Positions 1 to 64,000 of a stretch of DNA of 64,000 bases are shown one piece after another (the first letter of the stretch is position 1; every line of letters begins with the position of its first letter). The translations under genes were made by a program, and so were the position numbers. The stretch is from Sinomonas sp. ASV486 (lineage in GTDB: Bacteria > Actinomycetota > Actinomycetes > Actinomycetales > Micrococcaceae), in assembly GCF_030908215.1 (NCBI RefSeq), contig NZ_JAVFJK010000002.1, forward strand, positions 372,001 through 436,000, read 5' to 3'. The notes beneath the pieces were generated by a model. The model was not told the origin of the DNA. It saw nothing but the letters and a program-made list of their open reading frames with translations, and searched no databases.

Positions 1-556
1 CGGTGATGAACATGATCTGGCTCGCGTCCGCGAAGACGCCGCCGATGAGCGGTCCCACCACCGAGGAGACGCCGAACACGGCGAGGAAGAAGCCCTGGTA
101 CTTGGCGCGCTCGCGCGGGGCGAGGATGTCGCCCATGATCGCGAGAGGGAGGGACATGAGCGCGCCTGCGCCGATGCCCTGGAAGGCACGGAACCCGGCG
201 AGCATGATCATCGACGTCGAGAACGAGGAAAGGAACGAGCCGAGGATGAAGACGGCGAGGCCGAAGATGTACAGCGGACGGCGCCCGAAGATATCGGACA
301 GCTTGCCGTAGATCGGCGTGGTGATGGTCGAGGTGATGAGGTAGGCCGTGGTGACCCACGCCTGCTCGTCGAGGCCGTGGAGGTCGTCGCCGATCGTGCG
401 GATCGCGGTGCCGACCACGGTCTGGTCGAGGGAGGACAGGAACATGCCTGCCATGAGGGCGTAGATGACCAGCATGATCTGACGCTGGGTCATCACCTCG
501 CCCGACGGCGCGGGGGCCGCGTTACGCGCGGACCGGCCGGACGCTGCTTGAGACAT
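1..556 (-). CDS. MFS multidrug efflux transporter, DHA2/EmrB type (N-terminal part only)
   Basis: The gene runs off the left edge, so only about 185 N-terminal residues are visible. They show a short polar leader, then membrane segments. Between helices 2 and 3 lies the MFS loop GKLSDIFGRRPLY (motif A), and a later segment carries a motif-C-like VVGPLIGG. The first helix, with SSLDQTVVGTAIRTIGDDL, is characteristic of the 14-helix drug:H+ antiporter family. It should sit in the inner membrane and export drugs by proton antiport; the substrate cannot be read from sequence. The ATG at 554-556 was chosen because it begins a normal leader, although its ribosome binding site is weak. TTGCAG/CTGCAA repeats about 60 bp upstream look like an operator. 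Confidence 0.88.
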   Translation of the reverse strand, partial: MSQAASGRSARNAAPAPSGEVMTQRQIMLVIYALMAGMFLSSLDQTVVGTAIRTIGDDLHGLDEQAWVTTAYLITSTITTPIYGKLSDIFGRRPLYIFGLAVFILGSFLSSFSTSMIMLAGFRAFQGIGAGALMSLPLAIMGDILAPRERAKYQGFFLAVFGVSSVVGPLIGGVFADASQIMFIT

Positions 557-613
557 GAGGGGTCCGAATCTCTCAGAGGGGGTTCAGGGTGCACTTAGTT
601 CGCCGAAGCAACT

Positions 614-645
614 TTGCAGGCTCTGCAAGTTTACACACTCTGCAA
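614..645. promoter_or_regulatory. Candidate operator upstream of the MFS efflux gene (TTGCAG-GCT-CTGCAA plus a third CTGCAA)
   Basis: A perfect 6-bp inverted repeat TTGCAG-GCT-CTGCAA is followed 11 bp later by a third CTGCAA half-site. It lies just upstream of the efflux gene in a locally AT-richer stretch. TetR- and MarR-type repressors commonly control such pumps through sites like this. The regulator gene is not in the visible sequence between this site and 733; it may lie beyond the left edge. Confidence 0.45.
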
Positions 646-732
646 GATTTCGGGAACGGGCGGTCGTGTGACTTCTGCTGCCCTCCGTCGATCCGCTTCA
701 CTCGCAGCCGCGGGCCCCCTGCTGAGGACCTG

Positions 733-1404
733 TTATGAGGCTGAAACGCGTGCCGAGAGGTCCTGGACGCGTTCGGCGATCTGGCTGAACGCCGCCTCGA
801 ACGCCGCCGGTGTCCCCACGGCGACGGGGTCCGGGATGGACCAGTGGAGCCGGTCGGAGGCGGGAAGCTCTTCGTGCGCCCGGTCGCAGACTGCGATCAT
901 CAGGTCGCCCTGCCGGACGGTGCCAGCAAGCATTTCGGGGTGCGACCCAGTGAGGTCGAGCCCGTGCCGCGCCGCGACGTCCTGGGCGCCCAGCGCGATG
1001 CCGTCCGCCGGGTGGGTGCCTGCAGAGGCGGAGGGGACGGGACTGGCTTGCTTCCAGAGCGCCTGGGCAAGCTGACTGCGGGCGGAGTTGGCGTAGCAGA
1101 CGAAGAGGACGCGGGGCGCGTGGACCGTTGCGGCCGCGAGGAGCCCTGCCGTCCCGGTCCGCACGAGCCTGACGTAGGTGCGCCGGCGGTCCGCCTCCGA
1201 GCGGTGGCGGCTGACCAGGCCCGCTGCCTCGAGCGTGCGCAGGTGGTGCGAGACGAGGTTGGAGGCCATGCCGAGCTCGGCCTGCAGCTCGGCCGGGGAA
1301 CGGTCCCCGAGCGCCAGCAGGTCCACGATCCGCAGCCGCGCGGGCTCACCGAGGGCCGCGTGCACGGCAGCCCGGCGCGTCAAGGAGATTAGCTCAGTGT
1401 TCAT
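733..1404 (-). CDS. ArsR-family regulator fused to a low-molecular-weight-phosphatase-type arsenate reductase
   Basis: The 223-residue protein has two parts. Residues 1-85 form an ArsR-like winged helix (LGEPARLRIVDLL, then a recognition helix around SNLVSHHLRTLEAAGL). Residues 97-223 are a low-molecular-weight protein tyrosine phosphatase/arsenate reductase domain with the P-loop C103-YANSA-R109 and a downstream DP motif for the general acid. The HTH part lacks the CxC arsenite site, so the sensing residue may be in the reductase half. The ATG at 1404 is preferred to upstream in-frame starts because homology begins there and a perfect palindrome ends two bases before it, leaving no room for a normal leader. 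It diverges from the aquaporin-arsC operon and probably controls both promoters. Confidence 0.85.
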   Translation of the reverse strand: MNTELISLTRRAAVHAALGEPARLRIVDLLALGDRSPAELQAELGMASNLVSHHLRTLEAAGLVSRHRSEADRRRTYVRLVRTGTAGLLAAATVHAPRVLFVCYANSARSQLAQALWKQASPVPSASAGTHPADGIALGAQDVAARHGLDLTGSHPEMLAGTVRQGDLMIAVCDRAHEELPASDRLHWSIPDPVAVGTPAAFEAAFSQIAERVQDLSARVSAS

Positions 1405-1406
1405 TG

Positions 1407-1420
1407 AGTCAATATTGACT
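1407..1420. promoter_or_regulatory. Perfect 14-bp palindrome AGTCAATATTGACT, probable ArsR-type operator
   Basis: The palindrome sits in the divergent region between the ArsR-reductase fusion and the aquaporin operon, two bases from the fusion's ATG. AT-rich palindromes of this kind are typical ArsR/SmtB operators. Its position implies a very short or absent leader on the fusion transcript and direct autorepression. Confidence 0.6.
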
Positions 1421-1512
1421 GGAATGACGTCCGTGGCGCAAGCTGGTCGCGAGCACCGGACTCCGTGGGAGCCGTCGCGCCAACGTTCGGCAAGACAGAG
1501 AGATATGAAGAC

Positions 1513-1626
1513 ATGCATGTGATGGGCCTGATCCTGACCTCCCCGCTGGTGGATGCCGTCTGCGGCCCGGCGCGGCCGAGGCTGGCGCAGTTCGTCAGCA
1601 CGCACGACGGCGGGGCCGCCGCGTGA
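1513..1626 (+). CDS. Small ORF translationally coupled to the aquaporin gene (37 residues)
   Basis: An ATG at 1513 opens a 37-codon frame that ends in TGA at 1624-1626. Its stop overlaps the aquaporin GTG start as GTGA, the same arrangement seen between the real genes downstream. The product begins MHVMGLILTSPLVDAV and has no recognised domain. A GAGAG tract lies about 12 bases upstream. It could be a leader peptide that couples translation, a relic of a deleted gene, or chance. I do not recognise a family. Confidence 0.3.
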   Translation: MHVMGLILTSPLVDAVCGPARPRLAQFVSTHDGGAAA

Positions 1627-2321
1627 GCGCGCTGGCCCGCCGGGTGGGGGCGGAGCTGGTTGGGACAGCGTTCCTGGTGATGGCGGTGGTCGGCTCCGGG
1701 GTCATGGCCTCGCGGCTCTCGCCCAACGACACGGGCTTGGCGCTGCTGGAGAACAGCATCGCCACCGGGGCCGCCCTGGTGGCGCTGATCGTCGCGCTGC
1801 AGCCGGTCTCGGCGTCCTTCAACCCGGTCGTGACCATCGTCGAGCGCCTGCTAGGGGTCATCGATACCCGCTCGGCGGCGGCGCTGATCGCCGCGCAGTT
1901 CGCCGGGGGGCTCCTGGGCACGGTCGTGGCAAACCTCATGTTCGGCCTCGACGCCGTCACCCTCTCCGCCCATGAGCGCACGGGTCCCGGGCTGTGGCTC
2001 GGCGAGGTCGTCGCGACCGTTGGCCTGCTCCTGGTCGTCTTCGGCACCGTCCGGTCCGGCCGCGCCGACCGGGTGGCGTTCGCCGTGGGCGGGTACATCG
2101 CCGCGGCGTACTGGTTCACGAGCTCGACCAGCTTCGCCAACCCCGCCGTCACGATCGCCAGGACCATCACGGACACGTTCGCCGGCATCGCACCTGCCTC
2201 CGCACCGGGCTTCATCGTGGCCCAGCTGCTCGGCGGCGCCCTGGGGCTGCTGCTCGTCCGGTTCCTCTACCCCACCGTTGTCAGCGCCGCGTCCGCGGCC
2301 GAGAAGGAAGTCATCTCATGA
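1623..2321 (+). CDS. MIP-family aquaglyceroporin of the arsenic operon (AqpS-like)
   Basis: This 232-residue membrane protein has the two half-repeats of the major intrinsic protein family. The first pore loop carries NPV at 67-69 instead of NPA. The second carries a canonical NPA at 173-175 with the conserved arginine at 180. About six helices flank these loops. In Sinorhizobium the AqpS channel replaces the ArsB pump and lets arsenite produced by ArsC leave down its gradient. The same role is inferred here because no ArsB or Acr3 gene is visible in the island. The GTG start overlaps the preceding small ORF, and its stop overlaps the arsC start as ATGA, so the genes form one operon. Confidence 0.88.
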   Translation: MSALARRVGAELVGTAFLVMAVVGSGVMASRLSPNDTGLALLENSIATGAALVALIVALQPVSASFNPVVTIVERLLGVIDTRSAAALIAAQFAGGLLGTVVANLMFGLDAVTLSAHERTGPGLWLGEVVATVGLLLVVFGTVRSGRADRVAFAVGGYIAAAYWFTSSTSFANPAVTIARTITDTFAGIAPASAPGFIVAQLLGGALGLLLVRFLYPTVVSAASAAEKEVIS

Positions 2322-2740
2322 GTGAATCCGCCCAGAACAAGCCGTCTGTCCTTTTCGTCTGCGTCCACAACGCCGGCCGGTCCCAGATGGCCGCCGCTTA
2401 CCTCAACCACCTCTCCGGCGGTCAGGTCGAGGTCCGCTCGGCCGGGTCGGAGCCCGCCGATAGGGTCAACCCCGCCGCCGTGGAGGCGATGCTCGAGGAG
2501 GGCATCGACATCCGTGCCGAGACCCCCAAAATCCTCACCACCGAGGCAGTCAAGGACTCCGACGTCGTCATCACCATGGGCTGCGGAGACACCTGCCCCA
2601 TCTTCCCGGGCAAGCGGTACGAGGACTGGGAGCTCGAGGACCCCGCAGGCAAGGGAGTCGACTCCGTCCGCCCCATCCGTGACGACATCAAGTCCCGCGT
2701 CGAGGCCCTCATCGCCGAACTCCTGCCCGCGGATGCCTGA
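2318..2740 (+). CDS. arsC: Arsenate reductase, low-molecular-weight phosphatase fold
   Basis: The 140-residue cytoplasmic enzyme should reduce arsenate to arsenite. It has the P-loop C15-VHNAG-R21 and a CGDTCP segment with C89 and C93, matching the redox cysteines of thioredoxin- or mycothiol-linked ArsC enzymes. An EDP motif in the DWELEDPAGK region supplies the acid. Length is normal for the family. The ATG overlaps the aquaporin stop, so reduction and export are translationally linked. In actinobacteria mycothiol/mycoredoxin is the likely reductant, but the sequence alone does not decide between that and thioredoxin. Confidence 0.92.
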   Translation: MSESAQNKPSVLFVCVHNAGRSQMAAAYLNHLSGGQVEVRSAGSEPADRVNPAAVEAMLEEGIDIRAETPKILTTEAVKDSDVVITMGCGDTCPIFPGKRYEDWELEDPAGKGVDSVRPIRDDIKSRVEALIAELLPADA

Positions 2741-2755
2741 GACAAGGGAGCAGCC

Positions 2756-3427
2756 ATGGCACCCCAGCCCAGCATGCACACTGACCAGCGGGTGCTCGAG
2801 CGCATCAGCGCCGATCTCTCCGCCCGCTTCGCCGGGACCTTCTCCCCCGAGACGGTTGAGCGGTACGTGTTCGAGTCCTACACGGCACTGGCCCGCACCG
2901 CCCGGATCCACAGCTACCTCACCGCGCTGACCGAGCACTTCGCCAAGGACCGCCTCACTGCCCTGGCCCAGTCCACCGGCGCCGCGCCCAAGGACGTGCC
3001 CGAGGTCCTGTTCGTGTGCGTGCAGAACAGCGGCCGCTCCCAGCTCGCCGCCGCCTACCTCCGCCACACAGCAGGGACCTCAGTGCACGTCCGCACCGCG
3101 GGATCAATGCCGGCATCAGAGGTCAACCCGGCCGTCGCGGCCCTCGTCGTCGCCCGCGGCTGGGACCTGGCCGAGGACTTCCCCAAGCCGCTCACCGACG
3201 ACGTCGTCCGCGCCGCGGACTACGTCATCACCATGGGCTGCGGCGATTCCTGCCCCATTTACCCCGGCAAGCACTACCTCGACTGGGCCGTCGAGGACCC
3301 GGCCACGCACCCGGACCAGCTCGAGGAAATCGCTGCCCAGATCACCGCCAGCGTCGATGCCCTCCTCGCCGAGATCCGCACAGCCGCCGACCACCACGCC
3401 ACCGCCGCCGAAGGGACCCGCCCGTGA
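2756..3427 (+). CDS. arsC: Arsenate reductase with N-terminal three-helix domain
   Basis: Residues 1-80 form a helical domain (HTDQRVLERISADL, then ETVERYVFESY) often found ahead of actinobacterial phosphatase-type reductases. Residues 82-223 repeat the ArsC fold with P-loop C88-VQNSG-R94 and CGDSCP (C162, C166). It is a second, longer arsenate reductase rather than a copy of the upstream gene. The ribosome binding site AAGGGAG lies five bases before the ATG, 15 bases after the upstream stop. The N-terminal domain may bind a partner or oligomerise the enzyme; that is inference. Its stop overlaps a short downstream ORF. Confidence 0.9.
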   Translation: MAPQPSMHTDQRVLERISADLSARFAGTFSPETVERYVFESYTALARTARIHSYLTALTEHFAKDRLTALAQSTGAAPKDVPEVLFVCVQNSGRSQLAAAYLRHTAGTSVHVRTAGSMPASEVNPAVAALVVARGWDLAEDFPKPLTDDVVRAADYVITMGCGDSCPIYPGKHYLDWAVEDPATHPDQLEEIAAQITASVDALLAEIRTAADHHATAAEGTRP

Positions 3428-3495
3428 CCAAGCCCTCGCCGATCGGTTCCCCTGCACCCGGACTGCCCTGGTCCACGGCCCGGAGGCCGCGCTGA
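3424..3495 (+). CDS. Short overlapping ORF after the second arsC (23 residues), possible truncated gene start
   Basis: A GTG at 3424 overlaps the arsC stop as GTGA and reads 23 codons, beginning MTKPSPIGSPAPG. Related ars operons often place a flavin disulfide reductase here. This stub could be what remains of such a gene after a deletion, but it is too short to show homology. Treat it as a candidate relic. Confidence 0.22.
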   Translation: MTKPSPIGSPAPGLPWSTARRPR

Positions 3496-3538
3496 CCTGA
3501 GCCGGGACCAGGCCGCGGACGAAGCCGACCGGGTTGCC

Positions 3539-3573
3539 ATATTCATCAGTGAATGTGAATATCGACATATGTC
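3539..3573. promoter_or_regulatory. ArsR operators: ATATTCA-N10-TGAATAT and GACATATGTC spanning the arsR start codon
   Basis: Two dyads lie back to back in an AT-rich pocket. The first is the inverted repeat ATATTCA-N10-TGAATAT (3539-3562). The second is the perfect palindrome GACATATGTC (3564-3573), whose centre contains the arsR ATG. No Shine-Dalgarno is present, so the transcript is probably leaderless and binding of ArsR would block its own promoter and start. Confidence 0.6.
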
Positions 3574-3925
3574 TATGTCTCTGGAGCTGACGCCCCTCCA
3601 GGCGGTGGCGTGCTGCCCGCCTCTGTCCCGGGAGCCGATGGGCTCCCCCGAGGCCGAGCGGATCGCTCCGCTGCTGAAGGCGCTGGGGGATCCGGTGCGG
3701 CTGCGCCTGATGTCCTTGGTGGCCTCGCACGAGGGCGGGGAGGCGTGCGTGTGCGACCTCAATGAGGCGTTCGAGCTGTCCCAGCCCACGATCAGCAGGC
3801 ACCTGAAGATCCTCCACGACGCAGGCCTGCTCGAACGGGACAAGCGTGGCGTCTGGGTGTACTACCGGGCGCGTACCGGCGCGCTGGAGGACCTGGCCGC
3901 ACTGATCGGCGGATCCCCGAGATGA
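3569..3925 (+). CDS. arsR: ArsR arsenite-responsive repressor
   Basis: This 118-residue SmtB/ArsR winged-helix protein has the core ALGDPVRLRLMSLV and recognition helix QPTISRHLKILHDAGLL. Thiols occur as C15-C16 near the N-terminus and as C60-V-C62 in the ACVCDL helix. The C15/C16 pair matches the arrangement reported for Corynebacterium glutamicum ArsR, where they bind As(III) with a cysteine from the HTH region. It should repress the downstream Cys-rich peptide and ArsA genes and release on arsenite. The operator overlaps the start codon. The ATG at 3569 is preferred to the one two codons later because the family N-terminus begins there. Confidence 0.92.
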   Translation: MSMSLELTPLQAVACCPPLSREPMGSPEAERIAPLLKALGDPVRLRLMSLVASHEGGEACVCDLNEAFELSQPTISRHLKILHDAGLLERDKRGVWVYYRARTGALEDLAALIGGSPR

Positions 3926-3972
3926 GTGTCCCGGCGCGAGTGGCTCCGCTGGTCGGGACCGGTCCCCCCTGA
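3922..3972 (+). CDS. 16-codon ORF overlapping the arsR stop (ATGA), doubtful
   Basis: An ATG at 3922 overlaps the arsR stop and reads 16 codons, starting MSVPARVAPLVG, to a TGA. It has the same overlap geometry as real gene pairs in this island. It may be a truncated start of a gene lost between arsR and the Cys-rich peptide, or chance. No homology can be judged at this length. Confidence 0.15.
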   Translation: MSVPARVAPLVGTGPP

Positions 3973-4026
3973 CGCCCGCGGCCCACCCGCACGCCACCGC
4001 CCGCTAGCCCCGAGAGGAGGTGCACC

Positions 4027-4092
4027 ATGGATACGTGCTGCTGCAACAACTCCTGCCAGAACGGATGCTGCGAGGACCAGGACTGCTGCTGA
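4027..4092 (+). CDS. 21-residue cysteine-rich peptide preceding arsA, putative arsenite/metal-binding peptide
   Basis: A perfect AGGAGG lies six bases before an ATG that reads 21 residues ending CCEDQDCC. Eight residues are cysteines (positions 4, 5, 6, 10, 14, 15, 20, 21), in vicinal pairs and a triplet, with acidic and amide residues between. The arsA ribosome binding site GAGAAGGA follows at its stop codon, so the two are co-translated. Vicinal cysteines bind As(III) tightly. By position it occupies the place where ArsD, the chaperone that delivers As(III) to ArsA, is found in other operons. A metallothionein-like or chaperone role is inferred. I know of no named family for it. Confidence 0.7.
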   Translation: MDTCCCNNSCQNGCCEDQDCC

Positions 4093-4103
4093 GAAGGACG
4101 GCG

Positions 4104-5870
4104 ATGATGCGATTCCTCCACGACCCGCCCCGGTTCCTCTTCTTCACCGGCAAGGGAGGCGTCGGCAAGACCTCCGTCGCCTGCGCGGCCGCCGTCGAGC
4201 TGGCCGAAGCCGGCAAGCGCGTGCTGCTCGTCAGCACCGACCCGGCTTCCAACATCGGCCAGGTCTTCGGGCTCTCCATCGGCAATACCATGACGCCGAT
4301 CCCCACCGTCCACGGCCTGTCGGCACTGGAGATCGACCCGGAGCAGGCGGCCGACGCCTACCGGGAGCGCATCGTAGCCCCCGTCCGCGGGCTCCTGCCC
4401 GAGGCCGAGATCGCGGGCATCGTCGAGGGCCTCTCCGGATCCTGCACCACAGAGGTTGCCGCGTTCGACGAGTTCACGGGCCTCCTCACCGACGACGCGG
4501 CCTACGGGGGCTACGACCACGTCATCTTCGACACCGCCCCCACTGGCCACACCATCCGTCTGCTGCAGCTGCCCGGCTCTTGGACGGACTTCCTCGCCGC
4601 CGGTGGCCAGGCCTCGTGCCTCGGTCCGATGTCCGGCCTGGACAAGCATCGCGAAACCTACGCCAGCGCCGTCAGTGCACTCACCGACCCGGAGCGGACC
4701 CGGCTGGTGCTGGTGGCACGCCCCCATGCCTCGGCTCTGGCCGAGACGGAACGGACTCTGGCCGAACTCGCCGGGATCGGCATGGCAGACGCCTACCTCG
4801 TGGTCAACGGCGTCATGCCAGCGGCCGCCGGCGACGAGCCGATCGCCGCGGCGCTGCGGGAACGCGAGGCCACAGCCCTGTCGGCCATCCCCGCCGCGAT
4901 TGCCCGCCTGCCGCGGGACGTCGTAGAGCTGAAGGCCGGGAACATCATGGGCCCCGAGGCGCTGCGTACGTTCTTCACCCCCGCACCGCCGGTGGACACG
5001 ACGGCCGGCGAGGGCGGGTACGTCCCGCTCCCGGACGCGCCCCTGACCGCGCTCGTGGACGAGATCGAGGCCGACGGCCATGGACTCGTCATGTGCATGG
5101 GCAAGGGCGGCGTCGGGAAGACGACGGTCGCCGCCGCGGTCGCGATCGCCCTCGCCGGGCGCGGGCATGAGGTCCTGCTCACGACGACGGACCCCGCCGC
5201 ACATCTCGACATGACCCTCAGCGGGAGCGCCGACCGGCTCGCCGTCGCCCGGATCGATCCTGCGGCTGCCCTCGAGCAGTACCAGAGCCGCGTCATGGAG
5301 ACCAAGGGCCGCAGCCTCGACGACGCCGGGCGGGCGGCCCTGGCCGAGGACCTCAAGTCCCCGTGCACCGCAGAGGTCGCGGTGTTCCAGCAGTTCTCGC
5401 GCGCCGTGCACGACGCCCGGCGGAAGTTCGTCGTCATGGACACCGCCCCCACGGGGCATACGCTGCTGCTCCTGGATGCCGCCGGCTCCTACCACCGCGA
5501 GGTCACCCGGCAGATGGGCGAAGGCAGCGTCGGGTACGTTACCCCGCTCATGCGGCTGCAGGACCCTACCCAGACGAAGGTCATCCTCGTCACCCTCGCC
5601 GAGACCACCCCCGTGCTCGAGGCGACCGCGCTCCAGCAGGACCTTCAACGGGCCGGAATCCACCCGTGGGCCTGGGTGGTCAACAACTCGATCGCCGCCG
5701 CGCGTCCCGAGTCGGCCTTCCTCCGCGCCCGCGCGGCCAGCGAAAGGGACCAGATCGAACGCGTGCAGGACCTTGCGGACAGGCTGGCGATCGTACCCCT
5801 CCTGGCCCAGGAGCCGGTGGGTATCGGGCGGCTGGGAGCCCTCACCGAGCCCATCGCCCAGCACGCCTGA
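4104..5870 (+). CDS. arsA: ArsA, arsenite-stimulated ATPase with two nucleotide-binding halves
   Basis: The 588-residue protein has two homologous halves. Each has a signature P-loop (FTGKGGVGKTS at about 14-24 and MGKGGVGKTT at about 332-341) and a DTAPTGHT switch (143-150 and 446-453). The three cysteines that coordinate As(III) in E. coli ArsA (C113, C172, C422) are present here as C114, C172 and C421, so the allosteric metalloid site is intact. ArsA normally powers the ArsB pump, which is missing from this window. It follows the Cys-rich peptide by 11 bases. The first of two adjacent ATGs was taken; the second, at 4107, is equally possible. Confidence 0.93.
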   Translation: MMRFLHDPPRFLFFTGKGGVGKTSVACAAAVELAEAGKRVLLVSTDPASNIGQVFGLSIGNTMTPIPTVHGLSALEIDPEQAADAYRERIVAPVRGLLPEAEIAGIVEGLSGSCTTEVAAFDEFTGLLTDDAAYGGYDHVIFDTAPTGHTIRLLQLPGSWTDFLAAGGQASCLGPMSGLDKHRETYASAVSALTDPERTRLVLVARPHASALAETERTLAELAGIGMADAYLVVNGVMPAAAGDEPIAAALREREATALSAIPAAIARLPRDVVELKAGNIMGPEALRTFFTPAPPVDTTAGEGGYVPLPDAPLTALVDEIEADGHGLVMCMGKGGVGKTTVAAAVAIALAGRGHEVLLTTTDPAAHLDMTLSGSADRLAVARIDPAAALEQYQSRVMETKGRSLDDAGRAALAEDLKSPCTAEVAVFQQFSRAVHDARRKFVVMDTAPTGHTLLLLDAAGSYHREVTRQMGEGSVGYVTPLMRLQDPTQTKVILVTLAETTPVLEATALQQDLQRAGIHPWAWVVNNSIAAARPESAFLRARAASERDQIERVQDLADRLAIVPLLAQEPVGIGRLGALTEPIAQHA

Positions 5871-5937
5871 TTCCGCTGGGGGCTCGGCCTTGATGCGGCG
5901 GCCCAGTTCCGCCTCAGCCGTGCGTGAGGACAGTGCG

Positions 5938-6417
5938 ATGAACCTGAACGTGTTCGCCGTGGCAGGCCTTGCGCGTCATCCCTGCCGCGGGTTGAATGCC
6001 ACCATGGGCGATCGCGACGAATTCCTGCGCTGGTTCGACACCGCCTGGCGGGATGCCGAGGTTGCGCTCCACAACGGTGATGCTGGGCCGAGGTTCGAGA
6101 CGTGGTCTGAGCGGGCACCGGTGACGCTCTTCGGCGCGTGGCGCAACGCCGAGGACCCGGCAGGCGCGCGCGAGGTCTTCCGAGAGCTGGCGCAGGCCTT
6201 CTCCCAAGCCACGTCCAGCGAAGTCGAGCTCATCGCGGCGGATGCGAGCGGTGACCTGGCATACACCGTCCAACGCGAGATCACGTCGACGATCGTCAAC
6301 GGCGAGCCTCGTCAATACGTCCTGCGGGTAACGCAGGTCTACCGCCGCGAGGACGGTAATTGGAAGGTCGTCCACAGACACGGCGACGAAGAACTGGGAG
6401 CCGACAAGGGGCCATGA
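5938..6417 (+). CDS. SnoaL-like/DUF4440 nuclear-transport-factor-2 fold protein
   Basis: The C-terminal 135 residues show the cone-shaped NTF2/SnoaL pattern: a helix DEFLRWFDTAWRDAEVALHNGD, then strands, ending in VTQVYRREDGNWKVVHRHGDE. Such proteins act as small-molecule isomerases or as unknown stress proteins, and no catalytic role can be assigned. GAGGA seven bases before the ATG at 5938 supports that start and gives 159 residues. The ATG at 6004 would give a more usual 137 residues but lacks a clear ribosome binding site. It follows arsA on the same strand, with no sign that it belongs to arsenic resistance. Confidence 0.72.
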   Translation: MNLNVFAVAGLARHPCRGLNATMGDRDEFLRWFDTAWRDAEVALHNGDAGPRFETWSERAPVTLFGAWRNAEDPAGAREVFRELAQAFSQATSSEVELIAADASGDLAYTVQREITSTIVNGEPRQYVLRVTQVYRREDGNWKVVHRHGDEELGADKGP

Positions 6418-6522
6418 CCCCCCGCCCGTCCTCTGGCACACCACCGGCTATCGCCGGGCGCACCGGCCCACTGGCCCGGATCAGCCGCGACCCGAAGCAG
6501 CAATATAGCTCGGGGCGTCCGG

Positions 6523-7230
6523 TCAGGCGGGCGGGTTGCTGCGCTTCGGGGCCGGCCGTGCGATCAGGATGATCGCCGTTGTCAGGATCCACAGGTCCTG
6601 CAGGCCAGCGAGTCCGGCGGCGAAAGCCTGAGCGAACGGGATGAATACCTCGAGCAGGCCGACGAGGAGGAACGCAGCGCCGAGAGCCAGCGCCACCCAG
6701 CCCAGCCATGTCGGGAGAACGCGGCTTCGCAGCAGGATCACGCCCAGCGGCAGGTAGACCGCCGGCGCCGGCACCAGCGGAAAGACCTGGATGAATCGTG
6801 ACATCAGGTCGTAGCCGGCCCGGGCACTCTCCGGGACGCCGGCCGTGGAGGCACTGACCCATGTGAGGGTGAACACGCCTTCCATCAGCACCAAGGCGAC
6901 CAACACCGCCGAGCCGAGCAGGACCGTGTAGGCGGCGAGGGTGCCGTTCGATGCGGAGATGAACAGCAGCCCGATGAAGAAGACGACGCACAGCGTGGCA
7001 CCGGTGGCCTGCAGCCAGGTGCCGAATTCGACCAACTGCTCGTACTGGGCCCCAACCGCCAGGACCTCGCTGGTGACCGGCCGGGCCGAGTACACAAGCG
7101 CCTCCATGCGGGGGAAGAGCGCGGGAACGCCGAAGTAGAACCCAAAGAACAGGGCGCCGACGAGTCCGACGAAGCCCACCGGCCGGGATCGAACCTCCAG
7201 ATGCCCGGCATTCAAACGCATCCCGCTCAC
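6523..7230 (-). CDS. Polytopic membrane protein of unknown function
   Basis: About 235 residues contain six to seven hydrophobic segments, including FVGLVGALFFGFYFGVPALF, ATLCVVFFIGLLFI and LGWVALALGAAFLLVGLLEV, separated by short loops. The C-terminus is basic (RPAPKRSNPPA). I recognise no family with confidence; the layout resembles DUF4386-type proteins such as the one at 42831. The start is uncertain. GTG at 7230 sits 12 bases after GGAGG and was chosen; ATG at 7221 or GTG at 7242 are alternatives. Confidence 0.6.
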   Translation of the reverse strand: MSGMRLNAGHLEVRSRPVGFVGLVGALFFGFYFGVPALFPRMEALVYSARPVTSEVLAVGAQYEQLVEFGTWLQATGATLCVVFFIGLLFISASNGTLAAYTVLLGSAVLVALVLMEGVFTLTWVSASTAGVPESARAGYDLMSRFIQVFPLVPAPAVYLPLGVILLRSRVLPTWLGWVALALGAAFLLVGLLEVFIPFAQAFAAGLAGLQDLWILTTAIILIARPAPKRSNPPA

Positions 7231-7374
7231 TGTGCCGCGCACCCTCCCTGCTGCATCCTACGCGGCACCCGGATTCACGGGGTTGCCGTCGCTGGAGCCA
7301 ATGCTGGCGCAGCACAGTTGCATGTGCAAGAGGCTCGTACCTCTTGGGGGAGCGGGTCGGTACTGCGCCGCGGG

Positions 7375-7415
7375 GTGTCACGAGACGGTCAACGTGCCGT
7401 GTCAGGAGACTGTCA
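7375..7415. repeat. Two 17-bp direct repeats GTGTCAnGAGACnGTCA, candidate operator
   Basis: The copies at 7375-7391 and 7399-7415 differ at two positions and are spaced 24 bp start to start. Each is itself a loose dyad (GTGTCAG/CTGTCAC). They lie 55 bp before the small gene at 7470, where a regulator site would be expected. No regulator is encoded nearby. Confidence 0.4.
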
Positions 7416-7469
7416 CGCCCTTCAAGGGTCCCCGGCGCGGGCGTAGGTCCATCATGGAGGTAGGACGCC

Positions 7470-7733
7470 ATGAGGGCCTCCGATCCCAAGGCGGCAGCCA
7501 TGAACCCCCGAACACCCCGCAGCAGCCGCACGGCATTGCTCTCGCGCTCAAGCGCCGAATCGCCGCCGCCCCCGGCGCGCACCCGACACGCCTCGCTGCC
7601 GGACACATGGGAGCCTCCGCACTTCTCTTGGCACGGCCGGATCCTGGCAGATCTGATGGAATCCGGTCTCGACGAGGACCGCGCCCGCGCAGAGGCGGCA
7701 CGTCTGGCTGCCGGGGACACCTGGAGCGGATGA
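7470..7733 (+). CDS. Small hypothetical protein (87 residues)
   Basis: The ORF begins with ATG nine bases after GGAGG, a good initiation site. The N-terminal half is Ser/Pro/Arg-rich and probably disordered. The C-terminal half, FSWHGRILADLMESGLDEDRARAEAARLAAGDTW, is an amphipathic helical pair. No family is recognised. Direct repeats upstream suggest regulated expression. An internal ATG at 7500 is possible. Confidence 0.5.
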   Translation: MRASDPKAAAMNPRTPRSSRTALLSRSSAESPPPPARTRHASLPDTWEPPHFSWHGRILADLMESGLDEDRARAEAARLAAGDTWSG

Positions 7734-7944
7734 GCCGACTCCGCGGCAGCAGTAGCTGAGGCCCGGGCGACGTGGGCGGGGAGTTCCCGGATCGAGCCCC
7801 CCAAGTGAGGCCGTGAAGGTCGGACAGGCTGGGTTTCCTGCTGCCATCGATGCCATCCATGGGGGACAGCTCGAAGGAGGGCTGGCGCTTGCGCGGGTGG
7901 TGGCACGGGCCCTGGTGCCCCGGTCGCGTCCTCTATCAGGTTCT

Positions 7945-8226
7945 CTAGACGCTGTTCCCTTCTTGGCCGGCTGCGGCAGCGTCCTGTCCGGCCACGGCAC
8001 GGAATCCGACACCATGCTGGTTCAGCTCGGCAAGGAGGTCGTCCTCGCGCTCGGCCAGTGTCTCGGTGGGATCCCCGGCAGCGGCCGTGTTCCTGATGGC
8101 GTTCTCGGTCTGGGCGAGCTCAATGATCAGCCCCCTTGTACTGCCCTGCACGTCCTCCGCCGGCGCACTCTGTCCGGTTGCGGGCGGCTGTTCCCCGCTC
8201 TGCTCTTTACCCTGCTCTATGGCCAT
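7945..8226 (-). CDS. Small acidic Ala/Gln-rich hypothetical protein (93 residues)
   Basis: The 93-residue frame is divergent from the decarboxylase gene at 8401. Residues 33-70 are predicted helical and acidic (LIIELAQTENAIRN, then LAEREDDLLAELNQ). The flanks are Gln/Ala/Gly-rich. Codon choice resembles neighbouring genes, but the upstream Shine-Dalgarno is poor. No domain is recognised. Confidence 0.4.
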   Translation of the reverse strand: MAIEQGKEQSGEQPPATGQSAPAEDVQGSTRGLIIELAQTENAIRNTAAAGDPTETLAEREDDLLAELNQHGVGFRAVAGQDAAAAGQEGNSV

Positions 8227-8400
8227 GCCACCAAGGTAGACGACGGTGCGGTGTCCGGTCAGCCCCCAGTCCCGGCATCGAGAGCACGCCGGCCCTAAGC
8301 CGGTCAGTGCACACCCTAGGACGCTCGATGTCGCAGGCACGGAACGTCTTCGGGGCCCGGGGGCTCCCGCGCGGGGTGGGCCTGCTGGTAGAACGGGACG

Positions 8401-9861
8401 ATGGACCAGAACGAGGCACCCCTCGTAGATGCATTGGCCGAGTACCACCGCTTGGACCGCTACGGCTTCACCCCACCGGGCCACCGTCAAGGCCACGGGG
8501 CCGACCCACGGGTCCGTGCCGTGCTGGGCGAGCAGAGGTTCCGATCGGATGTCCTGGCTTCGGCAGGACTGGACAGTCGCTCCTCGTCGGGGGGCTACCT
8601 GAAGAAGGCCGAACAGCTTATGGCGGAGGCCGTGGGGGCGGAACAGGCCTTCTTCTCCACGTGCGGCAGCTCCCTCTCGGTCAAGGCGGCGGTCCTTGCC
8701 GTCGCTGCAGGAAAGGGCGACCTCCTGGTCAGCCGGGACGCGCACAAGTCGATCGTCGCCGGGCTGGTCTTCTCCGGCATCCAGCCACGCTGGATCCAGC
8801 CCCGCTGGGATCCGGAACTGCACCTCGCGCACCCGCCCTCCCCGGCCGACGTCGAGCAGATGTGGAACCGCTACCCGGACGCGGCTGGCTGCCTGATCGT
8901 CAGTCCGACCCCGTACGGGACCTGCGCAGACATCGCCGCAATCGCCGCCGTCTGCCACGACCGGGGCAAGCCGCTGATCGTCGACGAGGCCTGGGGCGCG
9001 CATCTGCCCTTCCACGATGACCTGCCGACGTGGGCGATGGACGCCGGCGCGGACATCTGCGTTGTCAGCGTCCACAAGATGGGCGCCGGCTTCGAGCAGG
9101 GCTCGGTCTACCACCTCCAGGGAGACCTGGTCGACCCGGCCCACCTGTCCGCCTGCGCGGACCTGCTGATGACCACCAGCCCCAATTCGATCCTGTACTC
9201 GGCGATCGACGGCTGGCGGCGCCAGATGGTCCAGCACGGGGCGGAGCTGCTGGGAAATGCCCTGGCGCTGTCCCGCCGGCTGCGCACGGATATCGAGGCA
9301 TTGCCCGGATTCCATGTGCTCGAGGACGAGCTGCTGGCTGTGGAATCTTCCTACGACCTGGACCGTATGCAGGTCCTGATAGACCTCTCCGGGCTCGGAA
9401 TCAGCGGATACCAGGCCGCGGACTGGCTGCGGGATACCCACAGGATCGACATGGGCCTCAGCGACCATCGACGCATCATGGCCACGCTCTCGATGGCCGA
9501 CGACGAAGCCACGGCCACCAGGCTGACGGACGCCCTCAGAGCTCTGGCCGACGCCGCGCCGACCATGACGCCGCCGCCACCAGTCGCGCTGCCCGCTCCA
9601 CACGAACTGGAACTGGAAACCGCCGTTCTTCCAAGGGACGCCTTCTTCGGCCCCACCGAAGACGTCCCCACGGCCGAAGCCGTCGGACGGGTGGCCGCCG
9701 AGCAGATCACCCCCTACCCGCCCGGCATCCCCGCGATTGTCCCCGGAGAGGTGATCAACGCGGCGGTCATCGACTACCTCGAGTCAGGGCTCCGGGCCGG
9801 CATGGTTCTCCCCGACCCCGCCGACCCGGCCCTCACAACGATCCGCGTCCTCCAGAAATAG
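8401..9861 (+). CDS. Orn/Lys/Arg decarboxylase-family PLP enzyme
   Basis: The 486-residue protein has the fold-type-I core of the short basic-amino-acid decarboxylases (SpeA/Cad family of Firmicutes). Residues 14-30 read YHRLDRYGFTPPGHRQG, typical of the family start. The cofactor site shows SxHK with the Schiff-base lysine K226 in VSVHKMGAGF and the pyridine-binding aspartate D195 in DEAWGAH. A C-terminal domain ends with the conserved ITPYPPGIPAIVPGE segment. It should decarboxylate arginine, lysine or ornithine to a polyamine precursor; the substrate is not decided by these motifs. It stands alone, without other polyamine genes. Confidence 0.88.
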   Translation: MDQNEAPLVDALAEYHRLDRYGFTPPGHRQGHGADPRVRAVLGEQRFRSDVLASAGLDSRSSSGGYLKKAEQLMAEAVGAEQAFFSTCGSSLSVKAAVLAVAAGKGDLLVSRDAHKSIVAGLVFSGIQPRWIQPRWDPELHLAHPPSPADVEQMWNRYPDAAGCLIVSPTPYGTCADIAAIAAVCHDRGKPLIVDEAWGAHLPFHDDLPTWAMDAGADICVVSVHKMGAGFEQGSVYHLQGDLVDPAHLSACADLLMTTSPNSILYSAIDGWRRQMVQHGAELLGNALALSRRLRTDIEALPGFHVLEDELLAVESSYDLDRMQVLIDLSGLGISGYQAADWLRDTHRIDMGLSDHRRIMATLSMADDEATATRLTDALRALADAAPTMTPPPPVALPAPHELELETAVLPRDAFFGPTEDVPTAEAVGRVAAEQITPYPPGIPAIVPGEVINAAVIDYLESGLRAGMVLPDPADPALTTIRVLQK

Positions 9862-9946
9862 CCCGCAACCACACGGGGAGCAGCTGCAAGGAGCAGTGCC
9901 CGCCGGGAACCTGCCCGAGTGGCCAGCGCTCGGTGGAGGTGAGGGG

Positions 9947-11290
9947 TCAGGAGACGCGCGAAAGGCCGCCTGCGGCGTTTATTAGGGGCGCGGGCAGCCG
10001 TAGCCCGTAGTGCTCGCGCAGCGTTGTTCCCGCGTACTCCTCACGGAAGAGGCCGCGCGCTTGTAGCAGCGGCACGACATGGTCCACGAACTCGTCAAGC
10101 CCCGCGGGCAGGGCCGCCGCCATGACGTTGAAGCCATCGGCGGCCCCGTCCCGGAACCAGGCCTCAAGAGTGTCCGCGACCTGTTCCGGTGTGCCGGCAA
10201 CGGTCCGGTGCCCTCGGCCGCCGCCGAGGCGACCGATGAGCTGGCGCACGGTGAGCCGCTCACGGCGTGCCAGGTCCACGACGAGCGTGTAGCGGCTCTT
10301 CGCACCCTCGATCTCGTCCTCGTCGGGGAGGTCCGCTGGAAGCTCCCTGTCCAGGGGGAGGTCCTCCGGGGCGAGGCGCAGGGTCCTGGCGAGCTCGTCC
10401 CTCGCGAATTCGGGGCGGATGAGCTCATCCAGCTCCCGCTCACGCCGGAGCGCCTCCTCCGCGGTTGCGCCGAGGATGGGCACGATGCCCGGAAGAATCT
10501 TGATTCCGTCGGGGTCGCGCCCAGCGGCGGCCGTGCGCGCCTTGAGATCGCTGTAGAACGCCTGGGCTTCCTCGAGGGTCTGCTGGGCAGTGAACACGGC
10601 CTCGGCGTGGTTGGCGGCAAGGTCCTTGCCGTCCTCGGAGGAGCCGGCCTGCACGATGACTGGGCGCCCCTGCGGGGAGCGGGGGATGTCGAGCGCACCC
10701 CACACCGAGAAGTGCCGACCGGAATGCTCGACGGCGCGCACTCGCCGGGCATCGGCCCAGATCCCCGCCTCCTTGTCGGCGACGATCGCGTCGTCCTCCC
10801 ACGAGTCCCACAGCTTGGAGGCCACCTCGAGGAACTCGGCCGCGCGCTCGTACCGGCCGCGGTGGAGCGGCTGGTCATCGAGCCCGAAGTTCCGCGCGGC
10901 GTCGGCCCCTGCGGTGGTCACGACGTTCCAGCCGGCCCGGCCGCCCGAGAGGTGGTCGATCGAGGCGAAACGGCGGGCGAGGTTGTACGGGGAGTTGTAG
11001 CTCGTCGAGGCGGTCGCGATGAGTCCGATCCGCTCTGTCACGGCCGCGAGGGCCGCGAGCAGCACGGTAGGCTCCACGGCACCGGGCGGCCGCCGCTCCA
11101 CCGAACCCCACAGCACGGGCGAATCGGCGAAGAACACCGAGTCGAACTTCCCCCGCTCCGCGGTCTGGGCCAGACGGGAGAAGTGCGCGAGGCTTGTGCC
11201 CGCGAACGGGTAACTCTCGGGGAGCCGCCACGACGCCTCGTGGTGACCCGTGCTCATGAGGAACGCGTTCAGGTGCAGCTGCTCACCCAT
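9947..11290 (-). CDS. LLM-class FMN-dependent monooxygenase (NtaA/SnaA/DszA family), organosulfur operon
   Basis: The 447-residue protein is a luciferase-like two-component flavin monooxygenase. It starts LHLNAFLMSTGHHEASWR, contains RFASIDHLSGGRAGWNVVTT and NFGLDDQPLHRGRYERAAEF, and ends with a GTPEQVADTLEAW segment. These are hallmarks of the DszA/NtaA/SnaA subgroup. It uses FMNH2 from a separate reductase (gene at 15135) to oxidise a sulfur- or nitrogen-containing substrate. Being last in an operon with an SsuABC/TauABC-like importer and a TauD-like dioxygenase points to sulfur scavenging from a sulfone, sulfonate or thioether; the exact substrate is open. Confidence 0.88.
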   Translation of the reverse strand: MGEQLHLNAFLMSTGHHEASWRLPESYPFAGTSLAHFSRLAQTAERGKFDSVFFADSPVLWGSVERRPPGAVEPTVLLAALAAVTERIGLIATASTSYNSPYNLARRFASIDHLSGGRAGWNVVTTAGADAARNFGLDDQPLHRGRYERAAEFLEVASKLWDSWEDDAIVADKEAGIWADARRVRAVEHSGRHFSVWGALDIPRSPQGRPVIVQAGSSEDGKDLAANHAEAVFTAQQTLEEAQAFYSDLKARTAAAGRDPDGIKILPGIVPILGATAEEALRRERELDELIRPEFARDELARTLRLAPEDLPLDRELPADLPDEDEIEGAKSRYTLVVDLARRERLTVRQLIGRLGGGRGHRTVAGTPEQVADTLEAWFRDGAADGFNVMAAALPAGLDEFVDHVVPLLQARGLFREEYAGTTLREHYGLRLPAPLINAAGGLSRVS

Positions 11291-11292
11291 GC

Positions 11293-12228
11293 TCAGGCCA
11301 CCGCCCCGGTGGAGACGACCTCCGAGTAGTGCGAGGAGTCGCCCTCGATCGACTGGCTGGTCTTCCCGTCGATCCCGGCCGGGATGTCCCCGGCGATCGT
11401 TACCCGGTTGAGCTTGCGCGGCTGGCCATCGTAGTTCGAGGGCGCGTAGTGCTGGGTGATGCGGTTGTCGAAGAGGACGAGCTGGTTCGGTTCCCAGTTC
11501 ACGCGGACCACGTTCTCCGGCCGGGTGATGTAGGCCTGCAGCAGGCGCAGGATGTCGCGCGACTCGGTATTGGAGAGACCGACGATCCGCAGACGCTGGG
11601 CGAAGCCGCCGATGAAGAGGCCCCGTTCCCGGGTGAGGGGATGGACGCGGACCACCGGATGGGCCGTCTGGTACTTGACGCGCGTGAAGACCTTGCGGCG
11701 CTCCTCGGCGGTGGCGTGCTCGAGGTTCTTCGGCACGGCGTAGTCGTAGTCGTTCGTGTGGATGGCCCAGAGCGTGTCGGCGAAGTTCCGCAGCTCCGCC
11801 GGCAAGTCCTCGTAGGCGGCCGCCGACGAGGCGATGAGCGTCTCGCCGCCGTAGGACGGCACAGTGATGCTGCGCAGCGTGGTGGCCTGCGGCGGGTTGA
11901 TCACGAACGTGACGTCCGTGTGCCAGGTGTTCGCCGACCCGTCCTCGCTGTCCACGGGGAGCACGTTCTCGGCTCCGTCCACGGACGCCACGGTCGGGTG
12001 GGCCTTGGTGAGCGGGCCGAAGCGCGATGCGAAGCGGACCTGGTCCTCGTCGGTGCGGATGTTGGCTTCGCGGAACACGAGTGCCTTGTGCTCGTTGAGG
12101 GCCCCCCGGATCTCGCGGACGGTCTCGTCCGAGAGGTTGTGGCTGAGGTCGAGACCGCGGATCTCGGCGCCGATGCGCGCGCCGAGCTTGGTGAAGGCGA
12201 GGCGGGTGGAGATGGCTGTGCTGGTCAT
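11293..12228 (-). CDS. TauD/TfdA-family Fe(II)/2-oxoglutarate dioxygenase
   Basis: The 311-residue enzyme contains the iron ligands HTD in SANTWHTDVTF and the distal histidine in RITQHYAPSNY, followed by an arginine for 2-oxoglutarate binding. LFIGGFAQRLRIVGLSNTES is typical of alkylsulfatase/taurine dioxygenases such as AtsK and TauD. It should hydroxylate the carbon next to a sulfonate or sulfate, releasing sulfite or sulfate. The start has AAGGA upstream of the ATG. Two bases separate its stop from the start of the monooxygenase gene, and the importer genes precede it in the same operon. Confidence 0.88.
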   Translation of the reverse strand: MTSTAISTRLAFTKLGARIGAEIRGLDLSHNLSDETVREIRGALNEHKALVFREANIRTDEDQVRFASRFGPLTKAHPTVASVDGAENVLPVDSEDGSANTWHTDVTFVINPPQATTLRSITVPSYGGETLIASSAAAYEDLPAELRNFADTLWAIHTNDYDYAVPKNLEHATAEERRKVFTRVKYQTAHPVVRVHPLTRERGLFIGGFAQRLRIVGLSNTESRDILRLLQAYITRPENVVRVNWEPNQLVLFDNRITQHYAPSNYDGQPRKLNRVTIAGDIPAGIDGKTSQSIEGDSSHYSEVVSTGAVA

Positions 12229-12260
12229 GGCAGGTCCTTTCGAGAGTGGGAAGAGCAGGG

Positions 12261-13151
12261 TCAGGCGTTGGCCTCGACGCGCCAGCGCGAGAAGCGGCGC
12301 TCGAGCGCGACGAGGAGCGTGTTCACGGCGAGGCCGAGGAGCGAGACAGTGAGGATGCCCGCGTACATGTCCGGGATGAGGAAGCTCGACTGCGCGTTGA
12401 CGATCAGGTACCCGAGCCCGGCCTTGGCCCCGACCATCTCCGCCGCGATGAGCACGAGGATCGATGCCGTGCCGGCCATGCGGATGCCTGTGAAGATCGT
12501 TGGCACCGCGGAGGGCAGGATGACCTTGAGGAACAGCGAGAGGTGCGAGAGGCCAAGCGAGCGGGCGGCCCGCACAAGCAGCGGGTCCACGGTCCGAACC
12601 CCGGCCACGGTGTTGAGCAGCACTGGGAAGAAGGCGGCGTACGCGACGATCGTGATCTTCGATTCCTCGCCGATCCCGAGCAAGAGAGTGACCACCGGAA
12701 GGAGCGCGAGGGCTGCGGTATTGCGGAACACTTCTAGCAGCGGCGTGATGAAGGTGCTCACCGGGCGGTACCAGGCGATGAGCAGCCCAGCCGTGATCCC
12801 GAGGACGACGGCGACGCCGAATCCCGCGACCGAGCGCGTCAGGCTCGCGACGAGGTGCGTCCCGAGCGCCCCGTTGGCGAGGAGCTTCCACGCCGCGGCG
12901 AGGACTTCGTGCAGGGGTGGGAGGAAGACGCGGGTCGAGGGCGGGGCGAACCACAGCGGCCCCACTTCCCATAGGAGCAGGAACACGACGATCGCCACGG
13001 ACTTCCAGATACCGGAAACGGCGACGGCGACGGCCCGCCTGAGCGTTGGGGCAGCCACTGGGCGGTTGGCAGGCGGCGTGTCCGGGGCAGTGCTGGGTTC
13101 GGGCGCGGCGGGGGCACTGGCCGTCAGGGCTGGCGACGTTAGGGCTGACAT
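12261..13151 (-). CDS. ABC transporter permease, SsuC/TauC type
   Basis: The 296-residue inner-membrane protein has a Pro/Ala-rich N-terminal tail of about 40 residues, then six helices. The EAA-type coupling loop is ARSLGLSHLSLFLKVILPSAVPTIFTGIR. It belongs to the BPD_transp_1 permeases of aliphatic sulfonate, taurine and nitrate importers. Its ATG overlaps the stop of the ATPase gene by one base (ATGA), so the two are translationally coupled. It forms the pore of the importer whose lipoprotein and ATPase are encoded immediately upstream. Confidence 0.9.
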   Translation of the reverse strand: MSALTSPALTASAPAAPEPSTAPDTPPANRPVAAPTLRRAVAVAVSGIWKSVAIVVFLLLWEVGPLWFAPPSTRVFLPPLHEVLAAAWKLLANGALGTHLVASLTRSVAGFGVAVVLGITAGLLIAWYRPVSTFITPLLEVFRNTAALALLPVVTLLLGIGEESKITIVAYAAFFPVLLNTVAGVRTVDPLLVRAARSLGLSHLSLFLKVILPSAVPTIFTGIRMAGTASILVLIAAEMVGAKAGLGYLIVNAQSSFLIPDMYAGILTVSLLGLAVNTLLVALERRFSRWRVEANA

Positions 13152-14023
13152 CAGACGAGGCTCCTTTCGCGTGCGGGGATCGGCGGGGTCGTGGCCGGCT
13201 CGTCGGGAGCCGAGCCGTCGGGACGGATCTTCCGATGGCCAGCCTCCTGGGCGCGGCGGACTTCGTCGTGGAGGAGGTTCCAGACGCGGTGGCGATACTC
13301 GACGAAGGCGGGGTGCGAGCGGATGTCCGCCTCGTCGTCGTACGCCGAGAGGTGGATGTCCACCACGGCCTTGAGGCGCCCAGGGCGGGAGCTGAGCACG
13401 GCGACCCGCTGCCCGAGGTAGACCGCCTCCTCGATGCCATGGGTGATGAACACGATGGTCTTGCCCGTGGCCTGCCAGATCCTGAGCAGTTCGCCCTGGA
13501 GCTGCTCGCGGGTCTGGGCATCGAGGGCGGCGAAGGGCTCGTCCATGAGGAGGATGTCGGGTTCGAACGCGAGGCTTCGGGCGATCGCGACGCGCTGCTT
13601 CATGCCGCCCGAGAGCTCGTGCGGGTAGCGGTCCTCGAAGCCGGTGAGACCGACGAGGGCGAGGTAGTGGCTGGCCCTCTCGGCGCGTTCGCGCCTGCCC
13701 AGCCCCGTCCCCTCGAGCCCGATCGCAACGTTCTGGGATGCGGTGCGCCAGGGGAAGAGCGCGTACTGCTGGAAGACGACGGCTCGGTCGCGGCCCGGAC
13801 CCGTCACCGGCTTGCCGTCCACGAGCACTTCACCCGAGGTGGGCCTGGTGAGGCCGGCGAGCAGGTCGAGGAGCGTGGTCTTGCCGGAGCCGCTCGGCCC
13901 GACCAGGGTGAGGAACTCGCCCTCACGGACATCGAGGGTGAGGCTGTCCAGCACGGTCAGGGCCCCGCCGCCGCGGACCGGGAAGTGCTGGCTGACGTCA
14001 CGCAGGCTGATCTTCGGCGTCAT
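13151..14023 (-). CDS. ABC transporter ATPase, SsuB/TauB type
   Basis: The 290-residue ATPase has Walker A GPSGSGKTT (42-50), the Q-loop FQQYALFPWRT, the signature LSGGMKQR, Walker B ILLMDEPFAALD and the switch histidine in FITHG. The C-terminal extension of about 40 residues is typical of this subgroup. It energises import through the adjacent permease. The short gap to the upstream binding-protein gene and the overlap with the permease place it in one operon. Confidence 0.92.
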   Translation of the reverse strand: MTPKISLRDVSQHFPVRGGGALTVLDSLTLDVREGEFLTLVGPSGSGKTTLLDLLAGLTRPTSGEVLVDGKPVTGPGRDRAVVFQQYALFPWRTASQNVAIGLEGTGLGRRERAERASHYLALVGLTGFEDRYPHELSGGMKQRVAIARSLAFEPDILLMDEPFAALDAQTREQLQGELLRIWQATGKTIVFITHGIEEAVYLGQRVAVLSSRPGRLKAVVDIHLSAYDDEADIRSHPAFVEYRHRVWNLLHDEVRRAQEAGHRKIRPDGSAPDEPATTPPIPARERSLV

Positions 14024-14026
14024 GGG

Positions 14027-15040
14027 TCATCCTTTCGCGAGCGCGTTGAAGTCGTTGGTGTAGTACTTGGACGGCGTGATGTGGCCGTTCACGATCCCGG
14101 TCTCGTTGAGCCAGGTGTCCCAGCGTGTGAAGTCCGCATCGGTGATGATCCCGGCGTTCGGGACGCCGACGCTCTTGAAGTACTTCAGGTTCTTGGTACT
14201 CTCGCCGCGGTTGCGCTTATCGATGATCTGGGTGAATCGCTGGATCACCTCTTCGCGCGGCGTGGTGCGCTCCCATTCGATGGCCTTGGCGACGCCTGTC
14301 GTGAACGCCCGCACCGTGTCGGGGTTCTTGGCGACGAAGTCGCTGCGGAACACGTACTGTCCGCCCGCGAAGGAACCGAAGAGCCCATAGTCGCTGAGGA
14401 GAGAGCGCAGGCCGCCTCCCGCAATGGCGTTGTCCTGAAGGACCCCGCCCAGCACGCCGACGTCTACCTGGCCGCGCCGGACCGCTTCCTCCGTGTCATT
14501 CGGCGGAAGGACCACCAACTGGACCTGCTTGAACTCCTCTGGCGAGAGTCCGTTCTTCTCCAGCCAGGTGTCGATGACGGCCTCGGAGTGCGCGCCGAGC
14601 GTGTTGACAGCGACCTTCTTGCCGATCAGATCGCGGGCGGTGCGGATCGGGCTGTCGTCCTTGACGTAGAAGCCGTTGAAGGTCTTCTCATCCTCGCCGT
14701 AGTAGTTCACGACCGCTTTCACGGGCGCGCCGGCTTCGACGAGCTTGACCACGGCACCGGTGAACGCACCGCCAAAATCCGTCTGGCCAGTCGCGGCGGA
14801 CTGGATGTCCTGCGGGCCGCTCGTCGTGTTCCCCACCCAGGTGAGCTTCACGTCGCCGAGGAAGCCAAGATCCTGGGCGATCTCGGGCAGGGTGACGTTG
14901 TTCGCGGAGCCCTGGTACCGCAATTCGGTGGCCTCCTGCCCTCCGTCCGTGGCGGCGGCGGGGCCGGAGCAGGCGGAAAGGGACATAGCGAGGGCGGCCG
15001 CGACCGCGGCTGCGGCAACGGAGGTCAGTTTCTTCTTCAT
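14027..15040 (-). CDS. ABC transporter substrate-binding lipoprotein, SsuA/TauA/NMT1 type
   Basis: The ATG at 15040, with GAGGA upstream, starts a lysine-rich signal peptide (MKKKLTSVAAAAVAAALA) and a lipobox LSAC with Cys near residue 24. The mature part of about 313 residues has the NMT1/SsuA fold: GFLGDVKLTWVGNTTSGPQDIQSAATGQ early, then VAVNTLGAHSEAVIDTWLEKNG. It should be anchored outside the membrane and deliver a sulfonate-like substrate to the permease. An in-frame ATG 16 codons upstream was rejected because it would add residues ahead of the signal peptide. Confidence 0.9.
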   Translation of the reverse strand: MKKKLTSVAAAAVAAALAMSLSACSGPAAATDGGQEATELRYQGSANNVTLPEIAQDLGFLGDVKLTWVGNTTSGPQDIQSAATGQTDFGGAFTGAVVKLVEAGAPVKAVVNYYGEDEKTFNGFYVKDDSPIRTARDLIGKKVAVNTLGAHSEAVIDTWLEKNGLSPEEFKQVQLVVLPPNDTEEAVRRGQVDVGVLGGVLQDNAIAGGGLRSLLSDYGLFGSFAGGQYVFRSDFVAKNPDTVRAFTTGVAKAIEWERTTPREEVIQRFTQIIDKRNRGESTKNLKYFKSVGVPNAGIITDADFTRWDTWLNETGIVNGHITPSKYYTNDFNALAKG

Positions 15041-15134
15041 GGGTTTTCCTCGGGTTTTTGGGTGCACAAAGGCAGGGGTGATAGGCACGCGGCAGGAATC
15101 CCCGCGCGAAAAGGGAAGAGAGAGGCTGGGCCGG

Positions 15135-15620
15135 TTACTTGGCCCAGTACGCGTGGTTGGTGAGGGGGCGGAAGCTCTCCGGCTCGGAAACGCTGACGGC
15201 CTCGCCGATCAGGATCACGTGGTCCCCCGCGTCTACTCGCTGCCAGAGGCGACACTCAAGGCGCGGGACGTCGTTGGCCACTATGGGTGAGCCCAGGACC
15301 CCGGGTTCCCAAGCCAGTCCCGCGAACTTCTCCGGCCCCTTCGCCACGAAACGCTGCACGAGGCCCCGGTCCGACTCGGACAGGAGGTGCACTGCGAAAT
15401 GGTCGGTGGTGTTCCAGACCTCGAAGGACGACGACCGCCGGTCCACAGCCCACGAGACGAGCGGCGGGTCGAGACTGACGGATGCGAACGAGTTGCTCAC
15501 AAGCCCTGCCGGAGTGCCCTCGCTCGAGGTGGTGATGACGGCGATGCCCGTGGCCCAGTGCCCCATGGTCCGGCGGAGCTCTGCCCCGCTGACGGCGTGC
15601 TGCACAGTGGTGACGGTCAT
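15135..15620 (-). CDS. Flavin reductase (FMN:NADH oxidoreductase) of the two-component monooxygenase
   Basis: The 161-residue protein has the flavin-reductase-like split-barrel fold. Motifs include MGHWATGIAVITTSSEGTPAG, SNSFASVSLDPPLVSWAVD and a C-terminal GDHVILIGEAV. It should supply FMNH2 to the LLM monooxygenase at the end of the same operon. The ATG at 15620 has GAGGA nine bases ahead and matches the family start; the longer frame adds unrelated residues. It is the first gene of the operon, so the promoter lies in the 560-bp gap to its right. Confidence 0.9.
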   Translation of the reverse strand: MTVTTVQHAVSGAELRRTMGHWATGIAVITTSSEGTPAGLVSNSFASVSLDPPLVSWAVDRRSSSFEVWNTTDHFAVHLLSESDRGLVQRFVAKGPEKFAGLAWEPGVLGSPIVANDVPRLECRLWQRVDAGDHVILIGEAVSVSEPESFRPLTNHAYWAK

Positions 15621-16181
15621 GGTGGTCCTCAGCAATCCCCCGGACGCCCGATTCGGGACGCCGTACTTGCCGCGGATGGAACACCGCGGCCGGATCCTCA
15701 TCTGGGGCACCCCACTACGGGAGAGGGTTGCCGCCCGACCAGCCAGAGCTTTGCGCCGGGACTCTTGATCCTGAGGCCGAATCTACGAGAGCCGTCTGTT
15801 CCCGTCTATGCCCCTGCGTAACAACGACCCACGGCGTCGCGAGGGGCAACGCCACGTCCCAGAAGGTCACATTGACGCCAGACCAGATGACCCTCAATGA
15901 CGGGACACCTGCAGCGTCGATTCATTCCGTATTCAGCTCACGAGGTCACTGGAATCGCGCAGCAGATGCCCATTTCCCGATGGCCAGAGGAACCGATCAT
16001 TGTGCGGAAGCGGATTTGCGAATGCCGCATTGCTAGCGATGATTCAATGATCCCGTGGAAGGAACTCCGCAACGTCGTGGCTGTCGGCAAGCCTCGCCAT
16101 TCCGGGCCTCGGACAGCAGAAGCGCGCGCCCTCGAGATGGCCCAACGGCTCGTTTAGCCTGCCCAGTCTCGCGCGCTCCGC
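15621..16181. other. 560-bp gap without a supported gene
   Basis: The part next to 15620 must hold the promoter of the sulfur operon. The middle (about 15890-16060) is less GC-rich than the rest of the window and has frames of 60-86 codons on both strands, none with a good ribosome binding site or recognisable domain. I saw no riboswitch fold, tRNA or terminator here. The compositional dip may mark decayed or transferred DNA. Confidence 0.5.
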
Positions 16182-18032
16182 TCAGCGAGCCTGCTGCGCG
16201 GCGAACTGCGCAGCGTGCCGAACGGGCGCGTTCGGAGCACCGAAGCCGTCGTAGCCGTCGATCCGCTGCACCACCTCGAAGAACACGCTCCCCACAGCCG
16301 CCGTGTAGAAGTGGAGGAACTCGCCCTTGTCGTCACGGTCGTAGAGCAGATCCAGCTCGCGGAGCCGGGCGAGGAGGCGGGGGTCCAGCGCGAACCGCGC
16401 CTCGAGGTCCTCGTAGTAGTTCTCGGGGATCGCAAGGAACGGCAGCCCCCTCCCCCGGCACGCCGCGGCGTAGACGGTCAAGTCCGGCACCTCCACCGCG
16501 ATGTGCTCGAGGAATGTGTCCTGCAGGGTCCCGCGCACCGAGTCCGACTGGACCCACGGCGCAAGGTTCAGCGCCAGCCGGACGCTCCGATCCCGAGTCT
16601 GCATGACCTGCGAGCGGACGAGCCCGGCGGGGCTCGAGACGTCCTGCGACGCCTCCGGCGTGAGCGCGAGCACGGATGAGTAGAACAGCACGGCCTCGTC
16701 GAAGTGCTGCCACGGCTGGCCCAGGTTGATGTGGTCGATTCGGGCCGCAGGCGAGGGAACGGAAGCCCCATCCGGGGGCGACGCCTCGCCTGGGCCGAAC
16801 TCCTCCACCCACGCCGTGTCCTGGCAGAGGAAGACCTCGGTGCCGTCGGGCGCCTTGACGGCCTGGAGGATCTCCTCGTCGGCCTGAGAGGGCCGCGGCA
16901 CGGGGATGGCCCTAAGCTGCACGGCCCTCGCCGCGGCCGCGACGGAGTTCTCGACGTCAAAGCCAAGCGCCGAGATCCCGGGCGCCACCCCCGCGGCACC
17001 CTGGCGGTTGAGCACGATCCGCGCGTCCCCGAGCGTCCACAGCGCCACAGGCTTGGTGCGGTGCTCGCCGCGCGGGGAGAAGCCGAGCTGGGCCAGGAGC
17101 CGCTCGAGCGCGGCGGGATCCTCGGCCTTGACCTCGGCGAAGTTGAGCCCCGTGGGCGGAGCCACCCGCGGCAGCGTGCGCAAGGGCATCGCGAAGCGCT
17201 CCTCCCCGGCTGCACCCGCGAGCTGCGCGGTCCGCTCCTCAAGCCAGATGAGGGACCGCATCGCGTCCACGGCGGTGCGCTCCACGTCGGCCTGCCGGAA
17301 CGTGTCGTTGAAGACCTCGAGGGACACCGGCCCGTCGTAGCCCGTGCGCGCCACATGGCCGAGGAACTTGGGGAGGTCGAACTGCCCCTCCCCCGGGAAC
17401 ACGCGGTAGTGGCGGCTCCAGGAGAGGACGTCGAGGGAGAGCTTGGGTGCGTCGGCGACCTGGACGAAGAAGATCTTCTCGCCGGGGATCTTCTCGATGG
17501 GCTCGGTGTCCCAGCCGCGCGAGAGGATGTGGAACGTGTCGAGGCACGTGCCGAGGTTCGGGTGGTCCGCGTCGGCGACGAGCCGCCACGCGTGCTCGTA
17601 GTCGTTGACGTACGTGCCCCACGCGAGCGCCTCGTACGCGACTTTGACGCCGTGGCCGGCGGCCAGCTCGGCGAGGCCGTGGAGCTGCTCGGTGCGGAGG
17701 GCGTCGTCGTCGATGCTTGCCGTACCCACGTTGGAGCACACGAGGATCGTGTCGATGCCGAGGCGGCCCATGAGGCGGAACTTCGCCTCGGCGCGGCGGA
17801 GGTTGGCCCGGTACAGCTCGTCGGGCACGGAGTCGAAATCGCGGAACGGCTGGTAGAGGTCGAGGCCGAGACCGAGGTCCGCGGCGAGTCGCCGTACGTC
17901 CTCGGGGCTCAGGGACGAGGTGACGAGATCGGTCTCGAAGATCTCGACGCCGCCGAAGCCCGCCTTCGCGGCGGCCCGCAGCTTCTCCTCGAGCGTCCCG
18001 GAGAGGCAGACGGTCGCGATTCCGGTGCGCAT
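16182..18032 (-). CDS. qsuB: 3-dehydroshikimate dehydratase fused to an HPPD-like VOC domain (QsuB type)
   Basis: The 616-residue protein has an N-terminal sugar-phosphate-isomerase-like TIM barrel (1-280; GIATVCLSGTLEEKL, FGGVEIFETDL, NLGTCLDTFHILSRGWD, VSLEVFND). A C-terminal hydroxyphenylpyruvate-dioxygenase-like region follows (about 290-600; RIDHINLGQPW, LEHIAVEVPDL, VFFEVVQRIDGYDGFG). This fusion is known for QsuB of Corynebacterium (618 residues) and QuiC1 of Pseudomonas. It converts 3-dehydroshikimate to protocatechuate; the role of the VOC half is not settled. It overlaps the dehydrogenase gene upstream as ATGA. Confidence 0.92.
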   Translation of the reverse strand: MRTGIATVCLSGTLEEKLRAAAKAGFGGVEIFETDLVTSSLSPEDVRRLAADLGLGLDLYQPFRDFDSVPDELYRANLRRAEAKFRLMGRLGIDTILVCSNVGTASIDDDALRTEQLHGLAELAAGHGVKVAYEALAWGTYVNDYEHAWRLVADADHPNLGTCLDTFHILSRGWDTEPIEKIPGEKIFFVQVADAPKLSLDVLSWSRHYRVFPGEGQFDLPKFLGHVARTGYDGPVSLEVFNDTFRQADVERTAVDAMRSLIWLEERTAQLAGAAGEERFAMPLRTLPRVAPPTGLNFAEVKAEDPAALERLLAQLGFSPRGEHRTKPVALWTLGDARIVLNRQGAAGVAPGISALGFDVENSVAAAARAVQLRAIPVPRPSQADEEILQAVKAPDGTEVFLCQDTAWVEEFGPGEASPPDGASVPSPAARIDHINLGQPWQHFDEAVLFYSSVLALTPEASQDVSSPAGLVRSQVMQTRDRSVRLALNLAPWVQSDSVRGTLQDTFLEHIAVEVPDLTVYAAACRGRGLPFLAIPENYYEDLEARFALDPRLLARLRELDLLYDRDDKGEFLHFYTAAVGSVFFEVVQRIDGYDGFGAPNAPVRHAAQFAAQQAR

Positions 18033-18994
18033 CAGGCCGCGCCCGCCACGCGCACGGACTCGCGCGCGGCCTCGCGCACGGCCTCGTTCTTGGCCTCGTT
18101 CGCGGCCTTGCTCTCGGCCTCGTCCTCCGCCTCGACGAGCTCGAGGAAGTGCGCCCGCATCCGCTCAGCGTCCGGCTCGAGGCCCGTAAAGATGCGGAAC
18201 GCGTCGACGGCCTGGCCCACGGCCATGCGGCCGCCGTCGAGCACGCGGCAGCCAGCCGCGCGGGCCTCCCGCACGAGCTGCGTCTCGATCGGCCGGTACA
18301 CGATGTCCGCGACCCAGTGGCGCGGCTCGAGCAGGGACGTGTCGAATGGAGTGCCCGGGTGCGCTGCCATCCCCACCGGGGTGCAGTGCACGACGCCGTC
18401 GGCCGCCGGAAGCAGCGAGGCGAGCTCCGCCGTCGTGCCCGCCTCGACGGACGCCTCGGGGAAGAGCCCCGCGAGCTCGGCGACACGGGCCTCGGCGCGG
18501 GAGCGGTCGACGTCGACAATCACCAGATGCTGGACGCCGGCGGTGAGCAGCGCGTAAGCGACCGCGGACCCGGCGCCGCCGGCGCCGAGCTGGACGACGC
18601 GGCCGAGCGCCGCATCCGGCAGGCCGGAGCGGAAGGCGGAGAGGAAGCCGGACCAGTCGGTGTTGTGGCCCACGGTTCGGCCGTCGGGCCGGATGACCAC
18701 GGTGTTGACGGCGCCGAGGCGGGCGGCGTCGTCGTCGACCTCGTCGAGGTGCTCGATCACGAGCTGCTTGCATGGGTGCGTGATGTTCAGGCCGTTGTAG
18801 CCGAGGTGCCGCGCGGCGCGAACGAGGTCGCCGACGCTCTCGGGTGCGAGGCCGAGGACGGCGATGTCGATGGGCCGGTACAGGTAGAGGAGGCCGTGCG
18901 CGGCGCCCTCCCGCTCGTGCATGGGCGGCGTGAGGGACGGCATGACACCGTCGCCGATCAGGCCGATCAAGTACGACTCGGTGGTCTGGCTCAT
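18032..18994 (-). CDS. qsuD: Quinate/shikimate dehydrogenase (QsuD/AroE family)
   Basis: The 320-residue enzyme has the shikimate-dehydrogenase substrate domain (GDGVMPSLTPPMHEREG, NITHPCKQ with the catalytic lysine, NTDWSGF with the aspartate) and a Rossmann domain GAGGAGSAVAYALL. The VIVDVDRSR strand end carries an acidic residue, as in NAD-dependent catabolic quinate/shikimate dehydrogenases rather than NADP-dependent biosynthetic AroE. The last 35 residues form an odd Glu/Ala/Lys helix (EDEAESKAANEAKNEAVREA) encoded by near-repetitive DNA, absent from usual family members. It is the first gene of the operon; paired LacI-type operators lie upstream. Confidence 0.9.
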   Translation of the reverse strand: MSQTTESYLIGLIGDGVMPSLTPPMHEREGAAHGLLYLYRPIDIAVLGLAPESVGDLVRAARHLGYNGLNITHPCKQLVIEHLDEVDDDAARLGAVNTVVIRPDGRTVGHNTDWSGFLSAFRSGLPDAALGRVVQLGAGGAGSAVAYALLTAGVQHLVIVDVDRSRAEARVAELAGLFPEASVEAGTTAELASLLPAADGVVHCTPVGMAAHPGTPFDTSLLEPRHWVADIVYRPIETQLVREARAAGCRVLDGGRMAVGQAVDAFRIFTGLEPDAERMRAHFLELVEAEDEAESKAANEAKNEAVREAARESVRVAGAA

Positions 18995-19047
18995 GGGGGG
19001 TCTCCTCGCACTGCGCTGCTCTCGCCGGGTGTGACCCAGCGAACACT

Positions 19048-19081
19048 TGTTGCAGAAACAGGATGACGTGTTGCAGCAACA
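19048..19081. promoter_or_regulatory. Paired LacI-type operators TGTTGC-A-GAAACA and TGTTGC-A-GCAACA upstream of qsuD-qsuB
   Basis: Two 13-mers with odd-base-centred symmetry occur 21 bp apart centre to centre (19048-19060 and 19069-19081). The second is a perfect dyad. On the minus strand a TTGACT -35 box lies just upstream, with a possible CATCCT -10 box 17 bp later, so the perfect operator fills the spacer. The same pair with the same 21-bp spacing occurs at 24881-24914 before the LacI-family gene, which makes that protein the likely repressor. Confidence 0.78.
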
Positions 19082-19142
19082 AAGTCAATCAGCGCATCTT
19101 CCAGGACTCCCGAGGGGCGTCCCGCCCACCTGTCTCGTCTCT

Positions 19143-19928
19143 CTAGGCGCTGGGTCTGGCTCGCCGGCGCCGCAGGAACGCCGCGAGGCGGCCCGGAAAC
19201 TCGAGCGGATCGGCGGCAGGCGCGGGCGGCTCGCCCCTCACGGGCGCCACGAGCGGCTCGAGGCCCCGATTGACGGCGGACTTCGCAGCCCGAAGCGACG
19301 CGGGAGGGAACCGACCCCAGCCCGCGAGCAGCGCTTGGAGTTCCTCCTCGAGCCGTTCGTCCTCGACCACCGTGGTCATGAGCCCGATGCGCTCCGCCTC
19401 CTCCGCGGGCAGCAGGCGCCCTCCGTAGAGCAGGTCCTTGGTCCGTGAGGGCCCGATGCGCAGCGACATCCGCGTCGCGAAGGAGGCCGGCACGAGGATC
19501 CCGAGTCTGGAGACCGGCATGCCGACCTGTGCTGAGGCTGCGGTGAGCTGCAGATCGCACGCGAGGGCGAGCTGGCATCCGCCGCCCGCAGCCACGCCCT
19601 CGACCACGGCCAGCGTCGGCATCGGGAGATCCTCGATGGCCCGCAGCGTCTGCTCGAGCTGCCAGAAGCTGCGGTCGAACGCGGCGACACCGGCACCGTC
19701 CCATTCAGTCAGGTCCGAGCCCGAGCAGAACACGCCGCCCCGCCCCCGGAACACGACGGCGCGGAGGTCGCCGCGGTCGGCGAGCTCCCCCGCGGCCCGT
19801 CCGAGCGCGTCCCATTCCTGCGACCGCAGGGCGTTGAGGCGCTCCCCGGTGCCGAACGTCACGACGGCGAGCGAGCCGTCGTCGTCGATCGTCACCGATC
19901 CCGCCGTCCCCACGGCTGAATCCGTCAT
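19143..19928 (-). CDS. Enoyl-CoA hydratase/isomerase family protein
   Basis: The 261-residue crotonase-fold protein shows the CoA/oxyanion motif FRGRGGVFCSGSDL and the second oxyanion segment GVAAGGGCQLALACD, then GILVPASFATRMSLRIGP. The usual catalytic glutamates are not obvious, so hydratase, isomerase or another crotonase activity is possible. The C-terminus is Arg/Pro-rich. Its ATG overlaps the stop of the CoA-transferase gene, so they work on the same acyl-CoA. The pathway is not identified. Confidence 0.85.
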   Translation of the reverse strand: MTDSAVGTAGSVTIDDDGSLAVVTFGTGERLNALRSQEWDALGRAAGELADRGDLRAVVFRGRGGVFCSGSDLTEWDGAGVAAFDRSFWQLEQTLRAIEDLPMPTLAVVEGVAAGGGCQLALACDLQLTAASAQVGMPVSRLGILVPASFATRMSLRIGPSRTKDLLYGGRLLPAEEAERIGLMTTVVEDERLEEELQALLAGWGRFPPASLRAAKSAVNRGLEPLVAPVRGEPPAPAADPLEFPGRLAAFLRRRRARPSA

Positions 19929-21175
19929 CCGATGGCCCCGGCCGCATGCATCCGCTCAATATCCGAGCGGCTGTAGCCCAATGCGGTGAGAACCTCGTCG
20001 CTGTGCTGGCCGACCAGCGGCGGCGGCATCCGCACCGACGCGGGCGTCCGCGTGAGCCGGATGGGGCAGGCGACGGTCCTGAGCCGGCCGGCGCTCGGGT
20101 GCTCGACCTCTGCGACCATGCCGCGCGCCAGGATCTGCGGGTCCGAGAGCGCCTCGTCGACCGTCTGGATGGGACCCACGGGAATGCCGGCCTCCTCGAG
20201 CCGGGCCACCCAGGCCCGCGTCGTGGCGGTGCTGAGGATCTCCTCGATGAGGTGGACGAGATCGTCGCGGTGGGCCACCCGCAGCGGGTTCGTGGCGAAG
20301 CGCGCGTCCGCCGCGAGATCCGGTCTGCCGAGGGCAACGGCAAACGCCCGCCACAGCCTGTCGTTGCCCACGGCGATCATGACGAAGCCGTCCGCCGTCG
20401 GGAAGGCCTGGTACGGCGCGATGGTCGGGTGCGCCGAGCCGTAGCGCCTCGGGATCTCGCCGCTGGCGAAGTACCCGCTGGCCACGTACGTGAGCCACGA
20501 GACCGAGCCGTCGAGGAGGCTGATGTCCACCCACTGCCCCTGGCCCGTGCGGTCCCGCTCATGGAGGGCGGCGAGGATCCCGATCACGGCCCAGGTGCCT
20601 GCAATGAGGTCCGATCCGCTGATACCGACGCGCACGGGCGGCCCGCCCGGCTCCCCGGTGACGCTCATGATCCCACTGCGCGCCTGGGCGATCGCATCGT
20701 AGCCCGCGCGCCCCGCCTCCGGGCCGGTCTGGCCGTACCCGCTGATGGACGCGTAGATGAGCCCCGGGTTGTCTGCGGACAGCTGCTCGTAGCCCAGCCC
20801 GAGGCGCTCGGCCGTGCCGGGGCGGAAGTTCTCGACGACCACATCGGCCCCGCGCGCGAGCCGGCGCACTGCTTCGATGCCTTCGGGGGACCTGAAGTCC
20901 ACCGCGAGGCTCCGCTTGTTCCGATTCACAGACAGGTAGTAGGCCGCCTCGTCACCCTGGAAGGGCGGCCCCCACTGCCTCGTGTCGTCCCCCTCGCCGG
21001 GACGCTCGATCTTGATGACGTCCGCGCCGAGGTCCGCAAGGGTCATGGTCGCGAAGGGGCCGGAGAGGATACGGCTCAAGTCCAGGACGGTGAGGTCGCG
21101 CAGGGGGCCAGCCGCGATGACCCCCTGCGCCCGCTGCCCAGCGTCTGGACGAAGGCTCGAGCCGCGCAGCGTCAT
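19925..21175 (-). CDS. CaiB/BaiF family (class III) CoA-transferase
   Basis: The 416-residue protein begins the family pattern with LRDLTVLDLSRILSGPFATMTLADLGADVIKIERP. It continues with NRNKRSLAVDFRSPEG, VVVENFRPGTAERLGLGYE and GYDAIAQARSGIMSVTGEPGGPPVRVG, all standard for class III CoA-transferases such as formyl-CoA and carnitine transferases. It should move CoA between organic acids so that the neighbouring hydratase can act. The ATG overlaps the stop of the upstream transporter gene. The substrate is probably the acid imported by that transporter; this is inference. Confidence 0.9.
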   Translation of the reverse strand: MTLRGSSLRPDAGQRAQGVIAAGPLRDLTVLDLSRILSGPFATMTLADLGADVIKIERPGEGDDTRQWGPPFQGDEAAYYLSVNRNKRSLAVDFRSPEGIEAVRRLARGADVVVENFRPGTAERLGLGYEQLSADNPGLIYASISGYGQTGPEAGRAGYDAIAQARSGIMSVTGEPGGPPVRVGISGSDLIAGTWAVIGILAALHERDRTGQGQWVDISLLDGSVSWLTYVASGYFASGEIPRRYGSAHPTIAPYQAFPTADGFVMIAVGNDRLWRAFAVALGRPDLAADARFATNPLRVAHRDDLVHLIEEILSTATTRAWVARLEEAGIPVGPIQTVDEALSDPQILARGMVAEVEHPSAGRLRTVACPIRLTRTPASVRMPPPLVGQHSDEVLTALGYSRSDIERMHAAGAIG

Positions 21176-22491
21176 GCGCGCTTCGCTTGGCTCTGGGACG
21201 CCGCGGCCGCAGGGGCCGCCGTGCTCCTGTTCGGAAGGAGCAGCAGCGCGCCCATACTGACTGCCGCGCAGATGATGATGTAGATGGAGATGGCCGCCGA
21301 TCCTCCGGTCCCCTGCAGCAGCGCGGCCGCGATGAGCGGCGCGGGCCCACCCGCGATCACGCTCGCGAGCTGGTAGCCCATGCCGGCGCCCGTGTACCGG
21401 ATGTCCGGGTCGAAGCTCTCGGCGATGAGTGCCGCCTGGGGTCCGTACTGGACGTCGTGGAAGATGAGGCTCACCACCACCGCGACGCCAATGAGCAGAG
21501 AGTCGCGGGTATTGAGCAGCCCGAAGTACGGGAACGCGTAGAGTGCCGTGGCCACGATCCCGATGCCGTAGACGAGTTTCCGCCCGAAGCGGTCGGAAAG
21601 CATGCCGAAGACCGGAATGCTGATGAGCCCGAGCCCGGCTGCTATGAGGGTGTCGACGAGGATTGCATCGCTGCTCGTCTTCAGCTGCTTGGTCACATAG
21701 GTGATGACGAACGTGATGAAGATGTAGAACGGCGCCTGCTCCGAGGCCCGCACGAGGGCCGAGAGGAGGATCTCCTTGGGCTGGCGGCGGAAGGCCTCCA
21801 TGAGCGGAACATTGACAACCTTGTCGGCCTTGCGCACGGCCTCGAACTCCGGGCTCTCGACCACGCGCATCCGCACGAACAGGCCGACGCCGACGAGGAC
21901 GATGCTGATAAGGAACGGGATGCGCCAGCCGTAGGTGATGAAGTCGGCCCCGGTCACGCCCGAGGTGAGCCGGACGAGGCCGGTCGAGAGCACGAGACCG
22001 AGGGGCACCCCCATCTGCGGCCAGCTGGCCGAGAGCCCGCGGCGGTGCTGCTGGCCCCATTCCATGGCGATCAGCACAGAGCCACCCCACTCGCCACCAA
22101 CGCCGACGCCCTGGATGACGCGCAGCACGGTCAGGAGGATCGGCGCCCAGACGCCGATGGCCTGGTACGTCGGCAGGACGCCGATCAGCACCGTGCCGAA
22201 GGCCATGAGGAACAGAGTGACCATGAGCGTCGTCTTGCGCCCGATCCGGTCGCCGTAGTGCCCGAAGATCGCGGCGCCGACGGGGCGCGCCACGAACCCC
22301 ACGAACTGGGTTCCGAAGGCGGCGATGACCCCGGCGAAGTTGTCCTGTCCCGGGAAGAAGAGCTGCGGAAAGACGAGGGCGGCTGCCGTGCCGTAGAGGA
22401 AGAAGTCGTACCACTCGATGGTCGTCCCGACCACGCTCGCGTAGGTTGCGCGGCGGACGGCCTGTTCTCGGGTTACTGCCTGAACACTCAT
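21172..22491 (-). CDS. MFS transporter of the metabolite:H+ symporter (MHS) family
   Basis: The 439-residue membrane protein has 12 helices and MHS hallmarks: TTIEWYDFFLYGTAAALVFPQLFFP, PVGAAIFGHYGDRIGRKTTL (motif A) and RVIQGVGVGGEWGGSVLIAMEW. Relatives import carboxylates such as shikimate, alpha-ketoglutarate, citrate and proline/betaine. It is the first gene of an operon with a CoA-transferase and a crotonase, and faces an IclR regulator, so it probably imports the acid they degrade. The ATG at 22491 has GGAGG four bases upstream; the 58-codon longer frame has no family similarity. Confidence 0.9.
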   Translation of the reverse strand: MSVQAVTREQAVRRATYASVVGTTIEWYDFFLYGTAAALVFPQLFFPGQDNFAGVIAAFGTQFVGFVARPVGAAIFGHYGDRIGRKTTLMVTLFLMAFGTVLIGVLPTYQAIGVWAPILLTVLRVIQGVGVGGEWGGSVLIAMEWGQQHRRGLSASWPQMGVPLGLVLSTGLVRLTSGVTGADFITYGWRIPFLISIVLVGVGLFVRMRVVESPEFEAVRKADKVVNVPLMEAFRRQPKEILLSALVRASEQAPFYIFITFVITYVTKQLKTSSDAILVDTLIAAGLGLISIPVFGMLSDRFGRKLVYGIGIVATALYAFPYFGLLNTRDSLLIGVAVVVSLIFHDVQYGPQAALIAESFDPDIRYTGAGMGYQLASVIAGGPAPLIAAALLQGTGGSAAISIYIIICAAVSMGALLLLPNRSTAAPAAAASQSQAKRA

Positions 22492-22572
22492 CAGTCCTCC
22501 ATTGGCATGATGACGGGTGCCGGAGGCCAGGCCGGGGGAGGTTCCCCCTCGTCGTGGTCGTTCAGAACCCGT

Positions 22573-22595
22573 ATTGTGGTTTGCGCACCCATAAT
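22573..22595. promoter_or_regulatory. Candidate IclR operator between the MHS transporter and the IclR gene
   Basis: An imperfect dyad, ATTGTGG and CCATAAT flanking a TGCGCA core, lies in the divergent promoter region in an AT-richer patch. IclR proteins bind dyads of this size next to the operons they control. The asymmetry of one base between the arms makes this tentative. Confidence 0.4.
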
Positions 22596-22658
22596 CTGGT
22601 TCTTGAAGGCACGATGTCAACGCTTCGCGTCGACGGATTCGAGAAGGGACGGCCAGCC

Positions 22659-23555
22659 ATGGCAAGGGAGACAGGCACCGCGACAGCGCCCCTGCTCGTG
22701 CTCGTGAAAGTCGCGGCGATCCTCTCGTGCTTCACGGTGGAGGACCCCGAGCCCACGCTCCAGCAGATCATCCGCAGCACGGGCCTTCCCGCGAGCACCT
22801 GCCAGCGGCTGGTCCAGAACATGGTCCGGGAGGGCTTCCTCGACCGGGACGGCGACAGGTACCGCGTCGGGATCCAGCTCGTGCGGTGGGCCACTCCGGG
22901 AACGATCGGCCTCGACATCGTGCGGACCGTCCGGCCCATCCTCCAGGCGCTGCGCGACGAGACCGGCGAGTCGGCGTGCCTGTACATCCGCGACGGCGCC
23001 CACCGCACCGTGGTGGCGGTCGCGGAGACCCGGCACGTCGTCATGCGCCCGTTCCATGTGGGGCAGGTGATGCCCATCCACGCGGGTGCGCCGGGCAAGG
23101 TCTTCCTCGCGTTCGACCCTGGCGCTCGGTCCGCGCTCGACGGCGCCGAGCTCACGAAGTTCACGGCCACTACTCCGGACAGCTGGGACGAGCTGGACCG
23201 GCAGATCGACGTTGCGCGCTCGCAGGGGTACTTCGCGGCGTTCGGCGAGCGCAATGCGGACGTGGGCTCCATCAGCGCACCCGTCTACGACTACTCGGAC
23301 GAGTTCGCGGCGGTGCTCGGGGTGGGGTTCCCGCTCCAGCGCGTCTCGGAGGCCGACGTCGAGCGGCTCGGCCCCGCCGTCGCGCGCGCCGCGCTCGAGG
23401 CGAGCCTAGCGATGGGTTACAGCCCGGCCACCGGTGCGCCGGGGACCGGATTCGCGGCACAGGCGGCCGTAGGCATGAAGGCGGACACGAAGAAGGGGAC
23501 CCGCGCACGGCGTGCGCGGGTCCCCTTCTTGGCTGGAGAAGGCGATGCCCCTTGA
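22659..23555 (+). CDS. IclR-family transcriptional regulator
   Basis: The protein has an N-terminal winged helix (LVKVAAILSCFTVEDPEPTLQQIIRS and LPASTCQRLVQNMVREGFLDRD) and a C-terminal GAF-like effector domain (DETGESACLYIRDG, MPIHAGAPGKVFLAF, RSQGYFAAFGERN). It is transcribed away from the MHS transporter operon and probably regulates it in response to the transported acid. The ATG at 22659 has AAGGGA nine bases ahead; the ATG at 22614 is an alternative adding 15 residues. The last 22 codons contain a long perfect hairpin that doubles as a terminator. Confidence 0.88.
   Translation: MARETGTATAPLLVLVKVAAILSCFTVEDPEPTLQQIIRSTGLPASTCQRLVQNMVREGFLDRDGDRYRVGIQLVRWATPGTIGLDIVRTVRPILQALRDETGESACLYIRDGAHRTVVAVAETRHVVMRPFHVGQVMPIHAGAPGKVFLAFDPGARSALDGAELTKFTATTPDSWDELDRQIDVARSQGYFAAFGERNADVGSISAPVYDYSDEFAAVLGVGFPLQRVSEADVERLGPAVARAALEASLAMGYSPATGAPGTGFAAQAAVGMKADTKKGTRARRARVPFLAGEGDAP
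23490..23530. terminator. Perfect 19-bp hairpin with 3-base loop inside the end of the IclR coding region
   Basis: The arms at 23490-23508 and 23512-23530 pair perfectly around GGC, flanked by A- and T-rich ends (AAGAAG and CTTCTT), so the structure can end transcription in both directions. It is encoded within the IclR frame, and the convergent phosphoesterase gene stops one base after the IclR stop. The genes share one terminator embedded in coding sequence. Confidence 0.75.
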
Positions 23556-24758
23556 TCAGGGACGGAAGAGCTCCTCGAAAGTGCCGGAGGTGGTCGGCGA
23601 GCAAGTGTTCGCCAGGCAGCCGAGGTGCCACATGTGCTCGATCGTCGAGAGCATCGTGTAGTGGTCGGCCAGCTTGCCTGAGGTCTTGTGCGGACCCTCG
23701 GCCGAGTTGATCACGATGAACGGGGCGTCGCCTCCGCCGAGGACGGCCGGGGTGGTGCCGCCGGGGGTGCTCACGCCCACCGGGCTGCCCGGGCCGCCGG
23801 ACGAACCGGAGTAGTCGTTCTCGTCCCAGACGAGCACAATGCTCGACTTGGTGGTCTTCCAGGTCTCGGAGTCCATGATCTGGGAGACCTGCTGCTTGAC
23901 GTAGGCGTCACCCATCTGGATGGCACCGTGGTCGAGGCCCGACGCCGGGTAGCCGCACTGCGGCTCACCGATGAGCGCCGCGCTTGACGGGGAGATGCCA
24001 TGCATATCGTGGCACTGGTTGGGGCTGACCCAGACGAAGTCCGGGACGTTGCCCGTCTTGAGGTCGTTGGCAAGGTTGTGCTCCAGCGGAACGATCTTCT
24101 GCAGGCGTTCCGGCGAGTTCACGATGTCCGAGAAGTACATGAACGGGTTGTGCTTCTGCGCGTACAGCTTGACGGTCTTCCCCTGGACGACCGGGGCGAA
24201 CTCGACGTTGGATCCGGCCTGCGGCAGGTTCTCCATGTAGGCCTTCCACGTCTTCCCGCTCTCCTCGAGCTGGTCGACGATGGTGCGGCCCGAGAACATG
24301 TGCGGCGTGGCCGTGGAGCTGGCAACCTGCGCCGGGGTGAGGAACGCGCCAAGCTGGTCCTCTCCAGGGCCGGGGATGAACTCCTCCGGGGCGCACTTCA
24401 CCGTGGTCCCGGCCTTGCAGTCGTCCCAGATGCCCTGGAAGTCACCGGAGATGGCGGCCAGGTAGTTCGTGAGGCTGGGGTGGGTCACGCCGTGGTAGTT
24501 CGAGTCCGTGTTGTAGCGCTCGGCCAGCGAGGTGATGTAGGGCGCGTCGGCGGTGTTGCCGATGATCTGGTCGCGACCGTGGTTCTCCATCATGATCACG
24601 AAGACGTGGTCGGGGCCGCTGGCCGCGTTCGAGCCGGCGTTGCTGGCCGACGGGCTCGCCGTCGCGGCGACCGCAACGGTGCCGGTGAGCGCCACGGCCG
24701 CGGTCACGGCCGCCACGACGGCGCCGGCGCGGCGGTTAAGCACGCTGAAGCTTCGCAT
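23556..24758 (-). CDS. Secreted phosphoesterase (phospholipase C/acid phosphatase family)
   Basis: A signal peptide with an NRRAGAVVAAV basic start and an alanine-rich core is followed by a phosphoesterase domain. DHVFVIMMENHGRDQIIGN carries the conserved ENH metal/nucleophile region. Later come VTHPSLTNYLAAISGDFQGI, IVLVWDENDYSG and a C-terminal DHYTMLSTIEHMWHLGCL. The 400-residue length fits AcpA/phospholipase-C-like enzymes. It should hydrolyse phosphate esters outside the cell. The ATG at 24758 has GAGAGGAAG upstream. The upstream region is shared with the LacI-family gene and contains its operators, so it may fall under the same control. Confidence 0.88.
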   Translation of the reverse strand: MRSFSVLNRRAGAVVAAVTAAVALTGTVAVAATASPSASNAGSNAASGPDHVFVIMMENHGRDQIIGNTADAPYITSLAERYNTDSNYHGVTHPSLTNYLAAISGDFQGIWDDCKAGTTVKCAPEEFIPGPGEDQLGAFLTPAQVASSTATPHMFSGRTIVDQLEESGKTWKAYMENLPQAGSNVEFAPVVQGKTVKLYAQKHNPFMYFSDIVNSPERLQKIVPLEHNLANDLKTGNVPDFVWVSPNQCHDMHGISPSSAALIGEPQCGYPASGLDHGAIQMGDAYVKQQVSQIMDSETWKTTKSSIVLVWDENDYSGSSGGPGSPVGVSTPGGTTPAVLGGGDAPFIVINSAEGPHKTSGKLADHYTMLSTIEHMWHLGCLANTCSPTTSGTFEELFRP

Positions 24759-24880
24759 GTTCTTCCTCTCAGGTTGGCCCCGGGCCCGGAGCACCACGCC
24801 TATAAGTACTGCCCCACCTTGGAAGGAGCCTTGGAGAATCGCGACCCGCCGCCGACCTGAGGGTTAACTCTCGGAGAATC

Positions 24881-24914
24881 TGTTTCTGCAACGGCTTGAC
24901 GTGTTGCAGAAACG
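24881..24914. promoter_or_regulatory. Paired LacI-type operators TGTTTC-T-GCAACG and TGTTGC-A-GAAACG before the LacI-family gene
   Basis: Two 13-mers (24881-24893 and 24902-24914) are 21 bp apart centre to centre, as in the pair at 19048-19081. On the plus strand TTGACG and CAATCT are spaced 17 bp with the second operator between them. On the minus strand a TTGACA box faces the phosphoesterase gene. The surrounding DNA (TGACGTGTTGCAG through GTCAATC) is nearly identical at the two loci, which suggests a duplicated control region. Confidence 0.78.
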
Positions 24915-24979
24915 ATGTCAATCTTGAGTGGTCGGGCTGTGATGCCGACCACAGGAATGATCCGAACGAGGAGGTTCAC

Positions 24980-25957
24980 ATGGCCACGATCGCCGACATC
25001 GCGCAGGCCGCCGGCGTGTCGAAGTCCACCGTGTCCCGCTCGTTCACGCGCCCCGACTCAGTCAACGCCGAGACCCGCGAGCGCGTCCTCGTCGTCGCAG
25101 AGCAGCTGGGGTACACCGCGGTCCCTGCGAAGGCCGAGACCACCGGAACCATCGCGCTGTTCATCCCGGACATCGCGAACCCCTACTACCCGCCGCTCGT
25201 CAAGGCCGTCCAGGCGGCCTGCCAGCGGCAGTCGCTCTCGCTCCTCGTCATCGACGGCGAGGACGATCCCGAAGCGGACGCCGAGGAGCTCGAGCGGATC
25301 ATCGGTCGGGTGGACGGCGCCCTGGTGTTCGCGCCGAGGCTCGACGCCGAGCGCCTCCGTGCACTCGACGCCGTCGCCCCCGTTGTCCTCATCAACCACG
25401 TTGCCGAGGGCCTCCCCTCGGTGGTCCTCTCGGCGCCCGAGGGCGCGCGCCAGGCGGTCGAGCACCTTGCGGCGCTCGGGCACCGGGCCGTCGGGTACCT
25501 CGCAAGCCGCGAGGACAACTACTCGTCGCGGGTCCGACTCGCGGCTGCGGAGGAGGCCGCCGATCACCTCGGCGTCACCCTCCGCGTGCTCACCCACGCC
25601 GAGCCCACCTACACGGCCGGCGTGCGCGGCGGGGACCTCGTCCTCGCCGAGCCTGTCACGGCAGTGATCGCGCACAACGACCTCATGGCCTTCGGGTGCA
25701 TGAACCGGCTCATCGACCGTGGGATGACCGTGGGCAAGGACATCAGTGTCATCGGCTTCGACGACATCTGGCTCGCCTCCGCCTCCCGGCCCACCCTCAC
25801 CACGGTGAGCACACCGTACGAGCGGGGCGGCGCCGTCGCCCTCCGCATGCTCACGGAACGGATCGGCGACCCCGACCGGCCCGTGAGCACCGTGCACCTC
25901 TCCGGCGACCTCGTGGTGCGCAACAGCACCGGGCCAGCGCCGGCCCAGCTGGACTGA
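24980..25957 (+). CDS. LacI-family repressor, predicted regulator of quinate/shikimate genes
   Basis: The 325-residue protein starts with the LacI helix-turn-helix MATIADIAQAAGVSKSTVSR and hinge. A periplasmic-binding-protein-like sensor follows (IALFIPDIANPYYPPLVKAVQ, LGHRAVGYLASREDNYSSRVR, VIGFDDIWLASASRPTLTTVS). GAGGAGG sits seven bases before the ATG. The downstream gene encodes a ShiA-like transporter, and the operators at its own promoter recur before qsuD-qsuB. It is therefore inferred to repress uptake and catabolism of quinate/shikimate and itself. In Corynebacterium the analogous QsuR is LysR-type, so the control logic differs. Confidence 0.9.
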   Translation: MATIADIAQAAGVSKSTVSRSFTRPDSVNAETRERVLVVAEQLGYTAVPAKAETTGTIALFIPDIANPYYPPLVKAVQAACQRQSLSLLVIDGEDDPEADAEELERIIGRVDGALVFAPRLDAERLRALDAVAPVVLINHVAEGLPSVVLSAPEGARQAVEHLAALGHRAVGYLASREDNYSSRVRLAAAEEAADHLGVTLRVLTHAEPTYTAGVRGGDLVLAEPVTAVIAHNDLMAFGCMNRLIDRGMTVGKDISVIGFDDIWLASASRPTLTTVSTPYERGGAVALRMLTERIGDPDRPVSTVHLSGDLVVRNSTGPAPAQLD

Positions 25958-26019
25958 CGCGCCACACGCGCTTCCCACCTCCTCCCCCGCATCCGATCCA
26001 CACACGAAAGGCGAGCTCC

Positions 26020-27381
26020 ATGACGAAGCTCTCCGGCAACCCAGCCACTGCCGATACGGACCTCACGACACCCGCCGAGCAGGCGAACAGGCTCCGGCGC
26101 GCCAAGAAGGCCGCGCTCGCGGCGTTCCTCGGCGGCGCCCTCGAGTACTACGACTTCTTCGTGTACGCCACGGCGGCGTCGCTCGTGTTCTCGAAGATCT
26201 TCTTCCCGGCGGGTGACCCCGTCGTAGCGCAGATCTCCTCCTTCGCGACCTTCGGCGTCGCCTACGTCGCGCGGCCGTTCGGCGCGATCTTCTTCGGCCA
26301 CCTCGGCGACCGGATCGGCCGCAAGAACACGCTCGTCCTGACGCTCGTGCTCATGGGCGCCTCGACGTTCCTCATCGGCGCACTGCCGGACTTCCGCGCG
26401 GTCGGCTACCTCGCGCCGGTTCTGCTCGTGGTGCTCCGCCTGCTCCAGGGCCTCTCCGCCGGCGCCGAGACCGCGGGTGCCTCCGCGCTGACGATGGAGG
26501 AGTCCCCTGTGGGGCGCCGCGCGTTCTTCCCCTCGTTCTCAATGAGCGGCATCTCCACCGGCATCGTGCTCGCCTCGCTCGTGTTCCTCCCCGTCGCGGC
26601 CATGTCCGAAGCCGACAGGTTCGCCTGGGGCTGGCGCATCCCGTTCTGGTCCTCGATCGTTGTCCTCATCGTCGCGTACCTCGTGCGCCGCACGCTCGAG
26701 GAGCCCATCGTCTTCGAGGAGAAGGCCCAGCACCACGACCTCGTGAAGCTCCCCTTCATCGAGATGTTCAAGACCCACCCGGCGCAGTTCGTCCAGGTTG
26801 CCCTCATGTCCTTCGAGACGGTCACGAACACGTTCATGCAGTCGTTCGGCCTGGCGTACGCCGTCTCCGTGGGCATCCCGGCACCGACGATGCTGTGGGT
26901 GAGCATCCTCGGCAACGTCATCGCCATCGCGACGCAGCCGCTCAGCGCACGGTTCGCCGACAAGTTCGGCCGCAAGCCGATCTTCATCGCGGGCATCATC
27001 GGCTCCGGCATCCTCATCTTCATCTACTTCTCCGCGATTTCGACGGCGAACATCCCGCTCGTCTTCGTGGTCTCGACCCTCATCACTGCGGGCACCTACG
27101 CGATGTCCAACGCGATCTACCCGGCCTGGTTCGCCGAGCTGTTCAACGTCCGCGTCCGCTACTCGGGCATGGCGTTCGGCCTGCAGATCGGCATCCTGTG
27201 CGCCGGCTTCACCCCGCTGATCGGCACCGCCCTCGTGGGCGGCGTGGCCGCAAACTGGGGCCCGGCGGCCTGGATCGTGGCCGGCTCGACGGTCCTGGCC
27301 CTCATCGGCGCCATCTGGGCCCGTGAGACGTACAAGACCCCGATCCACGAGCTCGGAAACAAGGTGGGCGGTTCGAAGTAG
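26020..27381 (+). CDS. shiA: MHS-family transporter, likely shikimate/quinate importer
   Basis: The 453-residue 12-helix protein carries MHS signatures GGALEYYDFFVYATAASLVF, GAIFFGHLGDRIGRKNTLVLTL and LLQGLSAGAETAGASALTMEE, and late motif AMSNAIYPAWFAELFNVRVRYSG. The family includes ShiA and other carboxylate importers. Specificity is inferred from its place directly after the LacI-family gene that shares operators with the qsuD-qsuB operon. AAAGG precedes the ATG. A strong hairpin terminator follows the stop. Confidence 0.82.
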   Translation: MTKLSGNPATADTDLTTPAEQANRLRRAKKAALAAFLGGALEYYDFFVYATAASLVFSKIFFPAGDPVVAQISSFATFGVAYVARPFGAIFFGHLGDRIGRKNTLVLTLVLMGASTFLIGALPDFRAVGYLAPVLLVVLRLLQGLSAGAETAGASALTMEESPVGRRAFFPSFSMSGISTGIVLASLVFLPVAAMSEADRFAWGWRIPFWSSIVVLIVAYLVRRTLEEPIVFEEKAQHHDLVKLPFIEMFKTHPAQFVQVALMSFETVTNTFMQSFGLAYAVSVGIPAPTMLWVSILGNVIAIATQPLSARFADKFGRKPIFIAGIIGSGILIFIYFSAISTANIPLVFVVSTLITAGTYAMSNAIYPAWFAELFNVRVRYSGMAFGLQIGILCAGFTPLIGTALVGGVAANWGPAAWIVAGSTVLALIGAIWARETYKTPIHELGNKVGGSK

Positions 27382-27401
27382 GGTCTGCTCCCTCAAGCAC
27401 A

Positions 27402-27446
27402 CGGATCTGGCTCCTCAACGGCACTCCCGTTGAGGAGCCAGATCCG
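27402..27446 (+). terminator. Strong intrinsic terminator after the MHS transporter
   Basis: A perfect 20-bp stem (27402-27421 with 27427-27446) closes a CACTC loop and is followed by TTCTGTT. It ends the LacI-transporter operon. Confidence 0.85.
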
Positions 27447-27524
27447 TTCTGTTCGGGGGTCCAAGTGCGACACGGAGGTCAGCTTCCCGCTCTCGGTCCC
27501 GCCGCATGCCTACGGTGGAGCGCT

Positions 27525-28223
27525 ATGAATCGTCCCAAGCGCCTGATCGTTGCCGTCCTCTGGCTCGCCGCTGCCGCCGTCCTGTTCGTCGCCCTCGATG
27601 CCTGCGGCGGCCGATCGTCGTCGGCCTCACCGTCGTCGGCCCCACCATCGTCGGCATCCACGGCCGGCCGCGTGCGGTCGTCGGCCGGTGATTCGGGCCC
27701 AGTCGTGGCCGCGGGCCACGGGTGGACGGACGCGAGCGGGATCGAAGGGCCCATGCCCGCCGCGGGGACGTGCCACGTACGCTGGACCGATGCGCACGAG
27801 CCGCTCCCGGACCCGTCCTGCACGCCGGGCGCCATCGACACGGCGGTGACCCAAGCCAACCTCCCCCAGACGGTCTGCCGCAGCGGCGGCTACACGACAA
27901 GCGTGCGCCCGCCGGCCGGGATCACGGACAAGGCGAAGACGAAGATCATGGCCGCGTACGGTATCCCCGCCGAACAGGTTGGCGACTACGAACTCGACCA
28001 CCTCGTCCCCCTGGCCGACGGGGGCGCGTCCGACATCCGGAACCTCTGGCCCGAGCCGAACATCTTCGCGTCCGCGAAGCACTCCACGTCCGCCTTCGTG
28101 CACAACGACAAGGACCAGACCGAGCAGGACGCCTTCTCGGCGCTGTGCGCCGGACGGGCCACACTGTCCGCGATCCAGACGACGATGTCCACGGACTGGA
28201 CCGCCGGCCACTACACCGGCTAA
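27525..28223 (+). CDS. Exported HNH-type lipoprotein
   Basis: The N-terminus has a basic start, an alanine-rich hydrophobic stretch and a lipobox-like LDAC with Cys27. A Ser/Pro linker of about 40 residues follows, encoded by repetitive TCGTCGGC-like DNA. The C-terminal part has ELDHLVPLADGGASDIRNLWPEP, the His-His/Asn core of HNH proteins found in secreted actinobacterial nuclease-like proteins, with four cysteines likely in disulfides (CHV, SCTP, VCRS, LCAG). It may act as an exported nuclease; the activity is inferred. GTGGAG lies five bases before the ATG. Confidence 0.75.
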   Translation: MNRPKRLIVAVLWLAAAAVLFVALDACGGRSSSASPSSAPPSSASTAGRVRSSAGDSGPVVAAGHGWTDASGIEGPMPAAGTCHVRWTDAHEPLPDPSCTPGAIDTAVTQANLPQTVCRSGGYTTSVRPPAGITDKAKTKIMAAYGIPAEQVGDYELDHLVPLADGGASDIRNLWPEPNIFASAKHSTSAFVHNDKDQTEQDAFSALCAGRATLSAIQTTMSTDWTAGHYTG

Positions 28224-28363
28224 GGCGCTGCCGATGCAGGGGGCCGCCTTCGGAGTCCACCTTCGGAGTCCCGGGCGGACGGCGCCTACGCGCGTCGCCG
28301 GCTGCTACCGCGGACGCGGCCCCTATGCTGAGGCCATCATCAACGCTGCTCCGAGGTGGACCC

Positions 28364-29221
28364 ATGGCGCGCAGGCTCTTCGGCGAGATTCACCCCATCA
28401 CGTATCGGATTTCGGTTGCCAAAGGCAGATTCCTGAGGAATGTGAGTGACCTTCGGCCTTCCCTGCACTTGGCGAAGACCCGCGATCAGGCCGATCTTCC
28501 CGTGGTGGTCTATCGGCACAATTCCCTCATCCGGCGGCGTCTGGGCAATGTCAATCCCGAATTGCAGGACAACAAGGCGGTGAGCCTGTCCATCGCGGCA
28601 CCCAAAGTCGACGGCGTGCTGATCCGCCCCGGAGAGGTCTTCTCGTTCTGGAAGCTCGTCGGGCCGGTGAGCGCCCGGCGAGGCTACCGGGAAGGCCTGA
28701 CCATCGACCATGACCAGGCTGCGAGCGGGATCGGCGGCGGCATGTGCCAATTCACCAACCTCATCCACTGGATGGTGCTGCACACGCCCTTGGAAATCGT
28801 GGAGCACCACCACCATTCCGGGCTTGACCTCTTCCCGGATTTCAATCGCCAGATCCCGTTCGGCACAGGAACGTCGATTGTGTACAACTATCTGGACTAC
28901 CGATTCCGGAATCCGACCTCGCAGGCGTTCCAGCTGCGCGTGTCAGTCGGCGACGACTACCTTTCCGGCGAGCTCCGCACGGAGTCGGCACTCCCCCTGA
29001 AGTACCACATCCACGAACAGGATTCCTGTTTCTTCCGGCACGACGGCAGCGTCTATCGCCACAATTCCATCCACCGGACGGCGCGGGACAAGCGGACGGG
29101 CCTCGAGGTGATGCGCCAGCACCTCTCGACCAACACCGCCTTGGTCTGCTACCCGGAGGATCTCGTCCGGCTCCCCATCCTCGACGAACGCCCCACTAGG
29201 GCCGTCGTGGAGGCGCGCTGA
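28364..29221 (+). CDS. VanW family protein
   Basis: The 285-residue protein matches VanW: VYRHNSLIRRRLGNVNPELQ, GVLIRPGEVFSFWKLVGPVSARRGYREGL, GGGMCQFTNLIHWMVLHTPLEIVEHHHHS and YNYLDYRFRN. VanW occurs in some vancomycin-resistance clusters but is widespread elsewhere, and its biochemical role is unknown. There is no van cluster here. It has no clear signal peptide. GAGGTGG precedes the ATG. Confidence 0.88.
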   Translation: MARRLFGEIHPITYRISVAKGRFLRNVSDLRPSLHLAKTRDQADLPVVVYRHNSLIRRRLGNVNPELQDNKAVSLSIAAPKVDGVLIRPGEVFSFWKLVGPVSARRGYREGLTIDHDQAASGIGGGMCQFTNLIHWMVLHTPLEIVEHHHHSGLDLFPDFNRQIPFGTGTSIVYNYLDYRFRNPTSQAFQLRVSVGDDYLSGELRTESALPLKYHIHEQDSCFFRHDGSVYRHNSIHRTARDKRTGLEVMRQHLSTNTALVCYPEDLVRLPILDERPTRAVVEAR

Positions 29222-29249
29222 CCGGCGCACTGACCCCTAGCCGCAGGTC

Positions 29250-29741
29250 CTACGACGCCTGGACGGCGATCCCCCCGAGCCACGTCCGGTTGACCTCGCG
29301 GGCTTCGGCCTCGAGCAGGCCGCCCTCCACCTCGATGCCCACCGCGCGCAGCGTCTCTGCCCCACCCTGGGCCAGCGGATTCGGGTCCGAGAGCGCGTAG
29401 ACCACGCGGCTCACGCCGGCCTTGATGAGTGCCTGGGCGCACGGCCCGGTGCGCCCGGTGTGGTTGCACGGCTCGAGGGTCACGATCGCCGTCGTGCCAC
29501 GGGCCGCCTCCCCGGCGCGGGAAAGGGCGTCGGCCTCTGCGTGGGCCGTCCCGGCGCCGCGATGGAAGCCCTCGGCGACCACCTCGCCGTCGTGCGCGAG
29601 GAGCACGCAGCCCACGCGCGGATTCGGACCCAGCGGCACGCCCGGGGTTGCGGCGAGCCGCAGCGCCCGGCTCATCGCCTCGGATTCGGTATAGCGCACG
29701 ACGCCGGTCGCGGCCTCCGCGGCGGACAGCACCTCCGTCAC
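29250..29741 (-). CDS. ribD: RibD-type deaminase domain protein (no reductase domain)
   Basis: The 163-residue protein has the cytidine-deaminase-like zinc site: HAEADAL (histidine ligand and catalytic Glu) and PCNHTGRTGPC (two cysteine ligands). The PNPRVGCVLLAHDGEVVAEGFHRGAGTAHAE stretch is specific to diaminohydroxyphosphoribosylaminopyrimidine deaminases. Full RibD proteins have about 200 more residues with an NADPH reductase domain, which is absent here; the gene ends 160 residues in, with no sign of a frameshift. It overlaps ribA as ATGA, so it acts on the product made by RibA. Confidence 0.85.
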   Translation of the reverse strand: MTEVLSAAEAATGVVRYTESEAMSRALRLAATPGVPLGPNPRVGCVLLAHDGEVVAEGFHRGAGTAHAEADALSRAGEAARGTTAIVTLEPCNHTGRTGPCAQALIKAGVSRVVYALSDPNPLAQGGAETLRAVGIEVEGGLLEAEAREVNRTWLGGIAVQAS

Positions 29742-30442
29742 GCGCTCACCGCCATGGCGAGCGCTGCGTCGAGGTCGATGCTGTGGGCCGTGTGGTCCCG
29801 CTTGGCCGTGAGGTAGCGGACGTTGGCCTCGGAGAGGTGCACGCCCGTGGGAATGCGCTCGGCGACCCGGATGCCGAGGCCCTCGAGCTGGGCGGCCTTG
29901 TCCGGGTTGTTGCTCAGGAGCCGGATGCTCTCGACGCCGACGGCGCGCAGCATCTGGGCGGCCGCGGTGTAGTCGCGCTCGTCCTCGCCGTGGCCGAGGG
30001 CCGTGTTCGCCTCGTAGGTGTCGAGGCCCTGGTCCTGCAGCGCGTAGGCATCGAGCTTCGCATAGAGGCCGATCCCCCGGCCCTCCTGGCGGAGGTAGAG
30101 CAGGAACCCGCCGGCGTCAGTGATGCGCTCGGCGGCCTCGCGCAGCTGGGGGCCGCAGTCGCAGCGCTGGGAGCCGAAGACGTCTCCCGTGAGGCATTCG
30201 CTGTGCGGGCGGACGAGCGGCGCGGCGGCGTTCGCCGAATCCGAGCCGTTGGCGGCTCTAGTCAGGGCCGCGCGCCAGTCGCCCAGGCCGAGCAGGAGGT
30301 GTTCCTTGCCATCGGCGAGACCGCGGAACGTGAAGACGTCCGCTGTGGTCCGGTATCCGTCGGGGAACTGCAGCGGCACCCGGACTTGGGTGCGGATGGC
30401 CGCCGGGGCGGCGGCGGGGACCCGCAGGGCGGTGGCGGTCAT
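29738..30442 (-). CDS. ribA: GTP cyclohydrolase II
   Basis: The 234-residue protein has the zinc site C-X10-C-X-C in SECLTGDVFGSQRCDCG, the catalytic loop YLRQEGRGIGLYAKL and the C-terminal SNNPDKAAQLEGLGI, all standard for RibA. It converts GTP to the diaminopyrimidine precursor of riboflavin. The DHBP-synthase half found in many bifunctional RibBA proteins is missing. GGAGAT precedes the ATG at 30442. The promoter region contains nested TTGA/TCAA dyads instead of an FMN riboswitch, so control differs from the usual riboflavin operon. Confidence 0.9.
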   Translation of the reverse strand: MTATALRVPAAAPAAIRTQVRVPLQFPDGYRTTADVFTFRGLADGKEHLLLGLGDWRAALTRAANGSDSANAAAPLVRPHSECLTGDVFGSQRCDCGPQLREAAERITDAGGFLLYLRQEGRGIGLYAKLDAYALQDQGLDTYEANTALGHGEDERDYTAAAQMLRAVGVESIRLLSNNPDKAAQLEGLGIRVAERIPTGVHLSEANVRYLTAKRDHTAHSIDLDAALAMAVSA

Positions 30443-30456
30443 GGCATCTCCAATGC

Positions 30457-30501
30457 TTGAATCTTCAATCAACATTACGGACTCTCTGATTGAAGCGTCA
30501 A
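30457..30501. promoter_or_regulatory. Nested dyads TTGA-N4-TCAA (twice) and TTCAATCA/TGATTGAA upstream of ribA
   Basis: TTGAATCTTCAA (30457-30468) and TTGAAGCGTCAA (30490-30501) are copies of one half-site plan 33 bp apart, and they overlap a perfect 8-bp inverted repeat TTCAATCA (30464-30471)/TGATTGAA (30487-30494). On the minus strand TTGACG lies about 18 bp before TAATGT, a plausible promoter covered by these sites. The cognate regulator is unknown. Confidence 0.5.
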
Positions 30502-30662
30502 GCACCCCGGGGTATTCCCGACACAGCGCCCCGCCCAGCCGGAATGCGTCACGCGCGTCAGTTCCTGATCCCATCGACCCCTGCCGGACGAGCATCGGCG
30601 GCGTGTCGCCGATGCGACACGCCGCCGAGCCATACTGATCCGAGCAGGAGAACCCGCGGCCC

Positions 30663-31079
30663 CTACGGGATGTCCAGGATCTCGCTCCTGATGAGGAACC
30701 GCTTCCCCTCCGGAGCCTCGAGGGAGAAGCCGCTCCCCCGGCCCACCACCACATCCACGGTCAGATGGGTGTGGGACCAGTAGTTGAACTGCTCCTTCGA
30801 CATCCAGAACCCGATCTCCCCGCGTCCGGGGAGGTCGAAGACGCCGAGCTGGACGTCGGCATCGCCCGTGAGGAGCTCGCCGGCGGGGTAGCACATGGGC
30901 GCCGACCCGTCGCAGCACCCGCCGGACTGGTGGAACATGAGGGGTCCGTGCCGCTCCCACAGCGAGTCGAGGAGCGTCAAGGCCGGCTCGGTCAGCGCGA
31001 CCCGGGAGAAGTCCTCCCCCGGGCGCACCGGCCTCGCCGCGAGTGCTGCGTTGTGCGCAACCGCACGCTCGGCATCCAT
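30663..31079 (-). CDS. DUF779 protein associated with acetaldehyde/ethanol oxidation
   Basis: The 138-residue protein has the DUF779 core: GPLMFHQSGGCCDGSAPMCYP, GVFDLPGRGEIGFWMSKEQFNYWSHT and SGFSLEAPEGKRFLIRSEI. DUF779 genes typically sit beside acetaldehyde dehydrogenases, but the function is unknown; the clustered cysteines suggest metal binding. It lies five bases after the alcohol dehydrogenase stop and would be the last gene of that operon. Confidence 0.85.
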   Translation of the reverse strand: MDAERAVAHNAALAARPVRPGEDFSRVALTEPALTLLDSLWERHGPLMFHQSGGCCDGSAPMCYPAGELLTGDADVQLGVFDLPGRGEIGFWMSKEQFNYWSHTHLTVDVVVGRGSGFSLEAPEGKRFLIRSEILDIP

Positions 31080-31084
31080 GGCGA

Positions 31085-32107
31085 TCAGTACTTGATGACC
31101 ACGCGGCCGTCGATCTTGGCGTGGTGCATCTCGTCGAAGACCTGGTTGATCTCCTCGAGATCGCGCGTGTGGAACGTCGGGTGGATGAGGCCGCGCGCGT
31201 AGAAGTCGAGCGCTTCCTCGAGGTCCTGGCGCGTCCCGACAATGGAGCCACGGATCGTCAGGCCCTTGAGCACGATGTCGAAGATCGGGGCCGGGAAGTC
31301 GCCCGGGGGCAGGCCGTTGAACACGATGGTCCCGCCCCGGCGGGTCATGCCGATGGCCTGGCCGAACGCGGCCGGGTGCACAGCGGTCACGAGCACGCCG
31401 TGGGCGCCGCCCGTTGCCTTCTGGATGGCCTCGGCCGGGTCCTCGGCGAACGCGTTGACGGTCACCTCGGCTCCGTGCTTCTTCGCGAGCGCGAGCTTCT
31501 CGTCCGCGACGTCGACGGCCGCGACGCGCATGCCCATCGCGACGGCGTACTGCACCGCGATGTGCCCGAGGCCGCCGATGCCCGAGATGACAACCCACTC
31601 GCCGGGGCGGACCTCGGTCTGCTTGAGGCCCTTGTAGACCGTGACGCCGGCGCACAGGACCGGCGCGACCTCGTACGGGTCCGCGCCCTCGGGGACGCGT
31701 GCCGCGAACTTCGTGTCGACGAGCATGTACTCGCCGAACGAGCCGTCCACGCCGTAGCCACCGTTCTGCTGCGACTCGCACAGGGTCTCCCACCCGGTGC
31801 GGCAGTACTCGCAGGTGCCGCACGTGCTCCACAGCCACGCGTTGCCGATCACCTCACCGATGGCAACGTCCGTCACGCCCTCGCCGAGCGCGACGACGGT
31901 GCCGACGCCCTCGTGCCCGGGGACGAGCGGGAGCTTGGGCTTGACGGGCCAGTCGCCCTGCGCGGCGTGGAGGTCGGTGTGGCAGACGCCGCTCGAGATG
32001 AGCTTCACGAGCGCCTGGCCGGGGCCGGGCGTGGGGATCTCGAGCTCGTCGACGGTGAGTTCGTCCCCGAAGGTGTGGACAACGGCGGCCTTGAAGGTGC
32101 TGCTCAT
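31085..32107 (-). CDS. adhA: Zinc-dependent alcohol dehydrogenase (AdhA/AdhP type)
   Basis: The 340-residue medium-chain dehydrogenase has catalytic zinc ligands in SGVCHTDLHAAQGDW and GHEGVG, structural zinc cysteines in CGTCEYCRTGWETLC, and the cofactor motif GIGGLGH. The closest pattern is bacterial ethanol-active AdhP/AdhA. It interconverts ethanol and acetaldehyde with NAD, feeding the aldehyde dehydrogenase encoded upstream. The ATG at 32107 is placed seven bases after GGAG; the ATG two codons earlier is too close to it. A hairpin separates it from the ALDH gene. Confidence 0.92.
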   Translation of the reverse strand: MSSTFKAAVVHTFGDELTVDELEIPTPGPGQALVKLISSGVCHTDLHAAQGDWPVKPKLPLVPGHEGVGTVVALGEGVTDVAIGEVIGNAWLWSTCGTCEYCRTGWETLCESQQNGGYGVDGSFGEYMLVDTKFAARVPEGADPYEVAPVLCAGVTVYKGLKQTEVRPGEWVVISGIGGLGHIAVQYAVAMGMRVAAVDVADEKLALAKKHGAEVTVNAFAEDPAEAIQKATGGAHGVLVTAVHPAAFGQAIGMTRRGGTIVFNGLPPGDFPAPIFDIVLKGLTIRGSIVGTRQDLEEALDFYARGLIHPTFHTRDLEEINQVFDEMHHAKIDGRVVIKY

Positions 32108-32177
32108 GGTCATGCTCCTTTGCATGGTGTGGTGGGTCAGCGGAGAAACCCCGCCGGTTGAGTACTGCGGCAGGTAC

Positions 32178-32213
32178 GGCGCACGACGGCGGGGGGTCGC
32201 GCCGTCGTGCGCC
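32178..32213. terminator. Hairpin with GCACGACGGCG core between ald and adhA
   Basis: GGCGCACGACGGC (32178-32190) pairs with GCCGTCGTGCGCC (32201-32213) around a G-rich loop. No T-run follows on either strand, so it may attenuate transcription or protect the upstream message rather than end it. The 11-base core recurs in other hairpins of this window (41947 and 51383). Confidence 0.55.
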
Positions 32214-32250
32214 TGCACCATCGCGGGTGTGCGGTTCAGAAGGGCCGGGT

Positions 32251-33774
32251 CTAGAAGAAGCCGAGCTTCGACTCGGCGTAGGAGACGAGCAGGTTCTTGG
32301 TCTGCTGGTAGTGCTCGAGCATCATGAGGTGGGTCTCGCGACCGATGCCGGAGGACTTGTACCCGCCGAACGCGGCGTGCGCGGGGTAGGCGTGGTAGTT
32401 GTTCACCCACACGCGACCGGCCTGGATGTCGCGGCCGGCGCGGTAGGCGGTGTTGCCGTCGCGGGACCAGACGCCGGCGCCGAGTCCGTAGAGGGTGTCG
32501 TTGGCGATCTCGAGCGCTTCCTCGTAGTCGGAGAACTTCGCAACCGAGACGACGGGGCCGAAGATCTCCTCCTGGAAGACGCGCATCTTGTTGTTGCCCT
32601 CGAACACGGTGGGCTCCACGTAGTAGCCGCCCGCGAGCTCGCCCTCGAGGACCGCGCGCTTGCCGCCGGTGAGGACCTTGGCGCCCTCGGCCTTGCCGAT
32701 CTCGATGTAGGAGAGGATCTTCTCGAGCTGGTCGTTGGAGGCCTGCGCGCCGATCATCGTGTCCGTGTCGAGCGGGTTGCCCTGGACGATCTTCTTGGTC
32801 CGCTCCACGACGTCGCCGAGGAACTTCTCGTAGATGCCCTCCTGGATCAGGGCACGGGACGGGCACGTGCAGACCTCGCCCTGGTTGAGCGCGAAGAGCG
32901 TGAAGCCCTCCTGCGCCTTGTCGTAGTAGGCGTCGTCCTTCGCGGCGATGTCGTCGAAGAAGATGTTCGGGCTCTTCCCGCCGAGCTCGAGGGTGACGGG
33001 AATGAGATTCTGGGACGCGTACTGCATGATGAGCCGGCCCGTGGTGGTCTCGCCGGTGAAGGCGATCTTGCGGATCCGCGGGGACGAGGCGAGCGGCTTG
33101 CCGGCCTCAACGCCGAAGCCGTTCACGACGTTGAGCACGCCCGCCGGGAGGAGGTCGGAGATGAGCTCGGCCAGGACGAGGATGCTCGCCGGGGTCTGCT
33201 CGGCGGGCTTGAGCACGACGGCGTTTCCGGCCGCGAGCGCGGGGGCGAGCTTCCACGTGGCCATGAGGAGCGGGAAGTTCCACGGGATGATCTGGCCGAC
33301 CACGCCCAGCGGCTCGTGGAAGTGGTACGCCGTCGTGTTCTCGTCGATCTGGGAGAGCGAGCCCTCCTGGGCGCGGATCGCGCCGGCGTAGTAGCGGAAG
33401 TGGTCGACGGCGAGCGGGAGGTCTGCGGCGAGCGTCTCGCGGACGGGCTTGCCGTTGTCCCAGGTCTCGGCGACGGCGAGCAGCTCGAGGTTCTCCTCGA
33501 TGCGGTCCGCGATGCGGTGGAGGATGAGAGCGCGCTCGGCGACGGAGGTCTTGCCCCAGCCCGGGGCGGCCTTGTGCGCGGCGTCGAGGGCGAGCTCGAT
33601 GTCCGCGGCCTGAGAGCGGGCCACCTCGCAGAACACCTTGCCGGTGACGGGGGTGACATTCTCGAAGTACTCCCCGGCCACCGGGGCGACCCACTCGCCG
33701 CCGATGAAGTTCTCGTACCGGTCCTTGAAGGTGACCTTGCTGCCCTCGGTGCCCGGGAACGCGTAGACGGTCAT
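32251..33774 (-). CDS. ald: Acetaldehyde/aldehyde dehydrogenase (NAD-dependent, ExaC/AldA type)
   Basis: The 507-residue ALDH has the catalytic cysteine in [13 protein letters not shown], the glutamate in [14 protein letters not shown], and the cofactor segments [20 protein letters not shown] and FTGETTTGR. The double-cysteine CTCP motif and close linkage with DUF779 and AdhA are typical of acetaldehyde dehydrogenases in ethanol and acetoin metabolism. GGAG precedes the ATG at 33774. The 280-bp upstream region carries repeated GTTGC motifs that resemble those before the GAF regulator at 60522. Confidence 0.93.
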
Positions 33775-33853
33775 GGCGAAACTCCTTTGTCTCTGTGGTG
33801 TCTGGCCTGGGGCCAATGGCTCCGGCTCTGGGCCGGCTCTGTCATCGTGGAAC

Positions 33854-33903
33854 CGGTGTTGCACCGAGCGTAGGAGTGTGGGGGTTGCGGACGCGTTGCA
33901 ACG
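33854..33903. promoter_or_regulatory. GTTGC-repeat operator region upstream of ald
   Basis: The dyad CGGTG-TTG-CACCG (33854-33866) is followed by GTTGC at 33884 and 33895. The latter lies inside the perfect palindrome CGTTGCAACG (33894-33903). The GTTGC-N6-GTTGC direct repeat with 11-bp period recurs at 61836/61847 before the GAF-domain regulator gene. These are candidate sites for that activator. Confidence 0.5.
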
Positions 33904-33945
33904 ATGTGGCGCGGCTCACAGTCATGGATTCTCAGGTTGCACTCA

Positions 33946-33978
33946 GTTAACTTCCATGTTGTTTTAAGTTCTTCAAGG
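33946..33978 (+). promoter_or_regulatory. Possible PHO box upstream of phoA
   Basis: GTTAACTT (33946) and GTTCTTCA (33968) are 22 bp (2 x 11) apart, with another GTT at 33958. This AT-rich stretch lies about 85 bp before the phoA start. Actinobacterial PhoP sites are 11-bp direct repeats beginning GTTCA. The match is loose. Confidence 0.35.
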
Positions 33979-34060
33979 TACAAGCCATTGGTTTCCCCCG
34001 CTCACTAGAGTCGCTTCGCGGCGCCATTCCGGCGCCGGTCCAAGCACCTTGGAGGGAACC

Positions 34061-35557
34061 ATGAAGCGCACGATTGCTGCGCTCGCTTCGGCCTGCGCGG
34101 TCGGGGCGATCATCGCCACGTCGGTTGGGGCCGGCACGGCCGAGCCTGCCTCTGCCGCTCCGGCCGGGAACGACGGCCGCATCAAGAATGTCATCTACCT
34201 GCTCGGCGACGGCATGGGCCGTACCCATGTCACCGCAGGGCGCGAGCGGTTCTACGGAGCCAACGGCCGCCTGGTCATGGAGACCCTGCCGTCGCACGGC
34301 TTCGTGAGCACCTACGCGGTCGAGAAGAAGTCCGGCCAGCCGGGACAGGCGGACTTCGCCCCGAACTACGTCACAGACTCGGCCTCCGCCGCGACCGCGT
34401 GGTCCTCGGGTGTCAAGACGTACAACGCGGCGCTTGGTGTGGACGCCAAGGGCACGTCGGTTCCGACCGTCATGGAGATGGCCAAGCAGGCCGGCTACCG
34501 CACGGGCAACGTCAGCACCGCGGAGATCACGGATGCGACCCCCGCCGGCCAGATGAGCCACGCCCTCGCGCGCGGCTGCCAGGGTCCGGTCTACTCAGCG
34601 AAGTCCTGCCAGGATACGGCCGTGACCGGCGGTGAACTGCCCACGAGTGACCTGCGCGTCACCCCGATCGCCAAGCAGATCGCCCGCAACGGCACGGCTG
34701 ACGTGATCCTCGGCGGCGGCCTGAGCCGCTTCGACACCACGGACGAGAAGGCACTGCGCGATCAGGGCTACGACGTCCTCGGCTCCCCGAAGGACCAGAC
34801 GGTCGCGACGAAGGCCGACCTCGCGAACGCCCAGGGCGGCAAGGTCTTCGGGCTCTTCAACAAGGGCAACCTCACGGTCGAGAAGTCGAAGCAGGACAAC
34901 CCGTCGTCGGCCGAGGCCAAGGAGCCCACGCTCGCAGAGATGACCACGAAGTCCATCGAGCTGCTCGGCAAGGACGGCGGGAAGGGCAACGGCTTCTACC
35001 TCCAGGTCGAGGGCGCGCTCATCGACAAGCGCTCGCACGCGAACGACGCCGCTCAGACGCTCGAGGAGATCAAGGCGTTCGACGACGCGGTCGCCGCGGC
35101 CCTCGACTTCGCCAAGAAGGACGGGCACACGCTCGTCGTGGTCACGGCGGACCACGAGTGCGCCGGATTCAACATCATCGAGAAGGGCAGCTTCACGAAC
35201 GCCGAGGCCGCCAACCCGCCGGTGAACGTGGACAGCGGCAACACCGCCAACAACTCCACGCCGAGCCGCGCGGGCGGCAACACGAAGGACGCGACCCGCT
35301 CGACCGGCATCGTCAACGGCGCCGGTGCGGCCGACCCGCACAACTTCGCCCCGGCGACGTTCCGCAGCGCTGACGATCCGGCCGGCGTCAAGGACGGTTC
35401 GAAGGAGGCCAGCCTGTGGCTGACCTACCTCTCCGGCAACCACACGGGCGCCGACGTTCCGGTCTACTCCTACGGCGCGGGCTCCGAGAAGCTGCAGGGC
35501 ACGGTGGACAACACCGACCTCTTCGGCATCGTCGCGGACGCCCTTCGGCTCCGCTGA
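34061..35557 (+). CDS. phoA: Secreted alkaline phosphatase
   Basis: The 498-residue protein has a signal peptide (MKRTIAALASACAVGA, predicted cleavage near SAAPA). The PhoA metal site includes D50 in IYLLGDGMG, and the nucleophile serine is S107 in VTDSASAATAWSSG. Further ligands lie in EGALIDKRSHANDA and VVTADHECAGFN. It releases phosphate from organic esters outside the cell. GGAGGGAACC directly precedes the ATG. A loose PHO box upstream fits phosphate control. The stop codon lies inside an 8-bp tandem repeat array. Confidence 0.93.
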   Translation: MKRTIAALASACAVGAIIATSVGAGTAEPASAAPAGNDGRIKNVIYLLGDGMGRTHVTAGRERFYGANGRLVMETLPSHGFVSTYAVEKKSGQPGQADFAPNYVTDSASAATAWSSGVKTYNAALGVDAKGTSVPTVMEMAKQAGYRTGNVSTAEITDATPAGQMSHALARGCQGPVYSAKSCQDTAVTGGELPTSDLRVTPIAKQIARNGTADVILGGGLSRFDTTDEKALRDQGYDVLGSPKDQTVATKADLANAQGGKVFGLFNKGNLTVEKSKQDNPSSAEAKEPTLAEMTTKSIELLGKDGGKGNGFYLQVEGALIDKRSHANDAAQTLEEIKAFDDAVAAALDFAKKDGHTLVVVTADHECAGFNIIEKGSFTNAEAANPPVNVDSGNTANNSTPSRAGGNTKDATRSTGIVNGAGAADPHNFAPATFRSADDPAGVKDGSKEASLWLTYLSGNHTGADVPVYSYGAGSEKLQGTVDNTDLFGIVADALRLR

Positions 35558-35593
35558 TCTCCTGATCCGCTGATCTCCTGATCTCCTGATCTC
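35554..35593. repeat. Five tandem copies of an 8-bp unit (CTGATCTC) across the phoA stop codon
   Basis: Units 1, 3, 4 and 5 are CTGATCTC and unit 2 is CTGATCCG. The first unit supplies the phoA stop codon TGA. A gain or loss of units would not alter the protein but would change the spacing to the terminator. It is a potential variable-number locus. Confidence 0.8.
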
Positions 35594-35596
35594 CCC

Positions 35597-35626
35597 GACA
35601 GGGGGCGGCTCGGGCCGCCCCCTGTC
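35597..35626 (+). terminator. phoA terminator
   Basis: GACAGGGGGCGGC pairs with GCCGCCCCCTGTC around TCGG, giving a 13-bp stem followed by CCCCTTCT. It sits directly after the tandem repeat. Confidence 0.75.
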
Positions 35627-35651
35627 CCCCTTCTCCAGCCCAAGGACCATC

Positions 35652-36161
35652 GTGAAGCCCCTCCTCGCCCCCGCCTTCGTGGCCGCCGCTCTCCTCGCCG
35701 GGTGCTCATCCGCCCCTGCCCAGCCCAGCGAACCGGCGCCGCAGCCGGTGTCCGTCCAGACTCAACTACCCGGGCTCACGGCCCCCGCCGGCGAGCCGGA
35801 CCTCCCCTCGCTCAAGGACACCAGCCCACAGCCCGGACAGGCCGTCCGCGCCGCAGGCCCCTTCGACAACCGCTTCGAGATCGACGGCCTCGTCTTCGAC
35901 GGCCAGAGCGTCGCGGGCGCCGTCCGGATCACTTCGGACGTGAGCGACCTGCTCGAGCTCGTCGTCATTGCAGGCTTCTACGACGCCGGCGGCCAGCTCG
36001 TCAGCACTGGGCGGTTCGAGCACCATACCGACGCCGATGCCGGGCACCAGCACGCGGGCCCGCCGAGCGAGATCGAGGAGTTCACCATCGCACTCCCGGC
36101 CGAAGCCGCCGGCAAGGCCGTCTCTGCCGCCGTCGGCGTGCCGGTGCTGGTCAACGAGTAG
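35652..36161 (+). CDS. Small lipoprotein of unknown function
   Basis: A GTG start with AAGGA upstream opens a signal peptide with the lipobox LAGC (Cys18). A Pro/Ser/Gln linker of about 40 residues follows, then a compact domain (FDNRFEIDGLVFDGQSVAGAVRITSDVSDLLELVVIAGFYDAGGQLVST cut by short loops). A His-rich HHTDADAGHQHAG segment may bind metal. The C-terminal domain looks beta-rich. I recognise no family. Confidence 0.7.
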   Translation: MKPLLAPAFVAAALLAGCSSAPAQPSEPAPQPVSVQTQLPGLTAPAGEPDLPSLKDTSPQPGQAVRAAGPFDNRFEIDGLVFDGQSVAGAVRITSDVSDLLELVVIAGFYDAGGQLVSTGRFEHHTDADAGHQHAGPPSEIEEFTIALPAEAAGKAVSAAVGVPVLVNE

Positions 36162-36212
36162 GCGGCTCGTCCATGGGCTCGGCACCGGCGTGAGGCGAGG
36201 TAGGAGCATACG

Positions 36213-36770
36213 GTGCCTGCCGATGGGCCCTTCCTTTGTCCGGTGCCCGTCAACCAGACTGTAGCCATGTCGATCCTGCCGCAGATCAGCCTCCGCACCC
36301 CGCTCCCCTTCGACATCCTCAGCGCCCAAGTGGTGGTGGCCGGGCTCGGCTCCGCCTTCGAGGGCGTGTACGGATCCGTGGTCGTGCGCGACGCCGCGGG
36401 CCACGTCGTCGCCGAGTCCAACCTCATGGGCGGGGGCAACGGGTTCTCGCTGTTCCACAACGCCTTCGGCCTCGGCTCGCCCACAACGCCTGAGGGCACC
36501 GTGACCGTCCAGGGGACCAACCCGAGCGGGCTGCCCGAGAACGCCGTTTCGGTGACGGTGCCGGTCACGTTCGGGCGGACGCTCATGGGCGGGACGTACT
36601 CCGGCTTCACGCTGCACACCGTGGTCCCGGGCGACACACTCTCGGGGCTTGCGGACCAGTTCTACGGCGACGGCAGCAAATATGGGCTCATCTTCACGGC
36701 CAACCGGGACATCCTGTTCGACCCCAACGTCATCTACGTGGGGGAAGCTCTGCGGATCCCGCTCGCCTGA
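36213..36770 (+). CDS. Gmad2-type immunoglobulin-like domain plus C-terminal LysM domain
   Basis: Residues 20-115 resemble the Gmad2 immunoglobulin-like domain (ISLRTPLPFDILSAQ, then a central GGGNGFSLFHNAF and NPSGLPENAVSVTVPVTF). Residues 130-185 are a LysM repeat (HTVVPGDTLSGLADQFYGDGSKYGLIFTANRD in sequence, ending VIYVGEALRIPLA). LysM binds peptidoglycan, yet no signal peptide is evident, which is odd for this architecture. GTG at 36213 has AGGAG seven bases upstream. The stop overlaps the next start as TGATG. Confidence 0.82.
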   Translation: MPADGPFLCPVPVNQTVAMSILPQISLRTPLPFDILSAQVVVAGLGSAFEGVYGSVVVRDAAGHVVAESNLMGGGNGFSLFHNAFGLGSPTTPEGTVTVQGTNPSGLPENAVSVTVPVTFGRTLMGGTYSGFTLHTVVPGDTLSGLADQFYGDGSKYGLIFTANRDILFDPNVIYVGEALRIPLA

Positions 36771-37213
36771 TGGCGCATTTCTCCGGCTCCGTCACGATCG
36801 CACGCGCGCCCGAGGACGTGTTCGACTTCGTGGCCGACGAGCGCAACGAGCCGCGCTACAACCCCGAGATGACGACCGTCCAGAAGCTCACCGACGGGCC
36901 GATCGGCGTCGGCACGCGCTGGCGCGCTACCGTCGTGTCCCGAGGGCGTCCGCTGTCCATGGAGATCGAGGTGACGGAGTTCTCGCGCCCGGCAAGGCTG
37001 GGAAGCGTCACCCGCATGACGACGGCGCGCATCACCGGGGCGCTCACGTTCGCTCCCGCTGCGGGCGGCACCTTGATGAGCTGGTCCTGGAACCTTGAGC
37101 CGAAGGGCGCGATGCGGCTGCTCGGTCCCGTGTTCGGGGCCGTGGGGCGAAAGCAGGAGGAGCGGATCTGGCGTTCGCTCAAGCAGCTGCTCGAGGGAGA
37201 GGCACCGTCATGA
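36770..37213 (+). CDS. SRPBCC (polyketide-cyclase-like) family protein
   Basis: The 147-residue protein has the START-like pattern: FSGSVTIARAPEDVFDFVADERNEPRYNPEM at the start, a beta-rich middle and a long C-terminal helix EERIWRSLKQLLEG. The fold binds hydrophobic ligands; the ligand is unknown. Its start overlaps the LysM gene and its stop overlaps the dehydrogenase gene (ATGA), so all three are co-translated. Confidence 0.85.
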   Translation: MAHFSGSVTIARAPEDVFDFVADERNEPRYNPEMTTVQKLTDGPIGVGTRWRATVVSRGRPLSMEIEVTEFSRPARLGSVTRMTTARITGALTFAPAAGGTLMSWSWNLEPKGAMRLLGPVFGAVGRKQEERIWRSLKQLLEGEAPS

Positions 37214-38370
37214 CGTTTCACATTTCGCTCCCGAGGATCATGAAGGTCGGCGCGGGCGCAATCCGGGAGCTCGGCGAGACTGTCCAGGACCTGGGGGCCG
37301 CTAGGCCCCTCGTCGTCACCGACCCGTTCATGAAGGAGTCCGGGACGGTCGACGCCGCCTTGGAGTCCCTCCGCGGCGCGGGACTCGAGACCGCGCTGTA
37401 CGCCGAGAGCGTCCCCGATCCGACCACGGATTCGCTCGAATCGGGCCTCGCCGCCGTGAGGGAGCATGGCGCAGACCTCCTGGTCGGCTTCGGCGGCGGC
37501 AGTTCCATCGACACGGCCAAAGCGCTGGGCTTCCTGGCCCTCAACGACGGCCCGATGCGCAACTACAAGGCGCCCCGGAACAACACGGGCCCGGCCCTCC
37601 CGGTCCTCGCCGTGCCGACGACGGCGGGCACCGGCTCCGAGGCCACCCAGTTCACGATCATCAGCGATTCCGAGACCGACGAGAAGATGCTCTGCACGGG
37701 ACCATCGTTCCTTCCGATCGCGGCGATCGTCGACTACGAGCTGACACTCTCGATGCCCGGGCGCCTGAGCGCGGACACCGGCGTCGACGCGCTCACGCAC
37801 GCGATCGAGGCCTACGTGAGCCGCCGGGCCAACCCGTTCTCCGACGGCTTCGCACTGTCCGCGATGACCGCCATCGGGGCAAACCTCCGCGAGGTGTACA
37901 AGGACGGGTCGAACCGGCAGGCCCGCGAGGCGATGATGCTCGCGGCCACGCAGGCCGGCATCGCCTTCTCCAACTCGAGTGTGGCACTCGTCCACGGCAT
38001 GAGCCGGCCGATCGGTGCCCACTTCCATGTGGCCCATGGCCTCGCCAACGCGATGCTCTTCCCCGCCGTCACCGAGTTCTCCGTCTCCGGCGCCGAGGCA
38101 CGTTATGCGGACTGCGCCCGGGCGCTCGGCGTGGCAGGCGAGGTCGACGGCGATGCTGCCGCCGCCCTGGCGCTCGTCGCCGAACTCAAGGCGCTCAACG
38201 AGGACCTCGCCGTACCCACGCCGAAGTCGCGCGGCATCAGCCGCGACGACTGGGAGCGGGCGGTGCCGGTCATGGCACAGCAGGCCCTGGCTTCGGGCTC
38301 TCCGGCCAACAACCCAGTGGTGCCGAGCGCGTCCGAGATCGAGGAGCTGTATTCGGCGATCTACGGCTGA
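37210..38370 (+). CDS. Iron-containing alcohol dehydrogenase
   Basis: The 386-residue group III dehydrogenase has the NAD motif GFGGGSSIDTAKAL, AVPTTAGTGSEATQF, and iron ligands in DTGVDALTHAIEAYVS (D and H) and MSRPIGAHFHVAHGLANA (two H). It oxidises an alcohol or reduces an aldehyde with NAD; the family is broad (ethanol, 1,3-propanediol, lactaldehyde), so the substrate is open. It is the last gene of a tightly overlapped operon with an SRPBCC and a LysM protein. Confidence 0.9.
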   Translation: MTFHISLPRIMKVGAGAIRELGETVQDLGAARPLVVTDPFMKESGTVDAALESLRGAGLETALYAESVPDPTTDSLESGLAAVREHGADLLVGFGGGSSIDTAKALGFLALNDGPMRNYKAPRNNTGPALPVLAVPTTAGTGSEATQFTIISDSETDEKMLCTGPSFLPIAAIVDYELTLSMPGRLSADTGVDALTHAIEAYVSRRANPFSDGFALSAMTAIGANLREVYKDGSNRQAREAMMLAATQAGIAFSNSSVALVHGMSRPIGAHFHVAHGLANAMLFPAVTEFSVSGAEARYADCARALGVAGEVDGDAAAALALVAELKALNEDLAVPTPKSRGISRDDWERAVPVMAQQALASGSPANNPVVPSASEIEELYSAIYG

Positions 38371-38400
38371 GTCCTCCCCGCGAAGGACAACCGGCGCGGC

Positions 38401-39777
38401 TCACGGCCGGGGCGGGATGTTCTGGTTGACGTGGAAGAAGTTCTCCGGGTCCCACGTGGCCTTGAGCGCCGTGAGGCGGCGGAACTTCTCCGCCCCGTAG
38501 GCCTCGAACACGCGGTTCGCACCCTCCTGGCCGAGGAAGTTGACGTAAACGCCCGTCGCGAGGCGGTGGAGCTGATCCCAGAGGTCGCGGGTCCAGCCGA
38601 CGTGGTCGACGGTGGGCGTGCTCGCGGTCCAGCGGGTGTTGATGTTGACCAGGGCTGCGGCGCTCCTGTTGCCGTAGGCGCTGAAGTCCTCCGGTGTGCG
38701 GGCGAGGACGCCTCCGAAGCCTACGATCTTGATGTCCGATGCTGGCGACGAGAACGACTTCCCGGCCTCGACGAGGGTGCCGACGGCGGCGTCGTCGAGG
38801 CCCGTGAGGTAGTCGGCCTTCCAGTAGTTCTCGGCGCCCGGGCTCCAGTACCGGTCCTGGGCCTTCTGGAACGCGGTGTAGGGTTTCGGTCCGAACGCGT
38901 CCACGGCGGGGCGGCCCAGCGAGCGCAGGGGCGCGAGGGCGGACTCGGCGTCCTGGGGCGCGCCGATCCACATGAGGCTCAGCGACAGGACCGGCTGGCC
39001 CCACAGGTGCTCGGGGAACGGCGGATCGGGCGGCGCGGTGCGCAGGACTGCGACCGACATCGCCTCGTCGCGCAGGCCTCCGATCGCCGCGGCCCATCCG
39101 GACAGGACATCGTGTGCCTGGTCCATCGGATAGATGAGCGGGCCGGCGACGACCTCGGGGCCGACGTCGTGCAGCGCGTACTCGAAGGACGTCGCCACGC
39201 CGAAGTTCCCGCCTCCACCGCGCAGGCCCCAGAAGAGCTCCGGGTCCGACTCGGCGTCGACCGTCCTCGCATCCCCCGATGCGGTCACGATGTCCACCGA
39301 GCGGAGGTTGTCCGACGCCGTCCCGTGGCGCCGCGATATCCAGCCGAACCCGCCCCCGAGAGTGAATCCCGCGATGCCCGTCGTGGACATGACCCCGCCC
39401 GGGGTGGCGAGGCCGAACGCCTGGGCCTCGTGGTCGAACACGCCCCACGTGACACCCGCCTGGACTCGGGCCCTCTTGGCCGCAGGATCGATGCGGACGC
39501 CTTGGAGCGCCCGGAGGTCGAGGACCAACCCGTCGTCGCACGTGCCGAGGCCTGCCACGTTGTGCCCGCCTGCCCGCACTGCGAGCGTGAGGCCCTGCTC
39601 TGCGGCGAAGCGGACACCCTCACGGACGTCGGCGGCACCGGCGCATTGAAGGATCGCCGCGGGATGTCGTTGGATCGAGGCATTCCAGACCTGGCGCACC
39701 CCGTCATAGTCGGGGCTGTCCGGAAGGACCACGCGGCCGCGGCTGCGTGACTGGAGGCGGCTGAAGTCGACGGGCAT
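38401..39777 (-). CDS. FAD-linked oxidoreductase of the berberine bridge enzyme family
   Basis: The 458-residue protein has the PCMH FAD domain: LTLAVRAGGHNVAG with H72 as likely covalent flavin attachment, ATPGGVMSTTGIAGFTLGGGFGW, and ELFWGLRGGGGNFGVATSFEY. The second attachment cysteine of bicovalent members is not seen in the GGGFGW region. The C-terminal BBE motif is KATWDPENFFHVNQNI. It oxidises an unknown substrate with oxygen. AAGGGA lies ten bases before the ATG at 39777. It is transcribed in the same direction as the ArsR-rhodanese gene. Confidence 0.9.
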   Translation of the reverse strand: MPVDFSRLQSRSRGRVVLPDSPDYDGVRQVWNASIQRHPAAILQCAGAADVREGVRFAAEQGLTLAVRAGGHNVAGLGTCDDGLVLDLRALQGVRIDPAAKRARVQAGVTWGVFDHEAQAFGLATPGGVMSTTGIAGFTLGGGFGWISRRHGTASDNLRSVDIVTASGDARTVDAESDPELFWGLRGGGGNFGVATSFEYALHDVGPEVVAGPLIYPMDQAHDVLSGWAAAIGGLRDEAMSVAVLRTAPPDPPFPEHLWGQPVLSLSLMWIGAPQDAESALAPLRSLGRPAVDAFGPKPYTAFQKAQDRYWSPGAENYWKADYLTGLDDAAVGTLVEAGKSFSSPASDIKIVGFGGVLARTPEDFSAYGNRSAAALVNINTRWTASTPTVDHVGWTRDLWDQLHRLATGVYVNFLGQEGANRVFEAYGAEKFRRLTALKATWDPENFFHVNQNIPPRP

Positions 39778-39860
39778 AGCGGATCGTCCCTTCGTGGGTT
39801 CCTCCCTCCGCGCACCATCGTCCCGCCTGAACGGGCGGCGCGCAACGGGCGGAGGCAGCC

Positions 39861-40559
39861 TCAGGCCGCCGGGCCCACCTCGATGTCCCGCCCCGCCAGC
39901 CGCCACTCGAGCATCCCGTCCTCGAGCCGGCGCGCGGCGCGGCCATGGGAGCGCAGGACGTCGACGGCGTCGTACGCCATCACGCAGTAGGCGCCGCGGC
40001 AGTAGGCCACGATGTCGGCACCGGTGGGTAGCTCGGCGAGGCGTGTCTCGAGCTCCCCGAGCGGGATCGAGACGGCTCCCGGCACGTGGCCCGCGCTGTA
40101 CTCATCGGACGGCCGGACATCCAGGACCGTGACCTCCCCCGCGGAGGCCCGCTCGGCGAGCTGCTCGCGCGTGAGCCCCTCCTCGGTGGCCCGTGGGCCT
40201 GCGAGCCTCAGGTACGCGACCCGGCGGGGCTCGACGTCGGCCACCCGCTCCTGTGCGACGCCGCGCAGCAGCGCGTACAGCCGCAGCACGTCCGGCCCGG
40301 CGACCCCGTAGAAGATCTTCGTGCCCTCGCGGCGGGTGACCACAAGCCCCGCCTGCCGTAGCGCCTGGAGATGCGCGGACGCCGTCGAAAGCCCGAGCCC
40401 CGCCGCGTCAGCGAGCGCCTCGACGCTCCGCTCCCCCTGCGTCAGCAGGTCCAGGAGCTCGAGCCTCTTGCCGTTGGCGAGGGCCTTGCCCACGCGCGCG
40501 AACTCCTCGAACAGAGCTGCCTTGTCGGCGCGCCTGCCGGTCTGCGTTCCTGCGCCCAC
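39861..40559 (-). CDS. ArsR-family regulator fused to a rhodanese domain
   Basis: Residues 10-100 form a winged helix (VGKALANGKRLELLDLLTQGERSVEALADAAG, then LSTASAHLQALRQAGLV). Residues 125-225 form a rhodanese domain (GEVTVLDVRPSDEYSAGHVPGAVSIPLGEL) with the active-site loop CRGAYC, so both the catalytic Cys and a second Cys are present. Such fusions may sense persulfide or another sulfur or oxidant signal through the rhodanese cysteine. AGGAGG is placed before the GTG. It faces an MFS pump, and 18-bp repeats lie between them. Confidence 0.9.
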   Translation of the reverse strand: MGAGTQTGRRADKAALFEEFARVGKALANGKRLELLDLLTQGERSVEALADAAGLGLSTASAHLQALRQAGLVVTRREGTKIFYGVAGPDVLRLYALLRGVAQERVADVEPRRVAYLRLAGPRATEEGLTREQLAERASAGEVTVLDVRPSDEYSAGHVPGAVSIPLGELETRLAELPTGADIVAYCRGAYCVMAYDAVDVLRSHGRAARRLEDGMLEWRLAGRDIEVGPAA

Positions 40560-40572
40560 CTGCTCCTCCTTG

Positions 40573-40665
40573 TTTCTCCAAAGATCTGCGCTTCTTCAAA
40601 GATCTGCGCTTCTCCAAAAATCCATGTAATACTGGATTCAGTCTATTCCATGTTTCTTTGGAGAA
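40573..40665. promoter_or_regulatory. Three 18-bp direct repeats (TTCTCCAAAGATCTGCG type) and an inverted copy at the MFS start
   Basis: Units at 40573, 40591 and 40609 are tandem with an exact 18-bp period, each with a TTCTYCAAARA core. A fourth core in the opposite orientation (TCTTTGGAGAA, 40655-40665) covers the Shine-Dalgarno of the MFS gene. The ArsR-rhodanese protein probably binds here to control itself and the pump. Three half-sites in one direction and one inverted is an unusual layout. Confidence 0.6.
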
Positions 40666-40671
40666 CCACTC

Positions 40672-41922
40672 GTGAAGACCCCCACAGCACCGGCCCTGGG
40701 CCTCAGGCAGAACCTCTCGCAGTTCATGCTCCTCGTCGCTGTCAACGCTCTCGTCGGCGGAACGCTCGGACAGGAGCGCACGGTCCTGCCGCTGCTCGCG
40801 ACGCACACGTTCAACCTCGGCCTCTACACGAGCGCGCTGACGTACATCCTCGCGTTCGGCCTGTCCAAGGCCGCGATGAACTACTTTGCGGGCACCCTCT
40901 CGGACCGCTTCGGGCGCAAGCCCGTGCTCGTGGCGGGCTGGATCGTCGCGATCCCCGTGCCGCTCATGCTCATCTTCGGCCCGACCTGGGGTTGGATCGT
41001 GGCAGCGAACGTGCTCCTCGGCATCAGCCAGGGCCTCACGTGGTCCACCACCGTGGTCATGAAGATGGACCTCGTCGGCCCGAAGCAGCGCGGCCTCGCA
41101 ATGGGCTTCAACGAAGCGGCCGGGTACCTCGGCGTCGCGCTCACTGCCCTCGCGACCGGCTACATCGCGGCCGAGTACGGCCTGCGGCCGGGCCCGTTCC
41201 TCGTTGGCGCAGCGTACATCGCCCTGGGCCTCGGGCTCTCGGTCCTGAGAGTCCGCGAGACGCACCACCACGCCAAGGTCGAGGCCGCCCAGCACGTCTC
41301 CTCACACGATGCCGCCCATGGGAACCTCACCAACGGACAGGTCTTCGCGCTCACGAGCTTCAAGGACCGTTCGCTCTCGGCCGTGAGCCAGGCGGGCCTC
41401 GTCAACAACCTCAACGACGGTCTCGCGTGGGGACTCTTCCCCGTCCTGTTCGCCTCGGCCGGGCTGAGCCTCGGGCAGATCGGCATCCTCGCCGCCGTCT
41501 ACCCGGCGGTGTGGGGCGCGGGGCAGCTCGTGACTGGCGCCGCGTCGGACAAGTACGGGCGCAAGTGGCTCATCGCCGCCGGCATGGTGGTGCAGGCCGT
41601 GGGCCTCGGGATGGTCGCCGCCGGTCACGGTTTCGGGATCTGGCTCGCCGCCGCCGTCCTGCTCGGGCTGGGCACGGCAATGGTCTACCCGACCCTGCTC
41701 GCCGCCATCGGCGACGTCGCGCACCCGACCTGGCGCGCCCGCTCGGTGGGCATCTACCGCCTGTGGCGCGACGGAGGCTTCGCGGTGGGCGCGCTCCTCT
41801 CCGGAATTCTCGCCGACCTCTACGGCCTGCCGGCCGCGATCGCCGCAGTGGGGGCTCTCACGGCACTGTCCGGCATTGTCGTCGCGGTCCGGATGCGCGG
41901 GAATGACCACGTGGCCGCGTAG
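40672..41922 (+). CDS. MFS transporter controlled by the ArsR-rhodanese regulator
   Basis: The 416-residue protein has 12 helices, motif A as GTLSDRFGRKPVLVAG, a second copy TGAASDKYGRKWLIAAG between the halves, and a His-rich central loop (ETHHHAKVEAAQHVSSHDAAHG). The divergent regulator suggests export of a thiol-reactive compound, metal complex or sulfur species; this is inference. The GTG start is eight bases after GGAG, which lies inside the inverted operator copy, so regulator binding could also affect translation start or transcription start. Confidence 0.88.
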   Translation: MKTPTAPALGLRQNLSQFMLLVAVNALVGGTLGQERTVLPLLATHTFNLGLYTSALTYILAFGLSKAAMNYFAGTLSDRFGRKPVLVAGWIVAIPVPLMLIFGPTWGWIVAANVLLGISQGLTWSTTVVMKMDLVGPKQRGLAMGFNEAAGYLGVALTALATGYIAAEYGLRPGPFLVGAAYIALGLGLSVLRVRETHHHAKVEAAQHVSSHDAAHGNLTNGQVFALTSFKDRSLSAVSQAGLVNNLNDGLAWGLFPVLFASAGLSLGQIGILAAVYPAVWGAGQLVTGAASDKYGRKWLIAAGMVVQAVGLGMVAAGHGFGIWLAAAVLLGLGTAMVYPTLLAAIGDVAHPTWRARSVGIYRLWRDGGFAVGALLSGILADLYGLPAAIAAVGALTALSGIVVAVRMRGNDHVAA

Positions 41923-41946
41923 TGCCGGGCGAAGCACCCCGCGGGC

Positions 41947-41994
41947 ACGGTGACGCACGACGGCGGGTGCCCACCCGCCGTCGTGCGTCACCGT
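41947..41994. terminator. Perfect 23-bp bidirectional terminator with GCACGACGGCG core
   Basis: Arms at 41947-41969 and 41972-41994 pair perfectly around a 2-base loop, between the convergent MFS and TetR genes. This is among the longest hairpins in the window and contains the recurring GCACGACGGCG core. Confidence 0.75.
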
Positions 41995-41998
41995 TGAA

Positions 41999-42709
41999 TC
42001 AGATCACCGAGGCGGCGTCGCGGTCGTGGTCCGCCGAGCGCCAGCCCTGCCGGTGGAGTCGCTCAACGCCGGCGAGCAGGAGGTCGATGCCGAACTCGAA
42101 CTCGAACCGGTCGTCGCAGCCCGATCCCACCACCGTCCCCGGATCGTGGGGGCGGCTCATCGCGACGGCCACGATGCCCGGGTACGTCGCCATCATGTAC
42201 TGCGCCACCTCGGGCGAAAGCTCCTCGGCCTGCGCGGGGCTCGTCTCGTGGAGCTCCTGGGTGAAACCGAAGATCCGGCTGCCGAGCGTGTGCATGACGT
42301 GGTGGACGAGGTCCGCCGACAGACCCCCGGCGAGGAACATGCGGATCGTCGAGTCCGTGTAGGCGAGGACCACCGGGGTGGGCGCGGATTGGGCCTCCAG
42401 GACGCGGCGCGCCCACGGATGCCGGAGCATGACGTCGCGGGCGGAGAGGGTCCGTCGGCGCACGTTCGCAAGCCAGTCCGGACCATCCTGCGGCAGCTCG
42501 ATCTCGCCGATCACGGAATCGACGATTCCGTTGAGGAGCTCGTCCTTGCTGGCGACGTGCTTGTAGAGCGCCATCGGAACGACACCGAGGGCCTGGGCGA
42601 GTTTCCGCATGCTGATCGCCTCGAGCCCGGCGTCGTCTGCGAGGGCGACGGCTGCGAGCAGCACACGCTCTCGGTTGAGCGGTTCCCTGTGCCCTGAGTC
42701 ATCTGCCAT
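41999..42709 (-). CDS. TetR-family repressor (TetR_C_1 type)
   Basis: The 236-residue protein has the TetR helix-turn-helix LNRERVLLAAVALADDAGLEAISMRKLAQALGVVPMALYKHVASKDELL, split by the usual turn. Its C-terminal ligand domain resembles TetR_C_1 (MLRHPWARRVLEAQ, then STIRMFLAGGLSADLVHHVMHTLGS). The ATG at 42709 excludes a 30-codon extension that would run through the operators. It is divergent from a DUF4386 gene, with two identical-plan operators in between. Confidence 0.9.
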   Translation of the reverse strand: MADDSGHREPLNRERVLLAAVALADDAGLEAISMRKLAQALGVVPMALYKHVASKDELLNGIVDSVIGEIELPQDGPDWLANVRRRTLSARDVMLRHPWARRVLEAQSAPTPVVLAYTDSTIRMFLAGGLSADLVHHVMHTLGSRIFGFTQELHETSPAQAEELSPEVAQYMMATYPGIVAVAMSRPHDPGTVVGSGCDDRFEFEFGIDLLLAGVERLHRQGWRSADHDRDAASVI

Positions 42710-42744
42710 GACCAGATCCCAGTCTTCCTTCTGCCAATTGACAA

Positions 42745-42794
42745 GTGTACAGCGTACACCTACCGTTGAGATATAGAAGGTGTACGCCGTACAC
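42745..42794. promoter_or_regulatory. Two TetR operators GTGTAC-N3-GTACAC, 35 bp apart
   Basis: GTGTACAGCGTACAC (42745-42759) and GTGTACGCCGTACAC (42780-42794) are 15-bp dyads with identical arms, lying between the divergent TetR and DUF4386 genes. One copy probably covers each promoter. A TATAGA-like -10 element lies between them. Confidence 0.75.
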
Positions 42795-42830
42795 CTCACT
42801 CAGAATCTCAACCTCAGGAACGGGATTACC

Positions 42831-43532
42831 ATGGCCTCGACACGGCGCACGGCAATCGTCATCGGCACGTCCTTCCTCATCACGCACGTCACGTCGGTCG
42901 TGGGCATGGTGCTCTACGGCCCGATCCTGACGAGCACCGACTACACCGCGCACCTCTCCGGCCCCGGCGCGAGCGGCGGCGCGCTCCTCGGGGCGCTGCT
43001 CGAGGTGATCCTCTCCCTCGCGATCGTGGGGACTGGCGTGGCCTTCTTCCCTGTGATCAGGCGGCTCGGTGAGGGGATGGCCCTCGGCTACGCGGCACTG
43101 CGCACACTCGAGGCGGCCGTCATCGCCGTCGGCGTCACGCCGCTCATCGCGGCCGTCGCACTCGCCCAGGCACCCGAGGCGGCCGGGAGCGCCGGGCTCG
43201 TCCAGGCCCTCGCGGCCGTGCACAACTGGACGTTCATCGTGGGCCCCGGCCTCATCTGCCCGGCGAACACCGTGGTGCTCGCCGCGGTCCTGTTCCGCTC
43301 CCGGCTCGTGCCCCGCGTGATCCCAGTCCTCGGCTTCGTAGGCGCCCCGCTCGTCTTCGCCCTGAACGCATGGCAGGTGCTCACCCTCACGCCGCAGGCG
43401 CCGGCTTGGGCCGCGGCGGCCGTCGTGCCGATCTTCGCGTGGGAGGTCAGCCTGGCCGTGTACCTGATCGTCAAGGGATTCCGCCCCGCGCCGGCCCAGA
43501 GCGGCCGGGTCGCTCAGGCAGTCCTCGCCTGA
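42831..43532 (+). CDS. DUF4386 family membrane protein
   Basis: The 233-residue protein has six to seven hydrophobic helices and the family start TAIVIGTSFLITHVTSVVGMVLYGPIL. A later VHNWTFIVGPGLICPANTVVLAAVLF and a conserved PLVFALNAW segment fit DUF4386. Function is unknown. It is controlled by the adjacent TetR repressor, which makes it inducible by some ligand, perhaps a membrane-active compound. AGGAA lies ten bases before the ATG. Confidence 0.82.
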   Translation: MASTRRTAIVIGTSFLITHVTSVVGMVLYGPILTSTDYTAHLSGPGASGGALLGALLEVILSLAIVGTGVAFFPVIRRLGEGMALGYAALRTLEAAVIAVGVTPLIAAVALAQAPEAAGSAGLVQALAAVHNWTFIVGPGLICPANTVVLAAVLFRSRLVPRVIPVLGFVGAPLVFALNAWQVLTLTPQAPAWAAAAVVPIFAWEVSLAVYLIVKGFRPAPAQSGRVAQAVLA

Positions 43533-43640
43533 TCGACAGTCAGAACCAAAGGGGTGCCCGCCCGCCGTCGTGCACTGTGCCCTGGCCCTTCTCCTTCCAG
43601 ACTATCGGCGGGGCAGGGGCTTCCGGCAAGGGCCTCGCCC

Positions 43641-45185
43641 GTGCTGACATTGCTGGCTGTGGAGACTGTGGAGAGCCATCAGGTGGTGATCGCGGGCGGC
43701 GGGCCGACGGGGCTCATGCTCGCGGCCGAGCTCGCGCTGGCGGGGACGGACGCGGTGATCGTCGAGAGGCGCGCGGACCAGGAGGTCGAAGGGGCTCGGG
43801 CTGGCGGCGTGCACTCCCGCACGCTCGAGGTCTGGGACCAGCGCGGCGTCGCAGAACAGTTCCTCGCGGCGGGGAAGACCATGCAGATCACAGGCTTCGC
43901 CGGGATCCCGCTGGACATGAGCGACTTCCCCTCCCGCCACCCGTACAGCCTCGCACTGCGCCAGGGGGACATCGAACGCATCCTGGCCGGCTGGGTCCTC
44001 GACGAGCTGGGCGTCCCGATCCAGCGCGGGCGCGAGGTGACGGGCTTCACGCAGGAGGCGGGCGGCGTCGTCGTGCGCCTCTCCGACGGCCCGACGCTCG
44101 AGGCGGATTACCTCGTCGGGTGCGACGGCGGCCGCAGCCTCGTGCGCAGGGCGGCCGGCATCGGGTTCCCCGGCTGGGACCCGTCGGTGAGCTCGCTCAT
44201 CGCCGAGGTGGAGGTCGACGAGCGGCCCGAGCCGAGCCTGCGCTACACCGAGGAGGGCACGCAGGCCGTCGGGCCGATCGGCGACGGGAGCAAGGTGCGG
44301 GTCGTCGTGACCGAGAGGTACGAGGGAAATGGGGGAGGGACGGCGCGGGGCGAGCCGACCCTCGATGACGTGCGGCGCGCGCTCGTTGCGCACTGGGGCA
44401 ACGACTTCGGCGTGCACAGCCCCTCGTGGATCTCGCGGTTCACCGACATGACGCGGCAGGCCGAGGCCTACCGGGCTGGCCGCGTCCTGCTCGCGGGCGA
44501 CGCCGCGCACATCCACTACCCAGTGGGCGGGCAGGGCCTTGGCACCGGGGTGCAGGATGCCGTGAACCTGGGCTGGAAGCTCGCGCAGGTGGTCAAGGGG
44601 GTCTCACCAGAGACCCTGCTGGACACGTACCACACGGAGCGCCACCCGGTTGCGGCCCGGGTGCTGCAGAACACCATGGCCCAGACCGCGCTCACACGGC
44701 GCGACGCTCGAATGGACGCCCTCCGGGGAACCATGGCCGAGCTCCTCGGCATGGACGAGCCACGCCGACGGTTCGCCGGGATGATCTCCGGCCTCGACAT
44801 CCAGTACGACCTCGGCCCCGCCGGCTCCAGCCCCGGGCACCCGCTCGTGGGCCGCAGGATGCCGGATCTCGATCTGGCCACTGCGGCCGGGCCGCGGCGG
44901 GTGTTCGAGCTGCTCCACGAGGCCCGGCCGGTGCTGTTGGGCTTCGGCACTGCCTTCGATTCCGCGCCGCGGGCAGAGCAGGTGCGGGTTGTCGCGGCGA
45001 CGCACACCCTGGCGCACGACGGCGCGTGGCAGCTTCCGGTCCTCGGTCCGGTTCCGGCCCCGGAGGCAGTGCTGATCCGGCCGGACGGCTACGTCGCATG
45101 GGCCGGATCCGCCGGGTCCCCAGAGGTGGGGCTGCGCGAGGCGCTGGGCCGTTGGTTCGGCCCCGGCGCCGCGGAGGCAAGCTGA
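43641..45185 (+). CDS. FAD-dependent aromatic monooxygenase (PheA/TfdB family)
   Basis: The protein of about 514 residues has the FAD Rossmann motif VVIAGGGPTGLMLAAELALAG, the DG motif LVGCDGGRSLVRRAAGI, and the second FAD motif AGRVLLAGDAAHIHYPVGGQGLGTGVQDAVNLGWKLA. A C-terminal thioredoxin-like domain (about 400-510) is typical of the phenol/polyketide hydroxylase subgroup. It hydroxylates an aromatic ring using NADPH and oxygen; the substrate is unknown. The start is uncertain: GTG at 43641 has AAGGG upstream, while GTG at 43659 or 43668 is also possible. Confidence 0.87.
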   Translation: MLTLLAVETVESHQVVIAGGGPTGLMLAAELALAGTDAVIVERRADQEVEGARAGGVHSRTLEVWDQRGVAEQFLAAGKTMQITGFAGIPLDMSDFPSRHPYSLALRQGDIERILAGWVLDELGVPIQRGREVTGFTQEAGGVVVRLSDGPTLEADYLVGCDGGRSLVRRAAGIGFPGWDPSVSSLIAEVEVDERPEPSLRYTEEGTQAVGPIGDGSKVRVVVTERYEGNGGGTARGEPTLDDVRRALVAHWGNDFGVHSPSWISRFTDMTRQAEAYRAGRVLLAGDAAHIHYPVGGQGLGTGVQDAVNLGWKLAQVVKGVSPETLLDTYHTERHPVAARVLQNTMAQTALTRRDARMDALRGTMAELLGMDEPRRRFAGMISGLDIQYDLGPAGSSPGHPLVGRRMPDLDLATAAGPRRVFELLHEARPVLLGFGTAFDSAPRAEQVRVVAATHTLAHDGAWQLPVLGPVPAPEAVLIRPDGYVAWAGSAGSPEVGLREALGRWFGPGAAEAS

Positions 45186-45221
45186 CCTACTCCATGCCCG
45201 AGACAGCCGAGGAAACCGCAA

Positions 45222-45256
45222 GGTCTTCGGCGTCTGCACAGCCGGCGCCGAAGACC
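45222..45256. terminator. Hairpin between the convergent monooxygenase and glcG genes
   Basis: GGTCTTCGGCG (45222-45232) pairs with CGCCGAAGACC (45246-45256), extended imperfectly by GCAA/CTGC on the outside. It lies between convergent genes and can serve both. Confidence 0.6.
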
Positions 45257-45333
45257 TCTGCGGTAGTCTCCCACCCCCGCGCCCTCGAAGCCTGCCGTCG
45301 TACGCCCACGGAACAGGCCCCTCAGGCCAGCCC

Positions 45334-45762
45334 TCAGGCGACCTGCGCGGTCAGGCCAGCGGCCTGGATGGCCTTGGCTGCGGCGGTCTCGTCATTGTCC
45401 GAGGTGTCGCCGCTGATGCCGACCGCACCCTCGACCGCACCGTCGTCGCCGCGGACGATCACTCCGCCCGGCACCGGGATGAGACGTCCGCCCAGGGCCG
45501 CGGCCGCAGCGCTGATGAAGTAGGCCTGCTGCTCGGCCCGCTCCATGAGAGCCCGCGACCCCATGCCCAGGGCGAGGGCCCCGTACGCCTTGCCGTGCGC
45601 GATCTCGAAGCGGTTGTTCGAGGCGCCGTCCTCCCGCGCCGCGGCCACCACGTGGCCGCCGGCATCGAGCACCACGACGGTCAACGGCTTGAAGCCGTGC
45701 TGCCGTCCCACGGCGAGCGCCTCGTCGACCACGCTGCGGGCCGTGGCGAGTCCGATGCTCAC
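45334..45762 (-). CDS. glcG: GlcG/HbpS family protein
   Basis: The 142-residue protein has the family pattern: [38 protein letters not shown], a central [22 protein letters not shown], and [13 protein letters not shown] then [21 protein letters not shown]. GlcG is encoded in the E. coli glycolate operon with unknown role; relatives such as HbpS bind haem. Its GTG overlaps the malate synthase stop (GTGA), so it belongs to the glycolate/glyoxylate locus. Confidence 0.88.
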
Positions 45763-47945
45763 GAGGCGCTCCGGACCAGGACGTCGGCCTGCTTCTGTGC
45801 CGCGCGGTGGCGGTGCAGGATCGGCTCGGTGTAGCCGGAGGGCTGGCTGGCGCCGTCGAGCACGAGGTCGCGCGCCGCGAGGAAGGCCTCGGAGTCGAAC
45901 GAGGGCGCCATGGGCACGTAGGTCGGGTCCGAGGCATTCTGCTCGTCGACCACGGCAGCCATGCGCCGCAGCGCGTCCTCCACCTGCTCCCTGGTGATGA
46001 TGCCGTGCAGGAGCCAGTTGGAGACGTGTTGGGAGCTGATGCGGCAGGTGGCGCGGTCCTCCATGAGGGGGGTGCCCTCGATGTCGGGGACCTTGGAGCA
46101 GCCCACGCCGGCGCTCACCCAGCGCACCACATAGCCGAGCGTGCTCTGGATGTTGTTGTCCAGCTCGTTGCGCCGGGCCTCGTCGTCCCACTGGGCCGGA
46201 TCGCCGAGCGGAAGGGTGAGGAGCTGGCGGAGCGTGGACCGCCGGCCCGCGCCCAGTTCGGCCTGCCGCGCGTCCACGTCGACCTGGTGGTAGTGGATGG
46301 CGTGCAGGGTCGCAGCGGTCGGGGAGGGGACCCACGCGCAGTTGGCCCCGGCGAGCGGGTGCGCGATCTTCTGCTCGAGCATGTCAGCGAGGTTGTCCGG
46401 GGCAGCCCACATGCCCTTGCCGATCTGGGCGCGGCCGCGGAAACCGCACTCGAGCCCGATGTCCACGTTCGATTCCTCGTAGGCCTTGATCCAGCTGGTG
46501 GAGCGCATGTCCGCCTTGCGGACCATGGGCCCGGCGAGCATCGAGGTATGGATCTCATCGCCGGTGCGGTCGAGGAAGCCCGTGTTGATGAACACGACCC
46601 GCTCGCGGGCCTCCCAGATGCACGCCTTGAGGTTCGCCGAGGTGCGGCGCTCCTCGTCCATGATGCCGATCTTGAGGGTGAGCGGCTCGAGGCCGAGCAC
46701 CGATTCGGCACCGGCGAGGAGGGCGCAGGCCACGGCCACCTCCTGCGGCCCGTGCATCTTGGGCTTGACGATGTACACGGACCCGGCGCGGGAGTTCCCG
46801 CCGGCGTGCGCCCCGCGCAGGTCGTGCACCGAGCCGAGCCCGGTGAACAGCGCATCGAGGATCTCCTCGGGGACGGGGTTCCCGGCGGCGTCGAGCACCG
46901 CATCACTGGTCATGAGGTGGCCCACCTGGCGGATGAGCAGGAGCGACCGGCCGGGCAGCGTCAGGTCGGTCCCGTCGGGCGCGGTGTAGACGCGGTCGGC
47001 GTTGAGGCTGCGGCTGTAGGTGCGGCCGCCCTTGCTGACCTCTGCCGTGAGCGTGCCCTGCATGAGCTGGAGCCAGTTGCGGTAGCCGGACACCTTGTCC
47101 TCGGCGTCCACGGCGGCCACCGAGTCCTCGAGGTCCATGATGGTGGTGAGCGCGGCCTCGAGCACCACGTCCTTGACGCCCGCGGGGTCGCCGGATCCGA
47201 TGGGGTGCCCTCGGTCGATCTGGATCTCGAGGTGCAGGCCGTGGTGCGTCAGCAGGATGGCCTCGGGGGCCGCTCCGTCCCCGCGGAAGCCCGCGAGCTG
47301 CTCGGGGTCGGCGAGGCCCGTCGCGCCGTCGGCCGTCTCTGCCACGAGCGTGCCGGCCTCGATCCGGTACGCCGTCACCTGTGCGTGGGAGCCGCGGGCC
47401 AGGGGCACGCTCTCGTCGAGGACCTGCCGGGCCCGGGCCACGACGGCCTGGCCGCGCACGGGGTTGTACCCCGCGGTCCGCTCCCGGCCCTCGGCCTCAT
47501 CGATCACGTCGGTGCCGTAGAAGGCGTCATAGAGCGAGCCCCAGCGGGCGTTGGCAGCATTGGCGGCGAAACGCGCGTTGAGGAGCGGCACCACGAGCTG
47601 CGGGCCCGAGATGGTGGCGATCTCGGGGTCCACGCGGTCGGTCGAGATGCTGAAGTCCTCGGGCTCGTCCACGAGGTAGCCGATCGAGCGGAGGAAGGCC
47701 TCGTAGGCGTCCTGGTCCACGCCGCCCGCGCCCGTGGAGCGGTGGAACTCGTCGATCTGCGCCTGGATCCGGTCGCGGACGTCGAGCAGCTCGCGCACCC
47801 GCGGGGAGAAGTCCTCGATGAGCGCCGCGGCGCCGGCCCAGAAGGCATCCTCCTCGATGCCGGTCCCGGGAAGGGCATCGTCGCGGACGAAGGCGTGGAG
47901 CGCCCCCGCGACGTGCAGCCCGTGGATATCAGTTCGCTCGGCCAT
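45759..47945 (-). CDS. glcB: Malate synthase G
   Basis: At 728 residues it is full length for the G isoform. Recognisable parts are [19 protein letters not shown] (catalytic region), [16 protein letters not shown]-like [53 protein letters not shown] and [26 protein letters not shown] (broken here for length). It condenses glyoxylate with acetyl-CoA to malate. GAGGAG precedes the ATG. It is divergent from the permease and oxidase genes that would produce glyoxylate from glycolate. Confidence 0.95.
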
Positions 47946-47969
47946 GATGACTCCTCGCCATGAGGCATT

Positions 47970-48001
47970 TTTCGTAAATGCGGAGTTTCGTAATGCGGAA
48001 A
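47970..48001. promoter_or_regulatory. Tandem 16-bp repeat TTTCGTAAATGCGGAG/TTTCGTAATGCGGAAA upstream of glcB
   Basis: Two contiguous copies differ by one inserted A and the last bases. The second has partial dyad symmetry (TTTC...GAAA), as seen in IclR-type operators that control glyoxylate genes. They lie 25 bp before the malate synthase start. The regulator is not encoded beside the locus. Confidence 0.5.
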
Positions 48002-48103
48002 ACGTATCTCATTCAACAAGAAAGGTAGCCAGCACTGCGACGATCTGTCAACGGCCGCCCGCGACACGGACACCCATCGGCCGCCGCTGGCGAAAGTGGC
48101 CTG

Positions 48104-48133
48104 ACCACTGTGGACCGACCATTGACCAGTGGT
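48104..48133. promoter_or_regulatory. ACCACTG/CAGTGGT dyad with TGACCA direct repeat upstream of the permease
   Basis: ACCACTG (48104-48110) and CAGTGGT (48127-48133) are inverted, and TGACCA also repeats 21 bp apart. The site lies about 90 bp before the permease start. FadR-subfamily GntR regulators control many lactate and glycolate operons, but the arms do not match a known consensus well. Confidence 0.4.
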
Positions 48134-48224
48134 GCAGCTCACATCTAAACTCGGCGACGGCACCTCTCGGATCACGGAAACAAAGTTCCGCTGTTATGGC
48201 GCGGACACAGACAAAGGAGTCTCT

Positions 48225-49940
48225 GTGAGTACCTTCCACCAGATCGTCGACCCCCTGAACGGGCCGCTCGCCCTCTCGGCACTTCTTGCGGCCCTTCCCC
48301 TTCTCCTGCTCTTCGTGATGCTCGGCATCTTCCGCACCAAGGCGTGGAAGGCCGCCGTCGCGAGCCTCGTCCTCTCGATCGCCCTGGCCATCCTGGTCTG
48401 GCAGATGCCGCCGGGCCAGGCCCTCTCGGCCACTGCCGAGGGCGCCTTCTACGGCGTCTTCCCTATCCTGTGGATCCTCATCAATGCACTCTGGGTCTAC
48501 AAGCTCACGGTGGCGACCCGCTGGTTCGGCGTCCTCGGTGACACCATCCGCTCCATCTCGGCCGACCTGCGGATCCTCGCCATTCTCATCGCGTTCTGCT
48601 TCGGCGCGCTCCTCGAGGCCCTTGCCGGCTTCGGCGCACCCGTCGCCATCACCGCCGCCATGCTCGTCGCGGCGGGCATGAAGCCTCTCAAGTCGGCCAT
48701 GGTGGCCCTCCTCGCGAACACGGCGCCGGTCGCCTTCGGCGCGATGGCCTCCCCGGTCATCGCGCTCAGCGGCGTCACTGGCATCCCGCTCGCCACGGTC
48801 TCGGCGATGGCGGGCCGGCAGACCCCGTTCCTCGCCCTCATCGTGCCGCTCCTCCTCGTGTTCATCGTCGACGGCAAGCGCGGCGTCCGGCAGACCTGGC
48901 CCGCGGCCGTCGTCGGCGGCGTGGTGTTCGCCATCGTCCAGTTCCTGACCTCGAACTTCTTCACCGTCGAGCTCACGGACGTCCTCGCGAGCATCGTCGC
49001 CATCGCGGCCGTCCTGCTCCTGCTGCGCGTCTGGCAGCCGGCGGCTCCTCTCGACACCCACGCGACCGAGCCTCTCGTCGAGAGCGTGCACGCCCAGCAG
49101 GGAGCGGCCTCGGCGCACGACGGCGGTTCCTCCTCGGCGGCGAGCGGCGCCTCGGGCGAGTCGCGGCCGGGAGACGGCAGCACCGCCGTCGGACGTCCCG
49201 GCACTCGCGAGATCTGGATGGCGGTCGCCCCGTACCTCGTGATCATCGCCGTCTTCTCCCTGTCCCAGGTTCCCGTGGTCAAGGCGTGGCTCACCGCGGT
49301 GGGGGGCTTCTCCTTCCGCTGGCCTGCCCTCGACGTGGTGGACCCGAGCGGCAAGCAGGCCGGCTCGCAGATCATGCGGTTCGACCACCTCAAGGCCACC
49401 GGGACCCTGCTGCTCATCTCCGGTCTGATCACGCTCGCGGTCTACCGGATCCCGTTCGGACGCGCCGTGCGGATCTACGGAGACACCCTCAAGGTGCTGC
49501 GCTGGACCATCCTCACGGTCAGCGCCGTCCTGGCACTCTCGTTCGTCATGAACCTGTCCGGGCAGACCGGAACGCTCGGCATCGCCCTCGCCTCCGCTGG
49601 CGGCATCTTCGCGCTCCTCTCCCCCCTGCTCGGCTGGATCGGCGTGGCCCTGACCGGCTCGGACACCTCGTCCAATTCCCTGTTCGGACAGCTCCAGGTC
49701 ACCGCCGCGGCGCACACCGGGCTCTCCCCGGTCCTCATGGCCGCGACCAACTCCTCGGCGGGCGTGCTGGGGAAGATGCTCTCGCTCCAGAACCTCGCCG
49801 TCGCCGCGGCGGCCGTGGGCCTCGACGGGTCCGAGAGCACGCTGTTCCGGCGCCTCCTCGGCTGGAGCCTCGGCCTCCTCGTGGTCCTCACTGCCCTCGT
49901 GCTCCTCCAGACCGGCGTCCTGTCCTGGATGGTTCCGTGA
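48225..49940 (+). CDS. glcA: L-lactate/glycolate permease (LctP family; GlcA by context)
   Basis: The 571-residue membrane protein has about 13 helices and LctP signatures: FPILWILINALWVYKLTV, FCFGALLEALAGFGAPVAITAAML, and TGSDTSSNSLFGQLQVTAA near the end. A non-conserved Ser/Gly-rich loop (about 305-350) is inserted between helices. LldP and GlcA both carry lactate and glycolate; the neighbours GlcD, GlcB and GlcG make glycolate the better guess. GTG follows AAAGGAG by five bases. Confidence 0.88.
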   Translation: MSTFHQIVDPLNGPLALSALLAALPLLLLFVMLGIFRTKAWKAAVASLVLSIALAILVWQMPPGQALSATAEGAFYGVFPILWILINALWVYKLTVATRWFGVLGDTIRSISADLRILAILIAFCFGALLEALAGFGAPVAITAAMLVAAGMKPLKSAMVALLANTAPVAFGAMASPVIALSGVTGIPLATVSAMAGRQTPFLALIVPLLLVFIVDGKRGVRQTWPAAVVGGVVFAIVQFLTSNFFTVELTDVLASIVAIAAVLLLLRVWQPAAPLDTHATEPLVESVHAQQGAASAHDGGSSSAASGASGESRPGDGSTAVGRPGTREIWMAVAPYLVIIAVFSLSQVPVVKAWLTAVGGFSFRWPALDVVDPSGKQAGSQIMRFDHLKATGTLLLISGLITLAVYRIPFGRAVRIYGDTLKVLRWTILTVSAVLALSFVMNLSGQTGTLGIALASAGGIFALLSPLLGWIGVALTGSDTSSNSLFGQLQVTAAAHTGLSPVLMAATNSSAGVLGKMLSLQNLAVAAAAVGLDGSESTLFRRLLGWSLGLLVVLTALVLLQTGVLSWMVP

Positions 49941-49991
49941 CCGGCCGCGCCGTCGTCCCCTACGATCACCACAACACCCGAGAAGGCATCC

Positions 49992-51377
49992 ATGACGCTC
50001 AACATCGAGGCCACCGAAGAAGCCATGCGCACTGACACCCGCGCGTTCGCCGCGCACCCCCGAGCCAGCTTCGACCCCGCCGCGCGGGCTGCCGCGGCCA
50101 CCGACCGTTCCGGCTACGAGCCGCCCACCCTGCCGGACGCCGTCGTCCACGCCGAGTCCGTCGACGACGTGGTCCAGGCCCTCGAGCTGGCCCACGCGCA
50201 CCAGCTGCCGGTGGTGCCCAGGGGCGCAGGCACGGGGCTCGCGGGCGGCGCGAGCGCCGAAGCCGGCGAGGTCGTGCTGGACGTCTCGCGCATGAACCGC
50301 ATCCTGAGCATCGATCCCGTGGAGATGGTCGCGGTGGTCGAGCCGGGCGTCCTCAACGCCGAGGTCAACGCGGCGGCGGCCGAGTTCGGCCTCTTCTACG
50401 CGCCGGACCCGGCGAGCACGGCGATCTGCTCGATCGGCGGCAACATCGCGACGAACGCGGGCGGCATGTGGTGCGCCAAGTACGGCGTGACGCGCGAGTC
50501 GGTGCTCGGCCTGCGGGTAGTCCTCGCCGACGGACGCATCCTCCGCACCGGCCGCTCCACCATCAAGGGCGTCACTGGCTACGACCTCAACGCGCTCTTC
50601 ATCGGCTCCGAAGGGACCCTCGGCGTGGTGGTCGAGGCGACGCTGCGGCTGCGGCCGCGTCCGGTGCGCACCGAGACCCTCGCGGCCTACTTCCCCGACG
50701 TCGAGGCGGCGGGCAGGGCAGCGTCGGCGATCACGGCGGCGAGGATCCAGCCCTCGATCCTCGAGCTCATGGACGGCCCGACGCTGGACGCCGTGGACCG
50801 GGCCGAGGGCACTGGGCACCGCGCACTCGGCGGAGCCTTCCTCCTCGCCCAGACAGACGGCTACGGGGCCCACCTCGAACTCGACGCGATCGCCGAGGCC
50901 ATCGGCCCCTATGCGTCGTCCCTCCACCGGGCCGCCGATGCGGCGGAGGCCGAAGCGCTCGTCAAGGCGCGGCGCGACGCTATCCCCTCGCTCGAGAAGC
51001 TCGGGCGCGTCTCCATCGGGGACATCGCCGTGCCGCGGAACCGTCTCGCCGAGGCTTTCGCGGGGCTCGAGGAGATTGCAGCCCGGACCGGGACGAGGAT
51101 CTTCAGCGTCGCGCACGCGGCGGACGGCAACCTGCACCCGATGATCGTGGTCGACCCGGCGGAGTCCATCACCTCGGGCCCGGCCAAGGCCGCCCTCGGC
51201 GACATGTTCCACCTGGCCCGCAGGCTCGGCGGGACCCTCACGGGCGAGCACGGTGTGGGCGTGCTCAAGCGTGAATGGGTGGGCGAGGAGCTCGGAGAGA
51301 CCTCCCGCACGCTCCAGCGGGCGATCAAGGGTGCCCTCGACCCCGCGGGCATCCTGAACCCGGGCAAGGCCATCTGA
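49992..51377 (+). CDS. glcD: FAD-linked 2-hydroxyacid oxidase (glycolate oxidase GlcD/D-lactate dehydrogenase family)
   Basis: The 461-residue protein has the PCMH FAD domain (VVPRGAGTGLAGGASAEAGE, CSIGGNIATNAGGMWCAKYG, GYDLNALFIGSEGTLGVVVEATL). Its C-terminal domain has the catalytic-site histidines VAHAADGNLHPMI and LTGEHGVGVLKR. It oxidises glycolate or D-lactate. GlcE and GlcF, which form the E. coli enzyme with GlcD, are not nearby, so it may act alone as a GlcD-like dehydrogenase. It follows the permease by 51 bases in one operon; GAGAAGG precedes the ATG. Confidence 0.9.
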   Translation: MTLNIEATEEAMRTDTRAFAAHPRASFDPAARAAAATDRSGYEPPTLPDAVVHAESVDDVVQALELAHAHQLPVVPRGAGTGLAGGASAEAGEVVLDVSRMNRILSIDPVEMVAVVEPGVLNAEVNAAAAEFGLFYAPDPASTAICSIGGNIATNAGGMWCAKYGVTRESVLGLRVVLADGRILRTGRSTIKGVTGYDLNALFIGSEGTLGVVVEATLRLRPRPVRTETLAAYFPDVEAAGRAASAITAARIQPSILELMDGPTLDAVDRAEGTGHRALGGAFLLAQTDGYGAHLELDAIAEAIGPYASSLHRAADAAEAEALVKARRDAIPSLEKLGRVSIGDIAVPRNRLAEAFAGLEEIAARTGTRIFSVAHAADGNLHPMIVVDPAESITSGPAKAALGDMFHLARRLGGTLTGEHGVGVLKREWVGEELGETSRTLQRAIKGALDPAGILNPGKAI

Positions 51378-51382
51378 TCCGG

Positions 51383-51418
51383 GCGCACGACGGCGGGTGC
51401 GCCCCCGCCGTCGTGCGC
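51383..51418. terminator. Terminator after glcD, GCACGACGGCG family
   Basis: GCGCACGACGGCGGG (51383-51397) pairs perfectly with CCCGCCGTCGTGCGC (51404-51418) around TGCGCC. It ends the permease-oxidase operon and shares its core with hairpins at 32178 and 41947. Confidence 0.7.
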
Positions 51419-51456
51419 GGGCTTGCCCCGGGGATTGGCGATGCCTTACAGTGGAA

Positions 51457-51472
51457 ATACCCCTAGGGGTAT
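51457..51472 (+). promoter_or_regulatory. Perfect 16-bp palindrome ATACCCCTAGGGGTAT, CsoR/CstR-type operator
   Basis: The sequence matches the C-tract/G-tract dyad bound by CsoR-family repressors (copper-sensing CsoR or persulfide-sensing CstR). It lies 28 bp before the ATG of the Cys-rich small protein, so it overlaps the promoter. No CsoR gene is in the window; the repressor must act in trans. Confidence 0.78.
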
Positions 51473-51500
51473 CCAGAACTTCCACGGCAAGGAGAATCCT

Positions 51501-51671
51501 ATGTGCAGCCCCATCACGTGCTCGACGTGCGGCAAGGTGACCTGGACTGGCTGCGGCCAGCACGTTGACCAGGTCTTCGCGAACGTCCCCGAGGACCGCC
51601 GCTGCCCCGGCCACGACGCGGGTTCGGGCTCGAGCGCGAGCGTCATCAACAAGCTGCTCTCCTTCCGCTGA
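51501..51671 (+). CDS. Cysteine-rich small protein (56 residues) under a CsoR-like operator
   Basis: The protein starts MCSPITCSTCGKVTWTGCGQ and continues HVDQVFANVPEDRRCPGH. It has C-X4-C-X2-C, a further Cys in GCGQH, and CPGH, giving five cysteines and two histidines placed like a small zinc- or copper-binding fold. This family is widespread as an uncharacterised short protein. AAGGAG sits six bases before the ATG. A perfect CsoR-type palindrome controls it, which suggests copper or reactive-sulfur handling. The downstream membrane gene starts two bases after its stop. Confidence 0.85.
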   Translation: MCSPITCSTCGKVTWTGCGQHVDQVFANVPEDRRCPGHDAGSGSSASVINKLLSFR

Positions 51672-51673
51672 CG

Positions 51674-52288
51674 GTGGCTGAGACGCGTTCGCCAAGCGGC
51701 GTGCAGGGCGCTCGGGGTGCGGAGGCGGCGTCGTCCGTCTTCGCCCCCGAGCCCATCCTGACGCTCTCGGACCAGACAGCGGCGCCCCTCGGCGGCCGCT
51801 GGTCCGTCCTGCGGACATGGACGCGTACCCGCCGGGGTATCGCGGCGACGGTGGCCGTCCTCACGGCGGCCGCTCTCGTCCTTGCCAACGGAGCATTCGA
51901 CGGCGCGGCCCTCCCGGGTGCGCTCTGGACGGGTCTGCTCGTCCTCGCCGGCTCCGCGGCGATGGGGCTGCTCATCGGCAGCTTCGTCAGCGCCCCGATC
52001 GGGGCGGAGGCGACCATGTGCGATCTCCGGGGTCCGCTGTTCGGCATGATGGGCCTCCTGCTCGCCACGACCCACGGGCAGCAGAGCACGATCGTGCAGA
52101 TGCTCGCGGGCCTGTCCCTCGACACCATCCGGTTCGTCGTCCAGCCCGTGGTGGGCATCGCCGCCGTCGCCCTCATGGCCACGGCACTCTCCGGGCGCCT
52201 CAGGCTCGAACGGGACGCCCTCGCGGACCCGGAGAACGCCGAGGCCTGCGCCACTTGCGTCCCGCTCGTTCCGCGGCGCCGCGCCTGA
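51674..52288 (+). CDS. Membrane protein of unknown function, coupled to the Cys-rich small protein
   Basis: The 204-residue product has a polar N-terminus of about 50 residues and four hydrophobic helices (GIAATVAVLTAAALVLANGAF, LWTGLLVLAGSAAMGLLIGSF, PLFGMMGLLLATTH, and FVVQPVVGIAAVALMATAL). A C-terminal CATC motif could bind metal. The GTG start lies two bases after the upstream stop and has no ribosome binding site of its own, so translation is probably coupled. I recognise no family. Confidence 0.6.
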   Translation: MAETRSPSGVQGARGAEAASSVFAPEPILTLSDQTAAPLGGRWSVLRTWTRTRRGIAATVAVLTAAALVLANGAFDGAALPGALWTGLLVLAGSAAMGLLIGSFVSAPIGAEATMCDLRGPLFGMMGLLLATTHGQQSTIVQMLAGLSLDTIRFVVQPVVGIAAVALMATALSGRLRLERDALADPENAEACATCVPLVPRRRA

Positions 52289-52293
52289 GACAG

Positions 52294-52350
52294 ACGCCGC
52301 ATCAGGGCACGCCGCCGTCATCGTCGCGACGGCGTGCCCTGATGCGGCGT
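52294..52350. terminator. 21-bp bidirectional terminator between convergent genes
   Basis: Arms at 52294-52314 and 52330-52350 pair perfectly, with a 15-base loop and a TTT on the right side. It separates the membrane gene from the convergent pntB. Confidence 0.75.
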
Positions 52351-52357
52351 TTCGGAC

Positions 52358-53761
52358 TCAGAGGGCCTTGACCGCGGTGAGGACCTTGGCGAGCGAATCC
52401 TTCGCATCGCCGAACAGCAGCGTGGTCTGCGGCTCGTAGAGGAGCTCGTTCTCGATGCCCGCGAACCCCGGCCGCATGGACCGTTTGAGGAACACGACCT
52501 GCCGCGCATCCCCGACCTCGAGGATCGGCATGCCGTAGATCGGCGAGCCGGGCGTGGACTTCGCGGCGGGATTCACGACATCGTTCGCGCCCACCACGAG
52601 CGCGACGTCGGTCTGCCTGAACTCGCCGTTGATCTCGCTCATCTCCTTGAGCGACTCGTACGGGACGTTCGCTTCCGCGAGGAGAACGTTCATATGCCCC
52701 GGCATGCGTCCGGCCACGGGGTGGATCGCGAACTCGACGTCGATCCCGCGCGCCTCGAGCGCCTGCGCCAGCTCGGCGGCGGTGTGCTGGCCCTGGGCGA
52801 CGGCGAGCCCGTACCCGGGCACGATGATGACCTTCTGCGCGTATCCGAGGAGCACGGCCACATCCTCGGCGTTCGACGAGCGCACGGGACGGTCCGAGAC
52901 CGAGGTGGAGCCCGCCGTCGAGCCTCCCTGGAAGGCGCCGAACATGATGTGGGTGACGCTGCGGCCCATCGCCGCGGCCATGAGCCGGGTGAGGATCGTG
53001 CCGGACGCGCCCACGAGCGTGCCCGCGACCACGAGCAGGACATTGCCGAGCACCAGCCCACTCGCCGCAACGGCGATGCCGGTGAATGCGTTGAGCAGCG
53101 AGATGACGATCGGCACGTCCGCGCCGCCCACGGGCAGCACGAGCAGGACGCCGGCCACGAGGCCGAGTGCAAGGAGCACGACGGCGAGCGTGGCCGACGT
53201 GCCCGAGAGGGGCAGGGCCACCACCGCCCCCGCCGCGATGAGTGCGGCCAGGAGCACGGCCCCCATGAGCACCGGCAGGCCGAGGAACGTGACCGGCCGC
53301 GTGGTCATGAGCTCCTGGAGCTTCGCGAAGGTCACCGCCGAGCCTGCGAACGAGACGGCGCCGATCAGCAGGGTGAAGACGATCGCGAGCCGCATCCAGC
53401 CGCCGTCCGGACCGCCCGCGTGCGGCAGCTCGAGCAGCGCCACGAGCGCGGCCGCACCGCCGCCCACGCCGTTGAACAGCGCGACGAGCTGCGGCATCTG
53501 CGTCATCTTGACCCGCCGCGCCACGGGCGCCGCGATCGCCGCACCCACCGCGATCGCCCCGAGGATCCAGGGGATGTTCTCGAGTCGGCTCGAGAGGAAC
53601 ACGGTCACGAGCGCGACGACGGCGCCGAGGGCCCCGACCGCATTCCCGCGGCGGGCGTGCTTGGGCGAGGACAGTCCCTTGAGCGCGAGGATGAAGCACA
53701 CGGCGGCGACGAGATAGAGCAGTGCCGTCCAAGTCGGGTCGATGACGGCCGAGGCGGTCAC
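52358..53761 (-). CDS. pntB: NAD(P) transhydrogenase beta subunit
   Basis: The 467-residue protein has nine or so helices, then the NADP-binding domain. Signatures are FNGVGGGAAALVALLEL, PIVISLLNAFTGIAVAASGLVL, VIIVPGYGLAVAQGQH, HPVAGRMPGHMNVLLAEANVPY and VGANDVVNPAAK. With the two alpha subunits it forms the proton-translocating transhydrogenase that makes NADPH. The GTG start overlaps the upstream stop as GTGA. Confidence 0.95.
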   Translation of the reverse strand: MTASAVIDPTWTALLYLVAAVCFILALKGLSSPKHARRGNAVGALGAVVALVTVFLSSRLENIPWILGAIAVGAAIAAPVARRVKMTQMPQLVALFNGVGGGAAALVALLELPHAGGPDGGWMRLAIVFTLLIGAVSFAGSAVTFAKLQELMTTRPVTFLGLPVLMGAVLLAALIAAGAVVALPLSGTSATLAVVLLALGLVAGVLLVLPVGGADVPIVISLLNAFTGIAVAASGLVLGNVLLVVAGTLVGASGTILTRLMAAAMGRSVTHIMFGAFQGGSTAGSTSVSDRPVRSSNAEDVAVLLGYAQKVIIVPGYGLAVAQGQHTAAELAQALEARGIDVEFAIHPVAGRMPGHMNVLLAEANVPYESLKEMSEINGEFRQTDVALVVGANDVVNPAAKSTPGSPIYGMPILEVGDARQVVFLKRSMRPGFAGIENELLYEPQTTLLFGDAKDSLAKVLTAVKAL

Positions 53762-54087
53762 TTGGTGCCCTCCCCGCCCTCGCCGCGGGCTGCTGTTCCG
53801 CTCGCGGCAGGCCTGCGTCCCCTGAACATCTCGAGCATGCGATCCGTCACGACGAACCCGCCCACGAGGTTCGCGGTCGCGAGCACGACGGCGAGCAGCG
53901 CCACCGCGAGCACCCATCCGTCCTCCGCCTGGCCCGCCACCACGATCGCGCCCACGAGGATGATCCCGTGGATCGCGTTCGCGCCGGACATGAGCGGCGT
54001 GTGCAGGATGCTGGACACCTTCGAGACCACTTCGAAGCCCACGAACACCGCAAACACGAGGATCGTGAGCACCTCCACGCCGCCCAT
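53758..54087 (-). CDS. pntA2: NAD(P) transhydrogenase alpha subunit, membrane part (PntA2)
   Basis: The 109-residue protein has three helices: VLTILVFAVFVGFEVVSKV, NAIHGIILVGAIVVAGQ and VLAVALLAVVLATANLVGGFVVTDRMLEMF. It is the split membrane segment of PntA, as in many actinobacteria and Rhodospirillum. Both ends overlap neighbours, fixing the subunit ratio by coupled translation. Confidence 0.93.
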   Translation of the reverse strand: MGGVEVLTILVFAVFVGFEVVSKVSSILHTPLMSGANAIHGIILVGAIVVAGQAEDGWVLAVALLAVVLATANLVGGFVVTDRMLEMFRGRRPAASGTAARGEGGEGTK

Positions 54088-55298
54088 CAGCCCACTCCTT
54101 CCTCGGTGTCCTCGGTGTCTTCGCTCTCCCGGGGCACAGCCCGTGCGGTGGCGAGCGCCGCGAGCGCTTCAGCCGTCGGCGCGTGCCACACCTCGCCGTC
54201 GTGCGTGAGGCACGCCCCGGCAACCACCTCGTCGTCGAAGTCCGGGAGCACCTCTCCGTCTGCCCGCGGAACGAGCAGCGCAATGAAATTCGCGACGTTC
54301 TTCGCGTACAGGCGCGACGCGTCCGCGGCCATCGCCGACGCGGCGTCCTTGAGCCCGACGACGGTGACCTCGCCGGCGCCGTCGGCCGTCGCCACCGCGA
54401 CGTCCTCGCCGGGGAGCGAGCCCTCGACGTTGCCGCCCGATTCCGCCGCCATGTCCACGACCACCGAGCCGGACTTCATCCCCGCGACCATCCCCCGCGT
54501 GACGAGGAGCGGCGCCCGGCGACCCGGCACGGCAGCCGTGGTGATGAGCACGTCCGCGTCCGCGACGTGCGGGGCAAGCAGCTCGCGCTGGAGCGCCCCC
54601 CTGTCCGCGGTGAGCTCCCTCGCATAGCCGCCGGAGGCCTCGGCGCCCTCGAGGTCGAGCCGGATGAACGTGCCGCCCATCGAGGCGACCTCGTCCGCGG
54701 ATGCCGGGCGGATGTCGTTGGCCGAGACCCGCGCGCCGAGGCGCTTGGCGGTGCCGATGGCCTGCAGGCCCGCCACCCCGGCCCCGAGCACGAGCACCTT
54801 GGCCGGGGGGATCGTGCCTGCGGCCGTCATGTACAGGGGGAAGAAGCGGGGGAAGCGGATCGCCGCCTCGAGCACGCACCGGTACCCCGTCACGAGCGCC
54901 TGGGACGTGAGGGCGTCCATCGACTGCGCGCGTGAGATGCGGGGCACGAGCTCGAGCGCAAAGGCCGTGATCCGTGCGTCCGTCAGGGCGCGAACGGTGG
55001 GCAGCTCGGTCGACGGCGAGGCGAGGCCAACGGTCATGGCGCCCGATGGCAGCCCCGCAGCCGTCACGGGATGGAGGGGCCTCACGTGGGCGAGGAGATC
55101 GATGCCCGTCAGGTCCAGGGCTGCGACGACCTCGGCACCCGCCTCGGCGTACTCGGCGTCGGCATGCCCGGCCGAGGCGCCGGCCCCGGACTCGATGGCG
55201 ACGTCGAGGCCGAGCCCCGCAAGCTGCCGGACCGACTCAGGGGTCGCGGCCACGCGCTTCTCCCCCACGAGCCGCTCCCTCGGGATGCCCACCCTCAC
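54087..55298 (-). CDS. pntA1: NAD(P) transhydrogenase alpha subunit, NAD-binding part (PntA1)
   Basis: The 403-residue soluble subunit resembles alanine dehydrogenase: RVGIPRERLVGEKRVAATPE at the start, VLVLGAGVAGLQAIGTAKRLGA for NAD, and RAPLLVTRGMVAGMKSGSVVVDMAAESGGN. It binds NADH and passes hydride to PntB. GTG at 55298 is seven bases after GGAGG and matches the usual start of the family; ATG at 55304 is too close to the ribosome binding site. A DTEDTEE acidic repeat ends the protein. Confidence 0.94.
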   Translation of the reverse strand: MRVGIPRERLVGEKRVAATPESVRQLAGLGLDVAIESGAGASAGHADAEYAEAGAEVVAALDLTGIDLLAHVRPLHPVTAAGLPSGAMTVGLASPSTELPTVRALTDARITAFALELVPRISRAQSMDALTSQALVTGYRCVLEAAIRFPRFFPLYMTAAGTIPPAKVLVLGAGVAGLQAIGTAKRLGARVSANDIRPASADEVASMGGTFIRLDLEGAEASGGYARELTADRGALQRELLAPHVADADVLITTAAVPGRRAPLLVTRGMVAGMKSGSVVVDMAAESGGNVEGSLPGEDVAVATADGAGEVTVVGLKDAASAMAADASRLYAKNVANFIALLVPRADGEVLPDFDDEVVAGACLTHDGEVWHAPTAEALAALATARAVPRESEDTEDTEEGVG

Positions 55299-55399
55299 GC
55301 GCATGCCTCCGCTCCGCGGCACACTTCTGGCCGCCTGAGCCCGAGTCTATGTGGCCTGCGTCTCGCTGTCCCGGACCACGCTCGCGGCGTGGAGCGGCG

Positions 55400-56182
55400 T
55401 TACGCGCGAAGGGACATCATGCGTGCGCCCAAGGCGTCGATCCGGGGGCCGAACCGCTCCTCGAGTCCGGCAAGGCGCACGTACGCCTCGAAGGCGGCCA
55501 GGAGCAGGGCCGCTATCTGCGCGTCGAACACGGACTCCCGCGTCTGGGGCAGCAGGCGCAGGAGCCAGCCATGGCGGTCTGCAGACTGCTCGAGATACGG
55601 CGCCGCGCTCTCGAGCGTGGGGTGGGATTCCCTGAGCGCCTTCTCCCAGAGGCCGTACAGTCCGGCCTCGCCGTCGGGGAGCCCGAGCGCGACCCAGCGC
55701 AGGCGGTTGAGGTCACCGCCCGCGCGCTCGCCCGGGCCTACCAGAGCGTCGTCGTCGTGCAGTTCGCCGAGCTTCCGTAGCTCGCTCTCGATCAGGGCCC
55801 ACGGCGCTCCGGCCGGGCTGCCTCCCCCGGCTGCCTGTTCCGCGTCCGCGGACAGCAGCACCGCAACGGCCTCCCGCCTCGCATGCCGCGCGGCCCACAG
55901 CAGACGGACTGCATGCTCCATGACCGAGCAGGCCAGCGGGGCCGCCTCGACGCCGAACCCGAGCCGATCGAGGCCGAGGACCGCCTGGGCGGACCGTTTG
56001 GTGCGCATGAGCCACCCCCAGGCGACGGCGACCGCACGGGCGTCGTCGACCTCCTCACGTGAGCCGTCCTCAATCCAAGGGGACGGAACCGGGAGGGGGT
56101 GGTCGATCAGGGCGACCAGATCGTCCAGAGCGTGGCTCCAACTGTCAGCAGAGGCGTTCTCAGGCATGCACCCAGTGTGCAT
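55400..56182 (-). CDS. Hypothetical helical protein
   Basis: The 260-residue product is mostly alpha-helical and moderately acidic, with LACSVMEHAVRLLWAARHARREAVAVLLS in the middle and LLPQTRESVFDAQIAALLLAAFEAYVRLAGLEERFG near the end. The arrangement resembles DUF5677-like proteins, but the match is weak. Start codons at 56182 and 56167 are both possible, with weak ribosome binding sites. No neighbour suggests a function. Confidence 0.6.
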   Translation of the reverse strand: MHTGCMPENASADSWSHALDDLVALIDHPLPVPSPWIEDGSREEVDDARAVAVAWGWLMRTKRSAQAVLGLDRLGFGVEAAPLACSVMEHAVRLLWAARHARREAVAVLLSADAEQAAGGGSPAGAPWALIESELRKLGELHDDDALVGPGERAGGDLNRLRWVALGLPDGEAGLYGLWEKALRESHPTLESAAPYLEQSADRHGWLLRLLPQTRESVFDAQIAALLLAAFEAYVRLAGLEERFGPRIDALGARMMSLRA

Positions 56183-56241
56183 CCGGCCGGATCAGGCTGG
56201 CGAGGTCCATCGGCTCTGGTCCGCAAGCCGGGCACGGCGCA

Positions 56242-57615
56242 TCACGCTGGACGGGCGGAGAACTCGAGCCGCTTCACGCGGCCCATGATCGCGTAGCCCA
56301 CGAGGGCCACGGCACCGTGGGCCCCGACGAACCAGAGCGCGATGTCGAACGAGCCGGTCGCAGAGATCGCGAAGCCGATGACGATCGGGGTCACGATGCC
56401 CGCGATGTTGCCGATCGCATTCATGATTGAGCCCGAAACACTGTTGGCTTCCTTCGGCGCCATGTCGGTCGCGAACGCCCAGCCGAGCGCGGCGACGCCC
56501 TTTCCGAAGAAGGCGAGCGTCATGAGCGCAACGATGAGTGGCGTGCTGTCGGTGAACGGACAGACGCAGATGAGCATCGCGAGGAGCATGCCGACCACCG
56601 ACGGGATCTTGCGCGCGGCCGTGAGCGAGACGCCTCGGCGGAGCATGAGATCGGAGACGAACCCGCCGAGCATGCCCCCGAGGAAGCCCGCGAGCGCGGG
56701 AATCGCTGCGATGAAGCCGGCTTGGAGGATATTGAGGTGCCGGGCGCTCACCAGATAGATCGGGAACCAGGTGGTGAAGAAGTACGTCAGGGCGTTGACG
56801 GCATACTGGGCCACATAGAGTCCCCAGAACATGCGGCTCGTGAAGAGCTGCCCGAACTGATGGCGTGTGAGCGTCGACCGGCTCGCTGCGAGGCTCTTCT
56901 TCTCGTCGAGGTCAACGAGCCCGCCACCCTCGCGGATGGCCTCGATCTCCGAGGGCGAGACCCGTCGGTGCTTGGAGGGCACCTCCATCCAGCGGAACCA
57001 GACGAGCCCCAGGACCACGCCCGCGATGCCGAGCGCGAAGAAGCCCCAGCGCCAGCCGAACTGGAACGTCATCCAGCCCATGATGGGTGCGAACATCGCG
57101 GTCGCGAGGTACTGGGCTGAGTTGAACACCGCCGTCGCCTGCCCGCGTTCGCGGGTGGGGAACCACATCGTCGTGATCCGCGCGTTGGCGGGGAACGCCG
57201 GCGCCTCGACGATGCCGAGGACCAGCCGCAGCGCGAACAGGACACCCACCGTGACGAGCACCGGCGTCGACACGAGGCCCACGAACCCGACCACGAGCGT
57301 TGCCGCAGACCAGAGCACGAGGCTCCAGCCGTACATCCGCTTCGCCCCGAACCGGTCGAGCAGATAGCCGCCCGGCAGCTGGCCGACCACATATGCCCAG
57401 CTGAAAGCAGAGAAGATGAATCCGAGTTGAACCGGGGTAATTCCCAGGGATTTGGTCATATCCGCCCCGGCAATGGACATGTTGCTGCGGTCGGCGTAAT
57501 TGATCACGGTGATGATGAAAATGAGCCCGAGGACAAGGAATCGGGTATGGGACTTCACCCGGCGGGTCCGCGGCGCCGCGGGCCCTCCCTGGGTTTCGAC
57601 GGTGGTCTCTGGCAC
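56242..57615 (-). CDS. MFS transporter of the anion:cation symporter family (sugar-acid importer, GudP/GarP-like)
   Basis: The 457-residue 12-helix protein starts its first helix with LVLGLIFIITVINYADRSNMSIAG, the hallmark of hexuronate/glucarate/galactarate transporters. QLPGGYLLDRFGAKRMYGWSLVLWS and RITTMWFPTRERGQATAVFNSAQY follow. It is divergent from a galactarate/talarate dehydratase, so import of galactarate, glucarate or talarate is inferred. The dyad near 57748 lies between the two genes. Confidence 0.9.
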   Translation of the reverse strand: MPETTVETQGGPAAPRTRRVKSHTRFLVLGLIFIITVINYADRSNMSIAGADMTKSLGITPVQLGFIFSAFSWAYVVGQLPGGYLLDRFGAKRMYGWSLVLWSAATLVVGFVGLVSTPVLVTVGVLFALRLVLGIVEAPAFPANARITTMWFPTRERGQATAVFNSAQYLATAMFAPIMGWMTFQFGWRWGFFALGIAGVVLGLVWFRWMEVPSKHRRVSPSEIEAIREGGGLVDLDEKKSLAASRSTLTRHQFGQLFTSRMFWGLYVAQYAVNALTYFFTTWFPIYLVSARHLNILQAGFIAAIPALAGFLGGMLGGFVSDLMLRRGVSLTAARKIPSVVGMLLAMLICVCPFTDSTPLIVALMTLAFFGKGVAALGWAFATDMAPKEANSVSGSIMNAIGNIAGIVTPIVIGFAISATGSFDIALWFVGAHGAVALVGYAIMGRVKRLEFSARPA

Positions 57616-57747
57616 GGGTGCTTCCTTTGCTCATGCCGTTCTCCGATGAACAGCGCGGTCTCGTCCCGACAGACTAGGGAGCCCGCAAGGCGGGAGTCCA
57701 AGTCGATTTGAGCATCTGCCGATACCGAAAGAGTATGAGGAAGAATT

Positions 57748-57780
57748 CTTGTATGACAAGTTTAGGGCTTGTACGATGTG
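57748..57780. promoter_or_regulatory. GntR-type operator CTTGT-ATG-ACAAG and a related half-site
   Basis: The perfect 13-bp dyad CTTGTATGACAAG (57748-57760) is followed 20 bp later by CTTGTACGATGTG. FadR-subfamily GntR proteins typically bind such TTGT-N3-ACAA sites. The GntR gene at 59073 follows the dehydratase, making it the likely regulator of both divergent promoters. Confidence 0.65.
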
Positions 57781-57819
57781 GACCTCAGGACATCCCACCG
57801 TCGCGAAGGAGCGCAAACC

Positions 57820-59013
57820 ATGACCCTTACCGCCGCAGACTCCCCCGGATTCGCCAACCCCCTCGCTGCCCTCTCGGGAGGGGAGGCGACCCTTGATGCG
57901 ATCCGGCACGTCAGGCTGTCCTCACTGACGCTCCCGCTGGCCACCCCGATCAGCGACGCCAAGGTGCTCACCGGCAGGCAGAAGCCCATGACCGAGATCG
58001 TGTTCCTGTTCGCTGAGATGATCACGGAGCAGGGGCACAGTGGCATCGGTTTCAGCTACTCGAAGCGTGCAGGCGGGACCGCCCAGTATGCCCATGCCAG
58101 GGAGATCGCCGAGAACCTCGTCGGTGAAGATCCCAACGACATCGGACGCATCTACGAGAAGCTCCTGTGGGCCGGCGCCTCGGTGGGCCGCAGCGGCGTC
58201 GCGACTCAGGCGATCGCTGCTCTCGACATCGCCCTGTATGACCTCAAGGCGAAGCGTGCAGGCCTCCCCCTTGCCAAGCTCCTCGGCGGCTACCGCGACT
58301 CCGTGCGGACGTACAACACGTCAGGGGGCTTCCTCCAGGCGCCGATCGAGGAGGTCAAGGAGCGAGCCACCCGGTCCCTCGCCGAGGGGATCGGCGGGAT
58401 CAAGATCAAGGTAGGCCATCCGGACCACCGGGTTGACCTGGCCCGAGTGACCGCCGTGCGCGAGCACCTCGGCCCGGGCGTTCCGCTCATGGTCGACGCC
58501 AACCAGCAGTGGGACAGGGCGGCGGCCATCCGCATGGGGCGCGCGTTCGAGGAATTCGACCTCACCTGGATCGAGGAGCCGCTGGATGCCTATGACGCCG
58601 CCGGCCACGCCCAGCTCGCAGCCTCGTTGGACACGCCGATCGCCACCGGTGAGATGCTCTCGAGCGTCGCCGAGCACCTCGCCCTCATCGAGCATCACTC
58701 AGTGGACATCATCCAGCCGGATGCTCCCCGGATCGGTGGCATCACACCGTTCCTCCGCCTCGCAGCCCTGGCAGACCAGGCCGGACTCCAGCTCGCACCG
58801 CACTTCGCGATGGAGATCCACCTGCATCTCGCCGCCGCCTACCCAAGGGAGCCATGGGTCGAGCACTTCGAGTGGCTCAATCCGCTGTTCAACGAGCGCC
58901 TCGAAACACGCGCTGGCCGCATGATTGTCCCCTCCCGGCCCGGCCTCGGCTTCACGCTCAGCGATCAGGCCCGCGCCTGGACCACAGACACCGTCGAGTT
59001 CGGCGTCAAGTAG
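57820..59013 (+). CDS. Galactarate/L-talarate dehydratase (enolase superfamily)
   Basis: The 397-residue protein aligns residue for residue with the known active-site numbering of Salmonella talarate/galactarate dehydratase: the KxK base pair at K195/K197 (GIKIKVG), metal ligands D226, E252 and E278 (VDANQQW, IEEP, ATGEM), and the opposing histidine H328 (LAPHFAMEIHLHLA). It should dehydrate galactarate or talarate to 5-keto-4-deoxyglucarate. Downstream aldolase or dehydratase genes are not adjacent. AAGGAG lies eight bases before the ATG. Confidence 0.9.
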   Translation: MTLTAADSPGFANPLAALSGGEATLDAIRHVRLSSLTLPLATPISDAKVLTGRQKPMTEIVFLFAEMITEQGHSGIGFSYSKRAGGTAQYAHAREIAENLVGEDPNDIGRIYEKLLWAGASVGRSGVATQAIAALDIALYDLKAKRAGLPLAKLLGGYRDSVRTYNTSGGFLQAPIEEVKERATRSLAEGIGGIKIKVGHPDHRVDLARVTAVREHLGPGVPLMVDANQQWDRAAAIRMGRAFEEFDLTWIEEPLDAYDAAGHAQLAASLDTPIATGEMLSSVAEHLALIEHHSVDIIQPDAPRIGGITPFLRLAALADQAGLQLAPHFAMEIHLHLAAAYPREPWVEHFEWLNPLFNERLETRAGRMIVPSRPGLGFTLSDQARAWTTDTVEFGVK

Positions 59014-59072
59014 CCTCGGAACAGCGCACCGGGCGCGAACCGCCGTCCACCCATCCCCTCAGGAGACCACCC

Positions 59073-59798
59073 ATGTCCCCCGACTCCCCACGGCGCCCCT
59101 TCGGTGCAAGCCTCACGGACGGCGTCGTCGATCGCCTGACCGGCCGGATCGTGGACGGCGGGTTCGCCCCGGGAGACAAGCTCCCGTCCGAGGGCGAGCT
59201 CATGGAGCAGTTCGCCGTGAGCCGGACGGTGGTGCGGGAGGCGCTCTCCCGCCTCCAGGCGGCGGGGCTCGTCGAGACGTACCGCGGGCGGGGAACCTTC
59301 GTCCTCACCCGACCGAGCGAAGAGGCCTTCTCGATCGAGGCCGGCTCGGTCCGCACCGTGCCCGAGCGGCTCGAGCTGCTCGACTTCCGCATCGCGGTCG
59401 AGGTCGAGGCCGCGAGTCTCGCCGCCCAGCGGCGCACCCCCGCACAGCTCGACGAGATCGCCCGCGCCCTCGACGTGTTCCGTGCGAGCCGGGCCAAGCC
59501 GAGCGGCGCAGTCGACGCCGACTTCCGATTCCACACGGCCATCGCGGCCGCCGCGAGCAACCGCTACTACGCGGAGCTGCTCACTTCGCTGGGCCCGACG
59601 ATCATCGCGATGCCGCAGACACGCCTGCGCGCGGCCGAGGGACCCGAACGCGACGCGCATTTCGATCGGGTCACCTACGAGCATGAGTCGATCTACGCCG
59701 CGATCGAGCGCGGCGATCCCGCCGGAGCCGCGGCCGCCGTGCGCACCCACCTCGCCAATTCGCGCCAGCGTCTGACCCTCGGCCCGGACCTCGGGTGA
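59073..59798 (+). CDS. GntR-family (FadR subfamily) regulator of the sugar-acid module
   Basis: The 241-residue protein has the GntR winged helix (IVDGGFAPGDKLPSEGELMEQFAVSRTVVREALSRLQAAGLV, in two stretches) and an FCD effector domain (LLDFRIAVEVEAASLAAQR, DADFRFHTAIAAAASN with metal-site histidines, FDRVTYEHESIYAAIERGD). AGGAGA precedes the ATG. As the gene after the dehydratase, it probably represses the transporter and dehydratase until a sugar acid binds. Confidence 0.9.
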   Translation: MSPDSPRRPFGASLTDGVVDRLTGRIVDGGFAPGDKLPSEGELMEQFAVSRTVVREALSRLQAAGLVETYRGRGTFVLTRPSEEAFSIEAGSVRTVPERLELLDFRIAVEVEAASLAAQRRTPAQLDEIARALDVFRASRAKPSGAVDADFRFHTAIAAAASNRYYAELLTSLGPTIIAMPQTRLRAAEGPERDAHFDRVTYEHESIYAAIERGDPAGAAAAVRTHLANSRQRLTLGPDLG

Positions 59799-59959
59799 CC
59801 TTGGGGTACTCCCTCGACCGGCTTGTCGGGATCGTCGCTCGCCAAGGAGCCCCAGATCGGGCGCGCGGCGCCGCGACTCCTCACCGCCGGGATGCTTCCC
59901 GTGTCAGCGACGCGGTGCATCCACGCGGTGAACCCTGGCGACGGTCTCGCTCGTCGCGG

Positions 59960-60400
59960 TCAGGCCTCCGGGGCTCCGGGCATGGGCTCCCCCGCGATGT
60001 TCACGAGCCACGCGATGCCGAACTTGTCGGTGAGCATGCCGAAGGTTGCGCCCCAGATGGCCTTCTCGAGCGGCATCGAGATGACTGCGCCGTCCGAGAG
60101 CCCGTCCCAGTAGCCGCGGAGCTCTTCCTCGGTGTCCGGTCCCCCGCTGAGCGAGATCGAGAAATTGCTGCCGGGCTGGTACTCCATGCGCGACGGAGTA
60201 TCAGAGCCCATGAGCGTGAAGCCGCTCGGCGTCTCGAGCTGCGAATGCATCACGAGCTGCCCCTCTGACGGATCCTGGGCCGCATGCAGCTCGTCGAACG
60301 TCGAGATGGTGAGGTTGCCGCCGAGGACAGACTGGTAGAACGTCATCGCATCGCGGGCGTTGTCCTTGAAGCTCAGGTACGGATTGAGAGTGGCAGGCAT
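59960..60400 (-). CDS. VOC-superfamily PhnB-like protein
   Basis: The 146-residue protein has the paired beta-alpha-beta modules of PhnB-like proteins: LNPYLSFKDNARDAMTFYQSVLGGNL, LVMHSQLETPSGFTLMGSDTP, FSISLSGGPDTEEELRGYWDGLSDG and GATFGMLTDKFGIAWLVNI. Members are often annotated as glyoxalase-like or 3-demethylubiquinone methyltransferase-like, but their real role is unknown. AAGGGAG precedes the ATG. A 15-bp tandem repeat lies upstream. Confidence 0.88.
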   Translation of the reverse strand: MPATLNPYLSFKDNARDAMTFYQSVLGGNLTISTFDELHAAQDPSEGQLVMHSQLETPSGFTLMGSDTPSRMEYQPGSNFSISLSGGPDTEEELRGYWDGLSDGAVISMPLEKAIWGATFGMLTDKFGIAWLVNIAGEPMPGAPEA

Positions 60401-60414
60401 GATCGCTCCCTTAC

Positions 60415-60459
60415 GTGGTGATGCGGATGGTGGTGAGGCGGATGGTTGGTGATCCGGAC
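60415..60459. repeat. Three 15-bp tandem repeats upstream of the PhnB-like gene
   Basis: GTGGTGATGCGGATG, GTGGTGAGGCGGATG and the diverged GTTGGTGATCCGGAC lie end to end. They occupy the leader or promoter of the minus-strand gene. They may be operator copies or simple slippage products. Confidence 0.6.
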
Positions 60460-60521
60460 GTCGTGATCCTTGCTGACCCTCGCGAGCCTACGCCGGTCCA
60501 CCGACACTTTTGAAGGTCCTT

Positions 60522-61769
60522 CTAGCCCGCGAGGCGCTCCAGATGCGCCACGACCGCGGCCCGCTTGGGCGAGCGCGGCGGCAGGAGGCGAAGAGCGGTA
60601 CGCCACGCCTCGGCGTCGTCCGCTGCCTCCGGCAGGCGGAGGTAGTGGAGCACGACGTCGACGGCGGCGCTGCCCACCACCGCTTCCCTCAGCGTCGCCG
60701 AAAGCTCGTCGCGCAGCTCCGTGATCGCGGGTGCCTCGGAGCGCGGCAGCAGCTGCCCGCCGTAGGCGCCGAGGGCCTGCCGATGGGAACCGCGTTCGAG
60801 GAGCGCGAGAGCGGTCATCGAATCGACCTCGAGCCCGTCCACCCGGTACGGCCGCGAGAGCAGCGTGACGCCGGTACCGGAAGCCTCGAGGACCTTCCGG
60901 AGGCGCACGAGCTCGGCCCTCAGGGTCACGGGCGGGACAGGCTGGGCATACAGGCGCTCGGTGAGCTCCTCGGCGGTGAGTCCCCGCGGGTGGCCGGCCA
61001 AGAGCACGAGGATCTCGGAATGGCGCGCGCTCAGGCTCAGCTCGCGGCCAGCCCAGCGCAGCACGCCCTGATCCCGGCCGGTGACGGTCAGGACGGCGCC
61101 GATCGTCTGCGCGGAGGCCCGTTCGAGGGTCGGCGGCCGCACGGTGGCCAGACCGCGGAGCCGCTCCTCGACCGCGGCCACGGCCGCCTTGAGCCACGGC
61201 AGGGCATGCACTCCCACAGCCTGCTCGCCGCCCGTGATGTCGACGACGCCGATGGCCTGGTCCGAGCGCGGGTCGCGGATGGGCATCGCGGTACAGGAGA
61301 ACGCCTCGACGAGGGGGCTGAAGTGTTCGGGCCCGCGAATCTGAACGGCGCTGCCCGTCGCGAGCGCCGTGCCGGGGGCCGACGTGCCCACGCTCGCCTC
61401 GGACCAGTCTGCCCCTTCGAGGAAGGCCATGCCTTCTGCACGGCGCCGCACGCCCGGGTCACCGCCGATCCACAGGAGTCGGGAGCTCGCGTCCCCCACG
61501 GCGACGAGGATGCCCGAATCACGGGCCGGCTCGATCAGCAGCTCGCTGATGACCGGCATGACGGACGCGAGCGGGTGCTCGGTGCGGTACGAGGAGAGCG
61601 CATCGTCGTCGAGGATGCTCGTCACCACGGCATCCTCCCGGCGTTCGTGGACGGCAAGGGAGCGCCGCCAGGAGTCGGCGACCACGGCGCGCGCGGCTCC
61701 GCCCCCGGGCTCCCCAGGGTCCACGCCTCCCGCGCCCGCGGAGTGCGGCTGGTCTGCGCGCACGCTCAT
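60522..61769 (-). CDS. GAF-domain transcriptional regulator with C-terminal helix-turn-helix (AcoR-like without AAA+ domain)
   Basis: The 415-residue protein has an AcoR-like N-terminus (VVADSWRRSLAVH, then HPLASVMPVISELLIEPARDSGILVAVGDASSRLLWIGGD), a GAF domain (about 60-220; GADWSEASVGTSAPGTALATG, CTAMPIRDPRSDQAIGVVDITG) and a C-terminal winged helix (HSEILVLLAGHPRGLTAEELTERLY). It lacks the sigma-54 ATPase domain. Relatives control aldehyde dehydrogenase genes in actinobacteria. Its own promoter has GTTGC repeats like those before ald at 33774. Start codons at 61781, 61769 and 61763 are all possible. Confidence 0.85.
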   Translation of the reverse strand: MSVRADQPHSAGAGGVDPGEPGGGAARAVVADSWRRSLAVHERREDAVVTSILDDDALSSYRTEHPLASVMPVISELLIEPARDSGILVAVGDASSRLLWIGGDPGVRRRAEGMAFLEGADWSEASVGTSAPGTALATGSAVQIRGPEHFSPLVEAFSCTAMPIRDPRSDQAIGVVDITGGEQAVGVHALPWLKAAVAAVEERLRGLATVRPPTLERASAQTIGAVLTVTGRDQGVLRWAGRELSLSARHSEILVLLAGHPRGLTAEELTERLYAQPVPPVTLRAELVRLRKVLEASGTGVTLLSRPYRVDGLEVDSMTALALLERGSHRQALGAYGGQLLPRSEAPAITELRDELSATLREAVVGSAAVDVVLHYLRLPEAADDAEAWRTALRLLPPRSPKRAAVVAHLERLAG

Positions 61770-61830
61770 CCACCCCTTCATGTGTGCCGTGGCTCACAAG
61801 TGTACGCGCCGATGCTCAGACCCAATCCGG

Positions 61831-61852
61831 GCAACGTTGCATCAACGTTGCG
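61831..61852. promoter_or_regulatory. Palindromic GTTGC repeats upstream of the GAF regulator
   Basis: GCAACGTTGC (61831-61840, perfect dyad) is followed by CAACGTTGCG (61843-61852). GTTGC recurs with 11-bp period (61836, 61847), as at 33884/33895 before ald. This is a candidate autoregulatory site. Confidence 0.5.
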
Positions 61853-61995
61853 TCCGGGAATCCCGGCTCAGGCGGCCTGGGTGGTGCGGTCGACGACGAG
61901 CGCCTGCGCGAAAATGTGACACTATCAGTCTCACTCAAGAGGCGGCAGGGGCCGAGGTCAAAGGTCCCGAGCCCTCACATATGGGGGCCTCCGGG

Positions 61996-62280
61996 CTATC
62001 CGCCCGCGATCGACTGGATGACCAGGACCTCCGCGCCGGGGGCCACCCGCGTCTCGAGCCCATCCCCCCGCCGCACGTCCTCTCCGCCCACGTACAGATT
62101 GACGTGACGACGGAGCGCACCGCGCTCGTCCCTCAGCCGGCGTCCCAGCACGGGGAACTGACGGGCGACGGCGTCGAGCGCGTCGCGCGCGCACGTCACC
62201 GCATCGTCGGGGAGCTCGAACTCTGTCTTCCCGCCACTCGCTTCCGCAAGGACGGATGGCACGACGACGGTGACGGTCAC
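61996..62280 (-). CDS. MoaD/ThiS-like sulfur-carrier protein
   Basis: The 94-residue protein has a beta-grasp pattern (VTVVVPSVLAEASGGKTEFELPD, RRHVNLYVGGEDVRRGDGLETRVAPGAEVLVIQSIAGG, in pieces) and ends in the Gly-Gly needed for adenylation and thiocarboxylation. It could carry sulfur for molybdopterin or another pathway; no moaE or thi gene is near. GGAGGG lies six bases before the GTG. It starts two bases after the BNR-protein stop, so the two are coupled, a pairing that recurs in actinobacteria. Confidence 0.85.
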   Translation of the reverse strand: MTVTVVVPSVLAEASGGKTEFELPDDAVTCARDALDAVARQFPVLGRRLRDERGALRRHVNLYVGGEDVRRGDGLETRVAPGAEVLVIQSIAGG

Positions 62281-62282
62281 GC

Positions 62283-63389
62283 TTAACCCTCCGGAGCGGC
62301 GTCGTGCGCGATGACCGCCGCCCGCACGCAGAGGACGTCCGGCAGATGGCCGAGCACCTCCTGGAAGGTCCCGCCCTCGTCGGCACTCGCGTACACCGAG
62401 CCGCCGCGTGTGCCGAAGTAGACGCCAACGGGGTCTTCGGTGTCCACGTCGGCGGCGTCCCGCAGCACCGCGTTCCAGTCATGCTCGGCCAACCCGGCGT
62501 CGAGGCGGCGCCAGGTGGCGCCGGCGTCGTCGGTCCGATGGACAGCGAGCCGGCCCTCCGGCGCGATGCGCTCCCAGTCCGAGACCAGGGGGACGACCCA
62601 CGCCGTGCCGCTCCGTCGCGGGTGGGTCAGCATGACGAAGCCGAAGTCTGCCGGCAGCCCGTCCGCGATCGACACCCAGGTGTCCCCGCTGTCGTCACTG
62701 CGGTAGACGCCCCGGTGGTTCTGGGCGTAGAGGCGGCCGTCGACATCAGCGGCGATCTTGTGCACGCACTGGCCCACCTCGGGCTCCGGGTCAGGGAGGA
62801 AATAGGCCGAGATCCCGCGGTTGCGGGCCGTCCAGCTCGCGCCCGCGTCGGTGCTGCGGTAGACCCCTCCGGCGCTCATGGCGAGATGGACGAGGTTCTC
62901 GTCCCGGGGATCGGGAACGATCGTATGCACGGCGGCGCCGCCGGCACCCGCGCCCCATCGATCTTTGTCCGGGTGCTCCCACAGGGCGCGGTTCAGCTCG
63001 AACGACCCGCCGCCGTCGGTGGACTTCCACACGGAGATCGGCTCTGCGCCGACCCATACGACGCCGGGCCGCTCCTCGGTATCCGGCCGGATCTGCCAGA
63101 TACGTTCGACGGCGGCGTCCGCGGCCTCGGGGAAGACAACCGAGCCCTGCGCGGGCTCGGTCCACGTGGTACCGAGATCATCGGAGTGGACCACCGTGGG
63201 ACCGAAGTGCTCTGAACGGACGCCTACCAGCAGGCGAGTCCTGCCGCCTCGCGTATCAATCGCGATCGAGGGAATCTCCTGCATGAGGAACTGAGGCGCT
63301 CCCACCGTCCAGGTCCTGCGGTCTTCGCTCGTGGCGAGCCACAGTCCCTTCTTGGTGCCGACGGCGAGAAGGTAGCGGGGTGAATTCAT
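62283..63389 (-). CDS. BNR/Asp-box repeat beta-propeller protein (sialidase-like fold)
   Basis: The 368-residue protein has several Asp-box motifs (SDDLGTTW, STDGGGSF, STDAGASW, SDDSGDTW, TDDAGATW, SADEGGTF), one per propeller blade. It lacks a signal peptide and sialidase catalytic residues are not evident, so a cytoplasmic binding or hydrolase role is open. The ATG at 63389 (MNSPRYLLAVGTKKG) was chosen where the fold begins; the upstream frame is low-complexity. It leads a two-gene operon with the MoaD-like protein. Confidence 0.85.
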   Translation of the reverse strand: MNSPRYLLAVGTKKGLWLATSEDRRTWTVGAPQFLMQEIPSIAIDTRGGRTRLLVGVRSEHFGPTVVHSDDLGTTWTEPAQGSVVFPEAADAAVERIWQIRPDTEERPGVVWVGAEPISVWKSTDGGGSFELNRALWEHPDKDRWGAGAGGAAVHTIVPDPRDENLVHLAMSAGGVYRSTDAGASWTARNRGISAYFLPDPEPEVGQCVHKIAADVDGRLYAQNHRGVYRSDDSGDTWVSIADGLPADFGFVMLTHPRRSGTAWVVPLVSDWERIAPEGRLAVHRTDDAGATWRRLDAGLAEHDWNAVLRDAADVDTEDPVGVYFGTRGGSVYASADEGGTFQEVLGHLPDVLCVRAAVIAHDAAPEG

Positions 63390-63722
63390 GCGTCCCATTC
63401 GAGCACCGACGCCGTCGCGGCGACAAGGGAGCGCGGTGGCCACCGGGGAACGCGGGCTGTCCGTCTCCGCAACGCCCGTCCGCAACACTCGAAAAGTCTG
63501 GCCCGATGCTGGGCAAAGGGGCTCACGGGCCTGTAGCCTTCTGGCTAAGTCCACTGGGGCTGACGATTTTGTTGACAGATCATTGAACCCCCCGGCACGA
63601 TCCGGATTCCGGGGGCCCCGAACCGCCCCGGAGCGCGTACCCCCCCAATTGCGCGCTTCGGGGCTTCTCTTTGCCGCTGTTCACAAGCTCTTTGCCGCTT
63701 AAATCTCTTTGCCGCTTAAATG
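63390..63722. other. Gap between the BNR operon and the rRNA terminator; contains one hairpin, no gene
   Basis: The left part should hold the BNR-moaD promoter. A longer hairpin, GCCCCGAA (63615) with TTCGGGGC (63657) plus inner GCGCG pairing, may be a second terminator for the rRNA operon or a small structured RNA. TTGACA at 63573 on the plus strand has no convincing -10 partner. No protein-coding frame looks real. Confidence 0.4.
63688..63721. repeat. 17-bp tandem repeat next to the rRNA terminator
   Basis: CTCTTTGCCGCTTAAAT is present twice end to end (63688-63704 and 63705-63721), and its first 12 bases occur again at 63667-63678. On the minus strand the repeats follow the 5S terminator directly, so they would supply repeated AT-rich release tracts. 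Confidence 0.75.
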
Positions 63723-63758
63723 CAGTGTGGCCCCGACGTTGTTGTCGGGGCCTCACTG
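63723..63758 (-). terminator. rRNA operon terminator after 5S
   Basis: GGCCCCGAC (63729-63737) pairs with GTCGGGGCC (63744-63752) around GTTGTT, extended by CAGTG/CACTG across one mismatch. It lies about 10 bp past the 3' end of 5S in the minus direction. Confidence 0.8.
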
Positions 63759-63766
63759 TGAATGGT

Positions 63767-63886
63767 TGTCCGGCGGTGTCCTACTCTCCCACACCCTGGC
63801 GGGTGCAGTACCATCGGCGCTGTGGGTCTTAGCTTCCGGGTTCGGGATGGGTCCGGGCGTTTCCCCCACGCTGTGGCCGCCGTAAC
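63767..63886 (-). rRNA. rrf: 5S ribosomal RNA
   Basis: Read on the minus strand, the gene starts GTTACGGCGGCCACAGCG and contains the universally conserved CCCGAACCCGGAAGCTAAG and GCGCCGATGGTACTGC blocks, ending near GGACACCGCCGGACAAC. The first and last bases pair to form helix I. Length near 120 nt is normal; exact ends are uncertain by one or two bases. The rest of the rRNA operon should lie to the right. Confidence 0.95.
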
Positions 63887-64000
63887 CCTTGCTCCGCGCG
63901 CCCCCGGCCTTTTCCGTGGCGGGGGTGGGGAAGTGTGTGGTCACGGTGTTCCGTGAGTCGTTGTTCGGTTGTGGGTGTTGTGCTGTGGTTTCCCTGGGGT
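63887..64000 (-). other. 23S-5S intergenic spacer (part)
   Basis: This GT-rich stretch on the plus strand lies between 5S and the expected 23S gene beyond the window edge. No tRNA or open frame is seen in it. Confidence 0.6.

Follow-up and report, generated by a model that had tools for sequence, protein, structure and literature searches.

A cysteine-rich 21-codon ORF upstream of arsA and a family of putative arsenite-binding micro-peptides in ars clusters of Arthrobacter-like bacteria

Directly upstream of arsA in the window, by which we mean the whole 64-kb stretch of Sinomonas sp. ASV486 DNA analysed here, lies an ORF of 21 codons, eight of which specify cysteine. Besides the window species, 19 loci carry similar tiny ORFs encoding 19 distinct peptides, all of them in ars-type clusters. 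With modest confidence we lean towards the view that these are real ribosomal micro-peptides, that they form a small family serving as an ars accessory in Arthrobacter-like bacteria, and that they most likely act as intracellular arsenite-binding thiol peptides; we infer translation, As(III) binding and buffering.

Results

A cysteine-rich micro-ORF between arsR and arsA

The eight cysteines of the 21-residue window peptide are arranged as one CCC, one single C and two CC pairs, a CC-x4-C spacing is visible by eye, and aromatic residues are absent. A Shine-Dalgarno sequence precedes the start codon with a spacer of 6 nt, and 11 nt separate the stop codon from the first ATG of arsA; a second arsA ATG follows at 4107. 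The first-pass annotation, which had claimed a 21-residue, eight-cysteine peptide with a perfect Shine-Dalgarno sequence directly 5' of arsA, proved correct.

This cysteine-rich micro-ORF lies above chance expectation. ORFs of 15-35 aa with at least six cysteines and at least 30% cysteine number exactly one in the 64-kb window, none in 80 arsA loci of relatives (879,112 bases, both strands) and none in 40 versions of the window simulated by a first-order Markov model. When the rule was relaxed (five cysteines, 22%, SD-like sequence), the 80 arsA loci yielded a single ORF, situated in locus L037 and itself a member of the family described below. The identical peptide is encoded in a second genome of the same species (G011), with two synonymous differences (GAT/GAC and ACG/ACT). 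The reading frame of arsA stays open across the peptide and, read from a GTG at 4020, gives 616 aa, so that an annotation could begin arsA on top of the peptide; with a query beginning at 4107, the 80 arsA matches have their first aligned residue between query positions 1 and 3. Judged by its Shine-Dalgarno sequence and by the similar tiny peptides in ars clusters of related bacteria, the window ORF is probably translated and made on the ribosome, as had been proposed.

The features of the surrounding cluster are collected in Table 1. The palindrome where arsR begins may serve as the ArsR operator; arsR, peptide and arsA would then form one operon, with the peptide gene in second place. Co-expression of the peptide with arsA is probable, and translation of arsA is possibly coupled to that of the peptide. 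The pTC2 gene matching the divergent ArsR fusion is annotated as 'ArsR family/phosphatase family protein'. A MIP channel gene is present in the window arsA cluster, and no match to ACR3 was obtained within the first 14 kb (window 1-14000). A tblastn search of the window with 44 ArsD proteins yielded nothing convincing.

Table 1. Coordinates of the micro-ORF and of neighbouring features in the window.
Feature	Position	Strand	Evidence and remarks
ArsR fused to phosphatase-like domain	733..1605	-	divergent from the cluster; 57% tblastn match in pTC2
MIP/aquaporin-family channel	1623..2321	+	PF00230
arsC, arsenate reductase	2318..2740	+	frame inside 1994-2740 ORF; tblastn 2342-2722 to L122 ArsC
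ArsC-like low-molecular-weight phosphatase with N-terminal three-helix domain	2756..3427	+	LMWPc, Phosphatase-like_N, NF046112
Palindrome ATCGACATATGTCTAT at arsR start	3561..3576		candidate ArsR operator (putative role)
arsR, ArsR/SmtB regulator, 5' of peptide	3569..3925	+	NF033788 and HTH_5 above cut-off
Shine-Dalgarno AGGAGG	4015..4020	+	sequence; 6 nt 5' of peptide ATG
21-aa peptide ORF MDTCCCNNSCQNGCCEDQDCC	4027..4092	+	ATG 4027, stop 4090-4092; putative divergent family member by residue order; same peptide in G011
arsA, arsenite pump-driving ATPase	4104..5870	+	TIGR04291, 793 bits (cut-off 650)

Similar peptides in ars clusters of related bacteria

The L037 ORF, used as query, led to a 73%-identical peptide in genome G259, and DNA searches from the latter led to plasmid copies in Paenarthrobacter aurescens TC1 and Arthrobacter strains. 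A profile of six peptides, the window peptide included (A3), was searched against 395 family-level genomes at E up to 0.5. Twenty genomes matched, with a member at the match in 13, two of them from the window species; the remaining seven were dropped because no member stood at the match, and one of these, G170, has a member elsewhere. The E value of 7.3e-5 for the window peptide comes from this model, which contains the window peptide. Reading upstream of the flavoprotein gene that commonly neighbours the peptide added one more plasmid copy and two more genome copies.

Single sequences reached less far. The window peptide matched five of 295 family-level genomes at E 1; two belong to the window species, and the other three loci (L008-L010) turned out on reading not to contain members. 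In L010 (G181:C31) a frame ending at 1545 is ArsR-like and carries a C-terminal CCNESVEKGCC tail that resembles the peptides in style. The L037 peptide matched 30 of 295 genomes at E 1; reading of 30 matched loci identified one member, L091, and no peptide of this kind in the 29 others. Neither tblastn with the window peptide, where the low-complexity filter may be the cause, nor blastn with window positions 4000-4120 gave a match in the plasmids. Model A4 matched one of 396 genomes in the order search and one of 396 in the phylum search, and model A5 four of 189 in the order search; none of these matches is a member. Since A4, although built with the window peptide, failed to report the window genome at E 0.05, and A5 missed G013, these order and phylum searches are weak negatives. 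Five distant loci with the flavoprotein (Cellulosimicrobium, Dietzia, Clavibacter, Rhodococcus and Streptomyces) showed no peptide of this kind; among them, L154 has one cysteine-rich frame without a Shine-Dalgarno sequence. Two Streptomyces plasmid matches were set aside, H134 because no ars genes are listed around it and H114 because its record, unannotated at that position, has no frame resembling the peptide.

The 19 members are 12-31 aa long, with 4-10 cysteines and 2-8 Asp plus Glu, and conform to a pattern M(D/T)TGCC-x2-4-GCC-(D/E)n-x-DCC; purine-rich, SD-like runs precede 17 of them and also the members of L173 and L177. Examples are MDTGCCTDTGCCDEDDLDCC, MTTGCCENGCCDDDQDCC, MSTGCCDDECCEDGQDCC, MDTHCCTDAICTDTSQDCCDDDLDCC and MDPGCCTDTGCCTDTGCCDDNCCDDGQDCC. 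Most are rich in Asp/Glu, basic and aromatic residues are nearly absent, and there is little hydrophobic material. CC forms the C-terminus in 19/19 and DCC in 17/19; CC-x3/4-C is found in 17/19 and CC-x4-C in 16/19, a spacing that is likely to arise by chance in so cysteine-dense a peptide. Where records with the peptide bear a name, it is Arthrobacter or Paenarthrobacter, of the family Micrococcaceae, the Paenarthrobacter aurescens TC1 plasmid included. L150 belongs to the window's own genus; its peptide (MTTGCCENGCCDDDQDCC) stands behind arsR-MIP-arsC and has the run GAGAGGAGGTGC in common with the window peptide. One plasmid copy (L123) is cut to MDTGCCTDTGCC. At L137 (G148:C27:4504-4533), METGCCGDSSSPMPWADA has a family-like start and lacks the second half, and is possibly a broken copy.

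For the 12 short members in model A5, pooled pN/pS was 0.41 over all codons and 0.52 without cysteine codons, values from non-independent pairs for which no significance was computed. All 12 keep the Asp that precedes the final CC, D and E replace one another at acidic positions, and gaps comprise whole codons. The pN/pS without cysteine codons, the invariant Asp, the D/E exchange and the whole-codon gaps argue moderately for selection acting on the peptide beyond the cysteine codons alone.

Neither Pfam up to E 10 (where HMMER filters drop weak matches) nor NCBIfam up to E 0.01 matched the window peptide or three relatives; PHROGs up to E 1 matched neither the window peptide nor two relatives, PDB up to E 10 did not match the window peptide, and Rfam returned one match far below the gathering score. 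Titles and abstract openings in the open-licence literature, among the matches listed, contained no description of such a peptide. In the five plasmid records, taken from a collection that describes its gene table as incomplete, no listed gene corresponds to the peptide: those of L122, L123, L124 and L153 have nothing listed at its position, and in the TC1 record the start of a 'putative Secreted protein' overlaps it in another frame. Being about 20 codons long, the peptide is easily skipped by gene callers.

Relation of the window peptide to the family

We take the window peptide to be a divergent member of this family, on the strength of its residue order compared with shuffles and of the shared ars context; convergence is the alternative, as the homology rests on a short, cysteine-biased sequence together with context. 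The window peptide is led by a Shine-Dalgarno sequence, ends in CC with a further CC upstream, contains Asp/Glu, lies in an ars cluster and, at 21 aa, is within the 12-31 aa of the family, in agreement with the definition of the family used here. Scored with model A5, from which it had been left out, it was equalled or exceeded by 6 of 20,000 shuffles of its own letters; with a wider model the count was 40 of 20,000 by default and 19 of 20,000 with null2 off. A C-terminal rule, written after the family had been viewed, is satisfied by the window peptide, by 15/19 members and by 143 of 200,000 shuffles. The C-terminal ends read GCC-EDQ-DCC in the window, GCC-DDDQ-DCC in L150 and CC-EDGQ-DCC in L177. 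Searches with one sequence gave no link between the window peptide and other members, and a genome search with A5 left G000, G011 and G259, the window genome among them, unreported even at E 10. That search was insensitive, since it also missed G013, whose peptide is in the model, but it lends membership no support.

Gene neighbourhood of the family

The gene directly upstream of the peptide is trxB in 13/19 loci, arsC in 5/19 and a MIP/aquaporin gene in one (L177, where trxB lies further along). Downstream, an FAD-dependent oxidoreductase (the flavoprotein) follows in 17/19. A position before arsA, here between arsR and arsA, is found in the window alone among the 20 loci. In the five annotated plasmid clusters the neighbours are genes for arsenate reductase, thioredoxin reductase, the flavoprotein and ArsR; the thinnest ars context is that of L144, with arsR, trxB, peptide and flavoprotein. 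At L150 the peptide gene is last in its cluster and is followed by a 14-pair stem, the next plausible ORF being on the opposite strand. It is also last at L151, where a stretch like the flavoprotein leader comes after it, which suggests a recent loss of the flavoprotein gene there.

Twelve genomes of the Arthrobacter-like genus g9 had no member recognised at first; 11 of them carry the flavoprotein and two proved to be peptide-bearing, while in 9 of the 11 no peptide was seen on the coding strand of the stretch examined. Given this patchy presence among flavoprotein-bearing genomes, the peptide gene counts as accessory within ars clusters. It is also dispensable, as the patchy family and the congener G005, which has no peptide next to an 84%-identical ArsA, indicate.

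Two further observations concern these clusters. The flavoprotein scores 59.8 bits against an NCBI ArsO cut-off of 425; at L122:6166-7548 and in relatives it has a cysteine-containing C-terminal tail, VCSADAGTSCDVP...GGCCAAP, and may represent an ars enzyme that is as yet uncharacterised. A palindrome some 65 bases long, CCCAACTAGGTAGCAGCA...TGCTACCTAGTTGGG with variants, recurs between ars genes at L143, L144, L145, L151 (3' of the peptide) and L169, and resembles a REP-type or mobile palindromic element.

arsA loci of relatives

The arsA comparison set consists of the best 80 of 227 relatives, fetched from the genome collection. An ArsD match ends at most 400 nt upstream of arsA in 63 of these 80 loci, which bears out the earlier statement that the peptide occupies the usual place of ArsD. 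A window-like peptide upstream of arsA, for which the first-pass annotation had suggested a search, was absent from all 80 in whole-locus scans for at least five cysteines, which peptides with fewer would escape, and none was found before arsA when the 17 loci without an adjacent ArsD were read by eye. Conservation in relatives was found in one sense and not in the other: related cysteine peptides exist at 19 further loci, none of them directly before arsA. In G005, arsC directly precedes arsA, with neither ArsD nor peptide between. L037, conversely, has a full-length ArsD gene next to arsA as well as the peptide, which lies in a neighbouring gene run on the same strand.

Apparent arsD remnants stand upstream of arsA (5001) in L050, L045 and L036. 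The one in L050 (about 4895-4990) is a 19-codon ORF, MPANRIYESALCSDTTSCC, apparently an ArsD gene that has lost its central part; L045 and L036 retain something resembling an ArsD start. Near a Rhodococcus arsA, a cysteine-containing micro-ORF led by a Shine-Dalgarno sequence, MNVLTNLQAWWNCQVMMATGTCGTCMTNMPGCC, was noticed on the minus strand (L077:6891).

Discussion

Vicinal thiols bind As(III). The vicinal cysteine pairs of the peptide, often in a CC-x4-C arrangement, would hold As(III) that is released by arsenate reductase or enters the cell, and the peptide would act as a buffer, much as metallothioneins and phytochelatins do, until the As(III) leaves by the exporter or channel of the cluster. 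A thiol buffer near arsenate reductase fits the neighbouring genes, and an enzyme or folded chaperone is implausible for some 20 residues with almost no basic or aromatic and little hydrophobic material. The window peptide may additionally serve ArsA, a role for which the relatives give no support. Bacterial metallothioneins (SmtA/BmtA, MymT) are short and cysteine-dense, with almost no aromatics, and the window peptide resembles them in its small size, its 8/21 cysteines and its lack of aromatics. It differs in being less than half as long and rich in Asp/Glu, and it has no Pfam match; its metal binding is putative. Phytochelatins are likewise short, with repeated cysteines and acidic residues, and are made from glutathione by a synthase. 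The peptide shares with them its shortness, its repeated Cys and acidic residues and a plausible capacity to chelate As(III); unlike them, it is encoded for the ribosome and needs no synthase acting on glutathione.

The main alternative, which we consider unlikely, is that the ORF is a cysteine-codon leader. Ribosomes would slow down at its cysteine codons when charged tRNA-Cys or thiols are scarce, a shortage that arsenite might bring about, and the next gene would be expressed differently as a result. According to a passage of PMC9094748 that cites Canestrari 2020, mycobacteria have polycysteine short ORFs that serve as cysteine-responsive attenuators, and part of PMC4633059 contains a related proposal on cysteine-rich short ORFs regulating mycobacterial genes. 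The present ORFs are comparable in that each is tiny, rich in cysteine codons and, in the actinobacterial window, placed before an operon gene; a same-strand gene follows the ORF in the window and in 17/19 other loci. A stem of at least nine pairs occurs within 110 nt downstream of the ORF in 18/19 other loci, several of these stems being unrelated in sequence; the stem of L145 has six pairs by the same rule, and a bulged palindrome is nonetheless visible there. The inverted repeats are of the GCCTGCCGG type in most loci, a long palindrome in L143-L145 and L151, and of other kinds in L150 and L177. Since ten pairs also form in 47 of 300 shuffled 110-mers, only the longest stems are individually striking. 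A hairpin inside an ars operon has a precedent in the Bacillus CDB3 ars1 operon, where one between arsC and arsD is a read-through terminator, as a section of PMC4562236 states.

Several features speak against such a leader. The L150 peptide gene is the last of its ars cluster, with nothing downstream on its strand to regulate. In the window, 11 nt before arsA leave too little room for a hairpin, and shuffled sequences fold at least as well as the leader (z +1.49 and +0.32), which appears unstructured. Unlike the leaderless, 5'-terminal ORF expected of such an attenuator, the ORF here is led by a Shine-Dalgarno sequence and stands behind a same-strand gene in 20/20 loci; it follows ars genes or closes the cluster. 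Acidic residues are also kept, and the non-cysteine residues are partly retained, as the pN/pS without cysteine codons indicates.

A redox or thiol-transfer peptide, which would assist ArsC and thioredoxin reductase in arsenate reduction as a minimal redoxin-like partner and would not store arsenite, seems improbable to us. It would account for the frequent position directly behind trxB or arsC, and the CC pairs could form vicinal disulphides. The window peptide, however, has no CxxC of the redoxin type, few residues are conserved besides cysteine and the acidic ones, the window copy stands after arsR and before arsA, and the L177 copy stands after the MIP gene.

We attach a similarly low probability to the role proposed by the first-pass annotation, a dedicated As(III) chaperone of ArsA that replaces ArsD in the window species. 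The 11-nt distance to arsA and the lack of a convincing ArsD match within the window agree with it. Yet the arrangement is confined to one of 20 loci, none of the 80 other arsA loci showed the peptide there, and in G005 neither ArsD nor the peptide immediately precedes arsA. The peptide is hardly an ArsA-specific substitute for ArsD, since the 19 related peptides lie elsewhere than before arsA and L037 has a full ArsD too; the ArsA-tied part of the earlier reading was accordingly not sustained.

The likeness to ArsD comprises the CC-x4-C thiol spacing, further vicinal CC pairs, the ars cluster and, for the window peptide, the place before arsA. ArsD needs Cys12, Cys13 and Cys18 to work as a chaperone (Lin, Yang and Rosen 2007, as cited in the relevant part of PMC4562236). 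With about 120-130 aa and its CC-x4-C site at the N-terminus, ArsD nevertheless stands apart from the window peptide, which has 21 residues, is too short for a folded ArsD and has no significant match to 44 ArsDs; the related peptides are usually not next to arsA, and one coexists with an ArsD cluster in L037. That the ORF is an arsD relic left by internal deletion of the gene usually found before arsA is very improbable and, as the main reading, mostly refuted: ArsD does precede arsA in most of the 80 relatives, many ArsD tails end in CC...CC and L050 does have an apparent relic of this kind, but the best row overlapping 3926-4103 in the tblastn search of the 44 ArsDs against the window has E 0.44 and covers 3884-3991, stopping before the peptide, the relatives lie outside arsA neighbourhoods, one of them beside an intact ArsD, and the family model (null2 off) gives 12.9 bits to an ArsD tail and 10.7 to an ArsD N-terminal piece as against 39.1 to the window peptide.

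The arsenite-binding thiol peptide that we favour belongs to a kind already known, that of cysteine-rich putative metal-binding peptides. A wider reading is put forward tentatively: some actinobacteria might possess an encoded counterpart of phytochelatin, Cys/Asp peptides of mostly 17-31 residues whose genes are accessory to ars clusters on plasmids and other contigs. These would chelate the As(III) produced by arsenate reductase before its export and could, as in the window, be recruited beside arsA in place of ArsD. Few bacterial gene sets have been studied as thoroughly as the ars operons, and a recurrent gene of about 20 codons would be a new component of them; its product would rank among the smallest metal-binding gene products proposed and shows how length thresholds can hide genes. 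The family raises the question of whether bacteria buffer arsenite with ribosomal thiol peptides, as plants do with phytochelatins.
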